A stretch of DNA of 64,000 bases. It comes from an uncultured Pelagibacteraceae bacterium. Its GTDB lineage: Bacteria; Pseudomonadota; Alphaproteobacteria; Pelagibacterales; Pelagibacteraceae. The translations under genes were made by a program, and so were the position numbers. Each line of letters begins with the position of its first letter. Positions within the stretch are counted from its first letter, which is position 1. A model generated the notes under the pieces. The model saw only the letters and a list, made by a program, of their open reading frames with translations. It made no database searches and had not been told where the DNA came from. Location: positions 186,001-250,000 of the forward strand of contig CACMIX010000001.1 in the NCBI GenBank assembly GCA_902613855.1, given 5' to 3'. Shown piece by piece: positions 1 through 64,000 of this stretch.

Positions 1-422
1 GTCTTCAATATACCTGGTAAAAAATCTTTCAAGGCATCTATGTCTGATTTTTTTTCAATTGATACATACCTTGTAGTCCTAATATTTAATTTATTTATAA
101 AATCTTTTTCAGCCAAACGATGTTGAATAAGTCGATTTACAGAGGGTTTAGGTAAAACTGGTTTTAACTTGTTTATTTCATTAAGAGTTTCAAAAGGTAT
201 ATTTTCAAATTCATAAGTTACAACGTCAACTTGATTAACAAAATCACTAACTTTCTCCTTGTCATCGTAATTTCCTGAAATAAATTTATTACAAAAGTTC
301 TGAGCTGGAGCATCTGCATCATCAGAAAAAATTATAGTTTTAACGTTTAATTTTTTTGCAGCAATTGCTAACATACTACCTAGCTGTCCACCTCCTATAA
401 TACCAAGAGTAATATCAGACAT
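1..422 (-). CDS. purK: 5-(carboxyamino)imidazole ribonucleotide synthase, partial
   Basis: The reverse strand reads MSDITLGIIGGGQLGSML from position 422 and runs off the left edge, so only about 140 N-terminal residues are present. The glycine-rich GGGQLGSML start and the later TYEFENIP segment are typical of PurK, an ATP-grasp enzyme that carboxylates AIR with bicarbonate in purine synthesis. Its ATG directly abuts the TAA of purE with no spacer, so the two are translated from one message. The PurE-PurK pairing makes the call firm; the C-terminal two thirds lie outside the window. Confidence 0.93.
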   Translation of the reverse strand, partial: MSDITLGIIGGGQLGSMLAIAAKKLNVKTIIFSDDADAPAQNFCNKFISGNYDDKEKVSDFVNQVDVVTYEFENIPFETLNEINKLKPVLPKPSVNRLIQHRLAEKDFINKLNIRTTRYVSIEKKSDIDALKDFLPGILK

Positions 423-914
423 TTATTTAGGATTTTTTTTAACTGATTTAGTTTGACCAGATCTCCAGTTGCTCAACTTTCGTTTAATAGATGCATTCTG
501 ATTTGCTATTATTGAAGCTGCTAGTAATGCAGCATTAATTGCACCGTCCTCACCAATAGCAAGTGTTCCAACAGGTATTCCTTTTGGCATTTGAGCTATT
601 GATAAAAGACTATCTAAGCCTTTTAATTTTTTGCTCTCCATAGGTACACCAAGAACTGGTAATGATGTAAGTGCTGAGATCATACCCGGCAAATGTGCCG
701 ATCCTCCAGCTCCTGCTATAATTACACCTATATTATTTTGTTCTGCTTTAAGAGCATAATCATACATCCTTTTTGGAGTTCTGTGAGCTGATACAATTTT
801 TGTCTCAAAAGAAACACCAATTTTTTTTAGGGTTTTTTCTGCCAGCCGCATAGTCTTATAATCAGACTGGCTACCCATAACGATTGAAACTTTTAAATTT
901 CTATTTTTTTTCAT
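423..914 (-). CDS. purE: N5-carboxyaminoimidazole ribonucleotide mutase PurE
   Basis: This 163-residue protein converts N5-CAIR to CAIR in de novo purine synthesis. The class I PurE signatures are clear: GSQSD at residues 14-18, SAHRTP around the catalytic His44, and [11 protein letters not shown] near residues 68-78. The length is normal for bacterial PurE, with a short basic C-terminal tail. It lies immediately upstream of purK on the same strand. The 92-base gap to the divergent gene at 1007 must hold its promoter. Confidence 0.96.
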
Positions 915-1006
915 GAGATTTAGTAATTAGTTTATTTCAAAATTAACTTAAAATTTCAATAAAATTAATAGTATTTAAAAAACATATTGATTAGAGTTCA
1001 ACTAAT

Positions 1007-1972
1007 ATGAATTTTAAAATTGATAATCTTCAATATTGTAATTGGTCAAGAGAAACCTTCGAGTTTAATAGGTCTGCAGGTCTTGATGCTGTTCATGTTA
1101 CAATAGTCTATCATGAAGATTACAATGAGTTATTAATTGAGATTAAAAAATGGGAAAAACTTTTTAAAGAAAACTCAGATATAATATTTCAAGGCTGGGA
1201 CTACAAAGATATAGAAAAGGCAAATAAAGAGAAAAAAACAGCAATTTTTTTTGGTTTCCAAAATTGTTCTCCCATAGAGGATGATATAAAATTAGTTGAA
1301 AAAATACATAAACTAGGTTGCCGATTTATGCAGCTTACTTATAACAACCAATCATTATTAGCTACTGGTTGTTATGAAAATATAGACAGTGGAGTTACCA
1401 ATTTTGGACGTGAAGTCATAAAAGAAATGAATAGGGTGGGTGTAGTAATTGATATGTCACATTCAGCTGAAAAAAGTACAATTGATGCAATCGAATTAAG
1501 TCAAAAACCAATAGCAATAACACATGCAAATCCAAATTTTTGGCATCCTGCAAAAAGAAACAAATCATCTGATTTGTTAAAAATTTTAAATGATAGCGGA
1601 GGTATACTTGGATTATCTTTATATCCTCATCATTTGAAAGATAACACAAATTGTACCCTTGAAAGTTTTTGTGAGATGGTTGCTAAGACGGCTGAAATAA
1701 TGAACACAAAACAAATAGGTATCGGATCTGATCTTTGCCTTCAGCAACCTGACAGTGTTGTTGAATGGATGAGAAATGGAACATGGTCCAATAGTACAAA
1801 TTTTGGTGAAGGTAGTAAAAATAAACCTGGCTTTCCCAAACAACCTCAATGGTTTGAGGACGCTAGGGGTTTTTCAAATATCGAAAAAGGTCTTAAAAAA
1901 GTTGGATTTTCTGATGAAGAGACAAATGGAATACTTGGAAACAACTGGTACAATTTCTATAAATTAATTTAG
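1007..1972 (+). CDS. Peptidase M19 (membrane dipeptidase)-like protein with altered metal site
   Basis: This 321-residue protein has the M19/renal dipeptidase fold signatures GVVIDMSH (about residues 145-152), ITHANP (about 170) and IGIGSDL (about 240). The family normally cleaves dipeptides with a two-zinc centre. Here the N-terminal HxD metal motif is absent: the protein starts almost directly at LQYCNWS. The bridging glutamate position reads GFQNC, with Gln in place of Glu. The two later metal histidines remain. It therefore may have one metal, another substrate or no peptidase activity. It is followed after 2 bases by the next gene, so it belongs to a tight four-gene set ending at 4411. 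No signal peptide is seen. Confidence 0.8.
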   Translation: MNFKIDNLQYCNWSRETFEFNRSAGLDAVHVTIVYHEDYNELLIEIKKWEKLFKENSDIIFQGWDYKDIEKANKEKKTAIFFGFQNCSPIEDDIKLVEKIHKLGCRFMQLTYNNQSLLATGCYENIDSGVTNFGREVIKEMNRVGVVIDMSHSAEKSTIDAIELSQKPIAITHANPNFWHPAKRNKSSDLLKILNDSGGILGLSLYPHHLKDNTNCTLESFCEMVAKTAEIMNTKQIGIGSDLCLQQPDSVVEWMRNGTWSNSTNFGEGSKNKPGFPKQPQWFEDARGFSNIEKGLKKVGFSDEETNGILGNNWYNFYKLI

Positions 1973-1974
1973 TT

Positions 1975-3636
1975 ATGAAAGTTCAACTTAGAGATCCAAA
2001 CACGATAATGAAATTGTCAAGATTGGGATCATTTCATCAGTCTAAACTGTCTTTTTTAAGAAGTTTTCTTAATGAATTTAAAGACTGGGAATATAAGAGA
2101 GATTTATTTAATCTAGATAGTTTAGGTTATGGAGAAGCAGTCTACTCTTTTAAGAAAGATAAAAGAACTTATTCATTAGTTTGTTTTGCAAATAAAATTA
2201 AAGATGACGAAAGGTCAGATAGAGTAATTGCAACAAAATGGGATGCAGCATTTACATTGCATGATGGTGTTCCTACTCAAAAAGATATTGATAGACTTAA
2301 AAATGAAGTACCAAGGCAGGAAGTTGGTAGACTTTCATTTAAAGAGTTAACATTGTCTAGAGCAAATAAATCTGTTCGAGTATTCAATCATGTAGTTGAA
2401 AGATTAAGTGAAGGTAAACAACCAGATTTAGAATTACTATCAAATGTTGGATATTTGTACAGAACAACTGCAGTATATGGGTCTGGGAAATTTGGCTTAG
2501 CGGATCGTTTTAGAATTAAGAACAGAGAAGAAATCAATGGACCTTTTAGATTGGAAATGATGCTAGTTTATTTAGTTAGGCAATTTACATTTGATCAAGT
2601 AAACCACGTTGCTCATCACAAAAACCCCAGGAAATCTGTTGTATTAGATAGAAAGATTTGTAAAAATTTAGGCATTGGAAATTCTACTGGATTAGGTATG
2701 GCTCCATTTATAGTAAATCATCCAACCTTATTGAATAACTGGGTAATGAGTAGAGAGATCGCCTTAAAAAAAATAAGAGAAATAAAAATAGTTAAGAAAA
2801 AAGACAGTGTTTTATTTATTGATTGCCTCAAAAAATCTTTAACAAATATTACTAGCTGGAATACTGATAGCGAGTATCAACAAATTAAAATTAAAAATCT
2901 ATTAAAAGACATTAAAAAATTTATCCAATTTATTGATAATAATTTTGATTTTGAAGACGAATATCCTTTTAACCAAATATATCTTTGGCTAGAAGAGAAA
3001 GCATGTGAGGAGTGTATTGAGTATGTAGTTTCTATTATGATGGAACCCTATAATGAAATAACTAATCCGTTAGTAAGTCAGATGAGTTCTGAGGAGGATA
3101 AATATTTTACTATTCCAACCAGCAGAACAATTAAAGATTTAATCAATATTATTGAAAAAAAATATTCAAATATTTTAAAAATAAACTTTGAAAAAAAACA
3201 AAATACACAAAATTTTTGGTTTATTTCCAAGAATAAAGAGGAGCCTAGATTAGCTGATAGATTTGAAGAAGGCGGATCTGAATTAGAACAACCACTTGCA
3301 ATAGCCAGAGATGTAAAAAAACTGCATAAAAAATTATTAGATACGAAAAATAATTCTACTGTTGCAGAATTTTTGTCTCAAAATTCTGAGCTTAGACACA
3401 TTGTTAGGAGAGTATTTATTGTTGAAAAATTTCCATACTCTGAGATACAAGATAATACTATTGGTAAAAATATAATGCCTATAGATATGCTAAGGTTAAA
3501 GCTATCTTTTTTTGGAGCCTTAAAATTTGATCCACGATCAGATAAATGGTTAAGAATTTGTATGTTCCAAGGAGCACCACTACCTGATGAATTAAAAAAC
3601 TATGACGAACAGTGGGTCTATAGGTCAAGTAATTAA
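1975..3636 (+). CDS. Conserved-looking 553-residue protein of unknown function
   Basis: I do not recognise a family. The protein is soluble-looking, charged and lysine-rich, with no signal peptide or membrane segment. Residues about 1-260 look structured, with motifs such as KWDAAFTLHDG, RLSFKELTLSRANKS and an AHHKNPRKSVVLDRK stretch rich in His and basic residues followed by GIGNSTGLGMAPF. The middle (about 290-420) is predicted helical and variable, and the C-terminal part (about 430-553) contains EPRLADRFEEGGSELEQP. It sits 2 bases after the M19-like gene and 3 bases before the DUF3726-like gene, so the three are almost surely co-transcribed. The function is unknown. Confidence 0.85.
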   Translation: MKVQLRDPNTIMKLSRLGSFHQSKLSFLRSFLNEFKDWEYKRDLFNLDSLGYGEAVYSFKKDKRTYSLVCFANKIKDDERSDRVIATKWDAAFTLHDGVPTQKDIDRLKNEVPRQEVGRLSFKELTLSRANKSVRVFNHVVERLSEGKQPDLELLSNVGYLYRTTAVYGSGKFGLADRFRIKNREEINGPFRLEMMLVYLVRQFTFDQVNHVAHHKNPRKSVVLDRKICKNLGIGNSTGLGMAPFIVNHPTLLNNWVMSREIALKKIREIKIVKKKDSVLFIDCLKKSLTNITSWNTDSEYQQIKIKNLLKDIKKFIQFIDNNFDFEDEYPFNQIYLWLEEKACEECIEYVVSIMMEPYNEITNPLVSQMSSEEDKYFTIPTSRTIKDLINIIEKKYSNILKINFEKKQNTQNFWFISKNKEEPRLADRFEEGGSELEQPLAIARDVKKLHKKLLDTKNNSTVAEFLSQNSELRHIVRRVFIVEKFPYSEIQDNTIGKNIMPIDMLRLKLSFFGALKFDPRSDKWLRICMFQGAPLPDELKNYDEQWVYRSSN

Positions 3637-3639
3637 AAA

Positions 3640-4251
3640 ATGAAATCTTTAAGCGAGATTGAAACTACGGCTAAAAGAGCATCAAAAGCTGCTGGATTTT
3701 CATGGGGTGAAGCTGAGGAAATTGGAAAATGTATAAGACAATTAGAGATGTTTGGTTTACCCGGTATCAAACATCTAAATTCTTATTTTAATGATAAGAA
3801 AAAAAATAAGTATGTGAACTTAAGTTCAATAAATCAGTCAAATTCTTCTTCCTCAAATCCTTATTGCCCAATCATTTTAGGAATTAGTTTTTTAGATCAA
3901 CTAAAAATAGTCGAAAATTATGAAAAAATTTATATCTCCAATATTGCATACCCAATTATTTTTATATCATTTTTGAGTAAATCTTCAGAAATTAGTGGAA
4001 AAAAAATTAATGTTAAATTTGATGAGAAAGAAATCTTATTAAATTTAAATGTAAATATTTATTCTAACTTCTTAAATGTAGAATTTCCAAAAAATTCAAA
4101 AAACTTAGAGATAAATTTTATTGATAATAAAGATAACTTTAATGAAGAGGAATGGAAAAGTTTATATAGATTATCCGAGAACACTTTTGTTGAAGAAACT
4201 GATAGTCTAAAAAAAGGTGCTGCTGGAGCAGGTTTAACAGATAATGACTAA
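3640..4251 (+). CDS. DUF3726-like protein
   Basis: This 203-residue protein has two recognisable ends separated by a diverged middle. The N-terminus carries ASKAAGFSWGEAEEIGK, and the C-terminus ends in TFVEETDSLKKGAAGAGLTDND. This shape matches my recollection of DUF3726 proteins of alphaproteobacteria, which have no known function. The middle part (about residues 60-165) is low in complexity and rich in Asn, Ser, Ile and Lys, as often happens in AT-rich genomes. Its stop overlaps the start of a tiny CxxC ORF (ATG at 4244), which implies translational coupling. The family assignment is from memory of the motifs. Confidence 0.68.
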   Translation: MKSLSEIETTAKRASKAAGFSWGEAEEIGKCIRQLEMFGLPGIKHLNSYFNDKKKNKYVNLSSINQSNSSSSNPYCPIILGISFLDQLKIVENYEKIYISNIAYPIIFISFLSKSSEISGKKINVKFDEKEILLNLNVNIYSNFLNVEFPKNSKNLEINFIDNKDNFNEEEWKSLYRLSENTFVEETDSLKKGAAGAGLTDND

Positions 4252-4411
4252 AGATTTAGATAAAGATTTTAAAGATAATAATAGCAATGATTTAGATAAT
4301 ATCTGTGATGAATGTAGAAAAGAGGATGAAAGTGTATTTCAAAATCTTATAATGACAGGTTTCAAACTTTGTAAATCTTGTAGGGTTTCAAAAACTATTT
4401 TTCCACTTTAA
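4244..4411 (+). CDS. Small CxxC zinc-ribbon-like protein (55 residues)
   Basis: An ATG overlaps the last 8 bases of the preceding gene and opens a 55-codon frame ending with TAA at 4409-4411. The product has an acidic, Asp/Lys-rich N-terminus followed by CDEC and, about 20 residues later, CKSC. Two CxxC pairs at that spacing suggest a single zinc or iron site. The overlap geometry and the paired cysteines argue for a real gene. Its end overlaps the end of the convergent Yip1-type gene by 4 bases. The function is unknown, and it is likely part of the 1007-4411 module. Confidence 0.62.
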   Translation: MTKDLDKDFKDNNSNDLDNICDECRKEDESVFQNLIMTGFKLCKSCRVSKTIFPL

Positions 4412-4953
4412 CTTATTTGATTAACTGGCAGCATATTCATTCTGCTCATCACAAAAGAAATAGATAAAAAAGCTATAATTAAGAAAGATAAAAGAATAAT
4501 TCCAAAAGATTTGAAATTAGATTTTAAATTTAGAATTTGTTTTGTTGAAATAATTAAACCAGCAAATATCCAAAATTGTGTAAGAAAAATTATTGGTATC
4601 ATTAAGTCTGGAGTTACTGCAAAAAATCTTAGTAGTCCTGGAGCATGCGCATAACCAACTGCAGTTAAAACTTTTTTAAATGAAACTTTAGTTTGTTTGT
4701 CTGGAAAAAGTTTTACCCCGATTACATAAATAAAAATTGCCCAAATAAACCAGGTAATAATTGCAGTAAGGCCAGACATTGCAATTGCAGTTTTAATGAT
4801 TGTATTTGCTGCAACTGCTCCAGCTATACCATCTAAAATCATTATAATACCTGCAAAATAAATTGAGGCTTCAGCAAAATTTTTATTATCTGAATAAAGT
4901 GTTTTGTCTAATTTTATTGATCTGACAATTATATTTAAAAATTCTCCAAACAT
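4408..4953 (-). CDS. Yip1-domain-like integral membrane protein
   Basis: This 181-residue protein begins with a short soluble segment (MFGEFLNIIVRSIKLDKTLY). It then has about five hydrophobic stretches, including AGIIMILDGIAGAVAA, LTAIITWFIWAIFIYVIG and a C-terminal IILLSFLIIAFLSISFVM. The pattern VGYAHAPGLLRFF after a cytosolic loop is typical of bacterial Yip1-family proteins, whose role is not established. Its ATG overlaps the stop of a 36-residue membrane ORF (TAATG) immediately upstream, so the two are probably one transcript. Confidence 0.75.
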   Translation of the reverse strand: MFGEFLNIIVRSIKLDKTLYSDNKNFAEASIYFAGIIMILDGIAGAVAANTIIKTAIAMSGLTAIITWFIWAIFIYVIGVKLFPDKQTKVSFKKVLTAVGYAHAPGLLRFFAVTPDLMIPIIFLTQFWIFAGLIISTKQILNLKSNFKSFGIILLSFLIIAFLSISFVMSRMNMLPVNQIS

Positions 4954-5063
4954 TAATTTCTATTCTTTTTATTTTTTTGTGCTTTATAAGAAACTATCAA
5001 AGGAAATATTATTAAAGCAATCGCAATAGTAATGCAAATTACAATTAAAAAACCTTTTGTCAT
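4953..5063 (-). CDS. Small single-pass membrane peptide (36 residues)
   Basis: An ATG at 5063 opens a 36-codon frame ending at 4953. The product starts MTKGFLIVICITIAIALII, continues with one hydrophobic helix of about 20 residues, and ends in a strongly basic tail (KAQKNKKNRN). Such a helix-plus-basic-tail layout is common in genuine small membrane proteins. Its TAA overlaps the ATG of the Yip1-type gene by one base, the coupling type used throughout this window, which supports translation. The function is unknown; it could be a partner of the Yip1-type protein. Confidence 0.55.
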   Translation of the reverse strand: MTKGFLIVICITIAIALIIFPLIVSYKAQKNKKNRN

Positions 5064-5071
5064 CGATTTTG

Positions 5072-5097
5072 TGGGGAAGTTAAACTTAACTTCCCCA
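5072..5097 (-). terminator. Perfect GC-containing hairpin after the DmdA-like gene
   Basis: The bases at 5072-5083 (TGGGGAAGTTAA) and 5086-5097 (TTAACTTCCCCA) are exact reverse complements. The hairpin starts 9 bases after the stop of the minus-strand gene at 5106 and lies just upstream of the 36-residue ORF. It is placed as a terminator or 3-prime-end stabiliser of that message. The downstream U-run on the minus strand is poor, so termination is an inference. Confidence 0.6.
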
Positions 5098-5105
5098 TAA
5101 TATTT

Positions 5106-6464
5106 TTAGCCTTTTACAACTTCTCTTGTGTTAGCGTTAAAAGACTCTTTAAATGGAATATCAACTACAACTGCGTCAACTGGAACTCCAGCTTTTTCAG
5201 AGTATTGTTCAGGTAAGTGTACTTTAAATTTTGTCCCAACCTTACCTTTTGGAAAACCATTCGCATTTAGAGTTCCATCAAATGGCACATATCCCATTGC
5301 AATGTTTTGTTTTTTTTCAGGATGATACCAAGGAGAAGTGATAAATCCTACAGGATCACCTCCACTTTCAGGAGAAACTAACCAAAAATCAGGTGCATAA
5401 TCCTCAATTGGTTTACCACCAAACTCTAAACCAACTAACTGAAGTTTATATGGTTTTTTTCCATCAACAAGATCTGCTTTCATTTTTTCTAAAGCTGATT
5501 TTCCTACATAATCTCCTTTTTTATTCCACTCTCCTTTTCCAGATAAAGAAACTTGATATCCCAGGTTACACTGAAAAGGATTATGTTGCTGGTCCATGTC
5601 TTGTCCCCAAGAAAGAATACCTGCTTGAATTCTTCTATGGTGTGCTGGTGCAATAACCATGAGGTTATGTTTTTTTCCTGCTTTAAGAACAGAATTCCAC
5701 ATATCTTCAGCATATAGAGTTGCGTTTCTTAAATATATTTCATAACCAGCCTCCCCAGAAAAACCAGACTGTGAAATAACACAACTTCTTCCTCCTATAT
5801 TTGCTTCTGCTAATCCATAAAAAGGCATATTATCAAAGTCCACTTGATCTCCACAAAGGTCTTTCATTAAAGCTTTTGATTTAGGTCCTTGGATTTGCAC
5901 AGGACAAGCATCTATTTCTTCTACTGTGCAATTAAATCTTCCATCCGCGTTTACGCCTTGCAAATACATTCCAATATCAGAGTCTGACAAAGAAAACCAA
6001 AATTCATCTTCAGAAATTCTTAATAAAATTGGATCATTTAAGACACCTCCATAAGCATTACATAAAATTACATATCTTGCTCTCATTGGAGAAATTTTCG
6101 TTGCATCTCTTGTGATTACATAATCAGTAAATTTTTCCGCATCTGGACCCTTTACTCTTATTTGTCTTTCAACAGCAACATTCCACATAGTTACATGATT
6201 AACAATCGCATCATATTCTACCATTGCACCACCATCTTCAGGTTTTACATAACCTCTTGGATGATAAATACGATTATAAACAGTTGCTCTCCAACATCCT
6301 GCCTGCATTGATAAATGCCAATAAGGTGATTTTCTCACTCTTGTTGAAATTAACATTTCAACTTTTGTTGGCCCACTTTGTCTTAAATTGTACGGTACTT
6401 CTCTGTCTGATTGATCAACAGAAGTAATATGTTTTAATTTAGTATAGTCAAATTCATTAGACAT
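5106..6464 (-). CDS. DmdA-like/GcvT-family folate-dependent methyltransferase
   Basis: This 452-residue protein has the GcvT aminomethyltransferase fold. Segments such as VAVERQIRVKGPDAEKF (about residue 95) and a TDYVITRDATK stretch, FSGEAGYEIYLR (about 235) and QHNPFQCNLGYQVSL resemble DmdA, which demethylates DMSP onto tetrahydrofolate. It is longer than DmdA (about 370 residues) and has its own N-terminal section, so the methyl donor may differ from DMSP. Candidates are another sulfonium or quaternary-amine compound. It overlaps the upstream MetF-like gene by 8 bases, which strongly suggests that the methyl-THF it makes is oxidised by that partner. The family is sure; the substrate is not. 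Confidence 0.85.
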   Translation of the reverse strand: MSNEFDYTKLKHITSVDQSDREVPYNLRQSGPTKVEMLISTRVRKSPYWHLSMQAGCWRATVYNRIYHPRGYVKPEDGGAMVEYDAIVNHVTMWNVAVERQIRVKGPDAEKFTDYVITRDATKISPMRARYVILCNAYGGVLNDPILLRISEDEFWFSLSDSDIGMYLQGVNADGRFNCTVEEIDACPVQIQGPKSKALMKDLCGDQVDFDNMPFYGLAEANIGGRSCVISQSGFSGEAGYEIYLRNATLYAEDMWNSVLKAGKKHNLMVIAPAHHRRIQAGILSWGQDMDQQHNPFQCNLGYQVSLSGKGEWNKKGDYVGKSALEKMKADLVDGKKPYKLQLVGLEFGGKPIEDYAPDFWLVSPESGGDPVGFITSPWYHPEKKQNIAMGYVPFDGTLNANGFPKGKVGTKFKVHLPEQYSEKAGVPVDAVVVDIPFKESFNANTREVVKG

Positions 6465-7185
6465 AACTATTCTCCTTCAACCACTTGTTAGTTTCCTTCA
6501 AGCCGCCGAATGTATAAATGTGGAAGTTATCAGTATGCGATTTAACTTTCCCAATTAAATCATTAGGGTCTTTAGGTTTCAATAAATCTAACGCCTTAGT
6601 AAAATTAGATTTAAGAAAGTTAATAGAATTTTTTGCCCCAACAATATTAGCAAACTTGATCAAGCTAGATATTTTTAATGGCCCAGTAATTCCAACATGC
6701 ACTGGTACGCTTTGTTTAGAAATAAAATCTATAATAGGCTGAGGATCAAGCAACCATTGAGTTACGATATAATCAGCGTAAGGCTTTTTATCTATCATAG
6801 CTTTTTCTAATTCTGAGTCGGATATATCAGGACTACCCTCAGGATGTCCAGCTATTCCTATTTTCATTTTTTCGAAATATCCTGTTTCTAAAAGTTGAAA
6901 TGAACTGTCAAATTTTCCTGTAGGTTCCCTTCCACCACCAATAATTAAAACTTGTTTAACCCCACCATCCTTACATCTAGAGACATAATCTTTCAGTTCC
7001 TTGTCGTCATGCATTGATCTAGCTGGGAAGTGGGGTACTGGGTTGAACCCTTTTCTAACAAGTTCCGAGGCCTTTTCAGCAGTTTCTCTATAATCTCCAC
7101 CAGGCAACATAGTAATGTAAACATCACTTAATGCAGGAACCGCATCAACATCTGTCTTTGGTCCAATTTCTAGAGAAAAATTCAT
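6457..7185 (-). CDS. Short MetF-like methylenetetrahydrofolate reductase
   Basis: This 242-residue protein resembles the MTHFR TIM barrel. It has an early acidic motif (SLEIGPK, in the place of the SFEFFPP motif of MetF), NPVPHFPARSM (in the place of VAHLTCR), and VLIIGGGREPTG where the flavin-binding loop lies. It is 50-60 residues shorter than usual MetF and diverged. In this operon it precedes the DmdA-like gene and overlaps it by 8 bases. The likely job is to convert 5-methyl-THF from demethylation to 5,10-methylene-THF, which is the reverse of biosynthetic MetF. The direction is inferred from context. Confidence 0.78.
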   Translation of the reverse strand: MNFSLEIGPKTDVDAVPALSDVYITMLPGGDYRETAEKASELVRKGFNPVPHFPARSMHDDKELKDYVSRCKDGGVKQVLIIGGGREPTGKFDSSFQLLETGYFEKMKIGIAGHPEGSPDISDSELEKAMIDKKPYADYIVTQWLLDPQPIIDFISKQSVPVHVGITGPLKISSLIKFANIVGAKNSINFLKSNFTKALDLLKPKDPNDLIGKVKSHTDNFHIYTFGGLKETNKWLKENSYV

Positions 7186-7265
7186 TTTTCAGATCATTAT
7201 CTGTTTTCAAAAAGCTGTCAAAGAAATTCATCTATCAATCTTAATGAAATTTGTTGCCAAAATTT

Positions 7266-8483
7266 ATGCGAATGATAATTTTTTTTGTGGATCAGAATCG
7301 TAAAAATTTACCCTTATCAAAGATACTAGATATTGAAAAAATCAATAATGTAGATAGGCCAATAGAAGTGGCAAATGGCTTACCAAATGAATGCTATACA
7401 AATCAAGACTATTTAGCTCACGAAAAGGAAAAAATTTTTTATAATAAATGGACAGCAATTGGGGTTGGAAGCTCAATTCCAAAAATTGGAGATGCCAAAC
7501 CCTACAATTTACTCGGGATTCCTTTGATATTAATCAGAGACAAAAACATGGATGTAAGAGTTTTTCACAATGTCTGTAGTCATAGGGGATTTAAACTTAT
7601 GGATAAGGCCTGTACTTTAAAAAATGTTATTAGATGCCCGTATCATTCTTGGGCATATGATTTTAATGGACAATTAGTTGCAACTCCTCATATTGGTGGC
7701 TTAAATAATCATCAGTCTACAAACTTCAATAAAACAAAGAGTAATTTAAAAGAAGTTAAAACTAAACTTTGGATGGACATAATATTTGTCAACATCAATT
7801 CAAATGAGTTAGATTTTGAACAGTACATCAAACCTCTCGAAGAAAGATGGTCAAAATTTATAAATAAAGATGATCAAAAGTTAATAGTAAAATCAAATGA
7901 CTATGGTTACTTCAGCCTAGACGTAAAAGCCAATTGGAAATTTGCTATAGAAAATTATTGCGAAAGCTATCATTTGCCAACAATTCATCCTGAACTAAAT
8001 AAAATATCAAACATTAATGATCATTATCACATTCAAGGTTTACCAAATCGATTTGCTGGACAAGGAAGTAAAAAATATGATCAAATTGTTAAAGGTAATA
8101 AAATTTTTAACACATTTCCTAATTGGGAAAAAAGTATGTTAAAAAATTCTGAATACATAGCTCTATTCCCAAATGTTATGATTGGTTTGCATGTAGATCA
8201 TTTTTATGTTTTTTGGCTAGAACCTTTAGCAATGAATAAAACAAAAGAACACATGCAAATGTATTATGTTGGAGAAGAGAGTGCAAACGGTGAACAATTA
8301 AAAGAAATGAGAAAACAAAATTTAAAATTTTGGAAAGATGTAATGTTTGAAGATATAAATGCTGTTGAAGGTATGCAAGACGGTAGAAATTCACCTGTTT
8401 ACAATGGAGGAAATTTTTCACCAATAATGGATCAACCAACCCATCAATTTCACAAATGGGTAGCTCAAAATGTAATAGGATAA
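7266..8483 (+). CDS. Rieske-type oxygenase, large subunit
   Basis: The protein has about 405 residues from the ATG at 7266; in-frame TTG at 7251 and ATG at 7272 are alternatives. The Rieske [2Fe-2S] ligands are visible in CSHRG and CPYHSW (about residues 104-127), and the mononuclear iron site in ENYCESYHLPTIH (about 220). The closest families I know are choline/carnitine/glycine-betaine monooxygenases and aromatic-ring hydroxylases. No reductase gene lies nearby, so it must borrow electrons. It heads an operon whose next gene starts 6 bases downstream. The gene set around it is not that of a known aromatic pathway, so an N-alkylated or methylated substrate is plausible. Confidence 0.88.
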   Translation: MRMIIFFVDQNRKNLPLSKILDIEKINNVDRPIEVANGLPNECYTNQDYLAHEKEKIFYNKWTAIGVGSSIPKIGDAKPYNLLGIPLILIRDKNMDVRVFHNVCSHRGFKLMDKACTLKNVIRCPYHSWAYDFNGQLVATPHIGGLNNHQSTNFNKTKSNLKEVKTKLWMDIIFVNINSNELDFEQYIKPLEERWSKFINKDDQKLIVKSNDYGYFSLDVKANWKFAIENYCESYHLPTIHPELNKISNINDHYHIQGLPNRFAGQGSKKYDQIVKGNKIFNTFPNWEKSMLKNSEYIALFPNVMIGLHVDHFYVFWLEPLAMNKTKEHMQMYYVGEESANGEQLKEMRKQNLKFWKDVMFEDINAVEGMQDGRNSPVYNGGNFSPIMDQPTHQFHKWVAQNVIG

Positions 8484-8489
8484 AATTTT

Positions 8490-9116
8490 ATGGCACTAAA
8501 AGATGTGGGAAATAAAGTTCCAATTTACAAACTCAAGACTACCGAAGAAGTGATGAGGTATTATGATGAGTGGGGAGAAAAAGATAAATATAATAGAGAT
8601 ATGGTTGAATGGAACTATACAGGCCCCAAAGAAACTGTTGAAGTAATAAAAAAATATCTAGCTAATAAAGACGCACTTTTTTTTGATGCAGGATGTGGAA
8701 CTGGATTAGTAGGACAACAACTTAAAAAATTTGGTTATAAAAACTTTCATGGCGCTGATCTTTCACAGAAGTTGTTAGATACAGTTCCAAGAAATTTATA
8801 TCAAAAATTATTCAAAATTGATTTAAACAAACGTATTGAATTTAGTGATAATCTTTATGATAGTGTTATGTGTGTTGGAACTTTTACGTTTGGACACGTG
8901 AAATCTGATGCATTAAATGAATTTATAAGAATAACAAAACCTGGTGGTTTAATTTGTTTTACAATTAACGAAGGAATTTATAAAGACTATGGTTTTGATA
9001 AAAAAATTTTAGATTTAAAAGTAAACAACAAATGGTCAGAAATTGAATTCTTTAAATCTGATTATATAGCGAGTAAAGATGTAAATGCTTGGTTAGGATT
9101 GTATAAAGTAAAATGA
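8490..9116 (+). CDS. Class I SAM-dependent methyltransferase
   Basis: This 208-residue protein carries the SAM-binding motif FDAGCGTGLVGQQL at about residue 64. A hydrophobic strand (YDSVMCVGTFTFGHV) and the post-motif RITKPGGLICF follow, in the order expected for a Rossmann methyltransferase. Small-molecule methyltransferases of this shape are common. Its stop overlaps the kinase gene start (ATGA at 9113). The placement between a Rieske oxygenase and an activation-type kinase/nucleotidyltransferase pair suggests modification of a small metabolite, which I cannot name. Confidence 0.85.
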   Translation: MALKDVGNKVPIYKLKTTEEVMRYYDEWGEKDKYNRDMVEWNYTGPKETVEVIKKYLANKDALFFDAGCGTGLVGQQLKKFGYKNFHGADLSQKLLDTVPRNLYQKLFKIDLNKRIEFSDNLYDSVMCVGTFTFGHVKSDALNEFIRITKPGGLICFTINEGIYKDYGFDKKILDLKVNNKWSEIEFFKSDYIASKDVNAWLGLYKVK

Positions 9117-9523
9117 AAATAATTTTGGTAATGGGATTACCTGGTGCAGGTAAAACAACTTTAGCAAATGAAATAGCGCCATATTTAAATGCTAAAAGAT
9201 TAAATGCTGACGAAGTAAGAAAAGCAGCAGATGATTGGGATTTCTCAAAAGAAGGAAGAATTAGACAAGCAAAAAGAATGGCTGAGTTTGCCCTTAAGTT
9301 AAAGAGTGACGGTCATTATGTTATTGCAGATTTCATAGCACCCACTCCAGAAGCGAGAAGATTATTCCCAGCAGATTTCATAATTTGGGTAGATACAATT
9401 AAAGAAGGACGTTTTGATGATACAAATCAAATGTTTGTAAAGCCAAAAACATTTAATTACCATGTTACTACTCAAGATGCTAAGAATTGGGCTTTAAAAA
9501 TCGTTAAGGAGATCAAAAAATGA
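9113..9523 (+). CDS. Adenylylsulfate-kinase-like P-loop kinase
   Basis: This 136-residue protein has a Walker A motif GLPGAGKT (residues 8-15). An NADEVRKAADDWDFS segment and YVIADFIAPTPEAR follow, in the positions of the APS kinase (CysC) substrate loops. It is shorter than CysC (about 175-200 residues) and lacks ATP sulfurylase next to it. APS kinase activity is possible, but a related small-molecule kinase is equally likely. The ATGA overlaps on both sides place it firmly in the operon with the methyltransferase and nucleotidyltransferase. Confidence 0.78.
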   Translation: MKIILVMGLPGAGKTTLANEIAPYLNAKRLNADEVRKAADDWDFSKEGRIRQAKRMAEFALKLKSDGHYVIADFIAPTPEARRLFPADFIIWVDTIKEGRFDDTNQMFVKPKTFNYHVTTQDAKNWALKIVKEIKK

Positions 9524-9894
9524 CATATCAATGGGATAATAAAAAACCAACAGCACAAATGCTTGGAAGATGGCAACCCTTTCATGATGGTCATTATACT
9601 TTATTTAAGGAAATTATTAAAAAAACAGGTCAAGTTTGTATTCAAATAAGAGATGTACAGGGTGTAGATGATAATCCATTTGATTTTGAGACAGTGAAAA
9701 AAAATATAGAAGATAGATTAAATCCAGAATTTGAAGGTAGGTTTAAAATTATGGTAGTGCCAAATATTACCAATATTTGTTATGGCAGAGGAGTTGGATA
9801 TAAAATGGAGGAAATAGTATTGGATGAAGAAACGCAAAAAATTTCAGCGACAAAAATTAGAGCTAAAATGAGAGAAGAGGGCAAACTAAAATAG
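9520..9894 (+). CDS. Small nucleotidyltransferase (HxGH family)
   Basis: This 124-residue protein shows GRWQPFHDGH near residue 17 and ISATKIRAKMR near the C-terminus. These are the HxGH and IS(S/A)T-x-IR motifs of the cytidylyltransferase/NMN adenylyltransferase superfamily. It is a minimal-length member. It overlaps the upstream kinase by 4 bases (ATGA), so kinase and transferase probably act in sequence on one substrate: phosphorylation, then nucleotidyl transfer, or the reverse as in sulfate activation. The substrate is unknown. Confidence 0.82.
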   Translation: MTYQWDNKKPTAQMLGRWQPFHDGHYTLFKEIIKKTGQVCIQIRDVQGVDDNPFDFETVKKNIEDRLNPEFEGRFKIMVVPNITNICYGRGVGYKMEEIVLDEETQKISATKIRAKMREEGKLK

Positions 9895-9899
9895 CTATA

Positions 9900-10679
9900 A
9901 TGACTAGTAATATTAAAATTATAAAAATTAATAGTGAAATTTCGTCAATAATACTTAATGAACCAAAAACTTATAATTCATTATCATTTAAAAATCTTAT
10001 CGACTTATTAAAAGTATTAAAGAAATTAGATGCTGACAATAAAGTCAAAGTTATAATAATAGAAGGTGCAGGCAAAGGGTTTAGTGCAGGTCATAATTTA
10101 AAAGAGGTAAGAGGATTAAAAAAAAGAGATAGATATCAAAAGCTTTTTAATCTTTGCTCAAAAGTTATGCTTCAAATTGTAGAAGGCAGAAAACCTGTGA
10201 TCGCAAAAGTTCATGGTGCTGCATTTGCAGCTGGTTGTCAGTTAGTAGCCAGTTGTGATCTAGCGTATAGTACAAAAGATGCTTTATTTGCAACTCCAGG
10301 AGTAAATATCGGATTATTTTGCAGTACACCTATGGTCGCTGTAAGTAGGAAAATTAATCGAAAACCTATGATGAAAATGTTGTTAACTGGTGAACCAATA
10401 AAAGCAAATTATGCAAAAGAAATAGGATTAATAAATGACTGCTTCTCAAAACAAAAACTAAAGAGAGAAGTACTTAGTATTGCTAAAAAAATAGCATCTA
10501 AATCTAATTTAACAATAAAGATAGGTAAACAAACTTTTTACAAACAATTAGAGATGCCTTTAAGAAAAGCATATGCACACACAAGCAAAATGATGACTGT
10601 TAACATGATGGCAATGGATGCTAAAGAAGGTATTTCAGCTTTTTTAGAGAAAAGGAAACCTGTCTGGAAAAACAAATAA
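9900..10679 (+). CDS. Enoyl-CoA hydratase/isomerase (crotonase) family protein
   Basis: This 259-residue protein has the crotonase fold: FSAGHNLKE (about residue 61) forms the first oxyanion-hole region, and AAFAAGCQLVASCDLA the second (about 105). It resembles the ECHDC3-like branch. The loop NIGLFCSTP occupies the place where classical hydratases carry the catalytic glutamate (IGTIPGAGG), so a normal hydratase reaction is doubtful. It starts 5 bases after the nucleotidyltransferase and overlaps the next small gene by one base (TAATG). Confidence 0.85.
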   Translation: MTSNIKIIKINSEISSIILNEPKTYNSLSFKNLIDLLKVLKKLDADNKVKVIIIEGAGKGFSAGHNLKEVRGLKKRDRYQKLFNLCSKVMLQIVEGRKPVIAKVHGAAFAAGCQLVASCDLAYSTKDALFATPGVNIGLFCSTPMVAVSRKINRKPMMKMLLTGEPIKANYAKEIGLINDCFSKQKLKREVLSIAKKIASKSNLTIKIGKQTFYKQLEMPLRKAYAHTSKMMTVNMMAMDAKEGISAFLEKRKPVWKNK

Positions 10680-10876
10680 TGATGAGTAAAAAAAATTTTT
10701 TCATCATAATCTTAATTATTTTTGGAATGTTTATAGTTTTTAATTTTAATGATTATAACACTAAAAGAGCTGTGGATGCGTGTTTAGCTGCGAGCCAAAA
10801 ATTGTCTGAAACTAAAATTACCGACTTAGATGAGGCAAAGAAATTTTGCGAAGAGCAAATCAAAAGTGATAAATAA
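10679..10876 (+). CDS. Small membrane-anchored or exported protein, unknown
   Basis: This 65-residue product has an N-terminal hydrophobic helix (KNFFIIILIIFGMFIVF) followed by a short polar domain with two cysteines (VDACLAAS and AKKFCEEQ). The helix could be a membrane anchor or an uncleaved signal. It is coupled to the crotonase by TAATG and to the CoA-binding gene by a 2-base gap. No family is recognised. The two cysteines about 30 residues apart could form a disulfide outside the membrane. Confidence 0.65.
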   Translation: MMSKKNFFIIILIIFGMFIVFNFNDYNTKRAVDACLAASQKLSETKITDLDEAKKFCEEQIKSDK

Positions 10877-10878
10877 TT

Positions 10879-11313
10879 ATGAGTCAGATCAAAGATATTC
10901 TCTCAAAATATAAAACTATTGCTATGATAGGAGTTAGTAATGATCAAACTAAACCATCTACTATTGTGATGAAGTATATGCAGAAATATGGGTATAAAGT
11001 CTTTCCAGTTAACCCATCTGCTAAAGGTCAAAAAATTTTGGGCGAAGAGGTATACGCTAAAATAACTGATATAAAAAAAAATATAGATATTGTTGATGTA
11101 TTTAGACCATCTAGAGAAGTATTGCCAATTGCAGAGGACACTGTGAAAATTGGTGCTAAAGTTTTATGGTTGCAACTTGGAATACGTGACGAAAATGCAA
11201 AAGAGTTAGTTGAAAAAAATCATATAGGATATGTTGAAAATAAATGTACCAAAATGGAATATCAAAAACATTTCTTAAAAGTAAGACAAGCCTTTCCAGT
11301 TCTTAGTGACTAA
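10879..11313 (+). CDS. CoA-binding domain protein (YccU type)
   Basis: This 144-residue protein is a single Rossmann-like CoA-binding domain. IAMIGVSNDQTKPSTIVMKYM is followed by GYKVFPVNP, VDVFRPSREV and LWLQLGI, and it ends near CTKMEYQKH. The order matches the YccU/CoA_binding_2 family, related to the N-terminal domain of succinyl-CoA synthetase alpha. The exact role is unknown. The stop/start overlap TAATG couples it to the following transporter. Confidence 0.88.
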   Translation: MSQIKDILSKYKTIAMIGVSNDQTKPSTIVMKYMQKYGYKVFPVNPSAKGQKILGEEVYAKITDIKKNIDIVDVFRPSREVLPIAEDTVKIGAKVLWLQLGIRDENAKELVEKNHIGYVENKCTKMEYQKHFLKVRQAFPVLSD

Positions 11314-12923
11314 TGAACAAAGTATTAAAATTTTTAGATAGCACTTTCTTAGATTTAGGAAGAGAATTTAAATGGACTTATCTTCCACCATTAATGGTCT
11401 ATATGGCTGCTGGTATTTCAGGTTTAACTGGAATAGTTGGAACTTTCTTCGTTAAAGATTATTTAAATTTATCAGCTGCATTTCTTGCAGGACTTGGATT
11501 TTGGGCAGGGATTCCTTGGGCATTAAAAATGCCTTTAGGACATCTTGTTGATCTTATATGGGAAAGAAAAAACTATATGGTTTATTTAGGTGCCAGCCTA
11601 ATAGCCTTAAGTTTGATGATTATGTATGGGTTAATTATTCATACAGAAACTATGTCAGAAATATTTTCTGTCGAAACTTGGTTTGTAATAAGTGTCATTT
11701 TAGCTCCAGTTGGATATGTAGTTCAGGATGTAGTTGCAGATGCAATGACTGTTGAAGCAGTTCCCTTATCAGATGAACAGGGAACAGATTATAGTAAAGA
11801 TCAAGTAAAAATAATGCATACCACAATGCAAACTCTTGGTCGTTTTGCAATAATAGGTGGAACAGTTCTTGTGGCATTAGTAAATGTTATTTTATTTAGA
11901 GATGTTGAAAGTTTAGAGCAATCTGAAAAAATAAATTTATATGGAACAATTTATTTATATGCTCTTGTAATACCCCTAGTTTCGATCTTTGGTGTAATTT
12001 TAGCAAATTACTTAAGACAAAAAAAAATAAAAATTTTAAAATCTCAAGGATTAGAATTTAAGGAAGAAAGAGGAAATGAAAAAACAGAGATAAACTGGTG
12101 GATTTTAGGTGGTAGTTTAGTTTTTGTAATTTTCACACTCTCAGTAGGATCTTTTAACGTCCCATTTGCACAAGAGATTGTTTTTATAGGCTCAGTAATA
12201 ATTATTTTATTTTTAATGTTTAAACTTATTAAAGAACTACCTCAGGAATTAAGATTAACAATAGTTGGTACGGCTGTAATAATATTTATTTTTAGAGCAA
12301 TGCCAGGACCTGGACCAGGTTTAACTTGGTTTGAAATTGATCAACTTGGATTTAATGAACAGTTTTTTTCAATTTTATCATTACTTGCATCAATTTTAAC
12401 TTTAGCAGGGATTGTTTTGTTAAGACCATTTATGGCAAAGAATTCAATTGCCAAAATAATTGTTGTTTTAAGTATTGCAGGTGCAATTTTATTTTTACCA
12501 AGTGTTGGAATGTACTATGGCTTTCATAATTGGACATCCTCATTAACTGGAGGAGTGGTTGATGCTAAGTTTATTGCTTTAATTAATACAGCTCTTGAAT
12601 CTCCTTTGGGTCAAGTATCAATGATTCCATTACTTGCCTGGATAGCAAAAAATGCTCCATCTCATTTAAAAGCAACTTTTTTTGCAGTTTTTGCCTCCTT
12701 CACCAACCTCGCATTGTCAGCAAGTGCATTAGGAACGAAATATTTAAATGAAATATTTACTGTTACAAGAGAAGTTAAAGATAAAGTTAGTGGTGAAATT
12801 CAAACAACAGCTGATTATTCTGAACTTGGGATTTTATTAATTGTGGTAACTTTATTAACGTTAATACTTCCAATTTTATTTGTCTTTATCATTAACAACA
12901 GCAAATACAAAACTGCAGAGTAG
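11313..12923 (+). CDS. MFS transporter, folate-biopterin (BT1)-like
   Basis: This 536-residue protein has about twelve hydrophobic segments. The early motif GIPWALKMPLGHLVDLIW (about residue 70) and APVGYVVQDVVADAMTVEA (about 135) resemble the substrate-channel motifs of the BT1 folate/biopterin branch of the major facilitator superfamily. It may therefore carry a pterin, folate or a similar ring compound across the inner membrane, but related members carry other substrates. It closes the operon that starts with the Rieske oxygenase. An AT-rich terminator-like hairpin follows. Confidence 0.75.
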   Translation: MNKVLKFLDSTFLDLGREFKWTYLPPLMVYMAAGISGLTGIVGTFFVKDYLNLSAAFLAGLGFWAGIPWALKMPLGHLVDLIWERKNYMVYLGASLIALSLMIMYGLIIHTETMSEIFSVETWFVISVILAPVGYVVQDVVADAMTVEAVPLSDEQGTDYSKDQVKIMHTTMQTLGRFAIIGGTVLVALVNVILFRDVESLEQSEKINLYGTIYLYALVIPLVSIFGVILANYLRQKKIKILKSQGLEFKEERGNEKTEINWWILGGSLVFVIFTLSVGSFNVPFAQEIVFIGSVIIILFLMFKLIKELPQELRLTIVGTAVIIFIFRAMPGPGPGLTWFEIDQLGFNEQFFSILSLLASILTLAGIVLLRPFMAKNSIAKIIVVLSIAGAILFLPSVGMYYGFHNWTSSLTGGVVDAKFIALINTALESPLGQVSMIPLLAWIAKNAPSHLKATFFAVFASFTNLALSASALGTKYLNEIFTVTREVKDKVSGEIQTTADYSELGILLIVVTLLTLILPILFVFIINNSKYKTAE

Positions 12924-12930
12924 CTATTAC

Positions 12931-12960
12931 AAATATTCATAAATATTTATTAGTTTTTTT
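12931..12960 (+). terminator. Probable rho-independent terminator
   Basis: AAATATT at 12931-12937 pairs with AATATTT at 12942-12948 around a 4-base loop. It is followed by a T-rich tract (ATTAGTTTTTTT) ending at 12960, 37 bases after the BT1-like gene. The stem is only A and T, so it is weak, but the position and T run fit termination of the Rieske operon. Confidence 0.45.
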
Positions 12961-12984
12961 AGATTTTTGAGCTAATACGTATCT

Positions 12985-13554
12985 ATGAAAAAAGTCTTCT
13001 TAATTTATGGTCATTACAAAGATAATTCTTTTAATGCTGCAATTAAAAATAAATTTATCAAACAAGTAGAACTAAATGGTAATTCCGTAGATGTAGTCGA
13101 TTTATATAAAGAAAAATTTAATCCAGTATTTGCAGGTGAGGAACCTGATCAAGAAGTTCTTGATCATAGAAAAAGAATTGAAAATTCTGATATCATTGTC
13201 TTGATTGCTCCAATTTGGAATTTTAGAATGCCTGCTATTGTTGAAGGTTGGATTGATAAAGTTCTAGCACCACCTTGGGCATTTAAATTTAAAAAGTTGG
13301 TTGGAAATTATGGATATCCAATTGGTAATTTAAAGCAAAAAAAAGCAATAATATTTTGCACATATGGCTCTCCAAGATTAGCTATCACAACTTTCTTTCT
13401 AAATTTGCCTATTCGAAGATTGAAAAGAGGAGTTTTTCACATGTGTGGCATATATAACATTATCTACAGAAGGTATTTTGCAGTACCATTTGTGAGCGAT
13501 GCCAAGAGACAAGAATTTTTAGAAGATGTTAAAGAAACTGCAAATAACATTTAA
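12985..13554 (+). CDS. NAD(P)H quinone oxidoreductase (flavodoxin-2 fold)
   Basis: This 189-residue protein has the flavodoxin-like fold of the MdaB/KefF/NQO group: VFLIYGHYKDNSFN at the start, IVLIAPIWNFRMPAIVEGWIDKV (about residues 72-95) as the flavin loop, and IIFCTYGSPRL. These cytosolic enzymes reduce quinones with NAD(P)H by two electrons and protect against redox cycling. The gene follows the terminator at 12931-12960 and overlaps the next reading frame by 29 bases, an unusually long overlap for this genome. Confidence 0.85.
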   Translation: MKKVFLIYGHYKDNSFNAAIKNKFIKQVELNGNSVDVVDLYKEKFNPVFAGEEPDQEVLDHRKRIENSDIIVLIAPIWNFRMPAIVEGWIDKVLAPPWAFKFKKLVGNYGYPIGNLKQKKAIIFCTYGSPRLAITTFFLNLPIRRLKRGVFHMCGIYNIIYRRYFAVPFVSDAKRQEFLEDVKETANNI

Positions 13555-13999
13555 AGTATTTATTTTAATTTTTCTATTAACAAGTTTTTCCAAAGCTGAT
13601 TTGTTAAATCCTGATAAGAATATTAAACCTAAAGAAGTTGTCAAAATTCAACTAACTGGACTTCAGCAAAATGATTTAAATTATCAAGATAGTGGTATTG
13701 AACAAACATGGAATTTTGCACATCCAAACAATAAAAAAGTTACAGGACCATTAAATAACTTTAAAAGAATGCTTAAAGGAAATTCATACCAAATGATGAT
13801 TGACCATTTAAGCCATACAATAACCGAATTAAGAAGTAATGATAAATTGGCACAATTTGAGGTTATTATTCTGGATAAAAATAAAATTTATCATAAATTT
13901 AATTGGCAAGTTGAAAAATACATTCTGGATGGAGAATTAAAGGACTGCTGGCTCACAACTATGGTCTCAAACCCAATACCTCTAGGTAGCTCAATCTGA
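13526..13999 (+). CDS. Exported protein, DUF4864-like
   Basis: This 157-residue protein has a signal peptide (MLKKLQITFKVFILIFLLTSFSKA, cleavage about residue 24). The mature part reads VVKIQLTGLQQND and PLNNFKRMLKGNSYQMMIDH, and ends in a strand-rich segment with WQVEKY and CWLTTMVSNP. This layout matches DUF4864, an NTF2-like periplasmic domain of unknown role. The start overlaps the previous gene by 29 bases. There is no other good start after the signal, so the overlap appears real. Confidence 0.72.
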   Translation: MLKKLQITFKVFILIFLLTSFSKADLLNPDKNIKPKEVVKIQLTGLQQNDLNYQDSGIEQTWNFAHPNNKKVTGPLNNFKRMLKGNSYQMMIDHLSHTITELRSNDKLAQFEVIILDKNKIYHKFNWQVEKYILDGELKDCWLTTMVSNPIPLGSSI

Positions 14000-14056
14000 T
14001 ATCTTGTTGATACATTTTTGTTTCGTAATTAATGAAAATTTAGTAGGAATCGTTCA

Positions 14057-16489
14057 ATGAAAACAAAAACCAAAGTTGTTGTAGTTGGTGGTGGGGTTGT
14101 AGGAGTAAGTGCTCTTTATCATCTAGCAAAAAAAGGTTGGTCAGATGTTGTTTTAGTTGAGAGAAAAGAACTAACTTCAGGTTCTACTTGGCATGCAGCT
14201 GGTTTATTACCTTTGTTTAACATGAGTTATTCGGTCGGACAGCTTCATAAATACGCAGTTAATCTTTACAAAACTTTAGAGGAAGAAACTGGAAAGAATG
14301 TTGGTTTTAGTGTTGTTTCAAATATTAGATTAGCTAGCACCAAAGATAGAATGGATGAGTATCATCAATATGCTGGTGTTGCACAAACTATTGGAGTGGA
14401 TGTAAAATTTTTAACTCCTCAACAAGTAAAAGAAATTTGGCCTTTGTGTCATACAGATGATTTAGTTGGCGCAATTCAACACCCAGAAGATGGATATATT
14501 CAGCCAGCTGATTTAACTCAAGCTTTAGCAACTGGTGCAAGAAATAGAGGAGCAGAAATTTATAGAAATACAGCCGTAATGAGTATGAAACAAACTAAAG
14601 ACGGTTGGATAGTAGAAACAGACAAAGGTTCAATTGAATGTGAACATGTAATTTCATGTTCTGGTAATTTTGCAAGACAAACTGGTGAAATGGTAGGTTT
14701 AGATATTCCAGTAATTCCAGTTGAGCATCAATATATTGTAACTGAACCTCATCCTGAAATTCAAAAGAGAAAAAAAGAAGGTCTTCCTGAAATGGGAGTT
14801 CTTAGGGATAGTGATAGTCGATGGTATATGCGAGAAGAAGCAGGTGGATTGATATTAGGACCTTATGAAGATGGCGCACCAGCTTGTTATGTTGAAGGTC
14901 CATCAAAAAATTCAGAGTACGAATTGTTTCAAGAAGATCTTGATAGATTAGCTCCACATATTGAGGGAGCAATTCACCGAGTGCCTGCTTTTGGAGAAGT
15001 TGGTGTAAAAAAAGTTTATAATGGTGCAATATGTTACACACCTGACGGAAATCCAATAGTTGGCCCAGCTTGGGGATTAAAAAATTTTTGGATTAATGAA
15101 GGTCACAGTTTTGGAATTACTGCAGCAGGTGGAGCTGGTTGGCAGTTAGCAGAGTGGATTGTAGACGGCGAACCTACTATTGATATGCTAGGAGTTGAAC
15201 CTAGACGTTATGGAAATTATGCAACCAAATCATACTTAAAAGCAAAAAATGAAGAAGCGTATAGTCATGTTTTTATCACTCACTATCCTGACGAGGAGAG
15301 ACCAGCAGCAAGACCTTTAAGAACAGCACCTTGTTATGAAAGAATGAAAAACTTGGGTGCAGTCTTTGGACAAAAATTTGGTTGGGAAAGACCAAACTTT
15401 TTTGCAACTGATGGCATGGAACAAAAAGATGATTGGTCGTTTAGACGATCAAAATGGTTCGATGCAATTAAAAAAGAGTGTCAAAACGTTAAAGAAAATG
15501 TTGGGTTACTAGATATGACTGCATTTGCAAAATGCAGAATAAGAGGACCTAAAGCTGAAGAATTTTTAGATTTTTTAGTTGCAAACAAACTACCAAAAAA
15601 AATTGGCAGAATAAATTTATGTCATGCTTTAAATACTAAAGGAGGTGTGCATTCTGAATTCACAATTATGAAAGAGGCAGAAAATTCTTATTACTTAGTT
15701 TCTGCAGGAGCAAATTTAAGATTAGATCATGATTGGATACAAAAATGGATGCCAACCGATGGTTCAGTGATATTTGAAGATTTAACTAATAGTACAGGAG
15801 TACTTGTGGTTGCTGGTCCAAAAGCTAGAGATTTGATGCAAAAAGTTTCTACTGATGATTTTTCAAACGAAAATTTTAAATGGTTAACTGCTAAAAAGGT
15901 TAATGTTGGTTATGCTCCAGTTAATGCAATGAGAGTAAATTTTGTAGGTGAGCTAGGATGGGAATTGCATCACCCAATTGAGTATCAAAATCATATTTTT
16001 GATAAATTAATGGATGCAGGTAAGGATTTAGGAATAAAACCTTTTGGCATAAGAGCTATGAACAGTTTAAGATTAGAAAAATCATACAAACTTGTAGGTA
16101 CAGAATTATCAATTGAATACTCACCTTACGAATCTGGTTTGGATAGATTTATTCATCCTAACAAAGGTAATTTTATTGGATTGGAAGCCTTAAATAAATG
16201 GAGAGAAAAGGGATTCGATAATAAATTAGTTACTCTTGAGGTGCATAATACAAAAGATGCAGATGTATTGGGGAATAACCCCATATATAAAGACAATAAA
16301 GTTGTTGGAAGAGCAACTGGGGGTGAGTTTGGTTTTAGATTAGATAAATCAATAGCATTAGCAATGGTTAAACCTGATTTTGCAAATGTGGGTGACAAAT
16401 TACAAGTTGATATCTTGGGAGAAATGTATGAGGCTACTGTATTAGAGGAAAGCCCTTACGATAAAGAAAATAATTTATTGAGAGCATAA
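14057..16489 (+). CDS. Dimethylglycine/sarcosine dehydrogenase-like FAD-GcvT fusion enzyme
   Basis: This 810-residue two-domain enzyme has an N-terminal DAO-type FAD domain (VVVGGGVVGVSALYHLAKKG, then GSTWHAAGLLPL with the flavin-linking histidine region). A GcvT-type folate domain spans about residues 430-800 (KCRIRGPKAEEFLDFL, FVGELGWELHHP). The family removes N-methyl groups from dimethylglycine or sarcosine and passes the formaldehyde unit to tetrahydrofolate, with electrons going to ETF. That fits exactly with etfB, etfA and ETF-QO directly downstream. Dimethylglycine is my preferred substrate because glycine-betaine uptake genes lie in the same window; sarcosine cannot be excluded. Confidence 0.88.
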   Translation: MKTKTKVVVVGGGVVGVSALYHLAKKGWSDVVLVERKELTSGSTWHAAGLLPLFNMSYSVGQLHKYAVNLYKTLEEETGKNVGFSVVSNIRLASTKDRMDEYHQYAGVAQTIGVDVKFLTPQQVKEIWPLCHTDDLVGAIQHPEDGYIQPADLTQALATGARNRGAEIYRNTAVMSMKQTKDGWIVETDKGSIECEHVISCSGNFARQTGEMVGLDIPVIPVEHQYIVTEPHPEIQKRKKEGLPEMGVLRDSDSRWYMREEAGGLILGPYEDGAPACYVEGPSKNSEYELFQEDLDRLAPHIEGAIHRVPAFGEVGVKKVYNGAICYTPDGNPIVGPAWGLKNFWINEGHSFGITAAGGAGWQLAEWIVDGEPTIDMLGVEPRRYGNYATKSYLKAKNEEAYSHVFITHYPDEERPAARPLRTAPCYERMKNLGAVFGQKFGWERPNFFATDGMEQKDDWSFRRSKWFDAIKKECQNVKENVGLLDMTAFAKCRIRGPKAEEFLDFLVANKLPKKIGRINLCHALNTKGGVHSEFTIMKEAENSYYLVSAGANLRLDHDWIQKWMPTDGSVIFEDLTNSTGVLVVAGPKARDLMQKVSTDDFSNENFKWLTAKKVNVGYAPVNAMRVNFVGELGWELHHPIEYQNHIFDKLMDAGKDLGIKPFGIRAMNSLRLEKSYKLVGTELSIEYSPYESGLDRFIHPNKGNFIGLEALNKWREKGFDNKLVTLEVHNTKDADVLGNNPIYKDNKVVGRATGGEFGFRLDKSIALAMVKPDFANVGDKLQVDILGEMYEATVLEESPYDKENNLLRA

Positions 16490-17238
16490 TGAAAATTTTA
16501 GTCGCTGTAAAAAGAGTAATTGATTATAACGTCCAAATAAGAGTAAAAGAGGACGGATCAGGTGTAGTTACAGATAATGTCAAAATGTCAACTAATCCAC
16601 CTGATGACAATGCTATTGAAGAAGCAGTTAAAATAAAAGAGGCAGGTAAAGCAACGGAGATCGTTGCAATAACAGTAGGAGAAGAAAAAGCTCAAGAGAC
16701 TGTTAGAAAAGCTTTAGCAGTTGGAGCAGATAAAGGAATTCATGTAAAGACAGAGGGTGTTTTAGAGCCTCTAGCTGTTTCAAAAATTATACAAAAAATT
16801 GTTGAAAAAGAAAAACCAGATTTAGTTTTTATGGGCAAACAAGCAATTGATGATGACTGCAATCAAACAGGACAAATGTTAAGTGCTTTATTAAATTGGC
16901 CACAAGCAACCTTTGCATCAAACATAGAAGTAAAAGATAATTCTTTAGAGGTTACTAGAGAAATTGACGAAGGTCTTGAAACTGTTGAAATTAATATTCC
17001 AGCAATTGTAACCTGTGATTTAAGATTAAATGAACCTAGATATGCATCATTACCAAATATTATGAAGGCAAAGAAAAAACCTATTGAGGAAATAAATGTT
17101 TCAGATTTAGGAATTGATATCACCCCAAGAGTTCAACAATTAAAAGTTGAGGAACCACCAAAAAGAAAAGCTGGTATTAAGGTAGCAAATGTTGCTGAAC
17201 TAGTTCAAAAATTAAAAAACGAGGCAAAAGTTATATAA
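16489..17238 (+). CDS. etfB: Electron transfer flavoprotein beta subunit
   Basis: This 249-residue protein begins MKILVAVKRVIDYNVQIRV and includes NPPDDNAIEEAVKIKE and the ETF-beta signature RYASLPNIMKAKKKPIEE, which contains the loop that docks onto partner dehydrogenases. It binds AMP and, with the alpha subunit, carries electrons as FAD. Its ATG overlaps the dehydrogenase stop (TAATG) and its stop overlaps etfA in the same way, so all three are translationally coupled. Confidence 0.96.
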   Translation: MKILVAVKRVIDYNVQIRVKEDGSGVVTDNVKMSTNPPDDNAIEEAVKIKEAGKATEIVAITVGEEKAQETVRKALAVGADKGIHVKTEGVLEPLAVSKIIQKIVEKEKPDLVFMGKQAIDDDCNQTGQMLSALLNWPQATFASNIEVKDNSLEVTREIDEGLETVEINIPAIVTCDLRLNEPRYASLPNIMKAKKKPIEEINVSDLGIDITPRVQQLKVEEPPKRKAGIKVANVAELVQKLKNEAKVI

Positions 17239-18191
17239 TGGCCGTATTACTTATTGCAGAACATAATAATAAAGAATTAAGGCCATTTACCTTAAACGCT
17301 GCAACTGCTGCTTCCCAAATTGATGCAGAAGTTCACGCAGTTATTATTGGTCAAAATAGTGAGAGTGCTGTTAAAAAACTCTCTGAATTACCAGTGGTTA
17401 AAAAAGTAATTAGTATAGAAGCACCACATTATGAAAATTTCACAGCAGAAAACTTTGCACCAGCAATAGTTAAACTTGCAGAAAATTATTCTCATATTGT
17501 TTGTTCTGCAAACACATTTGGTAAAAACTTAATGCCAAGAATTGCTGCTCATTTAGATACTTCTCAGGTTAGTGATATTATAAAAGTCATATCACCTGAT
17601 ACTTTTCTAAGACCTATTTATGCAGGAAACGCTTTTGCAACAGTAAAAACAAATGATACCAAGAAATGTGTAACGATCAGACCTACATCTTTTGAACCAT
17701 GCGAAAGTTCTGGTGGAACTGCAACAATTGAAAAAGGAGAGGCTGGTGAAGAATTTTCTAATACAAAGTTTATTAAGAGAGAAGAAATTAAATCTGACAG
17801 ACCGGAACTAGGAACTGCAAGAATTGTTGTTTCAGGTGGTAGAGGGATGCAGAGCGGAGATAACTTTAAATTAATAACAGAAGTTGCAGATAAATTGGGA
17901 GCAGCGATTGGTGCATCAAGAGCTGCTGTAGATGCAGGTTATATTAGTAACGATCATCAAGTTGGTCAAACTGGAAAAGTTGTTGTACCAGATTTATATA
18001 TTGCGATTGGAATTTCAGGGGCGATCCAGCATTTAGCAGGAATGAAAGAGAGTAAAGTAATTGTCGCAATCAATAAAGATGGAGAGGCTCCAATATTTAG
18101 TGTTGCAGATTATGGCCTTGAAGCTGATCTATTTGAAGCACTTCCACAGTTCATGGAAGAGCTGAACAAATTAAACACTATACAAAAATAA
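17238..18191 (+). CDS. etfA: Electron transfer flavoprotein alpha subunit
   Basis: This 317-residue protein has the FAD-binding C-terminal domain with VVSGGRGMQSGDNFKL (about residue 205), GASRAAVDAGYI, QVGQTGKVV, PDLYIAIGISGAIQHLAGM and VAINKDGEAPIF, all diagnostic for ETF-alpha. It accepts electrons from the upstream dehydrogenase and hands them to ETF:ubiquinone oxidoreductase, which is encoded 24 bases downstream. Confidence 0.96.
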   Translation: MAVLLIAEHNNKELRPFTLNAATAASQIDAEVHAVIIGQNSESAVKKLSELPVVKKVISIEAPHYENFTAENFAPAIVKLAENYSHIVCSANTFGKNLMPRIAAHLDTSQVSDIIKVISPDTFLRPIYAGNAFATVKTNDTKKCVTIRPTSFEPCESSGGTATIEKGEAGEEFSNTKFIKREEIKSDRPELGTARIVVSGGRGMQSGDNFKLITEVADKLGAAIGASRAAVDAGYISNDHQVGQTGKVVVPDLYIAIGISGAIQHLAGMKESKVIVAINKDGEAPIFSVADYGLEADLFEALPQFMEELNKLNTIQK

Positions 18192-18214
18192 TCCTTACAG
18201 TTAAAAACTAGTCT

Positions 18215-19834
18215 ATGTCTAGGGAATCGATGGAATATGATGTTGTTATCATTGGTGGGGGGCCATCAGGTTTATCAACAGCAATAAAACTAAAACAATT
18301 AGATTCAAATCTAAATGTTTGCTTGCTAGAGAAAGCTTCAGAAATAGGAGCACATATTTTAAGTGGTAATGTTTTTGAGACACGTGCATTAGATGAATTA
18401 TTACCTAATTGGAGAGAACTAAATTCACCGATTAAAACTAAAGTAACAAAAGAAAAATTTTTATTTTTAGGAAAAACAAAATCATTAAGCTGGCCAACTT
18501 GGTTGCTTCCTGCAGTTCAACAAAATCATAAAAATTATATTATTAGTTTAGCAAATTTATGTAGATGGCTTGCTGAACAAGCAGAAAATTTAGGTGTAGA
18601 AATTTTTCCAGGATTTCCAGCAAGTGAAATTTTATATAACGATGATGGATCTGTAAAAGGAGTTGCTACTCAAGATATGGGTATAGATAAAGAAGGAAAT
18701 AAAAAAGATAGTTTTGAACCAGGTATTGAGCTATTGGGAAAAGTTACAGTTTTTGCGGAAGGCTGCAGAGGCCATCTTGGAAAAGAATTAATTCAAAAAT
18801 TTGAATTAAATAAAGGAAAAGATCCACAACAGTACGGGATTGGGTTTAAAGAAATTTGGGAAATTGATGAGAAAACTCACGAAGAAGGCCTAGTAATGCA
18901 CACAGCCGGATGGCCATTAGATAACAACACTTACGGCGGAAGTTTTATATATCATGCAGAAAATAAACAGGTTTTTTTAGGATATGTTATAGGTTTAGAT
19001 TATAAAAATCCTCATTTATCTCCATACGATGAATTTCAAAGATTTAAAACTCATCCAGCTATCAGGAAAATTATAGAAGGTGGAAAAAGAATTTCATATG
19101 GTGCAAGAGCTTTAATTGAAGGAGGTTTTCAAAGTTTACCTCAGATGTTTATGCCAGGAGCATTGTTAGTTGGCTGTGATGCGGGAACTTTAAATATGCC
19201 AAAAATCAAAGGCTCTCATACAGCTATGAAAAGTGGGATAATAGCTGCTGAAACTATAAATGAGCATTTAAATGATAATAAAGATTTATCTATATTTGAG
19301 CAAAAATTTAAAAATAGTTGGCTTTATAAAGAATTGTTTGAGGCAAGAAATGTCAAACCTAGTTTTAGTTGGGGATTAATATTAGGAATAATATTTACAG
19401 GTATAGATCAAATTTTATTTAGAGGAAAAATGCCTTTTACTCTTAAGCATAAGCACGCTGATCATGAGACCTTAAAACCTGCTAAAGATATGCCAAAAAT
19501 AGATTATCCAAAATATGATAATGTTTTAACTTTTGACAAAACAAGTTCAGTTTATTTAACAGGTACAAATCATGCAGATAATCAGCCAGTTCATTTAAAA
19601 CTTAAAGACCCTAATTTACCAATTAATTATACTTTAGAAAAATTTGATGAACCTGCTCAAAGATATTGTCCAGCAGGAGTTTATGAAGTTCAAAAAGAAA
19701 ATGAAATAAATAAATTTGTTATTAATTCTCAAAATTGTATTCACTGTAAAACTTGTGACATTAAAGAACCTTCACAAAATATTGTTTGGGTAACTCCTGA
19801 GGGTGGAGGTGGACCTAAATATGGCAATATGTAA
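18215..19834 (+). CDS. Electron-transferring-flavoprotein dehydrogenase (ETF:ubiquinone oxidoreductase)
   Basis: This 539-residue membrane-associated enzyme has an N-terminal FAD motif (VVIIGGGPSGLSTAIKLKQL), the segment AEGCRGHLGKEL, and a C-terminal [4Fe-4S] ferredoxin-like site with CPAGVYE and NCIHCKTCDI. It takes electrons from reduced ETF and reduces ubiquinone. It completes the chain from N-methyl oxidation to respiration encoded by the four genes 14057-19834. Length and motif order are normal for the family. Confidence 0.96.
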   Translation: MSRESMEYDVVIIGGGPSGLSTAIKLKQLDSNLNVCLLEKASEIGAHILSGNVFETRALDELLPNWRELNSPIKTKVTKEKFLFLGKTKSLSWPTWLLPAVQQNHKNYIISLANLCRWLAEQAENLGVEIFPGFPASEILYNDDGSVKGVATQDMGIDKEGNKKDSFEPGIELLGKVTVFAEGCRGHLGKELIQKFELNKGKDPQQYGIGFKEIWEIDEKTHEEGLVMHTAGWPLDNNTYGGSFIYHAENKQVFLGYVIGLDYKNPHLSPYDEFQRFKTHPAIRKIIEGGKRISYGARALIEGGFQSLPQMFMPGALLVGCDAGTLNMPKIKGSHTAMKSGIIAAETINEHLNDNKDLSIFEQKFKNSWLYKELFEARNVKPSFSWGLILGIIFTGIDQILFRGKMPFTLKHKHADHETLKPAKDMPKIDYPKYDNVLTFDKTSSVYLTGTNHADNQPVHLKLKDPNLPINYTLEKFDEPAQRYCPAGVYEVQKENEINKFVINSQNCIHCKTCDIKEPSQNIVWVTPEGGGGPKYGNM

Positions 19835-19835
19835 A

Positions 19836-20210
19836 TTAGGATAAATCTATTGCAAACTTTTTTAAAGTTTCAATTGGAACATATTTTAAAGTATTTTGAT
19901 GAGTTCTTTTCAAAAAAATAGGGCAAGCCTTTTCAGCTTCAACAGCTTTTGCATACCAACTAGCACATAAGCACCATCCATCGCCATCTTTTAACCCAGG
20001 AAATCCGAATTCTGGATGTGGTGTGATTAAATCATTACCTGCTTCTTTTAACCATTCTAAACATTCAGTTGTCACTTTTGCACAAACAGTATGTACGCCG
20101 TGATCATTTGCATCTGTATTACAACATCCATCTCTTAACCATCCAGTTAAAGGATCATTAGAGCATTCTTCTAGATCTTCACCTAGAACATTTTTTTGTT
20201 TCTCTTTCAT
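19836..20210 (-). CDS. DUF2237 family protein
   Basis: This 124-residue cysteine-rich cytosolic protein has GCCNT near residue 28, HTVCAKVTTECLEWLK, and GDGWCLCASWY followed by the C-terminal half. These conserved cysteines are typical of DUF2237, a family of unknown function. It ends 2 bases from the convergent ETF-QO stop, and its start codon directly abuts the stop of the upstream hisI gene, so it is in the hisI transcript. Confidence 0.9.
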   Translation of the reverse strand: MKEKQKNVLGEDLEECSNDPLTGWLRDGCCNTDANDHGVHTVCAKVTTECLEWLKEAGNDLITPHPEFGFPGLKDGDGWCLCASWYAKAVEAEKACPIFLKRTHQNTLKYVPIETLKKFAIDLS

Positions 20211-20678
20211 TTAAATCTTAGTTGGATTTGGTTGACCTTTATAAACTTCCTCAGGATCAAATTTTTTCTCTTCTTCTAAAAACTTCATTTCAACTTTTCG
20301 ACCATTTTCAATTGGACCTGTTGGGATAGACCTATAAAAACACGATCGATAACCAACATGGCAACTAGCTCCATCACCAATATCAACAGTTAACCAAATA
20401 GAATCTTGATCATCATCAATTCTAATTTCAGTTACCTTTTGTGTAAAACCACTAGTCTTACCTTTATGCCAAATAGCTTTTCGAGATCTACTAAAATAGT
20501 GAGCCTCTTTAGTCTCTATTGTTTTTTTTAATGCTTCAACGTTCATATAACCATGCATAAGAATATCTTTTGTTTGAGAACACATAGTAATTACAGGAAT
20601 TAGGCCATCATTATCAAATTTTGGTGATAAAAGATTTCCTTCTTCAATTTCCTGCACATTTTCTCTTTTTTTGAACAT
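20211..20678 (-). CDS. hisI: Phosphoribosyl-AMP cyclohydrolase
   Basis: This 155-residue enzyme is the third step of histidine synthesis and opens the adenine ring of phosphoribosyl-AMP. The family motifs are visible: HGYMNVEALKKTIET (about residue 41), HYFSRSRKAIWHKGKTSG, and the metal site residues in WLTVDIGDGASCHVGYRSCF. The hisE domain found fused in some bacteria is absent. It is divergent from folE and co-directional with the DUF2237 gene. Other his genes in this window (hisN-like, hisD) are scattered. Confidence 0.95.
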   Translation of the reverse strand: MFKKRENVQEIEEGNLLSPKFDNDGLIPVITMCSQTKDILMHGYMNVEALKKTIETKEAHYFSRSRKAIWHKGKTSGFTQKVTEIRIDDDQDSIWLTVDIGDGASCHVGYRSCFYRSIPTGPIENGRKVEMKFLEEEKKFDPEEVYKGQPNPTKI

Positions 20679-20754
20679 ATGTAGTGACTATTTAGCATAA
20701 ATCTCACTATATTAAATATTTTAAAATTAAGTAATTACTGTATAAAAAGGCGCT

Positions 20755-21372
20755 ATGAAATTAGTAAAAGATACAGACAATAAAATTATTGAAACAAGCG
20801 AAGTTACTGACAAAGAAGCTGAACAGGCTTTCAAAACTATTCTAACTTGGTTAGGGGAAGATCCTAACAGAGAAGGGCTTTTAGAAACTCCAAAAAGAGT
20901 AATGAAGGCATACAAAGAATATTTTGGTGGGTACAAAGTTGATCCAGATAAAATTTTAGATAAAACTTTTGGAGATGTAGATGGATATGACGACATGGTT
21001 ATTCAAAAGAATATTTCAGTTCAAAGTCATTGTGAACATCATATGGCTCCAATTATTGGAAAAGCTCATGTTGCTTATATTCCAAAAGAAAGAGTTGTAG
21101 GATTAAGTAAACTTGCAAGAGTTGTAGAAGTATTTTCAAAAAGACTACAAACCCAAGAAAGATTAACAATGCAAATAGCTAAGACTCTAATGGAGTCTTT
21201 AGATGCAAAAGGTGTAGCTGTTACAATAGACTCTACTCATCAATGTATGACTATGAGAGGAATAAAAAAAGAACAAGCAACAACTGTAACAAATTATTAC
21301 TTGGGCCAATTTAAAGAAGACCTAAGTTATCAAAATAGATATTTAAGATTTATAAGTATACCAAAAGATTAA
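20755..21372 (+). CDS. folE: GTP cyclohydrolase I
   Basis: This 205-residue protein catalyses the first step of tetrahydrofolate (or pterin) synthesis, GTP to dihydroneopterin triphosphate. Zinc-binding SHCEHHMAPIIGKAHVAYIP (about residue 90) and the active-site strands ERLTMQIAKTL and HQCMTMRG are unmistakable. It is followed after one base by a reductase gene with a GTG start. A folate supply gene fits a genome that relies on folate-based methyl oxidation. Confidence 0.97.
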   Translation: MKLVKDTDNKIIETSEVTDKEAEQAFKTILTWLGEDPNREGLLETPKRVMKAYKEYFGGYKVDPDKILDKTFGDVDGYDDMVIQKNISVQSHCEHHMAPIIGKAHVAYIPKERVVGLSKLARVVEVFSKRLQTQERLTMQIAKTLMESLDAKGVAVTIDSTHQCMTMRGIKKEQATTVTNYYLGQFKEDLSYQNRYLRFISIPKD

Positions 21373-21373
21373 A

Positions 21374-22375
21374 GTGTCTGATCAATTCAAAGCATTAATC
21401 GTAAATCAAGAAGGCGAAAATTTTACGAGAGAAGTTAAATCAATTGATAAAAGTTTCTTAAAACACGGTGATGTTACCGTTCAAGTAGATTACTCAGATT
21501 TGAATTTTAAAGATGGAATGATTCTAAAAAATGGTGGAAGATTAGTAAAAGAATTTCCTCACATTCCGGGAATAGATTTTGCAGGAAAAGTTTTAGAAAG
21601 TGAAAACCCTAAGTTTAAAGAGGGTGATGAAGTAATTTTAACAGGCTTTAGAGTAGGTGAAATTTTCTATGGTGGATATTCGCAAATAGCAAAAGTAAAT
21701 GCAGACTTTTTGGTAAAAAAACCTGACAACTTAACAACCAAGCAAGCAATGATTTTAGGAACGGCAGGCTTTACTTCATTAATGAGTACTTTTGCAATTC
21801 AGGCAAGGGAAAGTATTTTGTTAGGTGAAAAAGTTAACGATGTATTAGTAACTGGTGCTACTGGCGGAGTTGGGAGTGTAGCAATTATGGCATTAACAAA
21901 ACTAGGTTACAACGTGACTGCAGTTACAGGAAAAGATTCTAAGTCAGATTATTTAAAGTCTTTAGGTGCTAAAAACATTGTAAATAGAGCTGAATTTGAC
22001 AAGGATCCAAGACTTATAGATAAAGGATTATGGGACGGAGTAGTAGATACTGTTGGTGGAAAAATTTTAGCAAATGCAATTGTTCAAACTAAACCTAATG
22101 GAATTGTAGCAGTTTGCGGCAATGCAAATAACAACGAGTTAAATACAAGTGTCATTCCATTCATGTTAAGAGGTATTAAGCTTTGGGGTATGGACTCTGC
22201 TAATTGTAGCATTAAGAGAAGAGAATTTATTTGGGGTGAAGCTTCAAATTTAATTGATTTTGATTTGTTAGAAAAATCAATCTTAACTGTAGGTTTAGAA
22301 GAATTGTTAGAAACTTATCCAAAAATTTTAAAAGGTGAAATTTCTGGAAGAGTATTAGTGGATTTAAATAAATAA
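21374..22375 (+). CDS. acuI: YhdH/AcuI-type NADPH-dependent acryloyl-CoA reductase-like oxidoreductase
   Basis: This 333-residue medium-chain reductase starts with GTG one base after folE. It has the GroES-like domain (DYSDLNFKDGMILKNGG, HIPGIDFAGKV) and a Rossmann domain (GATGGVGSVAIMALTKLGY). This motif set is that of the YhdH/AcuI branch, which reduces toxic acryloyl-CoA to propionyl-CoA, for example after DMSP cleavage. No DMSP lyase is visible here. The function is therefore family-based and the gene symbol is tentative. It overlaps the LysR gene by one base. Confidence 0.8.
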   Translation: MSDQFKALIVNQEGENFTREVKSIDKSFLKHGDVTVQVDYSDLNFKDGMILKNGGRLVKEFPHIPGIDFAGKVLESENPKFKEGDEVILTGFRVGEIFYGGYSQIAKVNADFLVKKPDNLTTKQAMILGTAGFTSLMSTFAIQARESILLGEKVNDVLVTGATGGVGSVAIMALTKLGYNVTAVTGKDSKSDYLKSLGAKNIVNRAEFDKDPRLIDKGLWDGVVDTVGGKILANAIVQTKPNGIVAVCGNANNNELNTSVIPFMLRGIKLWGMDSANCSIKRREFIWGEASNLIDFDLLEKSILTVGLEELLETYPKILKGEISGRVLVDLNK

Positions 22376-23262
22376 TGGATTGGGATAAATTAAAAATTTT
22401 TCATGCAGTTGCTGAAGCTGGAAGCTTCACAAACGCTACTGTTAACTTAAATCTAAGTCAATCTGCTATAAGTAGACAAATACAATCTCTAGAACAAGAT
22501 TTAAAAGTTCAATTGTTTGAGAGACATGCTAGAGGACTAACTCTTACTGAAAATGGAGAATATGTTTTTAAAACTGCTCATGAAGTAATTAGTAAACTTA
22601 AAGAAGTTGAAACATCATTAGGAGATCAAAAAAATAAACCTACCGGTAAATTAACTATCACTACTGTAAGAAGTTTTGGAACTCATTGGTTAACGCCAAG
22701 AATTCAGGAATTCATGACCCTGAACCCTGAAATAGAAATAGAATTAGTTTTTGACGATAAGGAATTAGATTTAAGTACTCGACAAGCTGACATTGGAATA
22801 TTTATGAGAAGACCTAAACAGCTTAACTATATTCAAAAAAAGTTGGTTGATATTAAGTACTATATCTATGGTTCAAGTAAATATTTAGAGAAAAATGGTA
22901 TGCCAAAAACTGTAAATGATTTGAACAAACATAAATTTATTTCATTTGGAAAAGGTGCACCATCACCAGTTTACAATCCTGATTGGGCTTTAAAACTTGG
23001 AATGCATGATGGAAAAAAAAGAAAAACAGTTATGAAGGTAAATAGTGTAATGGGATTATTGCTTGCAGTAGAGTCGGGTGTGGGTTTGGCTGCTTTGCCA
23101 GAATACTTAGTAACAGGCTCTTCAAAAGTTATAAAAGTACTACCAAAATTAGAAGGACCAATTACTGAGGCACATTTCGTTTACCCACAATCCCTAAAAA
23201 ATACCGCTAGAGTTCAAGCTTTTAGGAATTTCTTATTCAGTAAGATTGGTGACTGGAAATAA
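22375..23262 (+). CDS. LysR-family transcriptional regulator
   Basis: This 295-residue regulator has an N-terminal winged HTH (FHAVAEAGSFTNATVNLNLSQSAISRQIQSLEQDL, read in parts) and a substrate-binding domain ending about residue 290. The target and inducer are unknown. It overlaps the AcuI-type gene (TAATG), unlike the classical divergent LysR layout, so it probably is autoregulated or acts elsewhere. It is one of very few clear regulators in the window. Confidence 0.93.
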   Translation: MDWDKLKIFHAVAEAGSFTNATVNLNLSQSAISRQIQSLEQDLKVQLFERHARGLTLTENGEYVFKTAHEVISKLKEVETSLGDQKNKPTGKLTITTVRSFGTHWLTPRIQEFMTLNPEIEIELVFDDKELDLSTRQADIGIFMRRPKQLNYIQKKLVDIKYYIYGSSKYLEKNGMPKTVNDLNKHKFISFGKGAPSPVYNPDWALKLGMHDGKKRKTVMKVNSVMGLLLAVESGVGLAALPEYLVTGSSKVIKVLPKLEGPITEAHFVYPQSLKNTARVQAFRNFLFSKIGDWK

Positions 23263-23343
23263 TCCTTAAAAGACAAATATTTTCCTTTAATCTCGAAAAA
23301 TCATTGAAAACTGCGACATAATATGCGATTGATAATCATTCGC

Positions 23344-23362
23344 ATTGAGAATAATTCTCATT
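23344..23362. promoter_or_regulatory. Fur-type iron box upstream of the iron ABC operon
   Basis: The 19-base sequence ATTGAGAATAATTCTCATT is almost perfectly palindromic and is preceded by another half-site run, TTGATAATCATT at 23329-23340. Together they resemble tandem Fur boxes. The ATG at 23392, with an AGGGAGA ribosome site at 23384-23390, lies 30 bases downstream. It fits iron-dependent repression of the periplasmic ferric-binding protein. Binding itself is inferred. Confidence 0.72.
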
Positions 23363-23391
23363 CGCAAATAAACAAAAACATAAAGGGAGAT

Positions 23392-24420
23392 ATGAGAAAA
23401 ATATCAATTATAGCATTAGTATTTTCTGTATTTGCATCATCTATCGCGATTGCAAATGAAGTTAATATATTTAATGCAAGACACTATAAAGCCGACGCTG
23501 AGCTTTATGGAAAGTTTACAAAAGCAACAGGAATTAAAGTAAATTTAATTAACGGTAAATCAGGTGCTTTAGAGAAAAGAATCATTAGCGAAGGTGCAGA
23601 TTCATCAGCTGACTTATACATCACGGCTGATGCTGGAAGATGTGGTGCCATGGATGCAAAAGGTCATCTTCAACGTGGCTTATCATCTGATGCTATAAGA
23701 GCTGCTGTTCCAAAAAGCTTTAGAACTAATAAATGGGTTGGGATAGCAAAAAGAGCTAGAATAATTTATTATTCACCTGAAAGAGTCACTGGTGCTGAAT
23801 TATCTGGAATGTCTTATGAAGGTCTAGCTGATCCAAAATGGAAAGGTAGATTAGTAATAAGAAAATCTAGTAATATTTATAATAAATCTCTTGTGGCTTC
23901 ATTAATTGAAAATAATGGAAAAAAAGCTACAGCTGAATGGGCAAAAGGAGTTGTTGCAAATATGGCTAGAGATTCTAAAGGAAACGATAGAGCTCAGATA
24001 ATGGCAGTAGCAGCAGGAGAAGCTGATATTGCAGTAGCTAACACTTATTATTTAGCTCTAATGTTATCTGGTAAAAAAGGTGCAGAGCAACAAGAAGCAG
24101 CTAAAAAAGTAAAAGCTTTCTTTCCTAATCAAAATGGTAGAGGAACACATATGAATGTTAGTTGTGCAGCTCTAGTAAAAGGAGCACCCAATAAAGATAA
24201 TGCAATTAAACTTGTAGAGTTTTTATTAACTCCAGAGTCTCAAGAGCACTTCACTAACAACACATTTGAGTTTCCAATGATTGAAGGTGTTTCACCAAGT
24301 CCATTAGTAGTAAATAATCTAGGATTAGATTTTCAACAAGATATGAATACTAAACTAGCTTCTTATGGAAAAAATCAAGCAGCAGCATTAGAAGTAATGA
24401 CTGCAGCAGGTTGGAAGTAA
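23392..24420 (+). CDS. fbpA: Ferric iron ABC transporter, periplasmic binding protein
   Basis: The protein has 342 residues from the ATG at 23392, chosen because it has a strong AGGGAGA site and is followed by a signal peptide (MRKISIIALVFSVFASSIAIA). The longer upstream frame runs through the Fur box. The mature protein has NIFNARHYKADAELYGKF and, further on, VGIAKRARIIYYSPERV and IAVANTYYLALML. The paired tyrosines in VANTYYL are typical iron ligands of the FbpA/FutA/AfuA family. It likely binds Fe(III) in the periplasm for the permease and ATPase encoded further on. Confidence 0.93.
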   Translation: MRKISIIALVFSVFASSIAIANEVNIFNARHYKADAELYGKFTKATGIKVNLINGKSGALEKRIISEGADSSADLYITADAGRCGAMDAKGHLQRGLSSDAIRAAVPKSFRTNKWVGIAKRARIIYYSPERVTGAELSGMSYEGLADPKWKGRLVIRKSSNIYNKSLVASLIENNGKKATAEWAKGVVANMARDSKGNDRAQIMAVAAGEADIAVANTYYLALMLSGKKGAEQQEAAKKVKAFFPNQNGRGTHMNVSCAALVKGAPNKDNAIKLVEFLLTPESQEHFTNNTFEFPMIEGVSPSPLVVNNLGLDFQQDMNTKLASYGKNQAAALEVMTAAGWK

Positions 24421-24427
24421 TAAATAA

Positions 24428-24616
24428 GTGAAAAAGAATTTATTTAGTTTTGATAAAAATAATTCTTCTGATGCGAGCGGTTCACTAGTGGGTCAGATAA
24501 CATGTGAACCATGCTCGTTAGAAGTTGAAAAAATCAAAAATAAAATAAATAATAGAAGATTATCAGATATTAAAGATCATGAGGTCATTTCAGTCCTCAC
24601 CCCCTTTAATAATTGA
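24428..24616 (+). CDS. Possible 62-residue protein, unknown
   Basis: A GTG-started frame of 62 codons lies 7 bases after fbpA. The product is polar and contains one CEPC motif (QITCEPCSLEVEKIKNKI), with no recognised family. The same DNA holds a strong potential RNA stem: CGAGC-GGTTCAC at 24474-24485 pairs with GTGAACC-(AT)-GCTCG at 24504-24517. It may be a real small gene, a structured 3-prime leader of the following peroxiredoxin, or both. Confidence 0.42.
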   Translation: MKKNLFSFDKNNSSDASGSLVGQITCEPCSLEVEKIKNKINNRRLSDIKDHEVISVLTPFNN

Positions 24617-24640
24617 CATAATTTTTCTTTTTAATGATTG

Positions 24641-24692
24641 TGCCCAATTCTAAAATCAGGATTTTTACCCTTTCCTAAATTAGTTTTGGGCA
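24641..24692 (+). other. Interrupted hairpin upstream of the peroxiredoxin gene
   Basis: TGCCCAA at 24641-24647 pairs with TTGGGCA at 24686-24692, extended by CTAA/TTAG inside a small internal loop. It lies 28 bases before the ATG of the peroxiredoxin gene, with an A-rich run after it on the plus strand. A leader or processing element is possible. No T-tail favours termination on the plus strand. Confidence 0.4.
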
Positions 24693-24719
24693 TAAAAAAA
24701 ATTTACTAAAGAGGCTGAA

Positions 24720-25265
24720 ATGATTGAAGGATTTAAAATACCAAATGTAAAATTTAAGGTCAGAGAAGGTGATACTGCTGAAAATCAAGAAACTTGTTCA
24801 ATTGGGGGAAAATGGATTGAAAAAAATACAGATGATTTTTTTAAAGGAAAGAGAGTAATCTTATTTAGCCTTCCAGGTGCTTTTACACCCACATGTTCAT
24901 CTCAACAATTACCTGGCTTTGAAAGTAACTTTACTAAGATTAAAGACTTTGGAATTGATGAAGTTTACTGCTGCTCTGTTAATGACTCTTATGTAATGAA
25001 TGAGTGGGCAAAAAAAATGGGTATTTCCAACATAAAATTAATACCAGATGGTTCAGGACTATTTACCAAATATATGGGCATGCTTATCGCAAAAGATCAT
25101 AATGGATTTGGTCAAAGAAGCTGGAGATATATGGCTGTAATTAAAGATGGGATAGTTGAAAAATGGTGGCAAGAACCAGGAATTAATAATTCAGGATCTG
25201 ATGATGATCCTTATATAGAGACCACACCTGAAAATAGTATTAAATATTTATCATCAACAAAGTAA
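24720..25265 (+). CDS. Peroxiredoxin, Prx5-like
   Basis: This 181-residue thiol peroxidase has the active-site segment LFSLPGAFTPTCSSQQLPGF, with the peroxidatic cysteine in TPTCS at about residue 60. It ends with a domain containing WRYMAVIKDGIVEKW. It reduces hydrogen peroxide and alkyl hydroperoxides in the cytosol. Genomically it sits inside the iron ABC operon, between the binding protein and the permease. That makes sense because iron uptake raises peroxide toxicity. No resolving cysteine is obvious. Confidence 0.92.
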   Translation: MIEGFKIPNVKFKVREGDTAENQETCSIGGKWIEKNTDDFFKGKRVILFSLPGAFTPTCSSQQLPGFESNFTKIKDFGIDEVYCCSVNDSYVMNEWAKKMGISNIKLIPDGSGLFTKYMGMLIAKDHNGFGQRSWRYMAVIKDGIVEKWWQEPGINNSGSDDDPYIETTPENSIKYLSSTK

Positions 25266-25304
25266 AGTTATATTAAAAAGATAATTTTATATTATAAACC
25301 CACT

Positions 25305-26927
25305 ATGTTTAAGAACTTAAATATTTGGTTTATATCCTCATTACTAGTTTCTATAAGTGTATTAATTCCTATAGTTACTGTTTTTTACAGTTTTTTTGAA
25401 GACACATCTAATTATTTTACCATTCTAAAAGAAACCTTTCTTTTAGAATATATTTTTAATTCATTAGTTTTGTTAATCTCGGTTTTAGTTTTAACATTTA
25501 TAATAGGAACTCTATCAGCTTATTTAGTTTCATTTTATAAATTCCCATTTAGTAATTTTTTTAAGTGGGCTTTAATATTATCATTCGCAGTTCCTCCATA
25601 TATTTATGCTTACTCACTAACAGCCTTTTTTGAAAATTATGGAACCTTGTATTCAATTTTAAAAAATTTATTTGGACCAGGAAATTACAACCAGCATATT
25701 CCAAAATTTGATGGTTTGTTTGGAGCTGTTCTTTCACTTTCTTTTTCTTTGTTTGCTTATGTATATATTCTGACAAGAGCATCATTCTTATATCAATCAC
25801 AAAACCTAATTGATTTAGGAAGGAGTTTGGGATTTTCAAAATTTAAGTCTTTATATTCTTTAATTTTACCAGCCGCTAGACCCGCTATAGTAGCTGGTTT
25901 ATCTCTCGTAGCGATGGAAACTTTAGCTGAATTTGGTGCAGTTGATTTTTTTTCAATTAACACTCTAACTACTGGAATTTACAATTCATGGATAGCGTTT
26001 GATGATTTAGCTTTTTCGAATAGATTATCTTTTTTTCTTTTAATATTTATTTTTGCACTTTTTATTTTAGAAAATTTATCTAGAAAAAGAGCAAAATATC
26101 ACTCCAATACAAAAGGTGGTTTTAAGCAAAAAGAAAAAATACAGCTTTCTGGAATTAAAGCGTTTAACGCATTTTTTGTTTGTTTTATTATATTCTTTTT
26201 GAGTTTTTTATTCCCTTTGAGCCAAATGTTATATTGGACAGTCAAATTTCCTGAAAACTTTTTTGATCTTCAAGTAGTTACTCTAACTTTAAATACAATT
26301 TATTTAGTATTTTTATCAAGCATAGTTTTGATAATTTTTTCTCTTATTTCAAATTATGGGAACAGAGTTTCAAAAAATAAAGCTTTAAATATTTTATCTA
26401 CTCTATCTATTTCTGGTTACGCAATTCCAGGGGTTATTCTAGCTGTAGCTTTCATAACTTTTATAGCATGGTTTGATGAAAATATTGTTCAAGCCCTAGG
26501 CTTCTTGTCTATAAAAAAAGTGTTTATAGGATCTATCCTTGGTTTAGTTCTAGTTTATTTTGTAAGATTTTATTCTTTGGCATTTAATGGAATAAAATCT
26601 GGATATGAAAAAATTAATATCTCTGTTGATGAAAGTTCTTATCTTCTTGGTTATTCTAAACAAAAAACTTTCACGAATATTCACGTTCCCTACCTAAGAA
26701 ATTCACTTTTATTCGTCTTAATCTTAATTTCTCTTGAAATTATAAGAGAACTTCCAATTACACTGATTTTAAGACCATTTAACTTTGAAACATTTGCAAC
26801 GACAGCATATATATCAGCATCTGAGGATTTACTAGAGGCAGCTGCAGTACCATCTTTATTTTTAATTTTAATTGCAACAACATTTATTATGCTTACATCT
26901 AATTATATTTTAAGGGAAAATGAGTAA
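25305..26927 (+). CDS. fbpB: Ferric iron ABC transporter permease
   Basis: This 540-residue protein is a tandem fusion of two permease halves with about twelve membrane segments. Each half carries the EAA-type loop: AGLSLVAMETLAEFGAVDFF in the first and the corresponding region near LISLEIIRELPITLIL in the second. This doubled structure and size are typical of FbpB/SfuB iron permeases. The ATPase ATG lies 8 bases inside its end. Confidence 0.93.
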   Translation: MFKNLNIWFISSLLVSISVLIPIVTVFYSFFEDTSNYFTILKETFLLEYIFNSLVLLISVLVLTFIIGTLSAYLVSFYKFPFSNFFKWALILSFAVPPYIYAYSLTAFFENYGTLYSILKNLFGPGNYNQHIPKFDGLFGAVLSLSFSLFAYVYILTRASFLYQSQNLIDLGRSLGFSKFKSLYSLILPAARPAIVAGLSLVAMETLAEFGAVDFFSINTLTTGIYNSWIAFDDLAFSNRLSFFLLIFIFALFILENLSRKRAKYHSNTKGGFKQKEKIQLSGIKAFNAFFVCFIIFFLSFLFPLSQMLYWTVKFPENFFDLQVVTLTLNTIYLVFLSSIVLIIFSLISNYGNRVSKNKALNILSTLSISGYAIPGVILAVAFITFIAWFDENIVQALGFLSIKKVFIGSILGLVLVYFVRFYSLAFNGIKSGYEKINISVDESSYLLGYSKQKTFTNIHVPYLRNSLLFVLILISLEIIRELPITLILRPFNFETFATTAYISASEDLLEAAAVPSLFLILIATTFIMLTSNYILRENE

Positions 26928-27981
26928 AAACTTTTTAGAAATTAAAAACGTTGACTTTGCCATAGGTGGGAAAACAAAGGTAAAGAATGCATCTTTTGGG
27001 ATTGAAAATGAAGGAGAAACTTTATGTATTCTTGGACCATCTGGTATTGGAAAAACAACAATACTTAGAACAATTGCTGGATTAGAGACGATTGACAAAG
27101 GCACAATTCAATTAAAGGGTAAAATTTTATCTTCTAAAAAAGAAAATATAGAACCAGAGCACAGAAATATTTCTTTAGCATTTCAGGATAACAGTCTCTT
27201 TCCACATTACACTGTAGAAAAAAATATATTAATAGGAGCTGATAAAAATAAAGAAAAAAAAAAGAAAAAACTTAGTTTTAAAGAAATAATAAAGTTACTA
27301 GATATATCAAAAATATTAAATAAATATCCACATGAGATAAGTGCAGGTGAGGCACAAAGAGCCTCTCTTGCAAGATCCTTGTTAACACAACCTGATCTTT
27401 TATTATTAGATGAACCTTTATCTAATGTTGACCAAAGTTTTAAAGAGGAAATTCAAGTAAGATTAAAAAAAATACTAAGCAAATTAAAAATAACAACTAT
27501 AATAGTTACTCATGACTCTTATGAGGCTTTTTATTTAGGTAATAAATGTGCAATTATATTAGATAGTCAAGTAAAGCAGTTTGATGATCCTTATAATGTT
27601 TATCATTTCCCAAACTCAGTTGAAGTAGTTAATTTTTTAAATAGGGGAATATTAATTCCAGCTAAGGTGACAGGAGAAAATTCATTAGAAAATAAAGATT
27701 TAGGAACAATTAAAGGTAATTTTATAAAACACTACCCAAAAGGTTCTGATGTACAATTGTTATTACAACCAGAAGATCTCGAGCATGATGATCGAAGTAA
27801 TCTTAAGTTAGAGGTTGTTGATAGGAAATTTAGAGGAACAAATTTTATTTATACTTTAAAAACTAGTAGTGATTTATTAATCCCTGTTTTTGTTCATTCT
27901 CATCACGTTCATCAGCACGAAGTTGATGAAAAATTTGGTATTAAAAGACCAATTAATATTGATCATATAGTTTGTTTTTAA
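26920..27981 (+). CDS. fbpC: Ferric iron ABC transporter ATP-binding protein
   Basis: This 353-residue ATPase has Walker A GPSGIGKTT (about residue 39), the Q-loop FQDNSLFPHYTV, the signature ISAGEAQRASLAR, Walker B LLLLDEPLSNVD and the switch histidine in IIVTHDSYEA. A C-terminal domain follows with the TOBE-like LLLQPEDLEHDD. Together with fbpA and fbpB it forms an iron(III) importer. The signature has SAGEA rather than LSGGQ, a mild variant. Confidence 0.93.
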   Translation: MSKNFLEIKNVDFAIGGKTKVKNASFGIENEGETLCILGPSGIGKTTILRTIAGLETIDKGTIQLKGKILSSKKENIEPEHRNISLAFQDNSLFPHYTVEKNILIGADKNKEKKKKKLSFKEIIKLLDISKILNKYPHEISAGEAQRASLARSLLTQPDLLLLDEPLSNVDQSFKEEIQVRLKKILSKLKITTIIVTHDSYEAFYLGNKCAIILDSQVKQFDDPYNVYHFPNSVEVVNFLNRGILIPAKVTGENSLENKDLGTIKGNFIKHYPKGSDVQLLLQPEDLEHDDRSNLKLEVVDRKFRGTNFIYTLKTSSDLLIPVFVHSHHVHQHEVDEKFGIKRPINIDHIVCF

Positions 27982-27995
27982 TACAAACAAAATAA

Positions 27996-28682
27996 ATGCT
28001 TTCAAAAAAACAGTTATTTTCAAGAGGTATGCTTGATATCGCTCCTCATATGCTGTCAGTAATTCCTTTTGGAATAATTTGTGGAGCAATTGGTGTAGAT
28101 CTTGGTTTTAATCCATACTTGGTTTACGCTATGTCCATCATTATATTTGGAGGAGCCTCACAAATAGTTTTTTTACAATTATTATCTGGTGGAGCTTCGT
28201 CTTTAGTAGCTGTTACTTCAGTAGGTGTAATCAATTCAAGACATTTGTTATATGGAGCAGTTTTATCTGAGTATTTAGAAAAATTATCTTTTATTAAAAA
28301 GCTATTAATTTCTTATGTTGTGGTTGATCAAGGATTTGCCGAGTCTAATAAATTTTTTAAAAAAAATAAAACAGAGCAATATTTACATTATCACTTGCTA
28401 GGTACAGGAATTACAATGTGGGTTTGCTGGCAAATAGCAACTCTAGCAGGGATAATATTAGGTTCATTTGTTCCCGAAGAGCTTGGATTAAAATTCGCAA
28501 TACCCTTAACTTTTATAGCAATTGTTGTTCAAGATTTAAAAAAATTGGATCACGTAATTGTAATGCTTGTCTGCGGTATTAGTTCTTTATTATTTTTTGA
28601 AGCACCATTTAAATCTTATATTCTTATTTCGCCTGTTATTGCTTTATTCGTTGCAGCATTATTATTGAGGTTAAAAAAATGA
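27996..28682 (+). CDS. azlC: AzlC-type branched-chain amino acid exporter, large subunit
   Basis: This 228-residue membrane protein has about six hydrophobic segments. MLDIAPHMLSVIPFGIICGAIG at the start and SQIVFLQLLSGGASSLVAVTSVGVINSRHLLYGAVL (given here only as landmarks) match the AzlC family, which exports branched-chain amino acids and analogues together with AzlD. It overlaps azlD by ATGA at 28679. It follows the iron operon by 14 bases and may share its transcript. Confidence 0.9.
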   Translation: MLSKKQLFSRGMLDIAPHMLSVIPFGIICGAIGVDLGFNPYLVYAMSIIIFGGASQIVFLQLLSGGASSLVAVTSVGVINSRHLLYGAVLSEYLEKLSFIKKLLISYVVVDQGFAESNKFFKKNKTEQYLHYHLLGTGITMWVCWQIATLAGIILGSFVPEELGLKFAIPLTFIAIVVQDLKKLDHVIVMLVCGISSLLFFEAPFKSYILISPVIALFVAALLLRLKK

Positions 28683-28996
28683 CTTGGCTATCAATTACAA
28701 TTGCTGGAATATTAACTTATTTTACAAGAATGACTATGATTGCTCTAGTTAGAAGAGATCTCCTTGGTGAAAAAATCAAAGCCGTATTAGCTTATGTTCC
28801 ATCTGCAGTATTTCCTGCAATTATATTTCCTGCAATATTTATTAATGATTACGGCACTTATATAGAAATGAATGATCCTAAAATATTTGGAGCTTTAGTT
28901 GCAATTATTGTTGGTTATTTTTCAAGAAATGTTATTGCAACTATATTCTCTGGCCTTTTATCTTATTGGATTATCATATTTGTTTTTTTATCATAA
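28679..28996 (+). CDS. azlD: AzlD-type exporter subunit
   Basis: This 105-residue protein with about four membrane helices (LSITIAGILTYFTRM, PSAVFPAIIFPAIFI, GALVAIIVGYFSRNVIAT, SYWIIIFVFLS) matches AzlD, the small partner of AzlC. Conserved features are TRM near residue 17 and the Pro-rich helix. The ATGA overlap with azlC implies a one-to-one complex. Two hairpins follow before the convergent metallo-hydrolase gene. Confidence 0.88.
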   Translation: MTWLSITIAGILTYFTRMTMIALVRRDLLGEKIKAVLAYVPSAVFPAIIFPAIFINDYGTYIEMNDPKIFGALVAIIVGYFSRNVIATIFSGLLSYWIIIFVFLS

Positions 28997-29143
28997 CTAA
29001 TCTCAATCTCTTAACCCCAGTTAACGCATAGCTGTTTTGATCAAATATAGTTATTAAAAATCTCTGTTAACTATATAAGTGAATTAATTAATTAAAGAAT
29101 TCATATTTATTTTTGATTAATTATCTCTCTTGTTATTTATAAC

Positions 29144-29170
29144 TTATGCCTCTTTCTAAAAGGGGCATAA
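29144..29170. terminator. Hairpin between convergent azlD and metallo-hydrolase genes
   Basis: TTATGCCTCTTT (29144-29155) pairs with AAAGGGGCATAA (29159-29170) with one mismatch/wobble. It lies directly against the stop codon of the minus-strand gene. A second 9-base stem is at 29045-29053/29068-29076. This placement in a tail-to-tail gap suggests a two-way terminator or transcript end, although no T run is present. Confidence 0.5.
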
Positions 29171-29854
29171 CTAAACATTTCCTAGTTTAAGATTTCTAGA
29201 AATATTATGATCAATCATCTTTGGTTTTGATAAATTTAAATTAGACATAATTTCAATATATTGATCTACATTTTCTACTTGTAGTCTTGGGTTGCACTCT
29301 TTTTCTTTGCCGATAGTACTAGATTTTTTTCCATTATAATCATGACCAGGATAAAGAATTGTTTCATCAGGTAATTTTAATAATTTGTGAAAAAGAGAAT
29401 GATACGCATCCTTAGAGCTACCATTTTGAAAATCGGTTCTCCCAGTCCCATTAATTAAAAGAGTATCGCCAGAGAATAAATAGTTATCCATTAAAAAACT
29501 GTAACTATCTGAAGTATGACCGGGGGTAAACATTGCTCTAATTTTTAATTTGTCTATTTCAATAATTCCATCGTCTTTAAGTTTTATATCTACAGTTTCA
29601 GCAGGGGAATTTTCACCCATAATTGTTGTACAATTTGTATTAATTTTTAATTTTGAGGCACCAGTAATGTGATCAGCATGAATATGAGTATCTATTACTT
29701 TCACGAGTTTTAAATCGAGTTCTTTTAAATGACTTATATATTCATCAACATTTTCTAAAACTGGATCTATAATAATTGCTTCGCGACCTTTTGCCGAAGC
29801 TATTAGATAAGTATATGTTGAAGATTTTGTGTCAAACAGTTGTTTAAAAATCAT
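29171..29854 (-). CDS. ETHE1-like MBL-fold persulfide dioxygenase/hydrolase
   Basis: This 227-residue metallo-beta-lactamase-fold protein has the metal motif DTHIHADHITGASKL (about residue 55). FTPGHTSDSYSFLMD, FSGDTLLINGTGRTDFQNG and LYPGHDYNG follow in family order, and the end reads MSNLNLSKPKMIDHNI. These features match the ETHE1/sulfur dioxygenase branch, which oxidises glutathione persulfide. A glyoxalase II activity is the alternative. No rhodanese domain is fused. The divergent DUF4396 gene starts only 22 bases upstream. Confidence 0.85.
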   Translation of the reverse strand: MIFKQLFDTKSSTYTYLIASAKGREAIIIDPVLENVDEYISHLKELDLKLVKVIDTHIHADHITGASKLKINTNCTTIMGENSPAETVDIKLKDDGIIEIDKLKIRAMFTPGHTSDSYSFLMDNYLFSGDTLLINGTGRTDFQNGSSKDAYHSLFHKLLKLPDETILYPGHDYNGKKSSTIGKEKECNPRLQVENVDQYIEIMSNLNLSKPKMIDHNISRNLKLGNV

Positions 29855-29876
29855 TTTTTATTATTATCAAATAATT

Positions 29877-30314
29877 ATGATTAGCTCCACATTTCATTGG
29901 ACGTGTAAACACACTTGGAAAAGAAGTGCAAAAAACACTGGTTGGTGTTTGTTAGGTTGTGCTATCGGCGATTTTGGAACTATATTATTTTTTCAATTAA
30001 CTAAAATACCTTTTTCACTGCTAGGTATAATGATTTTAGCGATTATAAATGGACTAATCACAAGCATAATATTAGAGACTATAATTTTAATACGACAAGG
30101 TTTCTCATTTAATGGAGCAGTAAAGACAGCATCAGGAATGAGTTTAATTTCAATGCTTAGTATGGAAATTATGATGAATTCGACAGATTATATTTTAACT
30201 GGTGGTGCAATTCTAACTTGGTGGGTTGTACCTATTATGCTGATCGTAGGTTTTTTAACTCCATGGCCATATAATTACTGGAGATTAAAAAAGTTTGGAA
30301 TTAACTGTCACTAA
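29877..30314 (+). CDS. DUF4396-like membrane protein
   Basis: The protein has 145 residues from the ATG at 29877. A longer frame starting at 29829 would overlap the divergent gene and add a poor leader, so the later start is preferred. It opens with ISSTFHWTCKHTWKRSAKNT and has about four helices, including GTILFFQLTKIPFSLLG and IMLIVGFLTPWPYNYWRLKK. The motif order fits DUF4396, whose function is unknown. It may have a metal or heme link because HxxCxH is conserved (HWTCKH). Confidence 0.7.
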   Translation: MISSTFHWTCKHTWKRSAKNTGWCLLGCAIGDFGTILFFQLTKIPFSLLGIMILAIINGLITSIILETIILIRQGFSFNGAVKTASGMSLISMLSMEIMMNSTDYILTGGAILTWWVVPIMLIVGFLTPWPYNYWRLKKFGINCH

Positions 30315-30319
30315 ATATT

Positions 30320-30847
30320 TTAGAGAATTTTTTTTAACAAATTTTCATTAAAAAATAGCTTATGAATTATGACAGCAAAAATATGAAGCGCAATTAGAGC
30401 TATAATTGTATAATTTGAGAATATATGAATGTTGTAAAATTGATCAGCTAATACAAAGTTATCTTGGATTTTAATTTCTTTGAAAAATATCACCAATGTT
30501 TCACCATTAAATAATTTTTTTAAAATACCCGAAATGGTTATTGATAAAATTGCCACATATAAAAGAATATGATTAAGTTTAGCAATAAATTTTTGACCTT
30601 TAAAAATGCTTGGATCTAATTTTGGTGTGGGGTTAAAAATTTTGTTCAGTAATCTTATAATAACCAAGTAAAATATTGATAAGCCGATTATAATATGAAT
30701 ATTTTCTATGCTTAATCTTTCTTCCCCAAAATCAAGATCAACTAAATAAAAACCAAGAGGAATTTGGATTAGTAATAATATTGCACTAAGCCAATGTAAC
30801 AGCTTTGAAATAATACCATACTCTGTTAAGGTATTTTTAACATGCAT
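30320..30847 (-). CDS. Cytochrome b561
   Basis: This 175-residue protein has four membrane helices with the b-type heme histidines expected of prokaryotic b561 (ISKLLHWLSAILLLIQIPLG, the middle NIHIIIGLS, NHILLYVAI, and the final ALIALHIFAVIIHKLF). It probably moves electrons between the quinone pool and periplasmic acceptors. Its ATG lies on the same palindromic ATGCAT as the divergent cytochrome c gene start, so the two reading frames overlap by 6 bases. Confidence 0.9.
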   Translation of the reverse strand: MHVKNTLTEYGIISKLLHWLSAILLLIQIPLGFYLVDLDFGEERLSIENIHIIIGLSIFYLVIIRLLNKIFNPTPKLDPSIFKGQKFIAKLNHILLYVAILSITISGILKKLFNGETLVIFFKEIKIQDNFVLADQFYNIHIFSNYTIIALIALHIFAVIIHKLFFNENLLKKIL

Positions 30848-31309
30848 ACTTTAGTAAAACATATAACTAGTTGCTTTGGTATAGTTTTGTTGTCTCTTTT
30901 TTTCACAGTAGTTGGAACTAAAAGTATTGCTGATCAGTCTGTAGAAGAAATTATTAAAGGAAGAAAAGCCCTTTTTAGCAAAAATTACAGTACAGCAAAG
31001 CGTGTCCAAGCTTTATCTTCAAAGGGAGATTTTGACAGAGCAAAAGAATTGATGATTGAAATGAGTGAAAATTATAAAACATTGCTAGGATTATTTCCTG
31101 AAAACACCAAAGAGGGATTTAAGACAGAGTCTTTACCTATTATTTGGGAAGAGAAAGACGCTTTTAATGCTTTGATGCAAAAATCATCTGATAATATGAT
31201 AAAACTGACCTCAGTGATTGAAGATAGTGATGATATTCGTGCTACTCTTCAAGAATTTATGTGGAGCAGCTGTAAGGCATGTCATAGCAAATACCGAATG
31301 CCTCATTAA
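30842..31309 (+). CDS. Cytochrome c556/c-prime-like protein
   Basis: This 155-residue protein has a signal peptide (about residues 1-31, ending SIADQ). A mostly helical body ends with the heme motif CKACH close to the C-terminus, preceded by MWSSCKA. A four-helix bundle with C-terminal CxxCH is typical of cytochrome c-prime and c556. It acts in the periplasm and probably pairs with the divergent cytochrome b561. Its start codon overlaps the b561 start on the other strand. Confidence 0.88.
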   Translation: MHTLVKHITSCFGIVLLSLFFTVVGTKSIADQSVEEIIKGRKALFSKNYSTAKRVQALSSKGDFDRAKELMIEMSENYKTLLGLFPENTKEGFKTESLPIIWEEKDAFNALMQKSSDNMIKLTSVIEDSDDIRATLQEFMWSSCKACHSKYRMPH

Positions 31310-31320
31310 TTTTTTAAGCA

Positions 31321-31851
31321 GTGATTCCACATAAAGTAATAGATCATCTTGATGAATATATCAGTCAGGAAATCTATGTACAAATAGCTGTAATTAAAGG
31401 CAAAGAAAAAGTTTCAACAGAGCTAGCTATAAATAAATATTTTAGTAGCAATCATTTTAAAGATTTGGTGGAAGGAAGACCTTACGATCATTTTATTGAG
31501 GGATTAAGGGATAAATGTCTTGGAAAATTAAAAAATTCGCCAATGAGAAATAAGCAAACTGATGATCCGACAATAATTGAACTACAAAATAAATTAAACA
31601 AATTAAGCGATGAGGAACTAGATAATACTTATTGGGAAATAGAAACTGGTGAATTTTTTACGGGAGAACAAATTAAAGAATTAGAGGAAATGCGTAATAA
31701 TTTAATTTCTAAATTAATAATTAAAGAAAATTCAAAACAAGATTCTGTATTAAAGATAATTATGGGTTTTTGTGAAACATATGAAAAATTATGTCAAAAA
31801 AAGTATCCAGAAGCACCACTTCCACTAGAAATTTTAAAATCTGTTAATTAA
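31321..31851 (+). CDS. Hypothetical protein, 176 residues
   Basis: A GTG-started frame begins 11 bases after the cytochrome c gene. The product is soluble and highly charged, with no signal peptide or membrane segment. It includes DHLDEYISQEIYVQIAVIKGKEK, a LQNKLNKLSDEELDNTYWEIETGEFF region and a helical C-terminus (ELEEMRNNLISKL). I do not recognise a family. The gene length and codon pattern suggest a real gene, followed by a clear terminator at 31917. Confidence 0.75.
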   Translation: MIPHKVIDHLDEYISQEIYVQIAVIKGKEKVSTELAINKYFSSNHFKDLVEGRPYDHFIEGLRDKCLGKLKNSPMRNKQTDDPTIIELQNKLNKLSDEELDNTYWEIETGEFFTGEQIKELEEMRNNLISKLIIKENSKQDSVLKIIMGFCETYEKLCQKKYPEAPLPLEILKSVN

Positions 31852-31855
31852 ATTT

Positions 31856-31897
31856 TAAGGGTTCGCTCTTTAAGATATTACCTAAAGAGCTCCCTTA
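31856..31897 (+). other. Long interrupted hairpin downstream of the hypothetical gene
   Basis: TAAGGG (31856-31861) pairs with CCCTTA (31892-31897), and inside it GCTCTTTA (31865-31872) pairs exactly with TAAAGAGC (31883-31890) around a 10-base loop. It begins 5 bases after the stop codon. A smaller hairpin (TGCC 31901-31904 with GGCA 31910-31913) follows. Together with the terminator they form a compact structured 3-prime region or small RNA. Confidence 0.6.
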
Positions 31898-31916
31898 TGT
31901 TGCCTCTTTGGCATTT

Positions 31917-31940
31917 AAATCCAAAAGGATTTTATTTTTT
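31917..31940 (+). terminator. Rho-independent terminator
   Basis: AAATCC (31917-31922), a 4-base A loop and GGATTT (31927-31932) form a stem followed by TATTTTTT and further T-rich sequence. This is the best intrinsic terminator in the window. It ends the plus-strand transcript that carries the cytochrome c and hypothetical genes. Confidence 0.72.
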
Positions 31941-31969
31941 GTTTGTTTTTGAAATATAAAGCTATTCAG

Positions 31970-31999
31970 CTAAGTGTCAGGTGGTGATAGTTTTAACAT
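31970..31999 (-). CDS. Nine-codon ORF (MLKLSPPDT) with a perfect ribosome site
   Basis: On the minus strand an AAGGAGG motif (32011-32005) lies 5 bases before an ATG at 31999, which opens the peptide MLKLSPPDT and a TAG at 31972-31970. Such a full-strength site is rare in this window. Downstream on the minus strand come the hairpins at 31917 and 31856, not a gene on that strand. It could be a leader peptide, a regulatory micro-ORF or chance; no family is known to me. Confidence 0.3.
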   Translation of the reverse strand: MLKLSPPDT

Positions 32000-32133
32000 A
32001 ATAACCTCCTTATAAAAAAGTTAATTATAATTATAATAATTTCAATTAATTTATTTTAATTTTACTAAAATATATTTCTTGAATACAACCTACTGCTTTA
32101 GTAGATTCCCGGTATCTCAAATCAATCTTTAAA

Positions 32134-32991
32134 TTATTTTTTATTTATCAATTCGCTAATAAAATTTTCTCCATATCCTTGGTCTACTGCTTTTTGGAAA
32201 TAATTTTTATTTACTTCAGCAACTTTTTCAGCTTCTGGAAAATCTTTTAAGAGATCTTGTATATAAGTTAAATCTTTTACAGAATTACTAGCTGTAAATT
32301 TAAATCCTGTAAAATCACCTTTTAATAAATTATCAAATACTCGGTTCAAGGCTGCTGAATTTCCAGAGCCAAGTTTTGCTACACTAAATACTTTTTGTAA
32401 ATCCAGACCTAATTCTTTAGCACCTATAGCTAAGTGATTTACTAAAGCTCCATTACCTAAAGATAAAAAATTGTTTAAAAGTTTTGATTTAGCTCCCATG
32501 CCAACTTCTCCAAAATAAAAGTAATCTTTACAAAAAAATTTTAAGTAAGGTTCAGCTTTTTTGAAATTCTCCTCAGATGCACCAACAATTCCACCTAAAA
32601 TACCTTCTTCTGCCTGAACAGGACCACCCATTACAGGACATTCCACATAACTAATATTATTTTTTTTATAAATTGAGCTAGTTTCAATTGAACCTGATTT
32701 ATTGTGAGTGGTAATATCAATAATTATGGTTTTATCATTTAATATTTTAGATATTTTCTCTGAAATTGATTTCGCTATTGGAGTGTTGGTAACACACATA
32801 AACAGAGCGTCTAAATTTTTATTCCTAAAATCCTCAAAAGAATTAACTTCCTCAGCTCCTTCTTTGACAATCTTTTCAATTGGTTTTCTATTTTTGTTAG
32901 CTATTACATATAGTTTATTTTTATTTTTTAAAATATTTTTAGCTATTCCATAACCCATATATCCAACACCAATAAATCCAACATTTTTCAT
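32134..32991 (-). CDS. 3-hydroxyisobutyrate dehydrogenase-family oxidoreductase
   Basis: This 285-residue protein has an N-terminal Rossmann motif (VGFIGVGYMGYGIAKNILK). SYVECPVMGGPVQAEEG is at the family substrate site, and the catalytic lysine is in GMGAKSKLLNNFL (about residue 171). The family reduces or oxidises beta-hydroxyacids such as 3-hydroxyisobutyrate or tartronate semialdehyde. It is the 3-prime gene of a minus-strand set with an EamA transporter and an altronate-dehydratase-type enzyme, so a sugar-acid product is likely. Confidence 0.88.
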   Translation of the reverse strand: MKNVGFIGVGYMGYGIAKNILKNKNKLYVIANKNRKPIEKIVKEGAEEVNSFEDFRNKNLDALFMCVTNTPIAKSISEKISKILNDKTIIIDITTHNKSGSIETSSIYKKNNISYVECPVMGGPVQAEEGILGGIVGASEENFKKAEPYLKFFCKDYFYFGEVGMGAKSKLLNNFLSLGNGALVNHLAIGAKELGLDLQKVFSVAKLGSGNSAALNRVFDNLLKGDFTGFKFTASNSVKDLTYIQDLLKDFPEAEKVAEVNKNYFQKAVDQGYGENFISELINKK

Positions 32992-33003
32992 AATTTCCTT
33001 AGT

Positions 33004-33906
33004 TTAAGTTTTTTTCCCCTCTGTTCTAATAAACATTATACCAAAAATTATTATTCCTATAACACCTATAATTTTATTATAATCAAATGGTACACCAAAA
33101 ATTATGAAGTTTATAATTGTTGACCAGACTAATTGAGAATATTGAAAGTTAGTTACAAATGACAAATTTGAAAGCTGAATTGCATAAATAATTAAAGAAT
33201 GACTAACAAATCCAGCAACACCAAGAAGAGTTAAATAAAGCCAGTAAATATTTCTTTCCAATGGAACCCAATTAAAAAAAATAAAAATACTAAAAATGAT
33301 TGCTCCTAAAATTGATGTATAAAAAATAGCAGCAAATGGATCATTATCTCCTGAAACAACTTTTGTAAAAAACTGATAAAGAGCCCAGCATATTGGTGGA
33401 ACAATAGGAAAAATTAAATCTAGACTTAATATTTTCATACTTGGTCCTAATGAATAAACAATTGAGCCAAAACTTAGTAGCATTAAGGCTATCCCTTTAG
33501 GTGTTAAAATATCTTTCAAAAAATATGCTGATAGCAAAGAGACTATTAGTGGTGCAGTAAAGAAGACCACATAAATATCAACCAGGTCAAATTTTTGTAA
33601 AGAATAAAACATAAATGATGTAGCAGTGACCATTAGAGTTGATCTGATTATTTGTACTTTAAAATTTTTCTTTAAATTAACTTTGGGTTTAAATATTAAA
33701 AAAAATATTATTAATGAAACCATATGAAAGAAAAATCTTCCCCATATTGCCTGTGTTACTGGCATTACAGTCCCAAGATATTTGGCAGTAGAGTCCATGC
33801 AAACAAACATAAAAAAACCACCAGCAGCTAATAAGATTACATTAAATAATGAGGTTTGTTTTGGCACTGTGAGATTTTTAATTACATTACAACGCCTACT
33901 TGCCAA
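33004..33906 (-). CDS. DMT/EamA-family transporter
   Basis: This 300-residue membrane protein has about ten hydrophobic helices in two repeated halves, as expected for the EamA drug/metabolite group. There is a short polar N-terminus (SRRCNVIKNLTVPKQTSLF). The substrate is unknown. It overlaps the upstream dehydratase gene by about 25 bases (33882-33906), which is long for this genome, so the true start may be a later methionine (MFVCMDSTAKYLG). Probable roles are export or import of a metabolite of the adjacent sugar-acid pathway. Confidence 0.83.
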   Translation of the reverse strand: MASRRCNVIKNLTVPKQTSLFNVILLAAGGFFMFVCMDSTAKYLGTVMPVTQAIWGRFFFHMVSLIIFFLIFKPKVNLKKNFKVQIIRSTLMVTATSFMFYSLQKFDLVDIYVVFFTAPLIVSLLSAYFLKDILTPKGIALMLLSFGSIVYSLGPSMKILSLDLIFPIVPPICWALYQFFTKVVSGDNDPFAAIFYTSILGAIIFSIFIFFNWVPLERNIYWLYLTLLGVAGFVSHSLIIYAIQLSNLSFVTNFQYSQLVWSTIINFIIFGVPFDYNKIIGVIGIIIFGIMFIRTEGKKT

Positions 33907-35387
33907 GGATTAAACTCCTCGTCACCGTAGCCATTGATCTCACTTTTTGATTTATTTCCTGATGCTGTGTTAACTACTAATTCAAATATATTTTGACCAA
34001 CTTCATCCACTTTTTGTTTACCTTCTGCAATAGTTCCACAATTTATATCCATGTCCTCTGACATTTTTTCATACATAGCAGAATTAGTTGAAAGCTTAAG
34101 ACTTGGAACAGGCTTGCACCCAAAACAAGATCCACGACCTGTAGTAAAGCAAATTACATTTGCTCCAGATGCAACTTGTCCTGTTACAGATACTGGATCG
34201 TAACCAGGTGAGTCCATAAAATTAAATCCTTTATTTTTTAATGGTTCAGCATATTGCAAGACATCTTGAAGTATAGAATTTCCACCTTTAGCAACTGCTC
34301 CTAATGATTTTTCTAATATAGTTGTAAGGCCACCTCTCTTGTTTCCTGGTGCAGGATTATTATCCATTGAGCTATTATTGATTGAGGTATAATGTTTCCA
34401 CCATTCCAGTCTTTTAATTAGTTTATCTGCAGTTTCTTGTGAATTAGCTCTATTAATTAACAAGTGTTCTGCACCGTAAATTTCTGGAGTTTCTGATAAA
34501 ATTGAACTTCCTCCTTTTTTTACCAAAAGATCTGCAGCAATTCCTAATGCTGGATTAGCGGTTATACCTGAATATCCATCGGAACCCCCGCATTGTAAAG
34601 CAAGTGTCAAATGACCAACAGATTGAGAAGATCTTTCAACATTGTTTGCTTCTGATAATAAATTTTTGATCTGTGATAGAACTTTATCTACAATTTTTTT
34701 TGTTCCACCTTCATCCTGAATAGTAAGAAAATGAATTCTATTATGCTTTTTTAAAGACTCGTCAAACAAACTTACTTGTGCGCATTCACAACCTAAACCT
34801 ATCACAAATACATGGGAAAAATTTGGATGATTTTTAAATCCATCAATAGTTCTTTGGAACATTTGCATTCCTTCACTTTCAGTGTTCATTCCACATCCCG
34901 TAGAATGAGTGATAGGAACTATTCCATCAATATTAGGATAATCTTTTAAAATATTAGAGTATTTAATTTTTTCGACAATCATCTTTGTTACAGTCGCTGA
35001 ACAATTGACAGTGCTTACTATTCCAATATAATTTCTGGTAGCTACTTGACCATTATCTCTCAAAATTCCATTGAAGAATGTATCAGCTTTTTCGTCCACA
35101 ACATGCTTTTTATCTGTAACTTTAAAATCTCTTTTGAATTCTCTAAATTCTAAATTATGCGAATGTACATGTTGACCTGGTTTAATATCGTCTAATGCAA
35201 AACCGATAATTTGATCATATTTTATTATAGGATCGCCTTTTTTAATAGTTTTTAAACAAACTTTATGACCAAAAGGTATGGGATCAACTGTACTAATTTC
35301 ATGACCTTCAATTTTAGTTTTTTCAGGAATGATAAATTGACTTACGCCAACATTGTCATTCGGATTTAAAACTATTAGATTATTCAT
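33882..35387 (-). CDS. Altronate/galactarate dehydratase-family protein (UxaA type)
   Basis: This 501-residue protein has an N-terminal SAF-like domain (about residues 1-90, ending GQHVHSHNLEF) and a large UxaA domain. The latter includes NGQVATRNYIGIVSTVNCSATV, PITHSTGCGMNTESEGM, LALQCGGSDGYSGITANPALG and TGRGSCFGCKPVPSLKL. The conserved cysteines probably hold an iron or Fe-S site. The family dehydrates aldonates or aldarates (altronate, galactarate) to 2-keto-3-deoxy acids. It is divergent from an IlvD/Edd dehydratase, so the region carries two distinct sugar-acid dehydratases. Confidence 0.9.
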   Translation of the reverse strand: MNNLIVLNPNDNVGVSQFIIPEKTKIEGHEISTVDPIPFGHKVCLKTIKKGDPIIKYDQIIGFALDDIKPGQHVHSHNLEFREFKRDFKVTDKKHVVDEKADTFFNGILRDNGQVATRNYIGIVSTVNCSATVTKMIVEKIKYSNILKDYPNIDGIVPITHSTGCGMNTESEGMQMFQRTIDGFKNHPNFSHVFVIGLGCECAQVSLFDESLKKHNRIHFLTIQDEGGTKKIVDKVLSQIKNLLSEANNVERSSQSVGHLTLALQCGGSDGYSGITANPALGIAADLLVKKGGSSILSETPEIYGAEHLLINRANSQETADKLIKRLEWWKHYTSINNSSMDNNPAPGNKRGGLTTILEKSLGAVAKGGNSILQDVLQYAEPLKNKGFNFMDSPGYDPVSVTGQVASGANVICFTTGRGSCFGCKPVPSLKLSTNSAMYEKMSEDMDINCGTIAEGKQKVDEVGQNIFELVVNTASGNKSKSEINGYGDEEFNPWQVGVVM

Positions 35388-35433
35388 TAAATTATTATAT
35401 AACTATTATTTTAAACAGACCATTATAAATATT

Positions 35434-37218
35434 ATGCCAAAAAAAAGAAAAAAGAGTTTTAGAAGTCATCATTGGTTTAATAATCCAAAAAATCCAGATA
35501 TGACTGCTCTTTATCTAGAGCGTTATTTAAATTATGGACTTACTAGAAAAGAATTACAATCTGGAAATCCTATAATTGGAATTGCCCAATCAGGCAGTGA
35601 TCTTTCTCCCTGTAATCGACATTTTTTATCTTTAAGTAAAAGAATAAAGGATGGAGTAAGAAGAGCAGGAGGTATTCCTATGGAATTTCCAACACATCCA
35701 ATTCAAGAAACAGGCAAAAGACCAACAGCTATGCTAGACCGAAATCTATCATATTTGTCTTTAGTAGAAGTTTTGTATGGTTATCCAATCGATGGAGTAA
35801 TATTGACAACTGGATGTGATAAGACTACTCCAGCTGCGTTAATGGCTGCAGCAACTGTAAATATTCCTGCAATAGTTTTATCTGGTGGCCCAATGTTAGA
35901 TGGAGTTTATAAAGGAAAATTAGCTGGCTCAGGAATGGTAGTCTGGGAAGCTAGAAAATTATTGGCCAAAGGAGAAATAAAGTATGAAGAGTTTATGGAT
36001 ATGGTTTCATCATCCTCACCAAGTGCTGGGCATTGTAATACAATGGGAACAGCATCCTCTATGAATTCAGTAGCTGAGGCATTGGGAATGTCCTTACCTG
36101 GTGGAGCAGTTACACCTGCACCTTATAGAGAAAGAGAGCAAATTTCTTACGAAACTGGAAAACGTATTGTAGGAATGGTTCATGAAAATTTAACTCCTTC
36201 AAAAATTATGACACGTAAAGCATTTGAAAATGCTGTTGTAGTTGCAAGTGCAATAGGTGGATCAAGTAACTGCACAACTCATTTAAGTGCAATTGCAAAA
36301 CATATGGGAATTAAATTTGATCTTTCTGAATGGCAAAAACTAGGACATAACATTCCTTTACTAGTAAATTGCCAGCCCGCAGGAGAATACTTAATGGAAA
36401 GCTTTCATAGAGCTGGAGCAATCCCTGCTGTGATGAAAGAATTAATTAAAAATAAAAAACTTCATACGAACATAAAGACTGTCACAGGAAAAACAGTTAA
36501 GGAGAATTTAAGAAAAAAAATTGATGTAGATAATAATGTAATTAAATCATTTAAAAATTCATTAGCAGAAAAAGCTGGCTTTTTAGTAATGAAGAGCAAT
36601 TTTTTCTCTTCAGCAATTATGAAAACCTCAGTAATAAGTAAAGAATTTAAAGAAAGATATTTATCTAACCCTAAACATCCAAATGTATTTAATGGAAAAG
36701 CTGTAGTTTTTGAAGGACCAGAGGACTACCATAAAAGATTAAATAGTAAGAAATTAAAAATTGATGAAAATTCAATATTAATTGTAAGAGGCTGCGGGCC
36801 AGTAGGTTACCCTGGTTCTGCTGAGGTTGTTAATATGCAACCACCTGACAGATTGTTAAAAAAAGGTATAAGTCATTTACCAACACTAGGAGATGGTAGA
36901 CAGAGCGGTACTTCAGAAAGTCCTTCAATACTTCATGTTTCCCCAGAGTCAGCAGTAGGTGGAGATTTGGGAATTGTAAAAACTGGCGATAAAATGACAA
37001 TAGACTTAAACAAAAGAAGGGTTGATTTATTAATTTCTAAATCAGAATTTAAAAAAAGGAGAAAAAATAAAAAGTTATTTAAGGCAAATAACCAAACTCC
37101 TTGGCAAGAAATTTTCAGAAACACTGTGGGACAGCTTGAAGATGGAGCATGTATTAATTCTCGAGGTAAATATTTAGACGTATCGCATACCAAAGGTCTA
37201 CCAAGAGATTCTCACTAA
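35434..37218 (+). CDS. IlvD/Edd-family dehydratase
   Basis: The protein has 594 residues from the ATG at 35434; upstream methionines would run into the divergent gene. Motifs are GSDLSPCNRHF, TGCDKTTPAALMAA and HCNTMGTASSMNSVAEALGM, giving the three Fe-S cysteine regions of the family, and later GPVGYPGSAEV and GDGRQSGTSESPSILHVSPE. This arrangement matches pentonate/hexonate dehydratases (arabinonate, xylonate, galactonate) as well as dihydroxyacid dehydratase. The sugar-acid neighbourhood favours an aldonate substrate over branched-chain synthesis. Confidence 0.9.
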   Translation: MPKKRKKSFRSHHWFNNPKNPDMTALYLERYLNYGLTRKELQSGNPIIGIAQSGSDLSPCNRHFLSLSKRIKDGVRRAGGIPMEFPTHPIQETGKRPTAMLDRNLSYLSLVEVLYGYPIDGVILTTGCDKTTPAALMAAATVNIPAIVLSGGPMLDGVYKGKLAGSGMVVWEARKLLAKGEIKYEEFMDMVSSSSPSAGHCNTMGTASSMNSVAEALGMSLPGGAVTPAPYREREQISYETGKRIVGMVHENLTPSKIMTRKAFENAVVVASAIGGSSNCTTHLSAIAKHMGIKFDLSEWQKLGHNIPLLVNCQPAGEYLMESFHRAGAIPAVMKELIKNKKLHTNIKTVTGKTVKENLRKKIDVDNNVIKSFKNSLAEKAGFLVMKSNFFSSAIMKTSVISKEFKERYLSNPKHPNVFNGKAVVFEGPEDYHKRLNSKKLKIDENSILIVRGCGPVGYPGSAEVVNMQPPDRLLKKGISHLPTLGDGRQSGTSESPSILHVSPESAVGGDLGIVKTGDKMTIDLNKRRVDLLISKSEFKKRRKNKKLFKANNQTPWQEIFRNTVGQLEDGACINSRGKYLDVSHTKGLPRDSH

Positions 37219-37221
37219 TAT

Positions 37222-38187
37222 ATGCCAAAAATATTAGTTTCTAGAAAAATTTCAGACTTAGCAGAGGAAAAACTTAAAAAAGAATTTGATGTAACACTTA
37301 ACCTTGAAGACGAGCCTATTCCAGAAGATGAATTAATAAAAATTATAAATGAATATGATGGAATGATTTCAACAGGTTTTGATAAAATTAGTGAAAACTT
37401 TTTCAATAATTTGAATGGAAAATTAAAAATTATAGCTCAGGTAGGTGTTGGCTATGATAATATTTCTATTAAATCTGCAAAACAAAAAAAAATTAAAGTA
37501 ACAAACACTCCAAATGTACTAAATGAAGCGGTGGCAGAAACTACTATTCTTTTAATATTAGCAGCATCTAGAAGAGTAGGAGAAGCTTATAATTTAGTTA
37601 GAACAGACAATTGGAAAAATCAAAAACCAGACCTTACTAAATTTATGATTGGTAACTCTGTGACAGGTAAAACTCTAGGAATTATTGGGATGGGAAGAAT
37701 AGGTCGTATAGCTGCAAAAAGTGCCAAAGCATTCGGAATGAAAATTATTTATTATAACAGAAACAAACTGTCAGATGACTTAGAGGATGGGGCTAAATAT
37801 TATTCAGATTTAAATTCTATGTTACCTGAGTGTGACTTTGTAAGTATACATACACCAGCTACACCAGATACAAAACATATTCTAAACGCTTCAACCATTA
37901 GTTTGTTAAACAAACATGCTGTAGTTATTAACACTTCAAGAGGATCAACCATTGATGATGATGCTTTAATAGATGCATTAGAAAATAAAAAAATTTATGC
38001 AGCTGGACTTGATGTTTTTAACAATGAGCCAAATTTAGATAAAAGATATACAAATTTGGATAATTGTTTTGTGCTACCCCATATTGGGAGTGCCACTCAC
38101 GAAACAAGGCTAGCTATGAGCATGATGGCTGTAGATAACATTTATTGTTTCTTTAATAATAAACCCCTGATTTCTGAAGTAATTTAA
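37222..38187 (+). CDS. D-2-hydroxyacid dehydrogenase (glyoxylate/hydroxypyruvate reductase type)
   Basis: This 321-residue protein starts 3 bases after the IlvD-type gene. The NAD domain has LGIIGMGRIGRIAAKSAKAFGM (about residues 151-172). The catalytic residues lie in VINTSRGSTIDDDAL (Arg), FNNEPNLDKRY (Glu), and VLPHIGSATHETR (His, about residue 290). Family members reduce glyoxylate, hydroxypyruvate or 2-keto sugar acids. It may consume a C2 or C3 product of the neighbouring pathway. A promoter gap of 125 bases separates it from the TRAP genes. Confidence 0.9.
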   Translation: MPKILVSRKISDLAEEKLKKEFDVTLNLEDEPIPEDELIKIINEYDGMISTGFDKISENFFNNLNGKLKIIAQVGVGYDNISIKSAKQKKIKVTNTPNVLNEAVAETTILLILAASRRVGEAYNLVRTDNWKNQKPDLTKFMIGNSVTGKTLGIIGMGRIGRIAAKSAKAFGMKIIYYNRNKLSDDLEDGAKYYSDLNSMLPECDFVSIHTPATPDTKHILNASTISLLNKHAVVINTSRGSTIDDDALIDALENKKIYAAGLDVFNNEPNLDKRYTNLDNCFVLPHIGSATHETRLAMSMMAVDNIYCFFNNKPLISEVI

Positions 38188-38312
38188 CACAACTCAAAGT
38201 TGAAGTTTAAAAGATATATATAATTTCTATACATAAATTAAATGCGCACATGTTGAAAACTAATTTCATTTATGTTTTAATTTATTAAATAAACATAAAC
38301 GAGAGGAAGATA

Positions 38313-39329
38313 ATGTTTAAATTAATATCAAAAACTATAGCTGCTGTAGCTATTGTTTCAGTTGCTTTATTTGGCTCTGCAAATGCAAAGACTTTAAAAA
38401 TTGAAACTCACTTTACAGCTAGTTCACCAAATGGTGAAGTTGCGGCTCAATTCGCTAAAAACGTAGAGATGTTTTCAGGTGGAAGCTTAAAAATAGAAAT
38501 GTTCTACTCATCTTCAGTAACAGGAAAATCAGCTGAGGTATTTAACTCTGCTCAAACTGGAATTATCGACTGTGATATGACTGGTGCTGGTTATCAAACT
38601 GGTAAAAATGCAGCGTTTCAATTTGCAGGTGATGTAATGGGTGGATATGATAACCCATATCAACAATATGAATTCTTGAATTTTCCAGGAGCTCAAGAGG
38701 CTGTTGACGCACTTTACAATAAATATGGAATGACTTTAATTGGTTGGTGGATACCGGGACATGAGTCTTTAATTTCTAGTAAACCAATTCCAGATGTTGC
38801 GTCTATCAAAGACTTTAAATTTAGATCACCTCCAGGTATGGAAAGTATGATCTTTACAGCATTAGGTGCGAAGCCAATCGTAATGGATTTTGGTGAAGTT
38901 CCAACTGCTTTACAAACAGGTCTTATTGACGGTGCTGACTATTCATCTTTAGCAACTAACTATGCAGGTGGACACTATGAGCAAAATAAATATGCTACAT
39001 ATCCAGGTTTTCACTCCATGCCAGCTGACCACTTAGCTTGTAATAGTAAAGTATGGAAAAAGCTAAAACCTCATGAAAGAGGAGCAATGAAAGCAGGTAT
39101 AGAAATTGCAGGAAGAACTATCACTAGTTTAGTTGAGAGAAAAAACGCTGAAGCTGTTAAAGCTTTAAAAGAAATGGGCGTTACTCTTCATGACTGGTCT
39201 AGAGAAGATAGACTTAAGTTCAGAAATGCTGCACTTGGTGCTTGGGAAGAGTGGAGAAAAAAATCTCCTGAAGCTAATGCTCTTATAGATATACACACAG
39301 CTTATATGAAAGCTAACGGTATACTATAA
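38313..39329 (+). CDS. dctP: TRAP transporter substrate-binding protein DctP
   Basis: This 338-residue protein has a signal peptide (about 25 residues, ending ANA). An AGAGGAAG ribosome site precedes it. Landmarks are HFTASSPNGEVAAQFAKNVE, the family motif DFKFRSPPGMESMIF with the arginine that binds carboxylate, and FGEVPTALQTGLIDGADYSS. It binds an organic acid in the periplasm for DctQM. The neighbouring catabolic genes suggest a sugar acid or deoxy-sugar acid. It is separated from dctQ by a strong hairpin. Confidence 0.95.
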   Translation: MFKLISKTIAAVAIVSVALFGSANAKTLKIETHFTASSPNGEVAAQFAKNVEMFSGGSLKIEMFYSSSVTGKSAEVFNSAQTGIIDCDMTGAGYQTGKNAAFQFAGDVMGGYDNPYQQYEFLNFPGAQEAVDALYNKYGMTLIGWWIPGHESLISSKPIPDVASIKDFKFRSPPGMESMIFTALGAKPIVMDFGEVPTALQTGLIDGADYSSLATNYAGGHYEQNKYATYPGFHSMPADHLACNSKVWKKLKPHERGAMKAGIEIAGRTITSLVERKNAEAVKALKEMGVTLHDWSREDRLKFRNAALGAWEEWRKKSPEANALIDIHTAYMKANGIL

Positions 39330-39350
39330 TCAGAAGCACATTAAAATCTT

Positions 39351-39372
39351 GAAGGGCCTGAAAAGGCCCTTC
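39351..39372 (+). other. Hairpin with GAAA loop between dctP and dctQ
   Basis: GAAGGGCCT (39351-39359) pairs with AGGCCCTTC (39364-39372) around a GAAA tetraloop. The stem is perfect and GC-rich, while the T tail (TTATC) is short. Such hairpins after binding-protein genes usually stabilise the upstream message or dampen expression of the permease genes that follow. Confidence 0.65.
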
Positions 39373-39395
39373 TTATCAACTTAAAATTTTAGCTT

Positions 39396-39965
39396 ATGCT
39401 TGACAAACAATTAGAAGAACAAAATCAAAAAGTTGCAAGCAAAGATGATTTTCCAATAAATTGGATTGACAGAATTTCATTATTTTTAAGCCATACAATT
39501 AAATATTTAATACCCATAATCGTACTTGTCATGATGTATGAAATTTTTATGAGGTACGTGGTTTTTAAACCAACCTTGTGGGCTAACGAATTATGCTTAT
39601 GGTTGGCTGGTGTTTGTTATTTAGTTGGTGGAATTTATGCAACAAGGTTAAGAAGCCATATTAGAATAGTATTATTATATGATTGGGTGAGCAGACCAAC
39701 TCAGAGAATTTTTGACTTAATTAGCACACTAGTTATTGTACTTTTTGCAGCTGCTGTAATTTATGGTGGGATGGAAGATGCATACAGATCATTTGTAAAC
39801 TGGGAAAGATTTGCAACTTATTGGGATCCACCTATTCCCGCTACCATGAAGCCTCTTACACTTATATGTGTATTTCTTATTGCCGTTCAATCTGTAAACA
39901 ATTTAATTATTGATTGGAGAAATCCTAAAGAAAAACAATACGACCCTTCTAAAGAGTTAAAATAA
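39396..39965 (+). CDS. dctQ: TRAP transporter small permease DctQ
   Basis: This 189-residue membrane protein has four helices and a polar N-terminus (MLDKQLEEQNQKVASKDDF). KPTLWANELCLWLAGVCYLVGGIYATRLRSHIRI is the family signature (the E-L-C-L-W-L core and the histidine in RSHIRI). It forms the complex with DctM for sodium-linked, binding-protein-dependent uptake. It ends 1 base before dctM. Confidence 0.92.
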   Translation: MLDKQLEEQNQKVASKDDFPINWIDRISLFLSHTIKYLIPIIVLVMMYEIFMRYVVFKPTLWANELCLWLAGVCYLVGGIYATRLRSHIRIVLLYDWVSRPTQRIFDLISTLVIVLFAAAVIYGGMEDAYRSFVNWERFATYWDPPIPATMKPLTLICVFLIAVQSVNNLIIDWRNPKEKQYDPSKELK

Positions 39966-39966
39966 A

Positions 39967-41280
39967 ATGGAAATAGGATCACTTTCATTAATACTTATAG
40001 TTGGGTTACTAATTCTTATATCTATTGGAGTTCCAATGGGTTTTGCCTCAGGTTTTATGGGTGCGGTGTTAGTATTTCTCTATATTGGTGAGCATGCATT
40101 AGGTATCTTACTCTCAAGATATTATTCTCTAGTTGTTACTTATTCCTTTTTATCAGTACCTTTATTTATATTTATGGCCTCCTTACTTGAACGCTCAAAC
40201 ATAGCAAGAGATTTATATGATGCTTTGAATGCGTGGTTAAGAAAAACAAGAGGTGGGGTAGGTGTTGTTACTGCAATCATGGCAACAATTATGGCTGCGA
40301 TGAGTGGAATTATTGGAGGAGAAATAGTTTTATTAGGATTGATTGCACTACCTCAAATGTTGAGATTAAAATACGATCAAGATATGTCTATTGGAATTAT
40401 TTGTGCCTCAGGCTCTTTAGGTACAATGATACCCCCATCTATTGTTTTAATCATTTATGGTTTAACGACAGAAACATCAATCACAATGTTATTTCAAGAA
40501 GCTATAGTTCCAGGTTTAATGATTTCGGGTTTAATCATTACTTACATTTTAATTAGAACAAGATTACAACCACATCTTGCACCATTAAGTGATGAAGCTC
40601 CTTTAACTTTAAAAGAAAAAATGTCATATCTTCCAGGTCTGTTACCACCAATAGGAATAGTGATAATTGTTTTAGGTTCAATTTATTCAGGTATAACTGG
40701 TATCACAGAAGCAGCTGGAATGGGTGTTGTTGCTACATTAATCATAATTTTTGCTAGAAAAGAATTAACATGGTTTTTATTTAAAGATGCATTAACTAGA
40801 ACATTTAAAGCATCAGGAACTATTTTAACTATTACCTTTGGTGCAACAGTTTTAGCAGGCGCCTATTCTCTTGCTGGAGGTCCAAAATATGTTGCAGAGA
40901 CTATCTTAGCTTATGATTTAAAACCAATGTATCTAATTTTTATGATGCAAATAATGTTTTTGATAATGGGAGCATTTATGGATTGGGTTGGGATTGTCTT
41001 ATTAGCAATGCCAGTATTTTTACCGATTGTTATTGCACTTGGATTTGATCCAATTTGGTTTGGAATTTTATTTTGTGTGAATATGCAAGTTTCATTCTTA
41101 AGTCCACCATTTGGTCCTGCAGCTTTTTATTTAAAGTCTGTTGCACCACCACATATATCTTTAACAGATATATTTAGAGGTTTTGCTCCATTTATCGTAA
41201 TTCAATTGATTGTACTTGCATGTGTAATGTTTTTCCCTGAAGCAATGACACAAAATTTCCACGAATTTAAACCAAAATAA
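39967..41280 (+). CDS. dctM: TRAP transporter large permease DctM
   Basis: This 437-residue membrane protein has about twelve helices in the DctM/IT-superfamily pattern. Features include a GVPMGFASGFMGAVL start, SGIIGGEIVLLGLIALP, GSLGTMIPPSIVLIIYG and NMQVSFLSPPFGPAAFYLK. It catalyses uptake with DctQ and DctP. It overlaps the next gene by one base (TAATG), so transporter and catabolic genes share one message. Confidence 0.95.
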   Translation: MEIGSLSLILIVGLLILISIGVPMGFASGFMGAVLVFLYIGEHALGILLSRYYSLVVTYSFLSVPLFIFMASLLERSNIARDLYDALNAWLRKTRGGVGVVTAIMATIMAAMSGIIGGEIVLLGLIALPQMLRLKYDQDMSIGIICASGSLGTMIPPSIVLIIYGLTTETSITMLFQEAIVPGLMISGLIITYILIRTRLQPHLAPLSDEAPLTLKEKMSYLPGLLPPIGIVIIVLGSIYSGITGITEAAGMGVVATLIIIFARKELTWFLFKDALTRTFKASGTILTITFGATVLAGAYSLAGGPKYVAETILAYDLKPMYLIFMMQIMFLIMGAFMDWVGIVLLAMPVFLPIVIALGFDPIWFGILFCVNMQVSFLSPPFGPAAFYLKSVAPPHISLTDIFRGFAPFIVIQLIVLACVMFFPEAMTQNFHEFKPK

Positions 41281-42149
41281 TGATGAAAATTGGTTTTATT
41301 GGGACAGGTCTTATGGGCCTACCAATGGCTAAAAATATTTTAAAAGCTGGATATAATTTAAAAGCTTTTAACAGATCTAAAAATAAAGCTGCTCCTTTAA
41401 AAGATCAGGGTGCAGAGATATCAAGTTCAATTAAAGAGGCTGTAAGTGACAGTGATGTAGTCATTACGATGCTAACAGATGATAATGCCGTTGATGAGAT
41501 CATGAGTAGCTCTGACTTTTTAGAAGGTTTAAAATCAGAAGCTATAGTAATTGATATGAGCTCAGTAAAACCATCAACAGCAACTAATCATGGAAATAAT
41601 CTAAAATCAAATAATATAAATTATCTAGATGCACCCGTATCAGGTGGAACCATTGGTGCAGAGGAGGCATCATTAGCAATTATGGTAGGAGGTGAGCAAG
41701 ATATTTTTAATAGAGCGAGTGAAATTTTAAAGACAATGGGAAATCCAACATTGGTGGGTCCAGTAGGTAGTGGTCAAGTATCAAAACTTGCAAATCAAAT
41801 AATTGTAGGCCTTACTATTGGTGCAGTAGCGGAAGCCGTAACGTTATGTGAGAAAGCAGGAGCAGATCCTGTCAAAATGATTAGTGCTTTATCTGGTGGT
41901 TGGGCAGATAGTAAAATTTTACAAACTCATGGAAAAAGAATGATTAAAAAGGATTTTAGTCCAAAAGGAAAAACTTCTACTCATTTAAAAGATATGGAAA
42001 ATATTTTAGATTGTGCAAACAATTTTAATACTCATTTACCTATTTCAAATTTAGTTAAAGAAATGTATAAAACTTTAGTTGAAAATGGTCATGGAAACAA
42101 AGACCATAGTTCACTTTATATGGAAATTGAAAGGATGAATAAGAAATGA
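41280..42149 (+). CDS. 3-hydroxyisobutyrate dehydrogenase/tartronate semialdehyde reductase-family enzyme
   Basis: This 289-residue protein has a Rossmann motif (KIGFIGTGLMGLPMAKNILK), the substrate motif LDAPVSGGTIGAEE, and the catalytic lysine in GQVSKLANQIIV (about residue 170). It is a close relative in type of the gene at 32134, so the window holds two paralogues. In aldarate pathways this family reduces tartronate semialdehyde; here the substrate may be a similar C3 or C4 semialdehyde. ATGA overlap with the SDR gene (42146) couples them. Confidence 0.88.
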   Translation: MMKIGFIGTGLMGLPMAKNILKAGYNLKAFNRSKNKAAPLKDQGAEISSSIKEAVSDSDVVITMLTDDNAVDEIMSSSDFLEGLKSEAIVIDMSSVKPSTATNHGNNLKSNNINYLDAPVSGGTIGAEEASLAIMVGGEQDIFNRASEILKTMGNPTLVGPVGSGQVSKLANQIIVGLTIGAVAEAVTLCEKAGADPVKMISALSGGWADSKILQTHGKRMIKKDFSPKGKTSTHLKDMENILDCANNFNTHLPISNLVKEMYKTLVENGHGNKDHSSLYMEIERMNKK

Positions 42150-42889
42150 GTAAAAGATTAGAAGGTAAAAAAATTTTAGTTACTGCTGCTGGACAAGGGA
42201 TTGGTAAAGCAACAGCTATTGCATTTCATAATGAAGGAGCACATGTTACTGCAACAGATTTAAATGATAAAACCTTGGCTGATTTAAATAAAGAATTTCC
42301 TAGTATTGAAGTGAAAACTTTGGACTCAACTGATAATAATGCAATTTTAAATTTTACTAAATCTTTAGATAAAGTAGATGTTTTATTTAATGCAGTTGGA
42401 TTTGTTCATCATGGAACTATTCTTGATTGCGAGGAAAAAGATTGGGATTTTTCAAACGATGTAAATGTAAAATCAATGTTTTTTATGTGTAAAGCAATAT
42501 TACCACTAATGGTAAAACAAAATGGTGGAAGCATTATCAATGTTTCATCTTGTGCTTCTAGTTTAAAAGGTTTCCCAAATAGATTTGTATATGGAACAAC
42601 AAAAGGAGCCGTGATTGGATTAACTAAATCAATTGCAGCCGATTTTGTTAAACAAAACATAAGATGTAATTCGATTGCGCCAGGAACAGTTTTCTCACCT
42701 TCTTGGCAAGATAGGGTTAACCAAAGTCCTGACCCTGTTCAGGCTAAAAAAGATTTTATAGCAAGACAACCAATGGGAAGATTAGGTACTGCTGAAGAAA
42801 TAGCAGCTGTGGCGGTTTATTTAGCTAGTGATGATGCAACATTTACAACAGGTACAACAATTTCTGTTGATGGTGGGATTTCAATATAA
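42146..42889 (+). CDS. Short-chain dehydrogenase, BDH2/KDF-dehydrogenase-like
   Basis: This 247-residue SDR has the NAD motif AAGQGIGKATAIAFHNEG, FNAVGFVHHGTILDCEEKDWDF, and the catalytic Tyr-Lys in VYGTTKGAVIG, and ends in TFTTGTTISVDGGISI. The sequence is very like human BDH2 and bacterial 2-keto-3-deoxy-L-fuconate dehydrogenase. It is adjacent to a FAH-type hydrolase. I infer oxidation of a 2-keto-3-deoxy-aldonate to a 2,4-diketo acid. Udh-type uronate dehydrogenase or another alcohol dehydrogenase role remains possible. Confidence 0.88.
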   Translation: MSKRLEGKKILVTAAGQGIGKATAIAFHNEGAHVTATDLNDKTLADLNKEFPSIEVKTLDSTDNNAILNFTKSLDKVDVLFNAVGFVHHGTILDCEEKDWDFSNDVNVKSMFFMCKAILPLMVKQNGGSIINVSSCASSLKGFPNRFVYGTTKGAVIGLTKSIAADFVKQNIRCNSIAPGTVFSPSWQDRVNQSPDPVQAKKDFIARQPMGRLGTAEEIAAVAVYLASDDATFTTGTTISVDGGISI

Positions 42890-42911
42890 TTAAATAACAA
42901 AAAGGAGAATT

Positions 42912-43754
42912 ATGAAATTATTAAGAGTTGGACAAAAAGGAAAAGAAAAACCTGCGGCATTAGACAAAGAGGGTAAAATTAGAGATATCAGTTCACATGT
43001 CGAAGATTTAAATCCTCATCATTTAAATTTTAAAACTATTTCAAAATTACAAAGTGCAGATCTCTCAACACTCCCTGAAATATCAAGTAGTGAGAGGATT
43101 GGATCGTGTATAACTAAGCCAGGTAAATTTGTTGCAATTGGATTAAATTTTTCTGACCATGCTGCAGAAACTGGTGCAGAAGCTCCATCTGAACCAATAG
43201 TGTTTATGAAAGCTACAAGCTGCATAAATGGTCCTAATGACGATATTGAAATTGTATCAGGATCAAAAAAACTTGATTGGGAAGTTGAATTAGGAATTAT
43301 TATTGGAAAAGAAACTAAACATATATCTGAAGATCAATCTCAAGATCACATTTTAGGATATTGTCTAGTAAATGATATCAGTGAACGAGAGTGGCAAATA
43401 GAAAAAATGGGTCAATGGGTTAAAGGAAAGTCTCATGATACTTACGGGCCAATTGGACCTTATATGGTAACTAAAGATGAAATTTCAGATATTAATAATT
43501 TAAAAATGAGTTTAGATGTTAATGGAAATAAAATGCAAAGAGGAAATACAAATACCATGATATTTAATGTTAATTTTATTGTTTCCTACTTAAGTAAATA
43601 TATGTCTCTTCAACCTGGTGACATCATTACTACAGGAACTCCTCCAGGAGTTGGAATGGGTATGAAACCTCAGCAATTTTTAAAAGCTGGAGACACAATG
43701 AAATTATCTGTTGAAAACTTAGGTGAACAGAACTCTAAAGTAATTGCTTTATAA
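42912..43754 (+). CDS. FAH-family hydrolase, 2,4-diketo-3-deoxy-aldonate type
   Basis: This 280-residue protein has an AAGGAGAAT ribosome site. Landmarks are IRDISSHVEDLNP, KFVAIGLNFSDHAAETG, VFMKATSCINGPND, WEVELGIIIG with the metal ligands, VNDISEREWQIEKM and ITTGTPPGVGMGMKP. These fit the hydrolase of the L-fucose/L-rhamnose diketo pathway, which splits a 2,4-diketo acid to pyruvate and a second acid. The SDR upstream would supply the substrate. It may also be a plain ureidoglycolate lyase-type FAH member, which I consider less likely. Confidence 0.86.
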   Translation: MKLLRVGQKGKEKPAALDKEGKIRDISSHVEDLNPHHLNFKTISKLQSADLSTLPEISSSERIGSCITKPGKFVAIGLNFSDHAAETGAEAPSEPIVFMKATSCINGPNDDIEIVSGSKKLDWEVELGIIIGKETKHISEDQSQDHILGYCLVNDISEREWQIEKMGQWVKGKSHDTYGPIGPYMVTKDEISDINNLKMSLDVNGNKMQRGNTNTMIFNVNFIVSYLSKYMSLQPGDIITTGTPPGVGMGMKPQQFLKAGDTMKLSVENLGEQNSKVIAL

Positions 43755-43760
43755 ATTATT

Positions 43761-44933
43761 GTGAAGATAACTTCTATTAAAAGTCATGTACTTAGATATG
43801 AGTTAGATAAAGAACTAGGTTATTCTCAACAATATTACAAACACCGAACTGCCCATCTTGTAGAGGTTGAGACCGATGAAGGTATAACTGGATGGGGAGA
43901 ATGTTTTGGACCAGGTAATATTGCTCTTGCAAATAAATATATTGTTGAAAAAGTTATTCAGCCTCTAATAATTGGAGAAGATCCTTTAAATAAAGAGCAC
44001 ATTTGGCAGAAAGTATATAATCTTTTAAGAGATAGTGGACAAAAAGGAATGCCTATACAAGCTTTATCAGGTGTTGATATTGCGTTGTGGGATATTCTTG
44101 GAAAAAAAACTAAAGCACCTCTTTATCAACTTCTAGGAGGAAAATGTAATGAACATATTCCAGTTTATGGATATGGGATGATGTTGCAAAAAAAATCTAC
44201 TGCTGAACTAATAAGTCTATTTAAAGAGGAGGCAAAAGAAATTAAGTCTAAAAATTTTAAAGCTATGAAAATGAAAATAGGTTTAGGTGCAAAGGATGAT
44301 CTTAAATTAGTGCAAGCGGTTAGAGAAAGCATAGGAAAAGACTTTAAGTTGATGGTAGATGCAAATCATGCATATAACCTAAAAGATGCAATATATGTGG
44401 GAAAAGGCTTAGATGAATTGGATATATTTTGGTTTGAGGAGCCAGTTGCACCAGAGGATTATGAAGGGTATCGACAACTAAGAAGCAAAATTTCTACGAG
44501 CATTGCGGGTGGTGAGGCTGAATTTACAAAATATGGTTGGAATAAATTAATCTCAAACAATTGTATAGATATTGCTCAGCCAGAGGTTTGTGGTTTAGGA
44601 GGAATTACCGAGTACTTGAAAGTTTCAGCATTAGCGCAGGCAAATTTTATTCCAGTTATAAATCATGTTTGGGGTTCGGCTATAAGTATAGCTGTTAATT
44701 TACACTTGCTAACAGCCCAACCAGATATGCCTGGGGGATTATTTCCTTCAAAATCTATGTTAGAATTTGATACTACTGAAAAAAATATTTTTATTACTGA
44801 TCTTTCAGATAAAGATTTTTCAATTTTAAAGCAGGTGAAAGAAAATGATGGATTTGCATCTGTTAGTGATAATATTGGTATAGGTATTAATCCTAACAAA
44901 GACTTTATAAATGAATTTGAAGTTAATGAATAA
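43761..44933 (+). CDS. Enolase-superfamily (mandelate racemase/MLE) sugar-acid dehydratase or lactone isomerase
   Basis: This 390-residue protein has a GTG start. It has an N-terminal capping domain (GITGWGECFGPGN) and a barrel with KMKIG (the KxK pair, about residue 170), VDANHAYN, FEEPVAPEDYEGY and GGEAEFTKYGW, then the histidine in INHVWGSAI. The pattern recalls D-galactarolactone cycloisomerase (Gci) and related dehydratases. In this operon it could dehydrate the aldonate from the SMP-30 lactonase or isomerise an aldarolactone; the choice cannot be made from sequence alone. It ends 7 bases after the likely next start. Confidence 0.87.
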   Translation: MKITSIKSHVLRYELDKELGYSQQYYKHRTAHLVEVETDEGITGWGECFGPGNIALANKYIVEKVIQPLIIGEDPLNKEHIWQKVYNLLRDSGQKGMPIQALSGVDIALWDILGKKTKAPLYQLLGGKCNEHIPVYGYGMMLQKKSTAELISLFKEEAKEIKSKNFKAMKMKIGLGAKDDLKLVQAVRESIGKDFKLMVDANHAYNLKDAIYVGKGLDELDIFWFEEPVAPEDYEGYRQLRSKISTSIAGGEAEFTKYGWNKLISNNCIDIAQPEVCGLGGITEYLKVSALAQANFIPVINHVWGSAISIAVNLHLLTAQPDMPGGLFPSKSMLEFDTTEKNIFITDLSDKDFSILKQVKENDGFASVSDNIGIGINPNKDFINEFEVNE

Positions 44934-45837
44934 AATCAAAACTTCAGAGCCAAAAGTTATTTGGAATAGTAAATGCAAATTAGGTGAAGGAACATTATGG
45001 GTTAAAGAGCATAATTCAATCTATTTTGTTGATATAAAAAAAAAGAAAATCTGTATTTTAAATATTAAAAAAAATAAAAAAAAACAGATTAAAGTAAATA
45101 AAGAGATTGGTTTTTTAGCTCATGTAAAAAAAAACATATTTATATTGGGATTACAAGGAGAAATTAGAATTCAAAATCTCAAATCTAAAAAAATTATCAA
45201 ATCAATATTAATCGAACCAAATATCAAATTAAACAGAACTAATGATGGTAAAACAGATCCAGCTGGAAATCTATGGTTTGGTACTATGGATAACTTAGAA
45301 AGAAAAATTGAAAAAGGATCACTCTATAAATTAGATAAAAATTTATTACTAACTAAAGTTGATAAAAATTATAGAATAACAAATGGACCAGCTTTTATTG
45401 ATCACTTTAATTTTTACCATACTGATAGTTCTAAAAAAAAAATTTATAAAATTAAAATTAATAAAAATAATAAAATTATAAACAAAAAAATTTTTAAAAC
45501 CTTTTCTGGTAAAGAAGGAGTTCCAGATGGAATGACTTTAGATAATAAAAAAAATCTATGGGTAGCTCATTACCACGGAGCTTGTATTTCAGTATTTAAT
45601 AGCAAGGCAAAATTAATTCATAGAATTCAATTTCCTGCAAAAAATATTACAAATTGTACATTTGGAGGTCAAAAAAATAATGAACTTTTTGTAACTTCGG
45701 CAACAAAGAGTATGAACACTGCAGAATTGCGAAAATATAGATACTCTGGAGCTTTATTTAGTGTAAAAACTAACTCTAAAGGAATTTTACAAAAAAAATT
45801 TGTTTTAATTAATGAAAAAAAGAGATCTTTATTATGA
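44926..45837 (+). CDS. SMP-30/gluconolactonase-family lactonase
   Basis: The protein has about 303 residues from the ATG at 44926; an ATG at 44911 is an alternative. It is very lysine- and asparagine-rich, with the beta-propeller signatures LGEGTLWVKEHNSIYFVDI, NRTNDGKTDPAGNLWFGTMDN, NGPAFIDHFNFYHTDS and VPDGMTLDNKKNLWVAHY. The Glu, Asn and Asp metal ligands fall in the usual places. It would hydrolyse a sugar lactone to the aldonate, the first step of the pathway whose later enzymes lie upstream. It overlaps ppc by 26 bases. Confidence 0.86.
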   Translation: MNKIKTSEPKVIWNSKCKLGEGTLWVKEHNSIYFVDIKKKKICILNIKKNKKKQIKVNKEIGFLAHVKKNIFILGLQGEIRIQNLKSKKIIKSILIEPNIKLNRTNDGKTDPAGNLWFGTMDNLERKIEKGSLYKLDKNLLLTKVDKNYRITNGPAFIDHFNFYHTDSSKKKIYKIKINKNNKIINKKIFKTFSGKEGVPDGMTLDNKKNLWVAHYHGACISVFNSKAKLIHRIQFPAKNITNCTFGGQKNNELFVTSATKSMNTAELRKYRYSGALFSVKTNSKGILQKKFVLINEKKRSLL

Positions 45838-48496
45838 GAGAATACCAACAAAGTTGCTTAGAGAAGATATCAGTTATCTCGGGAATATTCTTGGCGAAGT
45901 AATTAAAGAGCAAGAAGGTATAAAGTTTTTCAATTTAGTCGAAAAGGTAAGGAAACTCTCAAAAGCCAATAAAATAAATCTTAAAAATAAAAATTCTTTT
46001 AAAAAATTAGTTAAAACAGTTAGAAAAAGTAATCCAAGAGATACACTTAGACTTACTAGAGCATTTACTCATTTCATAAATTTTATAAATCTAGCTGAGT
46101 CAATTGATACTGCGAGAAATTTAGATGAATATGAAACAAAGAGGAAAAATCTAAAATATAATATTTTCATAGAAGAAATATTTGAAAAACTTTTTAAAAA
46201 CAAAAAAATATCTAATAACAAAATTTACAATCTTGCTAAAAATTTGGATATAGGGATAGTTTTAACCGCACATCCAACAGAGGTAAAAAGAAGAACATTA
46301 ATACAAAAATATCACAAGATAATTGAAATTTTAGAGCAAAGAGATCTCTATAAATCTAATTCATCTAAATTAATACAATTAAACAAAGAACTATATAACG
46401 AGTTTACAATTATCTGGAATACAGACGATCTTAAAAGATCAAAACCTTCCCCATTTGATGAAGCAAGATGGGGCTTGGCGATTATAGAAGACAGTTTGTG
46501 GGATACTGTTCCAAAAGTTTATAGAAGATTAAACTCTATTTTTTTGAAAAATATGAATAGAGGATTGCCAAAGAATTTTAATCCAATTCAATTCGGTTCG
46601 TGGATGGGTGGGGATAGAGACGGAAATCCTAATGTGACTTCAGAAGTTACTAAAAAAGTAATTTTATTATCAAGATGGGAAGCAGCAAAACTATATGAGA
46701 AGTCTTTGACAAAAATTATTAGATCTTATTCTATGAAAAAATGTTCAAAAAAAATAAGTTCTAAAGTTGGAAAAACTTTTGAGCCGTATCGAGTTTTTTT
46801 AAGACCTCTAAGAGACAAACTGAGATTAACCCATAGGTCTATAGAACAATATTTTATAAATAAAACACCTCTAGATAAAAAAATCTTATTAACCTCAACT
46901 GAAGAAATTTTGAAGCCTTTGAGAGTTGTAAGAGAGTCTTTAGAGCAAAATCAAAATGAAAATGTTGCAAGTGGAGACTTATTAGACCTTATGAGAAGAG
47001 CAAAATGTTTTGGTATAAATCTTGCAAGAATAGACATTAGGCAAGAATCTTCTCGACACACACAATTGATTGCCGAATTTGTTAAAAAGAAATGTAATAA
47101 AAATTATTTTAAATTCACTGAAGATGAAAAAATTAATTTTTTAAAATCTAAATTAACTTCAAATAAAAACATTATTAATAAATTTAAATTTTCTAATAAA
47201 GAAAACAATGAAGTTTGGTCCACTTTAAAAATACTTGCCGACGAACCCTCTGAGTGTTTAGGTGCTTATGTAATTTCAATGACAACATCAGTATCAGATA
47301 TTTTATCAGTTTCATTTTTACAAAAAGAGGCAAAAATAAAAGATAAATTGAGAATTGTTCCATTATTTGAGACATTGGATGATTTGATTAATGCAAAACC
47401 AGTGATGGAGAATTTATTTTCGAAAAAATGGTACAGAAAATTAATAAAAAATAAACAAGAGGTAATGATTGGATATTCTGACTCTAGCAAAGATGCTGGA
47501 AAAATTTGTGCTAGCTGGCATCAATATAAAGCTCAAGAAGAAATTGTTAAATTAGGAAAAAAATTCAACATAGACGTAACTTTTTTTCATGGAAGAGGAG
47601 GTTCACCAGGAAGAGGTGGAGGCCCAATTCAAGCTACTTTAAGATCTCAACCACCCAATTCAGTAAATGGAAAAATAAGGATTACTGATCAGGGAGAAGT
47701 TATTCAGCAAAAATATGGTTATGAACCTATTGCTGAATATAATTTATGCAGTTACATAGGTGCTGTAACTGAGGCAACACTTAATCCACCACCTTCACCT
47801 AAGCAAAACTGGAGAGAATTAATTGAAAAAATGTCTGATATTTCTAAAAGTTCATATAGAAAAAATATTAATCAAAGCTCAGAATTTATTAAATATTTTA
47901 AAACTGTTACCCCAAGTGCAGCTCTAGGAAAACTATCTATTGGATCGAGACCATCAAAAAGGAAAAATGTTGATAATATTAAGAGTTTAAGAGCTATACC
48001 TTGGGTTTTTGCGTGGACACAAATAAGGTTAATGTTGCCAGCTTGGCTCGGTAGTGCAGAAGCTTTGAGATATGGTTATATAAAAAAATTTAGAAAAATA
48101 TTATTTGATATGGAAAAAAATTGGCCTTTTTTCAATTCAATGTTAGATATTCTTGATATGGTAATTACTAAAGCTGATCCAAGAATTTCAAAAATATATG
48201 AGGAGTATTTAGCAGATAATTCACTAAAAAGAGTTGGGAAAAAACTAAGATTTCAATTTGATGCAATAAAAAACTTAAATAAAAAAATAACAACAAAAGA
48301 AACTATTATGTCACGTAAGCAACTTAGAACTTTAATAACTGTCAGAGCTATATATTCTGAGGTACTAAATATTATTCAACCAATTGTTATATTTAAACTC
48401 AAAAAAAATAAAAAAATGTCTGAAAAAAAATATTTAAACGATGCTCTTTTAACATCAATAGCCGGAATATCAGCTGCTATGAAAAATACGGGATAG
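45812..48496 (+). CDS. ppc: Phosphoenolpyruvate carboxylase
   Basis: This 894-residue enzyme makes oxaloacetate from PEP and bicarbonate. The two signature regions are present: LTAHPTEVKRRTLIQKYH with the catalytic histidine (about residue 153), and FHGRGGSPGRGGGP (about 595). The arginine- and glycine-rich active-site loop and the C-terminal MLPAWLG motif are normal. The length is near 890-930 typical for the family. It opens inside the end of the lactonase gene, so translation is coupled. It supplies TCA-cycle intermediates when sugar acids are used. Confidence 0.97.
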   Translation: MKKRDLYYERIPTKLLREDISYLGNILGEVIKEQEGIKFFNLVEKVRKLSKANKINLKNKNSFKKLVKTVRKSNPRDTLRLTRAFTHFINFINLAESIDTARNLDEYETKRKNLKYNIFIEEIFEKLFKNKKISNNKIYNLAKNLDIGIVLTAHPTEVKRRTLIQKYHKIIEILEQRDLYKSNSSKLIQLNKELYNEFTIIWNTDDLKRSKPSPFDEARWGLAIIEDSLWDTVPKVYRRLNSIFLKNMNRGLPKNFNPIQFGSWMGGDRDGNPNVTSEVTKKVILLSRWEAAKLYEKSLTKIIRSYSMKKCSKKISSKVGKTFEPYRVFLRPLRDKLRLTHRSIEQYFINKTPLDKKILLTSTEEILKPLRVVRESLEQNQNENVASGDLLDLMRRAKCFGINLARIDIRQESSRHTQLIAEFVKKKCNKNYFKFTEDEKINFLKSKLTSNKNIINKFKFSNKENNEVWSTLKILADEPSECLGAYVISMTTSVSDILSVSFLQKEAKIKDKLRIVPLFETLDDLINAKPVMENLFSKKWYRKLIKNKQEVMIGYSDSSKDAGKICASWHQYKAQEEIVKLGKKFNIDVTFFHGRGGSPGRGGGPIQATLRSQPPNSVNGKIRITDQGEVIQQKYGYEPIAEYNLCSYIGAVTEATLNPPPSPKQNWRELIEKMSDISKSSYRKNINQSSEFIKYFKTVTPSAALGKLSIGSRPSKRKNVDNIKSLRAIPWVFAWTQIRLMLPAWLGSAEALRYGYIKKFRKILFDMEKNWPFFNSMLDILDMVITKADPRISKIYEEYLADNSLKRVGKKLRFQFDAIKNLNKKITTKETIMSRKQLRTLITVRAIYSEVLNIIQPIVIFKLKKNKKMSEKKYLNDALLTSIAGISAAMKNTG

Positions 48497-49204
48497 ATGT
48501 TTGAATATTTAATTGCTTTTGGTGCAGGTCTTATAAGTTTTTTATCACCATGTGTGTTACCACTTATCCCTGGATATGTTTCCTATATTTCAGGTCAATC
48601 TCTTCAAGAAATAATAGAATCTAAAAAAACTAACTTTTTTCCTTTAGTTTTATTTTGTTTGGGATTTTCAACTGTATTTGTACTTTTAGGAGCATCAGCC
48701 TCTTTCCTTGGTCAAGCACTCTTACAAAATTCAGAAATCTTAAGAATTTTTGCAGGAATAATAATTGTTTTATTCTCATTTCAATTACTAGGGATTATAA
48801 ATATTCCATATCTTAACTTTGAAAAAAGATTTGATGCAAAAGAATCTAGAAATATTTTATTTCCATATATAATTGGACTTGCATTTGGTTTTGGATGGAC
48901 TCCTTGTATTGGGCCAATTTTAGGTTCTATTTTAGCATTAGCCTCGATTGAAGAAACATTATCTAGAGCGATAATTTTGTTGATATCTTATTCATTAGGC
49001 CTTGCTATACCTTTTGTATTATCGGGATATTTAATTCAGAGATTTTTATTATTTTCAAAAAATTTTAGAAAAAATATAAATTTGATCTCAAAAATAGGTG
49101 GAATAACTCTATTAGTTACAGGTATTTTAATTTTAACCAATCAGCTGCAAGCAATTGGCTTCTATATAATTAAAGTTTTTCCTTTTATGCAAAATTTCGG
49201 CTAA
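48497..49204 (+). CDS. ccdA: Cytochrome c biogenesis protein CcdA
   Basis: This 235-residue protein has six membrane helices and two conserved cysteine motifs: LSPCVLPLIPGYVSYISG (residue about 20) and FGWTPCIGPILGSIL (about 135). CcdA passes reducing power from cytosolic thioredoxin to periplasmic thiols for cytochrome c maturation. It begins directly after the ppc stop with no gap. The c-type cytochrome at 30842 is a likely beneficiary. Confidence 0.93.
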   Translation: MFEYLIAFGAGLISFLSPCVLPLIPGYVSYISGQSLQEIIESKKTNFFPLVLFCLGFSTVFVLLGASASFLGQALLQNSEILRIFAGIIIVLFSFQLLGIINIPYLNFEKRFDAKESRNILFPYIIGLAFGFGWTPCIGPILGSILALASIEETLSRAIILLISYSLGLAIPFVLSGYLIQRFLLFSKNFRKNINLISKIGGITLLVTGILILTNQLQAIGFYIIKVFPFMQNFG

Positions 49205-49213
49205 AAAGGAAGA

Positions 49214-49801
49214 ATGAAAATCTATCAAATAGACTCAAGTGCCAGAAAAAAAGGCTCAACTTCAAGAGCATTAGCTAAAAAATTGTTAGATAAAATAAAA
49301 AAACCTGGTGACGAAGTGCTTTACAGAGATTTAGATGAAGAGATGCTTTTTGTAAGTGGATTAACAGAGTCTGGTATGAAAATTGATGAAAAAGATCAAA
49401 CAGAACATCACAAAAAAATGTTTGAGTTGTCAGACCAACTTGTAAAAGAGCTTAAAGAAAGTGATGTCATTATTATTTCAGCTCCAATTTATAATTATGG
49501 TCCACCAGCAACCTTAAAAGCTTGGACGGATTTAGCTGCTAGAATTGGAGAAACATTTAAATTTAAACCAAATGGAAGAAGGGAAGGACTATTAAAAAAC
49601 AAACATGCTTATTTGGTCATTACTTCTGGTGGTACTAAACTTAATAGTGCTGAGGATTTTTTAACACCATGGTTAAAGTTTATTTTAAATTTCTTTGGGA
49701 TAGAAAAAGTAGATGTAATTAGTGCTGATCAAATGGCTTTGGATTATGATAAATCGATCAAAGATGCAGAAGCTCAAATTGAAAATTTGTTTAAAGATTA
49801 A
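49214..49801 (+). CDS. azoR: FMN-dependent NADH azoreductase-like oxidoreductase
   Basis: This 195-residue flavodoxin-2-fold protein starts QIDSSARKKGSTSRALAKKLLD and has IIISAPIYNYGPPATLKAWTDLAARIGETF and VITSGGTKLNSAEDF. These fit AzoR, which reduces quinones and azo compounds with NADH. It is separated from ccdA by 9 bases. The electron donor and physiological substrate are not defined. Confidence 0.86.
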   Translation: MKIYQIDSSARKKGSTSRALAKKLLDKIKKPGDEVLYRDLDEEMLFVSGLTESGMKIDEKDQTEHHKKMFELSDQLVKELKESDVIIISAPIYNYGPPATLKAWTDLAARIGETFKFKPNGRREGLLKNKHAYLVITSGGTKLNSAEDFLTPWLKFILNFFGIEKVDVISADQMALDYDKSIKDAEAQIENLFKD

Positions 49802-49859
49802 AATAAATAAAATTAAAAATTAACTTTAATAGATATTAATTTAATAGTAAGAACCTCTT

Positions 49860-50663
49860 GTGAATAATTTTGATACAAAAAAATATCCAATATTTTCTAA
49901 GTTCTTAAACCAATTAGCTAGAGATCTTACTAGTTTTTATTATTCTAAATTAAACAAGACTTTTAAAGTATCCAATAAGCTTAAGGGAAAAGGCTACGAC
50001 CCTGTAACAACATCCGACAAAGCATTTGAAAAATTCATAAGATCTAAGATTAAAAAAAAATTTCCCAGTCACCAAGTTATAGGTGAAGAGTTTGGCCACA
50101 AAAAATCAAAAAGTGAATTTACATGGGTAATTGATCCAATTGATGGAACAAGGTCGTATGTAATAGGAAATCCAACTTGGAGTAATTTGATTTCATTAAA
50201 TTACAAAGGCTATCCAATTTTAGGATTAGCAAATTTTCCAATTTTAAAAAAATATTATTTAAATCATACTAATACAGCTGCCTATGTAGTAGAAAATGGT
50301 AAAAAAAGAAAAATTAAGGTCAATAAAAAAGCAATTTTTAAAAATGTAAAAGTTTCCGCTGCATTTCATGGATCACTGTCTCTCAATAAACAAAAAAAAA
50401 TTCCTCAAATTTTAAAATTGATGCAATTTCCATGCAGTGATGCTCTCAGTTATTCACACTTGGCTGAAGGAAGACTTGATATTGTAATTCAATGTTCAAA
50501 TAAAATTTGGGATATTCACCCTTTGATACCTATCATAAAAGCTGCAGGTGGTTACCTTAATACATGGGATAACAAAGATGCAATAAAAGGTGGAAATATT
50601 TTAGTTTCATCAAATAAAGCTATTCATAATAAATTTTTGAAATTATTAAAACCTGTTTCCTAA
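49860..50663 (+). CDS. hisN: Inositol-monophosphatase-family phosphatase, histidinol-phosphatase type
   Basis: This 267-residue protein starts with GTG. The metal and catalytic motifs of the family are GEEFG (Glu of motif one), WVIDPIDGTRSYVIGNPTWSNLI and WDIHPLIPIIKAAGGYL. Many alphaproteobacteria use this HisN type in histidine synthesis, and the presence of hisI and hisD fits. Inositol or other sugar phosphatase activity cannot be excluded. It has a lysine-rich, AT-biased composition. Confidence 0.82.
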   Translation: MNNFDTKKYPIFSKFLNQLARDLTSFYYSKLNKTFKVSNKLKGKGYDPVTTSDKAFEKFIRSKIKKKFPSHQVIGEEFGHKKSKSEFTWVIDPIDGTRSYVIGNPTWSNLISLNYKGYPILGLANFPILKKYYLNHTNTAAYVVENGKKRKIKVNKKAIFKNVKVSAAFHGSLSLNKQKKIPQILKLMQFPCSDALSYSHLAEGRLDIVIQCSNKIWDIHPLIPIIKAAGGYLNTWDNKDAIKGGNILVSSNKAIHNKFLKLLKPVS

Positions 50664-50678
50664 AAATTTTTTGTAATA

Positions 50679-51029
50679 ATGAATCTAAAGTATATTTTTA
50701 AAATTTTAGATAAAGAAGAGTGGAATAATGCCAAAAAAAATGGAAAATTTTCTGGCTCATCAAAAGATATTAACGATGGATACATTCATTTTTCTGAGGA
50801 AGAACAAGTTCAGGAAACATTAAAAAAATATTATGACAAGAAAGAAAATTTAATCTTGTTAAAAGTACACACATTAAATTTAGAGCATTTAGTATGGGAG
50901 AATGCCTCTAATGGAGATATGTACCCCCATTTGTATTCAACTTTAGATATCGTAAATGTTGAAGATGAATTTGAGCTGATCCTAAACAAAGATGGAACTC
51001 ATCAGTTACCAGATATTTTTGAAAAATAA
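50679..51029 (+). CDS. DUF952 family protein
   Basis: This 116-residue protein starts IFKILDKEEWNNAKKNGKFSGSSKD and contains GYIHFSEEEQVQETLKKYYDKKENLILLKVHTLN and WENASNGDMYPHLYSTL. These are the core motifs of DUF952, which has an ADP-ribosyltransferase-like fold and no known role. It follows the histidinol-phosphatase-like gene by 15 bases and converges with the SMR gene. Confidence 0.88.
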   Translation: MNLKYIFKILDKEEWNNAKKNGKFSGSSKDINDGYIHFSEEEQVQETLKKYYDKKENLILLKVHTLNLEHLVWENASNGDMYPHLYSTLDIVNVEDEFELILNKDGTHQLPDIFEK

Positions 51030-51039
51030 TTTTAATTTA

Positions 51040-51375
51040 CTAATCTATTTGTCCTAAATAGTTGACCATTATTACACCAATAATAATTAGAATTATTCCA
51101 ATAATTCCATAAATATTTGGAATTTGATTAAACTTTAAAACAGCAAATAGAACTACGCCTGTCACAGTTAATCCGCTATAAGTCGAATAAGCAAATCCAA
51201 CTGGAAGAGCAGACATTGCTTTTGCGATCGAAAACATAGTAATACACATAAATAATATACATAGAACAGATGGGGTTAATTTTGAGAAACCATCTGAGAT
51301 CTTTGCTAAACTATTTGACGCTATTCCAAATATAATTCCATTAGCTAAAAATAAATATCCTAATAATGGTTTCAT
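51040..51375 (-). CDS. SMR-family membrane protein lacking the EmrE glutamate
   Basis: This 111-residue protein has four helices and the SMR layout: NSLAKISDGFSKLTPSV in helix one and the loop after it, GFAYSTYSGLT in the third segment, and GIIGIILIIIGVIMVNYLG at the end. In EmrE the essential Glu14 aligns with Gly17 here, and the Trp63 position is Tyr. It is the last gene of a ten-gene minus-strand operon and lies 2 bases after a DUF2798-like gene. It may export or import a molecule without the usual proton-coupled glutamate. Confidence 0.8.
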   Translation of the reverse strand: MKPLLGYLFLANGIIFGIASNSLAKISDGFSKLTPSVLCILFMCITMFSIAKAMSALPVGFAYSTYSGLTVTGVVLFAVLKFNQIPNIYGIIGIILIIIGVIMVNYLGQID

Positions 51376-51377
51376 AA

Positions 51378-51602
51378 TTACTCTATAGTAATTTTATCAA
51401 TTAGAGATCTTATCATTGGTGCTATTATTATAGCAGCTAACAGAGCAACAGGAAAAGCAAACATCCAAGAATAAAACCACCTTCCAAAAAATCCATCTGT
51501 TAAACTTGTATTAACAGCTACAACAACACCACTCATAATCAAACTCATTCCAAATGACATTAAGAAAATAAATACAAATTGTGCATATTTTTTTTTAATC
51601 AT
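51378..51602 (-). CDS. DUF2798-like membrane protein
   Basis: This 74-residue protein has two helices: QFVFIFLMSFGMSLIMSGVVVAVN, then GRWFYSWMFAFPVALLAAIIIAPMIRSLID. This matches DUF2798, a small membrane family of unknown role often found near exporters. It lies exactly between two SMR-type genes with 2-base gaps on each side, which suggests that the three products form one membrane complex. Confidence 0.8.
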   Translation of the reverse strand: MIKKKYAQFVFIFLMSFGMSLIMSGVVVAVNTSLTDGFFGRWFYSWMFAFPVALLAAIIIAPMIRSLIDKITIE

Positions 51603-51604
51603 TA

Positions 51605-51937
51605 TTAATTGTTTCCTAATAAATTAACCATCAACACTCCAACAACTATAAGAGCTAATCCAATTAATGAATATAAATTAGGTATCTGATTAAATCTAAT
51701 AACACCAACAATCACAGTAGCTATAATTGTTAATCCTGCAAATGACGCATAGGTTATACCCATTGGTATATTTTTCATTACTAAAGAAAGTGCATACATA
51801 CATAGAACTATAGTAATTGCAGTAATGATACTTGGAAAGAGAAGGGTAAATCCCTCAGCACTTTTTGCAAAACTATTAGAAGTAACACCCAGGAAAACAG
51901 CAATTCCTAGAAAAAGGTAGGAAGTAGCGAGACTCAT
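51605..51937 (-). CDS. SMR-family membrane protein lacking the EmrE glutamate (second copy)
   Basis: This 110-residue protein has four helices. The pattern VTSNSFAKSAEGFTLLFPSI, GITYASFAGLTIIAT and LIGLALIVVGVLMVNLLG is parallel to the gene at 51040, with which it shares SNS-x-AK-x-x-x-GF. The EmrE Glu14 position is again Gly17, and the Trp63 position is Phe. Two diverged SMR copies usually form a heterodimer; here a DUF2798-like protein is encoded between them. The substrate is unknown. Confidence 0.8.
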   Translation of the reverse strand: MSLATSYLFLGIAVFLGVTSNSFAKSAEGFTLLFPSIITAITIVLCMYALSLVMKNIPMGITYASFAGLTIIATVIVGVIRFNQIPNLYSLIGLALIVVGVLMVNLLGNN

Positions 51938-51975
51938 TTTATAACTTTAAATGATATCCCGCTAAATTTATATAA

Positions 51976-52296
51976 TTATTTAGGTATTGGAGTAGCGCCT
52001 GTCTCCAAGCTTGCTATTTTTCCATCTTTGTATTTATAAACAGCCATAACAGCTTCAACATTACCATCATTAAATGTTACAAAAGCATGATGCACACCTA
52101 CTTCATCATTTTCATAAACTATTCTTACTTTATCTTGATTAATGTCACCACTCATAGCCCATTTCATTACATCAGCTTTAGTTAAAACATTTCCTGACTT
52201 ATGCATTGTAAATTTAAAATCATCATGCAAAAGTTCATTCATTGCTGCTTCATCTTTGTTTTTCAAAGCAGCGCTATATTTTTCTAATATCGACAT
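51976..52296 (-). CDS. NTF2-like/SnoaL-type protein (106 residues)
   Basis: This protein starts MSILEKYSAALKNKDEAAMNELLHDDFKFT and has strand-rich segments (NDEVGVHHAFVTF, EAVMAVYKYKDGKIASLETGA), giving the cone-shaped NTF2-like fold. A ribosome site AAGGAGC lies just upstream, inside the end of the previous gene. Members act as isomerases, dehydratases or ligand carriers; no catalytic residues can be assigned. It is separated from the SMR gene by 38 bases. Confidence 0.8.
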   Translation of the reverse strand: MSILEKYSAALKNKDEAAMNELLHDDFKFTMHKSGNVLTKADVMKWAMSGDINQDKVRIVYENDEVGVHHAFVTFNDGNVEAVMAVYKYKDGKIASLETGATPIPK

Positions 52297-52298
52297 TT

Positions 52299-52589
52299 TT
52301 ATGCTCCTTGTATTATTATCCCATTAGTATTTGCATTAACTAACCGGATTTTTTTTATTGGTTGATATTCATCCGAATTGTACCATTCCAATGCTTTTTC
52401 ATATGAAGGAAACTTTATTACAACAGTTCTGCTATATTGCCAAGTTCCTTCTATAATTTGGTTTGTACCACCTCTAATTATGTAATCACCACCAAATTTT
52501 TCTGCAATAGGTTTAACTTTTTCAACATATTCTTTATAATCTTCTGGATTAGTTACCTCTATGTTAAAAATAGCATAGCCAGCTTGCAT
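52299..52589 (-). CDS. DUF1330 family protein
   Basis: This 96-residue protein has the DUF1330 pattern: AGYAIFNIEVTNPEDYKEYVEKVKPIAEKFGGDYIIRGG, then a TVVIKFPSYEKALEWYNSDEYQPI section. It has the ferredoxin-like dimeric alpha-beta barrel fold. The family role is unknown. It starts with a weak ribosome site, unlike most genes of the operon, and overlaps in expression with the NTF2-like gene 2 bases downstream. Confidence 0.86.
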   Translation of the reverse strand: MQAGYAIFNIEVTNPEDYKEYVEKVKPIAEKFGGDYIIRGGTNQIIEGTWQYSRTVVIKFPSYEKALEWYNSDEYQPIKKIRLVNANTNGIIIQGA

Positions 52590-52599
52590 TTTTTTTTAG

Positions 52600-52887
52600 T
52601 TAAGCATTAAAATCTATAATGTCGTCTGTACACTCAGCAAATTTGTGAGGTTCAAAGAAATCATTCATAGGTGTTAATTGTTTGTTGATTGATTCAGTAT
52701 CGTTACCTTTCCACCAGCAAAACATTGTTAAATTATCACCTGGAGTATTCCAACTCATTTGACACTTTGCATTTTCTCCAGACATTGATTTAACCATATC
52801 CTCCTTAGACATTGAACCAACGACTTCCATCATTTTAGCCTTAGCCTCTTTAGACTTAAATGTATGAGTTACTATATAGTTTTTCAC
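52600..52887 (-). CDS. Small cytosolic protein, dimeric-barrel-like, unknown
   Basis: This 95-residue protein has a GTG start and a good AGGAGA site. It begins with YIVTHTFKSKEAKAKMMEVVGSM and includes SWNTPGDNLTMFCWWKGNDTESIN and MNDFFEPHKFAECTDDI. The strand-helix-strand pattern suggests a ferredoxin-like dimeric barrel like DUF1330. No family is recognised. The tryptophan and cysteine cluster FCWWKG is striking. Confidence 0.72.
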   Translation of the reverse strand: MKNYIVTHTFKSKEAKAKMMEVVGSMSKEDMVKSMSGENAKCQMSWNTPGDNLTMFCWWKGNDTESINKQLTPMNDFFEPHKFAECTDDIIDFNA

Positions 52888-52906
52888 TTTTTTCTCCTTT
52901 GTTAAA

Positions 52907-53197
52907 TTAAAGACTTATCTCTGACATTTCCCAAAGCTGAGCACTTTCTATGCATTCTTCATAAATCGCTTTTGCAGTAGGATGCTTCCCAGATACAAAT
53001 TCTTTCATTCCAGGTTCATTATGAACTGAAACTTTAAACAACATACCTGTCTTATCTGGTTTCATTGCTCCTATAGTTTTTTCTGGATAGGCAACACTTT
53101 TTCTGACACCCATACCTTCATCAGATTGCATCCATCCCATAAAAGTCTCCATTTTACCTTCTTTGAAATTTACTAATGCTAACATTTCTTTTTCCAT
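52907..53197 (-). CDS. Small cytosolic protein, unknown
   Basis: The protein has 96 residues from the ATG at 53197, chosen because AGGAGA lies directly upstream; a longer frame from 53236 lacks a ribosome site and runs into the previous gene. It begins MEKEMLALVNFKEGKMETFM and includes MKPDKTGMLFKVSVHNEPGM and HPTAKAIYEECIES. A small alpha-beta barrel is plausible. It is unusually rich in methionine. No family is recognised. Confidence 0.7.
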   Translation of the reverse strand: MEKEMLALVNFKEGKMETFMGWMQSDEGMGVRKSVAYPEKTIGAMKPDKTGMLFKVSVHNEPGMKEFVSGKHPTAKAIYEECIESAQLWEMSEISL

Positions 53198-53216
53198 TTT
53201 TTCTCCTTTCGTAAAT

Positions 53217-53594
53217 TTAATATAAAGTCTGCACAACTTTTTTTACTCGTTCTTCACCGTCTGGAACAGCTGAGTTCACAAAAGTATGACAAGCTTCTGT
53301 TTTTGCTTCATCATATTTTGAGCCATAAAACTTATCTACAGCTTTATTAACTCCATCATCCCATTCTTTTTCAGGAATTCCTATTTCTAAAGCATATGAT
53401 TTAAGAACCTTAACAGATGCCATTGATTTTTCTTTCATACTGTATTCAAAAGTTTCACCAGATGGCAAAAAGTAGTTAGCCATATAAATCCCACTGCATT
53501 CCCAAGCTTTAGATTTATCGCTATCCGACATCCCCGCAATTGCAGTTGATGAAAGAAGGGCAGTAAATAGTATTACCAATGTCGTTTTTCTCAT
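53217..53594 (-). CDS. Secreted protein of unknown function
   Basis: This 125-residue protein has a signal peptide (MRKTTLVILFTALLSSTAIAG, cleavage about residue 20) and an AGGAGA ribosome site. The mature part is helical and has two cysteines, WECSGIYM and ACHTFVNS, which could form one disulfide. No family is recognised. Together with the next upstream gene it shows that part of this operon works in the periplasm. Confidence 0.75.
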   Translation of the reverse strand: MRKTTLVILFTALLSSTAIAGMSDSDKSKAWECSGIYMANYFLPSGETFEYSMKEKSMASVKVLKSYALEIGIPEKEWDDGVNKAVDKFYGSKYDEAKTEACHTFVNSAVPDGEERVKKVVQTLY

Positions 53595-53615
53595 TATTTA
53601 TCTCCTTTTTTTTAA

Positions 53616-54089
53616 TTAATAAGTAAAGTTTCCACTCATTTGATTTAATGAATGAGCCATTCCAGCTTTACCTTTTAAATTTTGTCTACTAGAGAAACCT
53701 GTTCCAGAAATTTTTTCATATTTCCCAGTTCCACCAACAATTACAAACTCTCCAGATCCACCTTGGCCTCCAGTTCCTTTACCTTTGTAATTTATGAAAA
53801 CCTTTTCACCATCCATTAAGTAAAAAGTACACATCCCTGTTTCGTCATCAAATTTCCCTGCAACTAAAGTTAATCCTCCAATACAGTGCATTGTAGATTT
53901 ATCAAAAATGCTTCCTTCTTTATCTGAAAGTCCAGCATTACCATCATAAGTAATACTCATATTTCCATTACCAGCATTCATAATATTCATTGCCCAAGAT
54001 CCTGCTCCAGAAGCATTAAATTTACCTGTATCAGCTAATGAGTAAGTTGTTAAACACGTAAATATTAAAGTTAATAGTATTTTTTTCAT
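53616..54089 (-). CDS. Secreted small beta-barrel-like protein (allene-oxide-cyclase-like fold)
   Basis: This 157-residue protein has a signal peptide (about residues 1-19, ending in a Ser-Leu-Ala type site) and an AGGAGA site. The mature part is glycine-rich and strand-rich: GSWAMNIMNAGNGNMSITYDG, GGLTLVAGKFDDETGMCTFY and FVIVGGTGKYEKISGTGFSSR. The GGTGKYEKISGTG pattern recalls the allene oxide cyclase/dirigent barrel. I infer a ligand-binding barrel; no enzyme activity can be assigned. Confidence 0.7.
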   Translation of the reverse strand: MKKILLTLIFTCLTTYSLADTGKFNASGAGSWAMNIMNAGNGNMSITYDGNAGLSDKEGSIFDKSTMHCIGGLTLVAGKFDDETGMCTFYLMDGEKVFINYKGKGTGGQGGSGEFVIVGGTGKYEKISGTGFSSRQNLKGKAGMAHSLNQMSGNFTY

Positions 54090-54100
54090 TTATTTTTCTC

Positions 54101-54484
54101 CTATTTTTTCATTGCATTAAACATACTTAATGTATCATCGTATGTTGTCATTGAAGATATTTTGCCGTTGTCTGCAACTTCAAAAAAATGTCCAAACATT
54201 GTATCCATTCCACTTGCTTTTCCTTTACACTTAACAAATACCTTGTTGCCTTCGGAAATCATCTCACCTGGAATAACTTGAAAATTGTCCCATGCTGCAG
54301 GAATTTTTTGAAAAGTTTCCATCATAGCTTGTTTACCTTTATGGACTCCTGATAGAGGGTGTTTACCGATTTCACCTGGAAAGGTCCAAATACACTCATC
54401 ATGAACTAAATCATTAAACATAGTTTCCATGTCACCTTTACCAAATGCCTCATAGGCTTTTTTTACAACATCTTTTGCTTCCAT
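54101..54484 (-). CDS. NTF2-like/SnoaL-type protein (127 residues), first gene of the operon
   Basis: This protein starts EAKDVVKKAYEAFGKGDMETMFNDLVHDECIWTF, followed by GVHKGKQAMMETFQKIPAAWDNF and strands leading to GHFFEVADNGKISSM. It fits the NTF2-like superfamily, the same fold as the gene at 51976 but not a close copy. An AGAGGAA site precedes it. The upstream gap 54485-54675 must contain the operon promoter and shows an inverted repeat. Confidence 0.82.
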   Translation of the reverse strand: MEAKDVVKKAYEAFGKGDMETMFNDLVHDECIWTFPGEIGKHPLSGVHKGKQAMMETFQKIPAAWDNFQVIPGEMISEGNKVFVKCKGKASGMDTMFGHFFEVADNGKISSMTTYDDTLSMFNAMKK

Positions 54485-54543
54485 AAATATTCCTCTAAAT
54501 TGTTATGAGTTAAAATTTATGTTATCTATAAGGGCATAGTGTT

Positions 54544-54577
54544 ACACATTCATTAAAACGTCATGCGTCAAATGTGT
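54544..54577. promoter_or_regulatory. Inverted repeat in the control region of the small-protein operon
   Basis: ACACATT (54544-54550) pairs with AATGTGT (54571-54577) across a 20-base gap that contains a direct repeat CGTCA-TG-CGTCA (54559-54570). It lies about 60 bases upstream of the first gene of the minus-strand operon and 100 bases from the divergent plus-strand gene. A regulator-binding site is plausible but unproven. Confidence 0.4.
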
Positions 54578-54675
54578 ATATCAAATATGCAAAACCTACA
54601 TCAACTTGCAATTGAAATGTGATTTATTTATTTAATAAATAAAGTGTATTCAAAATTTATTTTTGATATTATTTA

Positions 54676-55095
54676 ATGATGATCGAAAAATTTAATGGAT
54701 TTTTTTATTTAATACTTTTTTTAATTCATTTTATAGGTTTTGCTTATTATGGATTTAGATGTGTTTTCCAAACTCAATCTTTTTTAAATCAATATGGGAT
54801 GGATGCTACAGGCGCAGGTATAGTCAGATTTTTTGGATCTATTTTTATTGGTTCAACTTTAATGGCAATCTATGTGGGCTTTATAAGACCTAACGGCTTA
54901 GAAGCAACCTGGGGTTTCTTTAATGTGATTTTTTTACAAAACTTGTGTGCGTTTATTGTTGGTTTCTATAGTACAAAAATAAATAAACTTGGTCATACAG
55001 ATAAAACTTCAGATGAAGCAATTTATGCTCCTTTAGTGCTAACAATTTTAAGTGGTGTTCTTTGTTACGGATTAGCTGACAAAATTTATATTTAA
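54676..55095 (+). CDS. Small membrane protein, unknown
   Basis: This 139-residue protein has about four helices: LILFLIHFIGFAYYGFRCVF, GIVRFFGSIFIGSTLMAIYVG, FFNVIFLQNLCAFIVGFY and LVLTILSGVLCYGLAD. No motif beyond a membrane fold was recognised. It is divergent from the small-protein operon and overlaps the end of cysK by 4 bases. It may share regulation with the neighbouring operon. Confidence 0.72.
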   Translation: MMIEKFNGFFYLILFLIHFIGFAYYGFRCVFQTQSFLNQYGMDATGAGIVRFFGSIFIGSTLMAIYVGFIRPNGLEATWGFFNVIFLQNLCAFIVGFYSTKINKLGHTDKTSDEAIYAPLVLTILSGVLCYGLADKIYI

Positions 55096-56093
55096 AACCA
55101 ACTAGGTACTGGTAGTCCTTTTTCTTCTAGAAACTTTTTATTAAACATTTTAGTAGCGTATTTATCGCTTCTATCACAAAGAATAGTAACAATTGTTTTG
55201 CCAGGACCTAATTCTTTACCCATCTTAATAGCTCCTGCAATATTGATCCCACAACTAGTTCCTAAGCTTAATCCTTCATTTTGAATTAAATCATAAAGAA
55301 TTGGTAATGCCTCTTTGTCATCTATTGAATAAGCATCGTCTATTTTAGCATCTTTAAAGTTTGCTGTTATCCTACTAGATCCTATACCTTCTGTTATAGA
55401 TCCACCTTCAGATTTTAATTCTCCATTCTTTATGTAGTTATAAAGAGCAGAGCCTTTTGGATCAGAAAGGAAAATTTTAATATTTTTATTTTTTTCTTTA
55501 AGAGCATTACTAACCCCTGAAATTGTTCCACCAGTTCCAGATGAACACACAAATCCATCAACTTTACCGTTAGTTTGATCCCAAATTTCTTTACCAGTTC
55601 CTTCATAATGACCTTTTGCATTTGCCACATTATCAAATTGGTTAGCCCAAATTACTCCATTATTATTCGAAGGTCTAAGTTCGTCAGCTAATCGTGCTGC
55701 AACTTTAACAAAGTTGTTATCATCTTTATAAGGTTTAGCTGGAACTAATTTTAATTCTGCACCTAAATTTCTTAAAAGGTCTTTTTTCTCTTGAGTTTGA
55801 TTGTCATTCATTACAATGATTGTTTTATACCCTAATGAATTTCCCAATAGACCCAGTCCAATCCCCGTGTTACCAGCAGTTCCCTCAACAACTGTTCCAC
55901 CTTTAGCAATTAATTTTTTTTCTTGAGCATCTTTAATTAATGCAAGGGCCGCTCTATCTTTGACAGAACCTCCAGGATTTAAAAACTCAGCTTTTCCAAA
56001 AATATTACAACCAGTTATTTCTGATGCAGCTCTTAATTTTATTAAAGGGGTATTTCCAATCCCTGAAATAAAATCATTTTGTAAATCATTCAT
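55092..56093 (-). CDS. cysK: Cysteine synthase A
   Basis: This 333-residue PLP enzyme converts O-acetylserine and sulfide to cysteine. The PLP lysine lies in GGSVKDRAA (about residue 44), substrate loops are in EGTAGNTGIGLG, and the phosphate cup is CSSGTGGTISGVS. It overlaps cysE by one base (TAATG), as expected for the CysE/CysK complex. The C-terminus ends in KGLPVPSWF. Confidence 0.95.
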   Translation of the reverse strand: MNDLQNDFISGIGNTPLIKLRAASEITGCNIFGKAEFLNPGGSVKDRAALALIKDAQEKKLIAKGGTVVEGTAGNTGIGLGLLGNSLGYKTIIVMNDNQTQEKKDLLRNLGAELKLVPAKPYKDDNNFVKVAARLADELRPSNNNGVIWANQFDNVANAKGHYEGTGKEIWDQTNGKVDGFVCSSGTGGTISGVSNALKEKNKNIKIFLSDPKGSALYNYIKNGELKSEGGSITEGIGSSRITANFKDAKIDDAYSIDDKEALPILYDLIQNEGLSLGTSCGINIAGAIKMGKELGPGKTIVTILCDRSDKYATKMFNKKFLEEKGLPVPSWF

Positions 56094-56671
56094 TATTCTG
56101 ATTTTTTATCACTATCAGGAGTAATACCATAAGGTTTAAATTCGCTATCAGCGAGACCTACATTTTTAGCAGGTATACCAACCATCACAGCTTTTTCTGG
56201 AACATCTTTTGTAATTACAGCATTAGCTCCAATTTTTGCACAACATCCAATAGTCACTGGACCTAATACTTGAGCACCTGAGCCAATGACAACTTCATTT
56301 TCAATTGTCGGATGACGTTTAACATTTCTTTGATTATCTGAATTTATACTTGGAGCTATTCCTCCTAAAGTTACCATATGATAAATAGTGACATTGTCTC
56401 CAATTTCAGATGTTTCACCAATTACAACTCCCATACCATGATCAATAAATAAATTTTTTCCTATTTTTGCTTTAGGATGAATTTCAATTCCAGTTAAGAA
56501 CCTTGAAAATTGAGAAATAATCCTTGCAATTAAATCAAATTTTGCTGTAGAAAAAAAATTCGCTATTCTATGAAAAAATACCGCTTTAACACCAGGGTAA
56601 GTTAAAATTAAACTTAATTTTGACTTAGCCGCAGGATCTCGGTCAATTATTGATTGTAAAAAATCGTTCAT
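56093..56671 (-). CDS. cysE: Serine O-acetyltransferase
   Basis: This 192-residue left-handed beta-helix acetyltransferase has [39 protein letters not shown] and a lysine- and glutamate-rich tail. It is the short form of CysE with a reduced N-terminal domain. It acetylates serine for the CysK reaction encoded downstream. It starts 68 bases from the divergent VOC gene. Confidence 0.92.
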
Positions 56672-56682
56672 ATTTATGCTAG

Positions 56683-56710
56683 TTGAATTTAAAATTACAG
56701 GTTATATAAT
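56683..56710 (+). promoter_or_regulatory. Probable sigma-70-type promoter of the VOC gene
   Basis: TTGAAT (56683-56688) and TATAAT (56705-56710) are separated by 16 bases and lie 29 bases before the ATG at 56740. An AAAGGAT ribosome site follows. The match is good for such an AT-rich genome, but transcript start is not known. Confidence 0.45.
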
Positions 56711-56739
56711 GATTATATTCAGTAATTAAAGGATAATTT

Positions 56740-57150
56740 ATGTACAAAAATACTAATTGTTTTCACTTGGCAATTCCATGTGGAGATTTAGAGATAGCAA
56801 AAAAATTTTACAGTGAAACTTTAGGATGTAGATTGGATAACTCAGCTCAAGAATGGGCTGATGTTGATTTTTGGGGCAATGAATTAACTCTTCATAAAAG
56901 TGAACATAAACTGGATAGTGAAAGACATGACGTTGATATGGGAAATGTATCAGTACCGCATTTTGGAGTTCATTTATCTAGAAAAGATTTCGATAGTTTA
57001 AAACAAAGATTAAAGGATAGTGGCACAAAATATTATGATGAGCCTTATTTAAGATTTAAAGGCACCAAATATGAGCAAGAAACTTTTTTTGTAAAAGATC
57101 CCAACGAAAATATTTTAGAAATTAAGACACTTACAGCTAATTCAGATTAA
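56740..57150 (+). CDS. VOC-superfamily (glyoxalase/dioxygenase-like) protein
   Basis: This 136-residue protein has the paired beta-alpha-beta modules of the VOC fold: HLAIPCGDLEIAKKFYSETLGCRL (about residue 9) and HFGVHLSRKDFDSLKQRLKDSG, ending with FFVKDPNENILEIK. Metal ligands are the first His, later His residues and the final Glu. The substrate is unknown. It is followed after 8 bases by an HTH protein. Confidence 0.86.
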   Translation: MYKNTNCFHLAIPCGDLEIAKKFYSETLGCRLDNSAQEWADVDFWGNELTLHKSEHKLDSERHDVDMGNVSVPHFGVHLSRKDFDSLKQRLKDSGTKYYDEPYLRFKGTKYEQETFFVKDPNENILEIKTLTANSD

Positions 57151-57158
57151 TTTTTTTA

Positions 57159-57635
57159 ATGAAAAAAAATCTGGATGCTTATAGTGAAACATTGTTTCAC
57201 TTGATTAACTTTCGTAATAGGCAGTTTAGAGATTCAAGATCGATGATTGGTATTGATTATGAGTCTTTTATAATTATCTCAACTATTGGAGCACATTATT
57301 TAACACACAATACTAAACAAGGGAGCAATTGGGATAGTGTTTGGGAGGGCACAAGACAAAAAAAAGTTGATGAAATATATAGTAAAAAAAAATTAACTAT
57401 TTTCGCTGTATCCCATATTTTAAATATACCTAAAGAAACCGTAAGAAGAAAAGTTGATATTTTAAAAAGAAAAAAATTGATCTCTCATAATACAAAGTCA
57501 GGCTTATTACCTACCGAAAAAATTGAAGAAATTATGAAACCTTTTGCAAAACAAGAATTAAACACCCTGGCTAAATTTTTACAGGAGTTAAAAAAGCATA
57601 AAGCTTTAGATCAATTGTTAAACTTAAAAGATTAA
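57159..57635 (+). CDS. Helix-turn-helix protein, putative regulator
   Basis: This 158-residue protein has a MarR-like winged-HTH core: IFAVSHILNIPKETVRRKVDILKRKKLI (about residue 84-110) is a good HTH. Its N-terminal part FRNRQFRDSRSMIGIDYESFIIIS is helical and could form the dimer. Family membership is uncertain. Because it lies just upstream of the glycine-betaine transporter and a dyad site at 57653, it may regulate that operon. Confidence 0.7.
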   Translation: MKKNLDAYSETLFHLINFRNRQFRDSRSMIGIDYESFIIISTIGAHYLTHNTKQGSNWDSVWEGTRQKKVDEIYSKKKLTIFAVSHILNIPKETVRRKVDILKRKKLISHNTKSGLLPTEKIEEIMKPFAKQELNTLAKFLQELKKHKALDQLLNLKD

Positions 57636-57652
57636 AAAAAATTTTTAAAAGA

Positions 57653-57679
57653 CTGCATTTGCAATATATGCAATACAGT
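57653..57679. promoter_or_regulatory. Dyad-symmetric site before the glycine-betaine operon
   Basis: The region contains ACTG...TTGCA-ATATA-TGCAA...CAGT, with TTGCA/TGCAA at 57659-57663 and 57669-57673 and outer ACTG/CAGT arms. It lies about 80 bases before the proX start and 20 bases after the HTH gene. It is a good candidate operator, with binding unproven. Confidence 0.45.
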
Positions 57680-57760
57680 TAACCCAAAATGAACAAGCAT
57701 TTTCTTTGACTCGTCTTTGTTAATTTAGTTAACTTAATTAAATTAAATATAGGGGAAAAT

Positions 57761-58723
57761 ATGAAAATAATTAAAACTACACTTGTAGCCGGATTAATTT
57801 CTATTTTTGCAATTGTTTCATCATTTGCAGAAAAGGTAAAAATTGGAGATCCAGGTTGGACAGGTGCAACAGCAATTGCGAATTTATTAGCAGCAGTTGT
57901 AACAGACAAGATGGGTGGTGAAGCTGAACTTGTTCCAGGAAACAATACTGCTATTTATGGAGCAATTGATAGAAGTAAAGGAGAAATTGAAGTTCATCCT
58001 GATATATGGTTACCAAACCAACAGGCTTATACTAATGACTTAGTTCCCAAAGGTACTTTAAAGTTAAGTAGCAAGCCTTATGAAGGAAACCAAGGTTATT
58101 GTGTTTCACAGAAGTTTGCAAAAAAAATGAATATTACCGCAATTGAAGATCTGGGTAGACCTGAAGTTGTTAAAGCTATGGATAGTGATGGCAATGGTAA
58201 AGGTGAGTTCTGGATTGGTGCAGATGGTTGGGCATCAGCAAACGTAAACCAAGTTAAATTAAGAGATTATGGTTTATATGATGCAGGTATTGAACCAATA
58301 AGAGCAGCTGAAGCGGTAAAGAATGCAAGAGTTTTAGATTCTATTAAAAAAGGTGAGGGATATGCATTTTATTGTTACAAGCCACATGCAATTTGGGGTA
58401 TGGCTGATGTAGTTATGTTGGAAGAACCAAAATTTGATCCAGCTAAATACAAAATGGTTCAACCTAAAGAAGATGCTGATTGGTACAAAAAATCTTATGT
58501 AGCTTCAAAAGATGCACTTAAACAAATTCAAATTGGTTGGGGAACTTCTCTAGAAAGTAAATCTCCTGCAATTGTTGAATTCTTTAAGAACTTTCAATTA
58601 ACTGCAGATGATGTTTCATCAATGGCTTATGCAATATCAGTGGAGAAAAAAGCTCCAGCTGACGTTGCAAGAGCTTGGATGGATGCAAATAAATCAACTG
58701 TTGATGGTTGGTTAGGGCTTTAA
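57761..58723 (+). CDS. proX: Glycine betaine/proline ABC transporter substrate-binding protein
   Basis: This 320-residue protein has a signal peptide (about 22 residues, ending SSFAE). The mature part has DPGWTGATAIANLLAAVVTDKMG and HPDIWLPNQQAY, and aromatic residues that form the betaine box are seen in GWASANVNQ and YCYKPHAIWGMADVVM. It binds glycine betaine or a related quaternary ammonium compound in the periplasm for the ProVW system. It precedes a 14-base perfect hairpin. Confidence 0.92.
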   Translation: MKIIKTTLVAGLISIFAIVSSFAEKVKIGDPGWTGATAIANLLAAVVTDKMGGEAELVPGNNTAIYGAIDRSKGEIEVHPDIWLPNQQAYTNDLVPKGTLKLSSKPYEGNQGYCVSQKFAKKMNITAIEDLGRPEVVKAMDSDGNGKGEFWIGADGWASANVNQVKLRDYGLYDAGIEPIRAAEAVKNARVLDSIKKGEGYAFYCYKPHAIWGMADVVMLEEPKFDPAKYKMVQPKEDADWYKKSYVASKDALKQIQIGWGTSLESKSPAIVEFFKNFQLTADDVSSMAYAISVEKKAPADVARAWMDANKSTVDGWLGL

Positions 58724-58738
58724 TTTAAGAAATCTACT

Positions 58739-58769
58739 TATACTCGGCAATAAAATATTGCCGAGTATA
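58739..58769 (+). other. Perfect 14-base hairpin between proX and proV
   Basis: TATACTCGGCAATA (58739-58752) and TATTGCCGAGTATA (58756-58769) are exact reverse complements with a 3-base loop. There is no T run, so processing or message stabilisation is more likely than termination. It has the same position as the hairpin after the TRAP binding-protein gene. Confidence 0.68.
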
Positions 58770-58791
58770 CCTACCTATAATACAAAAAGAC

Positions 58792-59853
58792 ATGGGATCA
58801 TTAAGTTCAGCGATAAAAATTGAAAATGTTTGGAAGGTATTTGGAAATAACTCGAGTGAAGCTTTAGATGCAATTCAAAATCATGGTATTTCAAAAAATG
58901 AAGCCCTAGAAAAATATAATTCAGTAATTGGTGTATCAGATGTTTCTTTTGATGTTAAGCAAGGAGAAATTTTCTGTGTAATGGGCTTATCTGGAAGTGG
59001 AAAATCAACTTTAGTTAGACACATTAACAGACTTTTAGAACCAACTTCAGGAAAAATTTTAATTAATGATCAAGATGTAATGAAGCTTGATCGTGAAAAT
59101 TTACAAGAGTTAAGAAATAAAAAGATAGGTATGGTATTTCAAAACTTTGCATTAATGCCTCATAGATCAGTAGTTGATAATATTGCTATGCCACTAGAGA
59201 TTAGAGGAGTTAGTAAAAATGATCGATTAGATGCTGCAAATAAAATTTTAGACATAGTTGAATTACAAGGATGGGGAAATAAATTCGCACATGAATTATC
59301 AGGAGGTATGCAGCAAAGGGTTGGGTTAGCAAGAGCGTTAGCTGCTGATCCTGAATTTCTTCTAATGGATGAACCTTTTAGCGCTTTAGATCCATTAATT
59401 AGAAGACAATTACAAACAGAGTTTATTAAACTTTCCAAACAAATGAAAAAAACTACAGTATTTATTACTCATGATTTAGATGAAGCAGTAAGGGTAGGTC
59501 ATCGAATTGCTATAATGAGAGATGGTAAAGTTATTCAAATTGGCACCCCAGAGCAAATAGTTGTTAGTCCAGCAGATGATTATGTTGCAGATTTTGTAAA
59601 AGGAATATCGAGACTTAAAGTGGTTCAAGCTAAATCTATTATGCAAACAATTCAAGATTATGAGAAAAAAAATAGTGCTTTATCTGATGATTTAGAAACT
59701 GTTCATGAACATGATCTATTAAGTAGGCTGATAGAAATCTCAAAATCAAAACAAAAACCCTTGGTTGTTAAAGATGAAAACAAAAAGTCAGTAGGAGTGA
59801 TAACACAATCAGACCTTTTAAGAGCAGTGGTTGAGGGTGGCGATGGAGAATAA
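58792..59853 (+). CDS. proV: Glycine betaine ABC transporter ATP-binding protein
   Basis: This 353-residue ATPase has Walker A GLSGSGKST (about residue 66), HRSVVDNIAMPLEI, signature ELSGGMQQRVGLARAL, Walker B EFLLMDEPFSALDP and the switch HDLDEAVR. C-terminal CBS-like residues are in a segment ending QSDLLRAVVEGG. It powers betaine uptake, probably in response to osmolarity through the CBS region. It overlaps proW by 11 bases. Confidence 0.93.
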   Translation: MGSLSSAIKIENVWKVFGNNSSEALDAIQNHGISKNEALEKYNSVIGVSDVSFDVKQGEIFCVMGLSGSGKSTLVRHINRLLEPTSGKILINDQDVMKLDRENLQELRNKKIGMVFQNFALMPHRSVVDNIAMPLEIRGVSKNDRLDAANKILDIVELQGWGNKFAHELSGGMQQRVGLARALAADPEFLLMDEPFSALDPLIRRQLQTEFIKLSKQMKKTTVFITHDLDEAVRVGHRIAIMRDGKVIQIGTPEQIVVSPADDYVADFVKGISRLKVVQAKSIMQTIQDYEKKNSALSDDLETVHEHDLLSRLIEISKSKQKPLVVKDENKKSVGVITQSDLLRAVVEGGDGE

Positions 59854-61348
59854 TCAAATTAATAACCCCACAAGATCTGAATTAATTTCAGATTTTGTTA
59901 AATCTAATCCTGATTATTATATTAAAGAGTTTAAAAAAATTGGCAGTAAGCCTTCCTTTTCTTTCTCTTTTAACTTATATGCTGCAATTTTAGGGCCTGT
60001 TTGGTTTGGCATGAGAAATATTTGGAATTGGTCCTTAGCTTTCTTAATTATTGAAACTTTTTCAATAGTACAAATAGTAAGAGGCTTATTTGGAAATATT
60101 ACCAAAGAAGCAGTTCAAAAAATTGAACAAGTTCAATCAACTATAGCATTTAGAAACCAACAGCTGGAGGCAGCAATTACTAACAATCCAGATAAAGTCG
60201 AAGTTTATAAAAGAAATATAAAATCTTTAGAAGATGCTATGCAAGGGTATATTGATGAGGTAGCAAGAATTGAAGCTTCAGCAATTTGGATTACTATTCT
60301 TGGAATTAGTCTTTTATTTTTTATAAAAATTATTCAAGGAATATTAGCTAACTCTATTCTAGAAAAAAGATATTCTGAATGGCTATCAGATAAAACAATT
60401 ATGCCAGGTATGCAAACTAAAAACTTAATTTCAAGTATCATATTTAGTTCTGTTATAATGTTTTTTTCTGTAGTTCATTATAGTTTTCCTGGTTTAATTA
60501 ATGTCATGGATGATTTCCCTACTCATCCAGACATAAGATTAACTTCTATTAAGTGGGTAGAGACAATATTTGATTATGCAGTTCTAAAAGGAGATGCATT
60601 GTTTACTGCTATTACAATTGGTATTAGATCAGTTTTAGATTTTTTAGAATTATTATTTGTTAAAACTCCATGGATAGTAATTATAACTACCATAGTGACC
60701 TTAACTGGATTAGCAGCTGGTCCAAGAGCTGCAATATATTCTGCAGGATTTCTATGTTATATGGGTTTTTTAGGGTTTTGGGTTAAAGCGATGACAACGT
60801 TGGCGCTATTGGGTACTGCAGCAGTTTTAAGTATTGTAATTGGTATTCCCCTAGGTATTTTTTGTGCAAGACGTCAAAGATTTTACTCAATGATAAGACC
60901 TATAATGGATTTTATGCAAACGATGCCTGCATTTGTTTTTATGATTCCTGTTATTGCTTTCTTTGGTACCGGTAAAGTTGCAGCAGTAATTATAACAATG
61001 ATTTTTGGAGGAACTCCAGTTGTAAGATTAACTGTTCTTGGATTGAGAGGAGTTCCCGAAACTATTCGAGAGGCAGCAATAGCTTATGGAGCATCTAAAT
61101 GGTATTTATTGAGAAAAGTTGATTTACCTTTAGCAACACCATCTATATTAGCAGGAGTTAATCAAACAGTAATGTTAAGTTTAGCAATGGTAGTAGTTGC
61201 ATCCTTAATTGGCGCAAAAGGTTTGGGTCAAGATGTTTTAGAAGCTTTACAATATGCAAATGTTGGTCAAGGAATCTTAGCAGGAGTTGCAATATTATTT
61301 GTTGCATTAATTTTAGATAGGGTTGTTCAAGGTAAGAAAAGAGTTTAA
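59843..61348 (+). CDS. proW: Glycine betaine ABC transporter permease with N-terminal extension
   Basis: The protein has about 501 residues from the ATG at 59843; a TTG at 59831 is an alternative. The C-terminal half (about 320-490) is the usual ProW permease, with the EAA-type loop TIREAAIAYGASKWYLLRKVDLPLA. The N-terminal half is unusual: SFSFNLYAAILGPVWFGMRNIWNW looks like a DUF2628-type module. A probable coiled coil follows (QKIEQVQSTIAFRNQQLEAA to about residue 145), then more helices. Typical permeases are 280-350 residues, so this may sense or modulate transport. Confidence 0.9.
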   Translation: MENNQINNPTRSELISDFVKSNPDYYIKEFKKIGSKPSFSFSFNLYAAILGPVWFGMRNIWNWSLAFLIIETFSIVQIVRGLFGNITKEAVQKIEQVQSTIAFRNQQLEAAITNNPDKVEVYKRNIKSLEDAMQGYIDEVARIEASAIWITILGISLLFFIKIIQGILANSILEKRYSEWLSDKTIMPGMQTKNLISSIIFSSVIMFFSVVHYSFPGLINVMDDFPTHPDIRLTSIKWVETIFDYAVLKGDALFTAITIGIRSVLDFLELLFVKTPWIVIITTIVTLTGLAAGPRAAIYSAGFLCYMGFLGFWVKAMTTLALLGTAAVLSIVIGIPLGIFCARRQRFYSMIRPIMDFMQTMPAFVFMIPVIAFFGTGKVAAVIITMIFGGTPVVRLTVLGLRGVPETIREAAIAYGASKWYLLRKVDLPLATPSILAGVNQTVMLSLAMVVVASLIGAKGLGQDVLEALQYANVGQGILAGVAILFVALILDRVVQGKKRV

Positions 61349-61357
61349 TTAAACCTA

Positions 61358-61963
61358 ATGGAATTTCTATTATTAGGTTTTTTTACCAGCCTTAGTTTAA
61401 TTTTAGCTATTGGAGCCCAAAATATTTTTGTAATAGAGCAGGGATTAAAAAAACAATTTACGTTTACAGTTTGCTTTATTTGCTCAATTTCAGACTGTTT
61501 TCTTATATTTGTAGGAATTTTTCTATTTTATTACTTTAATCAATATTTTACTTCAACAATTGAATTAATCTTTAATATTCTTTTACTCTTATTCTTAATT
61601 TACTTTATTTACTCAAAAATTAAATCGGTTAGTCAAAAAATTGACTTTAATAAAAATTATAAAAAAACAAACTTAGTTAGTATAATTTTTAAAACTTTAG
61701 GATTTACCTATTTAAATCCTCACGTTTATTCAGATACTGTATTTTTTTTAGGGAATTTTTCTAAAAACTTTTTATTGGCTGATAAAATAATATTTGGAAT
61801 TGGAGCCTCATTCGCTTCTTTTTTATTTTTCTTTTTTATTGGTTATCTGTCAAAATTTTTTTCCAGATACGCTGATAATTTAAAAATATGGAAAATAATT
61901 AACTTATTTATAATTATTTTTATGAGTGGTTTAGCAGTTTATGTATTGCTAGATATTATCTAG
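61358..61963 (+). CDS. LysE-family amino acid exporter
   Basis: This 201-residue membrane protein has about six helices, beginning LLGFFTSLSLILAIGAQNIFVIEQGLKK, the LysE/ArgO motif with AIGAQN. The segment GFTYLNPHVYSDTVFF contains the family NPHVYxDT motif. It probably exports a basic or other amino acid. It follows the betaine permease by 9 bases and could share its transcript. Confidence 0.88.
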   Translation: MEFLLLGFFTSLSLILAIGAQNIFVIEQGLKKQFTFTVCFICSISDCFLIFVGIFLFYYFNQYFTSTIELIFNILLLLFLIYFIYSKIKSVSQKIDFNKNYKKTNLVSIIFKTLGFTYLNPHVYSDTVFFLGNFSKNFLLADKIIFGIGASFASFLFFFFIGYLSKFFSRYADNLKIWKIINLFIIIFMSGLAVYVLLDII

Positions 61964-62151
61964 ACAGCACAGCTCATATCTTGACCACAGCATAATGGTG
62001 ATTTAATTTTACCATGATCATCAGGGCATTTAGATATTTGTACCTGATTACCATCGTCTAATTTTAGTATGTCATCAACTAATGGTTTGTTACATTTTCC
62101 ACAAGTAGCATTTACAGACATACCACATTTTGAACATTCGTAAGTTGCCAT
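61960..62151 (-). CDS. Small zinc-ribbon-like protein
   Basis: This 63-residue protein has several cysteine pairs: CSKCGMSVNATCGKCNKP, a central ISKCPDDHGKI and a final LCCGQDMSC. They could form one or two zinc sites. No family name is recognised. It overlaps the end of the LysE-type gene by 4 bases. An AAGGAGA site lies directly upstream of its ATG, which supports translation. Confidence 0.78.
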   Translation of the reverse strand: MATYECSKCGMSVNATCGKCNKPLVDDILKLDDGNQVQISKCPDDHGKIKSPLCCGQDMSCAV

Positions 62152-62293
62152 AAGACTCTCCTTTTAATTACTATAGCTTTATTTCTTATAACAAGCATCA
62201 ATTTTTCTATTAATTAAGGATCGTTTTTGTCACTTTTTATATTGTGGCATAACTAATCATTGAATTATTTATTAATTTTAATACTTATTTTTA

Positions 62294-62755
62294 ATGAATA
62301 ACAAAAGAGATTTTATTAAACTATTTGGTTTATCCTTGTTAACTTATGTGATTGCTCCTTATAAGTTTGCTTTTTCTGAGACAAAAAAAATTATCAATAA
62401 AAATTTAACCAAAAAGCAAAAAGAAATCATGTTTAATGAAGGCACAGAAAGAGCTTTTACAAGTAAATTACTTAATGAGAAAAGAAAAGGATTTTACCAT
62501 TGTGCAAATTGTGGAGCTAAATTATTTTCATCTGATGCAAAGTTTGATAGTGGAACTGGCTGGCCATCTTTTAGTGAGGCATTACCAGGTGCTTTTAAAA
62601 CTAAAATAGACTATTCCTTTGGTATGAGAAGAATGGAATATCATTGTGCAAATTGTGGTGCTCATCATGGACATATTTTTCTTGATGGCCCAACTGCTAC
62701 TGGAAAAAGATTTTGTAATAATGGTTTATGTTTGTTATTTGTTCCAGAAACTTAG
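62294..62755 (+). CDS. msrB: Peptide-methionine (R)-S-oxide reductase, exported form
   Basis: This 153-residue protein has a hydrophobic N-terminus (FGLSLLTYVIAPYKFAF), probably a signal or anchor. The catalytic domain has FYHCANCGAKLFSSDAKFDSGTGWPSF, RMEYHCANCGAHHGHIFLDG and the active-site cysteine in KRFCNNGLCL. MsrB reduces methionine-R-sulfoxide, here probably in the periplasm. Its metal cysteines are complete. Confidence 0.93.
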   Translation: MNNKRDFIKLFGLSLLTYVIAPYKFAFSETKKIINKNLTKKQKEIMFNEGTERAFTSKLLNEKRKGFYHCANCGAKLFSSDAKFDSGTGWPSFSEALPGAFKTKIDYSFGMRRMEYHCANCGAHHGHIFLDGPTATGKRFCNNGLCLLFVPET

Positions 62756-62757
62756 AA

Positions 62758-64000
62758 TTATTTTGAAAAACCGTATTTTTTAAGTCTAACATCACCGGTT
62801 CGTGCATGTGCTTCCATACCTTCGTATCTAGAAATTCTTGCAGCAGCAGCACCAACTAATTCTGTAGAATCCTTTGTCATTCTTTGAAAGCTCAAAGTTT
62901 TAATAAATTTGCCAACAAATAAACCACCTGTATATCTTCCTGCACCTTTGGTTGGGAGTATGTGGTTTGTACCTGAACATTTATCACCATAAGCAACTGT
63001 AGTTTCTTCTCCGACAAATAAGGAGCCATAATTTGTTAGTCTTTCATGAAACCACTTCAAATTTTCTGTTTGAACCTCTAAGTGTTCAGGTGCGTATTCA
63101 TCACTAATTTTCACCATTTCTTCATCGGTATCACATAAAATAACTTCTCCATAATCTCTCCAAGCTGCATCTGCACTTTGTCTTGGAACTTCAGGAAGCT
63201 CTTCAATTAATTCAGGAACTCTTTTCATTACTTTTTCTGCAAGCTCTTTACTTGTTGTATACAACCAACATGGTGAGTTATATCCATGTTCAGCTTGGCC
63301 AACTAAATCAACAGCTACAATTTCAGGATCAGCTTTTGCATCTGCTATAATTCCAATTTCAGTGGGTCCAGCAAATAAATCAATACCTACTTTTCCAAAC
63401 AAAATTCTTTTCGCCTCAGCTACAAACTGATTTCCTGGTCCTACAATAATATCTGCAGGAGGGTTATTGAATAATCCATTAGTCATGGCTGCAATAGCTG
63501 GAACTCCACCAAGATTTAAAATTACATCTGCTCCACACAAGTCAGCAGTATAAACAATTGTTGGGTGAGCACCGATATCCTTTTTAGGAGGACTGCATGC
63601 AACAATATTTTTAACTCCAGCAACTTTAGCAGTTGTAACACTCATCACAGCTGAAGCTATATGAGCATACCTTCCACCAGGAATATAGCAACCAGCAGTA
63701 TTTACAGGAACTAGTTTTTGTCCAGCAAACAATCCGTCTGATAACTCAACCTCAAAATCCTGACCATAGTTTTTCAATTGGGCTTCAGCAAATTTTCGCA
63801 CACGATCAAATGAAAATTGAATATCATCTTTCGTTTTTTGGTCTAAGGATTTTTTAATTTCTTCAATTCGTTCTTTAGATACAACTATTTCGCCATCATA
63901 TTTGTCAAATTTTTTAGTTAAATCAATACACCCTTGTTCTTTAGTATTATCTAAATCTTTTAAGAGATTCTGAACTATACCTGTGGTTTTTGTATCATCT
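62758..64000 (-). CDS. hisD: Histidinol dehydrogenase, partial at the right edge
   Basis: The protein catalyses the last two steps of histidine synthesis. The frame continues past the right edge of the window; the section ending at 64000 reads DDTKTTGIVQNLLKDLDNT in translation. Key motifs are PGGRYAHIASAVMS, VGPGNQFVAEAKR and GPTEIGIIADAKADPEIVAVDLVGQAEHG with the catalytic region, and GTNHILPTKG. The internal GTG at 63801 is not the start. The N-terminal tens of residues lie outside the window. Confidence 0.95.
   Translation of the reverse strand, partial: DDTKTTGIVQNLLKDLDNTKEQGCIDLTKKFDKYDGEIVVSKERIEEIKKSLDQKTKDDIQFSFDRVRKFAEAQLKNYGQDFEVELSDGLFAGQKLVPVNTAGCYIPGGRYAHIASAVMSVTTAKVAGVKNIVACSPPKKDIGAHPTIVYTADLCGADVILNLGGVPAIAAMTNGLFNNPPADIIVGPGNQFVAEAKRILFGKVGIDLFAGPTEIGIIADAKADPEIVAVDLVGQAEHGYNSPCWLYTTSKELAEKVMKRVPELIEELPEVPRQSADAAWRDYGEVILCDTDEEMVKISDEYAPEHLEVQTENLKWFHERLTNYGSLFVGEETTVAYGDKCSGTNHILPTKGAGRYTGGLFVGKFIKTLSFQRMTKDSTELVGAAAARISRYEGMEAHARTGDVRLKKYGFSK

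Follow-up and report, generated by a model that had tools for sequence, protein, structure and literature searches.

The closest described relatives of the membrane proteins considered here are the Qac, Gdx and polyamine exporters of the SMR type (EmrE, Gdx-Clo, MdtIJ), and the roles of the central Glu and of the binding-site residues in known SMRs are treated in PMC9574504. According to the sections of that source on other subtypes, lipid SMRs often carry Asn in place of the central Glu, may lack proton coupling and retain the Tyr switch, and the partners of paired heterodimeric SMRs have opposite Lys/Arg biases centred near +4 and −4. YvaD, an SMR partner of Bacillus, is described in PMC2716321 as diverged and under little selection. 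As for SAR11 chromosomes, the regions HVR1–4 (genes 0042–0054, 0524–0568, 1162–1173 and 1214–1221) are reported in PMC2217521 to vary in gene content at a fixed place; SAR11_0788 appears in a listing of that source among unknown genes without detected homologues. An SMR gene of strain HTCC1062 that belongs to the locus discussed below has been annotated as qacH in PMC2704228.

The window, i.e., the whole stretch of 64,000 nucleotides from an uncultured Pelagibacteraceae bacterium of the SAR11 group (Pelagibacter) that was analysed here, contains an array of small genes that resembles HVR1–4, as far as these are described in the source given above, in its variable gene content at a fixed chromosome place. 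Unlike them, it lies outside all four regions, and its small genes form a recurring set, which includes SMR genes of an unusual kind.

A slot for small genes behind cysK

The preliminary description of this DNA had pointed out ten consecutive minus-strand genes for very small proteins, and the array is indeed there, with one start corrected: ten ORFs of 74–157 aa follow one another between 51040 and 54484 (Table 1), separated by 2, 2, 38, 2, 10, 19, 19, 21 and 11 bases. For the 52907 gene, the most likely start is the ATG at 53197 (96 aa, AGGAG ahead) instead of the TTG that the ORF caller had chosen. The strong ribosome site ascribed to most soluble genes is also present, with AGGA/AGGAG ahead of all soluble or secreted genes but one (six of seven, the exception being the DUF1330 gene) and of none of the three membrane genes (51040, 51378, 51605). 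Likewise, the assignment of two NTF2-like proteins, one DUF1330 protein and an SMR–DUF2798–SMR unit stands, the DUF2798, DUF1330 and both SnoaL_2 matches being over the Pfam gathering scores and both SMRs above the PF00893 cut-off of 23.7 bits. An Rfam scan of 48000–58000 returned no family.

Table 1. Position and properties of the array genes, the leader and the slot boundaries (window coordinates).
Feature	Position	Strand	Remarks
NTF2a, NTF2-like/SnoaL_2, 127 aa	54101..54484	-	SnoaL_2 45.5 bits (Pfam); first array gene; optional, 9/52 loci
secB, small protein, signal-like N-terminus, 157 aa	53616..54089	-	optional, 14/52 loci
secH, small protein, signal-like N-terminus, 125 aa, predicted helical bundle	53217..53594	-	37/52 loci
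U2, small soluble protein, 96 aa	52907..53197	-	corrected start; 34/52 loci
U1, small soluble protein, 95 aa, GTG start, predicted ferredoxin-like fold	52600..52887	-	
DUF1330 protein, 96 aa	52299..52589	-	Pfam 112.8 bits; 27/52 loci
NTF2b, NTF2-like/SnoaL_2, 106 aa	51976..52296	-	Pfam 33.4 bits; frequent, 42/52 loci
AT-rich conserved leader ahead of SMR unit	51947..51981	-	one genome match
SMR paralogue B, Glu-less, 110 aa	51605..51937	-	PF00893 63.0 bits
DUF2798 membrane protein, 74 aa	51378..51602	-	Pfam 66.0 bits
SMR paralogue A, Glu-less, 111 aa	51040..51375	-	PF00893 58.7 bits
TM, membrane protein, 139 aa	54676..55095	+	divergent from array in window; no Pfam family
cysK + cysE, one slot boundary	55092..56671	-	Pfam PALP + hexapeptide transferase
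Inositol-monophosphatase-like gene + DUF952 gene, other slot boundary	49860..51029	+	Pfam

In Pelagibacter genomes, the array fills a fixed chromosome site between cysE–cysK and the inositol-monophosphatase-like gene. Of 89 genomes that matched cysK, sixty loci were taken by hand down the list, a choice that was blind to slot content, not random; eight of them, without one labelled boundary, were left out, which gave 52 complete loci. From an earlier set 14 of 81 loci were left out, and since its first 80 loci had been gathered via U1, its U1 counts are biased. In the 52 complete loci, a single recurring set of genes is arranged in 46 ways, no locus having fewer than four genes of its families, and the strain-variable block comprises 4 to 12 small genes. 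Excluding the TM gene, 387 of the 395 genes lie on the strand of cysK; the TM gene itself, which in other strains is located inside the array, is on that strand in 23 loci and on the opposite one in 19. Gene order in relatives, which the preliminary description had proposed as a check, is therefore not kept, but site, strand and repertoire are, so a chance cluster does not follow from the variable order. Moreover, all ten genes are under purifying selection, with dN/dS of 0 to 0.08 in the closest usable pairs (pairs with dS outside 0.05–1.5 or low coverage were dropped); the median values of 0.38 for SMR A and 0.41 for DUF2798 probably come from a mix of paralogues and distant pairs. The array is a real, selected gene set at a fixed slot and not a chance run, the latter being rejected by the recurrence of the set across loci. 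The suggestion that the set was undescribed also holds for the open-licence literature of PubMed Central, in which no description of it was found.

The slot might be just a permissive and well-expressed landing place behind cysK, in which small genes that are useful but have unrelated functions are exchanged by homologous recombination without making up one system. We consider this a possible reading, somewhat short of an even chance. The number of arrangements fits it well, as do the optional genes, present in 9 to 27 of the 52 loci, the unrelated long ORFs that interrupt several loci, and strain HTCC1062, recognised by its coordinates, whose slot (SAR11_0785–0791 region) has been left with the SMR pair alone of these families, as seen in a 57-row set that includes repeats. 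It accounts less well for the persistent members, i.e., SMR, the most constant family, in 49 loci and NTF2b, DUF2798 and TM in 42 each, or for one genome of another alphaproteobacterial family in which U1 and the cupin family known from the slots of relatives are lined up together with further small proteins.

SMR proteins without the central glutamate

The SMR residues, in EmrE numbering, were compared over 207 slot-type rows (167 distinct, with repeats because collections may share genomes) and 29 control SMRs, which were the best-scoring 28 loci outside the genus plus the locus L086; 92 other class-level genomes also matched. Position 14, which is Glu in all 29 controls, is Gly in 207/207 slot-type rows. 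Trp63 and both Gly of the GXG motif are also kept in 29/29 controls, and the slot-type rows have, without exception, Tyr or Phe at position 63 and Thr or Cys at position 67. Tyr60, the Tyr switch, is retained in 206 rows, and in 203 the TM columns are free of acidic residues. In the window, the changes are E14→G, T18→N, W63→Y and G67→T for SMR A and E14→G, T18→N, W63→F and G67→T, with Tyr60 kept, for SMR B. A third SMR copy of the same genome, included among the controls, keeps the Glu, the Trp and both Gly. The Glu-less SMRs form one clade without any control inside, which is split into two paralogue clades.

With about 110 aa and PF00893 scores over the cut-off, the slot SMRs resemble EmrE, Gdx-Clo and MdtIJ, and they can be aligned with EmrE along their length, the Tyr60 switch included. 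Unlike these exporters, they have lost the central Glu, the binding-site Trp and the second GXG fulcrum Gly, which makes proton-coupled cation export unlikely and the qacH label in HTCC1062 doubtful, as far as residues can tell. Ordinary quaternary-ammonium efflux by qac-type SMRs would agree with the PF00893 match, with that annotation (PMC2704228) and with the Qac models being the most similar ones in NCBIfam, but the best of these reaches 83.4 bits for a cut-off of 160 and the canonical form is rejected by the three residues missing from every row, so we regard it as very improbable.

The absence of the central Glu together with a kept Tyr switch and a doubtful proton coupling is shared with ArnE/ArnF, going by the account of lipid SMRs in PMC9574504. 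By analogy with ArnE/ArnF, which are reported to do so, the Glu-less SMRs might move a lipid or a lipid-linked intermediate, and the small proteins might serve envelope maintenance. In our opinion this is improbable: the slot SMRs have Gly at site 14 and Asn at 18 rather than Asn at the site; the NCBIfam ArnE/ArnF models give 12.8–13.8 bits against cut-offs of 92–99; and no glycolipid gene was recognised in the slot of the window. The loss of E14 is also found in YvaD, in the account of PMC2716321, but the slot signature is fixed and dN/dS is low in close relatives. Regarding topology, the Lys/Arg bias ranges from −1 to +1 over the 207 rows and from −1 to +2 over the controls, with an approximate loop assignment; it is thus near zero as in dual-topology singleton SMRs, and the adjacent SMR A and B do not have the opposite charge bias of paired heterodimers.

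The SMR–DUF2798–SMR unit had been called unusual, and this is supported. Of the 42 complete loci with a DUF2798 gene, 39 have it adjacent to an SMR gene. None of the 26 loci fetched outside Pelagibacter has an SMR-profile neighbour of DUF2798 within about 1.5 kb. The leader preceding the unit is kept even where the upstream gene differs and has a single match genome-wide with up to three mismatches allowed. Going by this conserved leader, the unit may have a transcript of its own, which makes a single transcript for the ten genes uncertain. From the proposal of a ten-gene operon what stands is a recurring set mostly on the same strand, not a conserved block. A scan for consensus promoters was uninformative (17 sites, 24.8 expected).

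The Glu-less SMR gene is found in other settings too. Two further genera of SAR11 supply ten genomes that have it attached to mtnA at the 3′ end, in most cases with mtnP ahead within the stretch examined. The dephosphorylated intermediates of the mtnP–mtnA salvage pathway are uncharged thio-sugars. Elsewhere the SMR gene comes after dxs or after a gene of AhpD-like or epimerase-like type, and in one case it is placed within a Liv/Urt-type ABC operon, so that no single pathway is implied. A phage search with SMR B gave ten records, all below 60% identity; the four that carry an annotation are genes of the Qac/ethidium type.

Soluble and secreted proteins

The 52600 protein, U1, had been described as barrel-like, and its AF2 model (pLDDT 86) agrees with that, showing a small alpha+beta, ferredoxin-like (barrel-forming) predicted fold. 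The model resembles TftG (VIA Z 7.8, rmsd 2.7, 80 aligned) and SCO4226 (VIA Z 6.7, rmsd 3.1, 76 aligned), although values of Z below 8 may reflect just a common arrangement. Its predicted fold may be like that of SCO4226 and related small alpha+beta proteins, but its score for the SCO4226-like family PF14026 is sub-threshold (16.8 bits, cut-off 28.5). U1 occurs in 43 of 151 genomes of the genus, its own included; outside the genus, one genome out of 277 at class level has it, and at phylum level it is absent from all 397 others. No U1 was found in plasmids, and the searches of viral contigs for U1, SMR and secH gave pattern matches with no confirmed relatives. The arrays of relatives also hold U3, a cupin and a DsbA-fold enzyme.

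U2, secH and secB have no Pfam match above cut-off, nor does secB have one in NCBIfam, and PDB sequence searches with profiles of U1, U2, U3, secB and secH gave nothing credible. Pairwise profile comparison of 13 slot families left, besides signal-peptide matches, c28 and DUF1330 as the sole scoring pair, and so does not support common descent of U1, U2 and U3. The signal peptides of secH and secB are putative and were read by eye. For secH, the AF2 model has a pLDDT of 86 and C33 and C102 are invariant over 15 aligned rows; a fold search against the PDB gave no convincing match, the best VIA Z of 5.5 being too low to be meaningful for a helical bundle. The protein was found in two of 279 class-level genomes, both of the genus Pelagibacter.

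These two signal-bearing proteins adjoin the membrane unit, and it had been suggested that they capture a small organic compound which the unit imports for conversion. The import is not supported: the residues of the proton-driven subtypes are absent from the slot SMRs, which leaves no visible energy source. Moreover, the secreted genes are missing from many loci (secH is present in 37, secB in 14 and SMR in 49 of 52) and the helical secH model is without a convincing structural counterpart. We think, then, that uptake and conversion is quite improbable.

Possible function and significance

Our preferred reading, with a rough probability of 0.4, is that the slot encodes a modular set of small proteins that handle ligands, together with a facilitator that passes neutral metabolites without coupling to protons. 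DUF1330, the NTF2/SnoaL proteins and U1 (in relatives also U3, the cupin and the DsbA-fold enzyme) would each act on small metabolites that are reactive or hydrophobic, by binding, isomerising or neutralising them, the small secreted proteins would handle the same compounds in the periplasm, and strains would differ in their gene subsets because their compounds differ. In its favour are the conserved site, strand and repertoire, the residues and the separate clade of the Glu-less SMRs, the SMR pair kept in HTCC1062, the association with mtnA, the recurrence of U1 with the cupin in another family and the purifying selection. It counts against this reading that 20 of the 52 loci have a single SMR and three have none (the other 29 have a pair), that the varied settings of the Glu-less SMR gene point to no single pathway, that DUF2798 lacks an SMR neighbour in the loci fetched outside Pelagibacter, that U1 is so rare outside the genus, and that the shuffling and the optional members fit a loose collection equally well. 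As for the membrane unit, we tentatively propose, knowing that it may well be wrong, that a fifth SMR kind (Gly14-Asn18-Tyr60-Tyr/Phe63-Thr/Cys67) acts jointly with DUF2798 as a facilitator that moves neutral metabolites independently of protons, e.g., thio-sugars or by-products that are reactive and hydrophobic. SAR11 would plug this SMR into the reshuffled toolkit of the slot or directly onto pathways, e.g., mtnP–mtnA.

SAR11 is among the most abundant marine bacterial groups and its genomes are very reduced; therefore, a strain-variable block of 4–12 genes that is retained has to earn its keep. Should transport by the Glu-less SMRs be independent of protons, the qacH label of HTCC1062 would be wrong, and nature would provide a test of the SMR fold without its central carboxylate. 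Since strains differ by defined single-gene modules, the slot makes the strain-to-strain chemistry of SAR11 testable.

Conserved site and variable gene order

In the source SAR11 genome (1.21 Mb, 97% complete), which has Pelagibacteraceae as its nearest named relatives, the array is formed by ten minus-strand genes running from 54484 down to 51040 with spacings of 2 to 38 bases, and dN/dS is 0 to 0.08 for all ten in the closest usable pairs. Six genes have Pfam families (two SMR, one DUF2798, two SnoaL_2/NTF2-like and one DUF1330), while U1, U2, secH and secB gave no Pfam or NCBIfam family over the cut-off. The AlphaFold2 model of U1 has a ferredoxin-like fold (pLDDT 86), and the fold search gave VIA Z scores up to 7.8, a similarity that may reflect just a common arrangement. 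secH is modelled by AlphaFold2 as a helical bundle, for which fold search gave no convincing match. Elsewhere in the window, at 57159-57635, a 158-aa protein without a Pfam family, winged-helix-like by eye and adjoining a glyoxalase gene, is a possible regulator.

Retrieval by U1 provided 80 loci, 81 with the window's own, in which the cluster lies in a slot between cysE-cysK and an inositol-monophosphatase-like gene, both ends being present in 67. Since this sample is biased to U1, a second one was anchored on cysK: 89 of 99 genus genomes matched, and 60 of them, picked by hand down the list, were fetched as cysK plus about 11 kb beyond, shorter at contig ends. The slot counts use the 52 of these loci that have both boundaries.

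Slot families and leader: window position (lower gene coordinate, or range) and occurrence among 52 cysK-anchored loci
Feature	Window position	Loci (of 52)	Remark
SMR	51605 (B), 51040 (A)	49	
NTF2b	51976	42	
TM (membrane protein)	54676 (+)	42	
DUF2798	51378	42	
secH	53217	37	
U2	52907	34	
DUF1330	52299	27	
U1	52600	25	
U3		20	
secB	53616	14	
TPR		13	
cupin		12	
c28		12	
DsbA-fold (HCCA)		12	
NTF2a	54101	9	
Conserved AT-rich leader ahead of SMR unit	51947-51981		Without clear Shine-Dalgarno site

Each slot holds 4 to 12 genes from the 16 families counted. With TM excluded, 387 of 395 family genes are on cysK's strand, and the other 8 are all SMR genes. An SMR pair is carried by 29 loci, a lone SMR gene by 20 and none by 3, and DUF2798 adjoins an SMR gene in 39 of the 42 loci having it. 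The preliminary description proposed a kept gene order in relatives as a test, and this test fails because the 52 loci show 46 distinct arrangements and gene pairs are seen in either order (U1 before U2 in 5 loci, after it in 13). The site and the repertoire of the slot are conserved despite the varying order. We give a functional link among the slot modules a probability of about 0.5; that the slot is a mere parking place for genes is nearly as likely as that it holds a system. U1 itself is found in 43 of 151 genus genomes, own included (7 of 23 among the better genomes).

The window's clade and HTCC1062 share an AT-rich leader of about 47 bases ahead of an SMR gene; the own genome has a single match to it. 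Its pattern has 32 distinct matches across the loci examined, of which 30 run directly into an SMR gene and two, in relatives' loci L155 and L159, do not. It was not seen before SMR genes in many other strains, often with a DUF2798 or SMR gene directly upstream. As the leader is kept though the gene upstream differs (NTF2b, HCCA, secS, or a 69-aa ORF in HTCC1062), transcription or control of the SMR unit may be separate from that of the soluble genes. The leader itself could be a promoter or an element of translational control.

SMR proteins without the central glutamate

Profile alignment to EmrE places an invariant Gly at the Glu14 position of the slot SMRs (207/207 rows), together with Tyr/Phe at 63 and Thr/Cys at 67 in every row, Asn at 18 and the retained Tyr60 in 206 each, and transmembrane columns devoid of acidic residues in 203. 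All 29 controls, namely the best 28 loci outside the genus from a class-level search (which matched 92 other genomes besides) and the own genome's third SMR, have Glu, Tyr, Trp and both Gly. In the tree, Glu-less SMRs group in a single clade (support 0.94) that includes no control and contains two clades of paralogues, with 25 and 23 tips. Against the slot profile, Glu-less SMRs of the genus scored 159-179 bits in the class sample and others at most 84. The type is also present in other SAR11 genera: the 57 SMR rows of loci L242-L289, repeats included, comprise 50 Glu-less and 7 canonical ones, the latter being the retrieved members of a group of 14 with scores of 108-128 bits. The anatomy of the array and this residue loss are practically certain.

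PMC9574504 describes the central Glu as essential for the Gdx, Qac and polyamine subtypes, and Asn as frequent at this site in lipid SMRs; Gly14 with Asn18 matches neither. The Lys/Arg bias (-1 to +1 in 207/207 rows; controls -1 to +2) is unlike that of paired heterodimers. That the SMR unit facilitates neutral solutes is a tentative and rather doubtful proposal.

The slot of HTCC1062

In the reference strain HTCC1062 (locus L288), two overlapping SMR genes are followed by the 69-aa ORF and cysK, with none of the other slot families; such a sparse slot may be why the array drew little notice. The gap at 5679-6013 of this locus, which separates the DUF952 gene from the first SMR gene, coincides exactly with the intergenic stretch 762678-763012 between SAR11_0785 and SAR11_0786 (qacH) reported in an excerpt of PMC2704228, and this match identifies the genome as HTCC1062. 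The SAR11_0786 product (L288:6014-6346) has no central Glu, so its qacH annotation seems doubtful. As described in part of PMC2217521, HVR1-4 of SAR11 do not include the slot, and SAR11_0788, within it, is tabulated there among unknown genes without detected homologues. Expression hints are slight: an extract of PMC2864753 gives a 1.52-fold rise of the neighbouring SAR11_0785 under iron limitation (P 0.051).

Occurrence beyond the slot and the genus

Among 277 class-level genomes beyond the genus, a single one yielded U1, and the wider phylum-level search gave no further cases. In this genome of another alphaproteobacterial family, six small genes stand in a row (L241:73-2498). The row has U1, a cupin assigned to the slot's family (44% identity) and, labelled by eye, a SnoaL-size protein, another cupin-like one and further small proteins. 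No SMR was recognised by eye on its 10.5-kb contig. The row is likely a parallel small-protein cluster, and it is the sole support for the gene set from another family.

In 10 SAR11 genomes, 8 of one genus (L247, L251-L256, L264) and 2 of another (L246, L268), the 3' end of mtnA is joined to a Glu-less SMR gene, with an ATGA-type overlap where read; mtnP mostly precedes mtnA. In L280, a convergent bifunctional aldolase/dehydrogenase gene lies after the Glu-less SMR gene. This setting suggests a route of methylthioadenosine salvage that has a facilitator of its own. The SMR gene also follows an epimerase-like gene in 5 genomes of a third SAR11 genus, dxs in a single genome and an AhpD-like gene in two Pelagibacter genomes, and in one genome it sits between two permease genes of a Liv/Urt-type ABC operon (L282:5781-9358; the second permease and the ATPases were identified by eye). 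The Glu-less SMR is thus attached to varied metabolic operons, and we infer that it may be a general facilitator of uncharged products.
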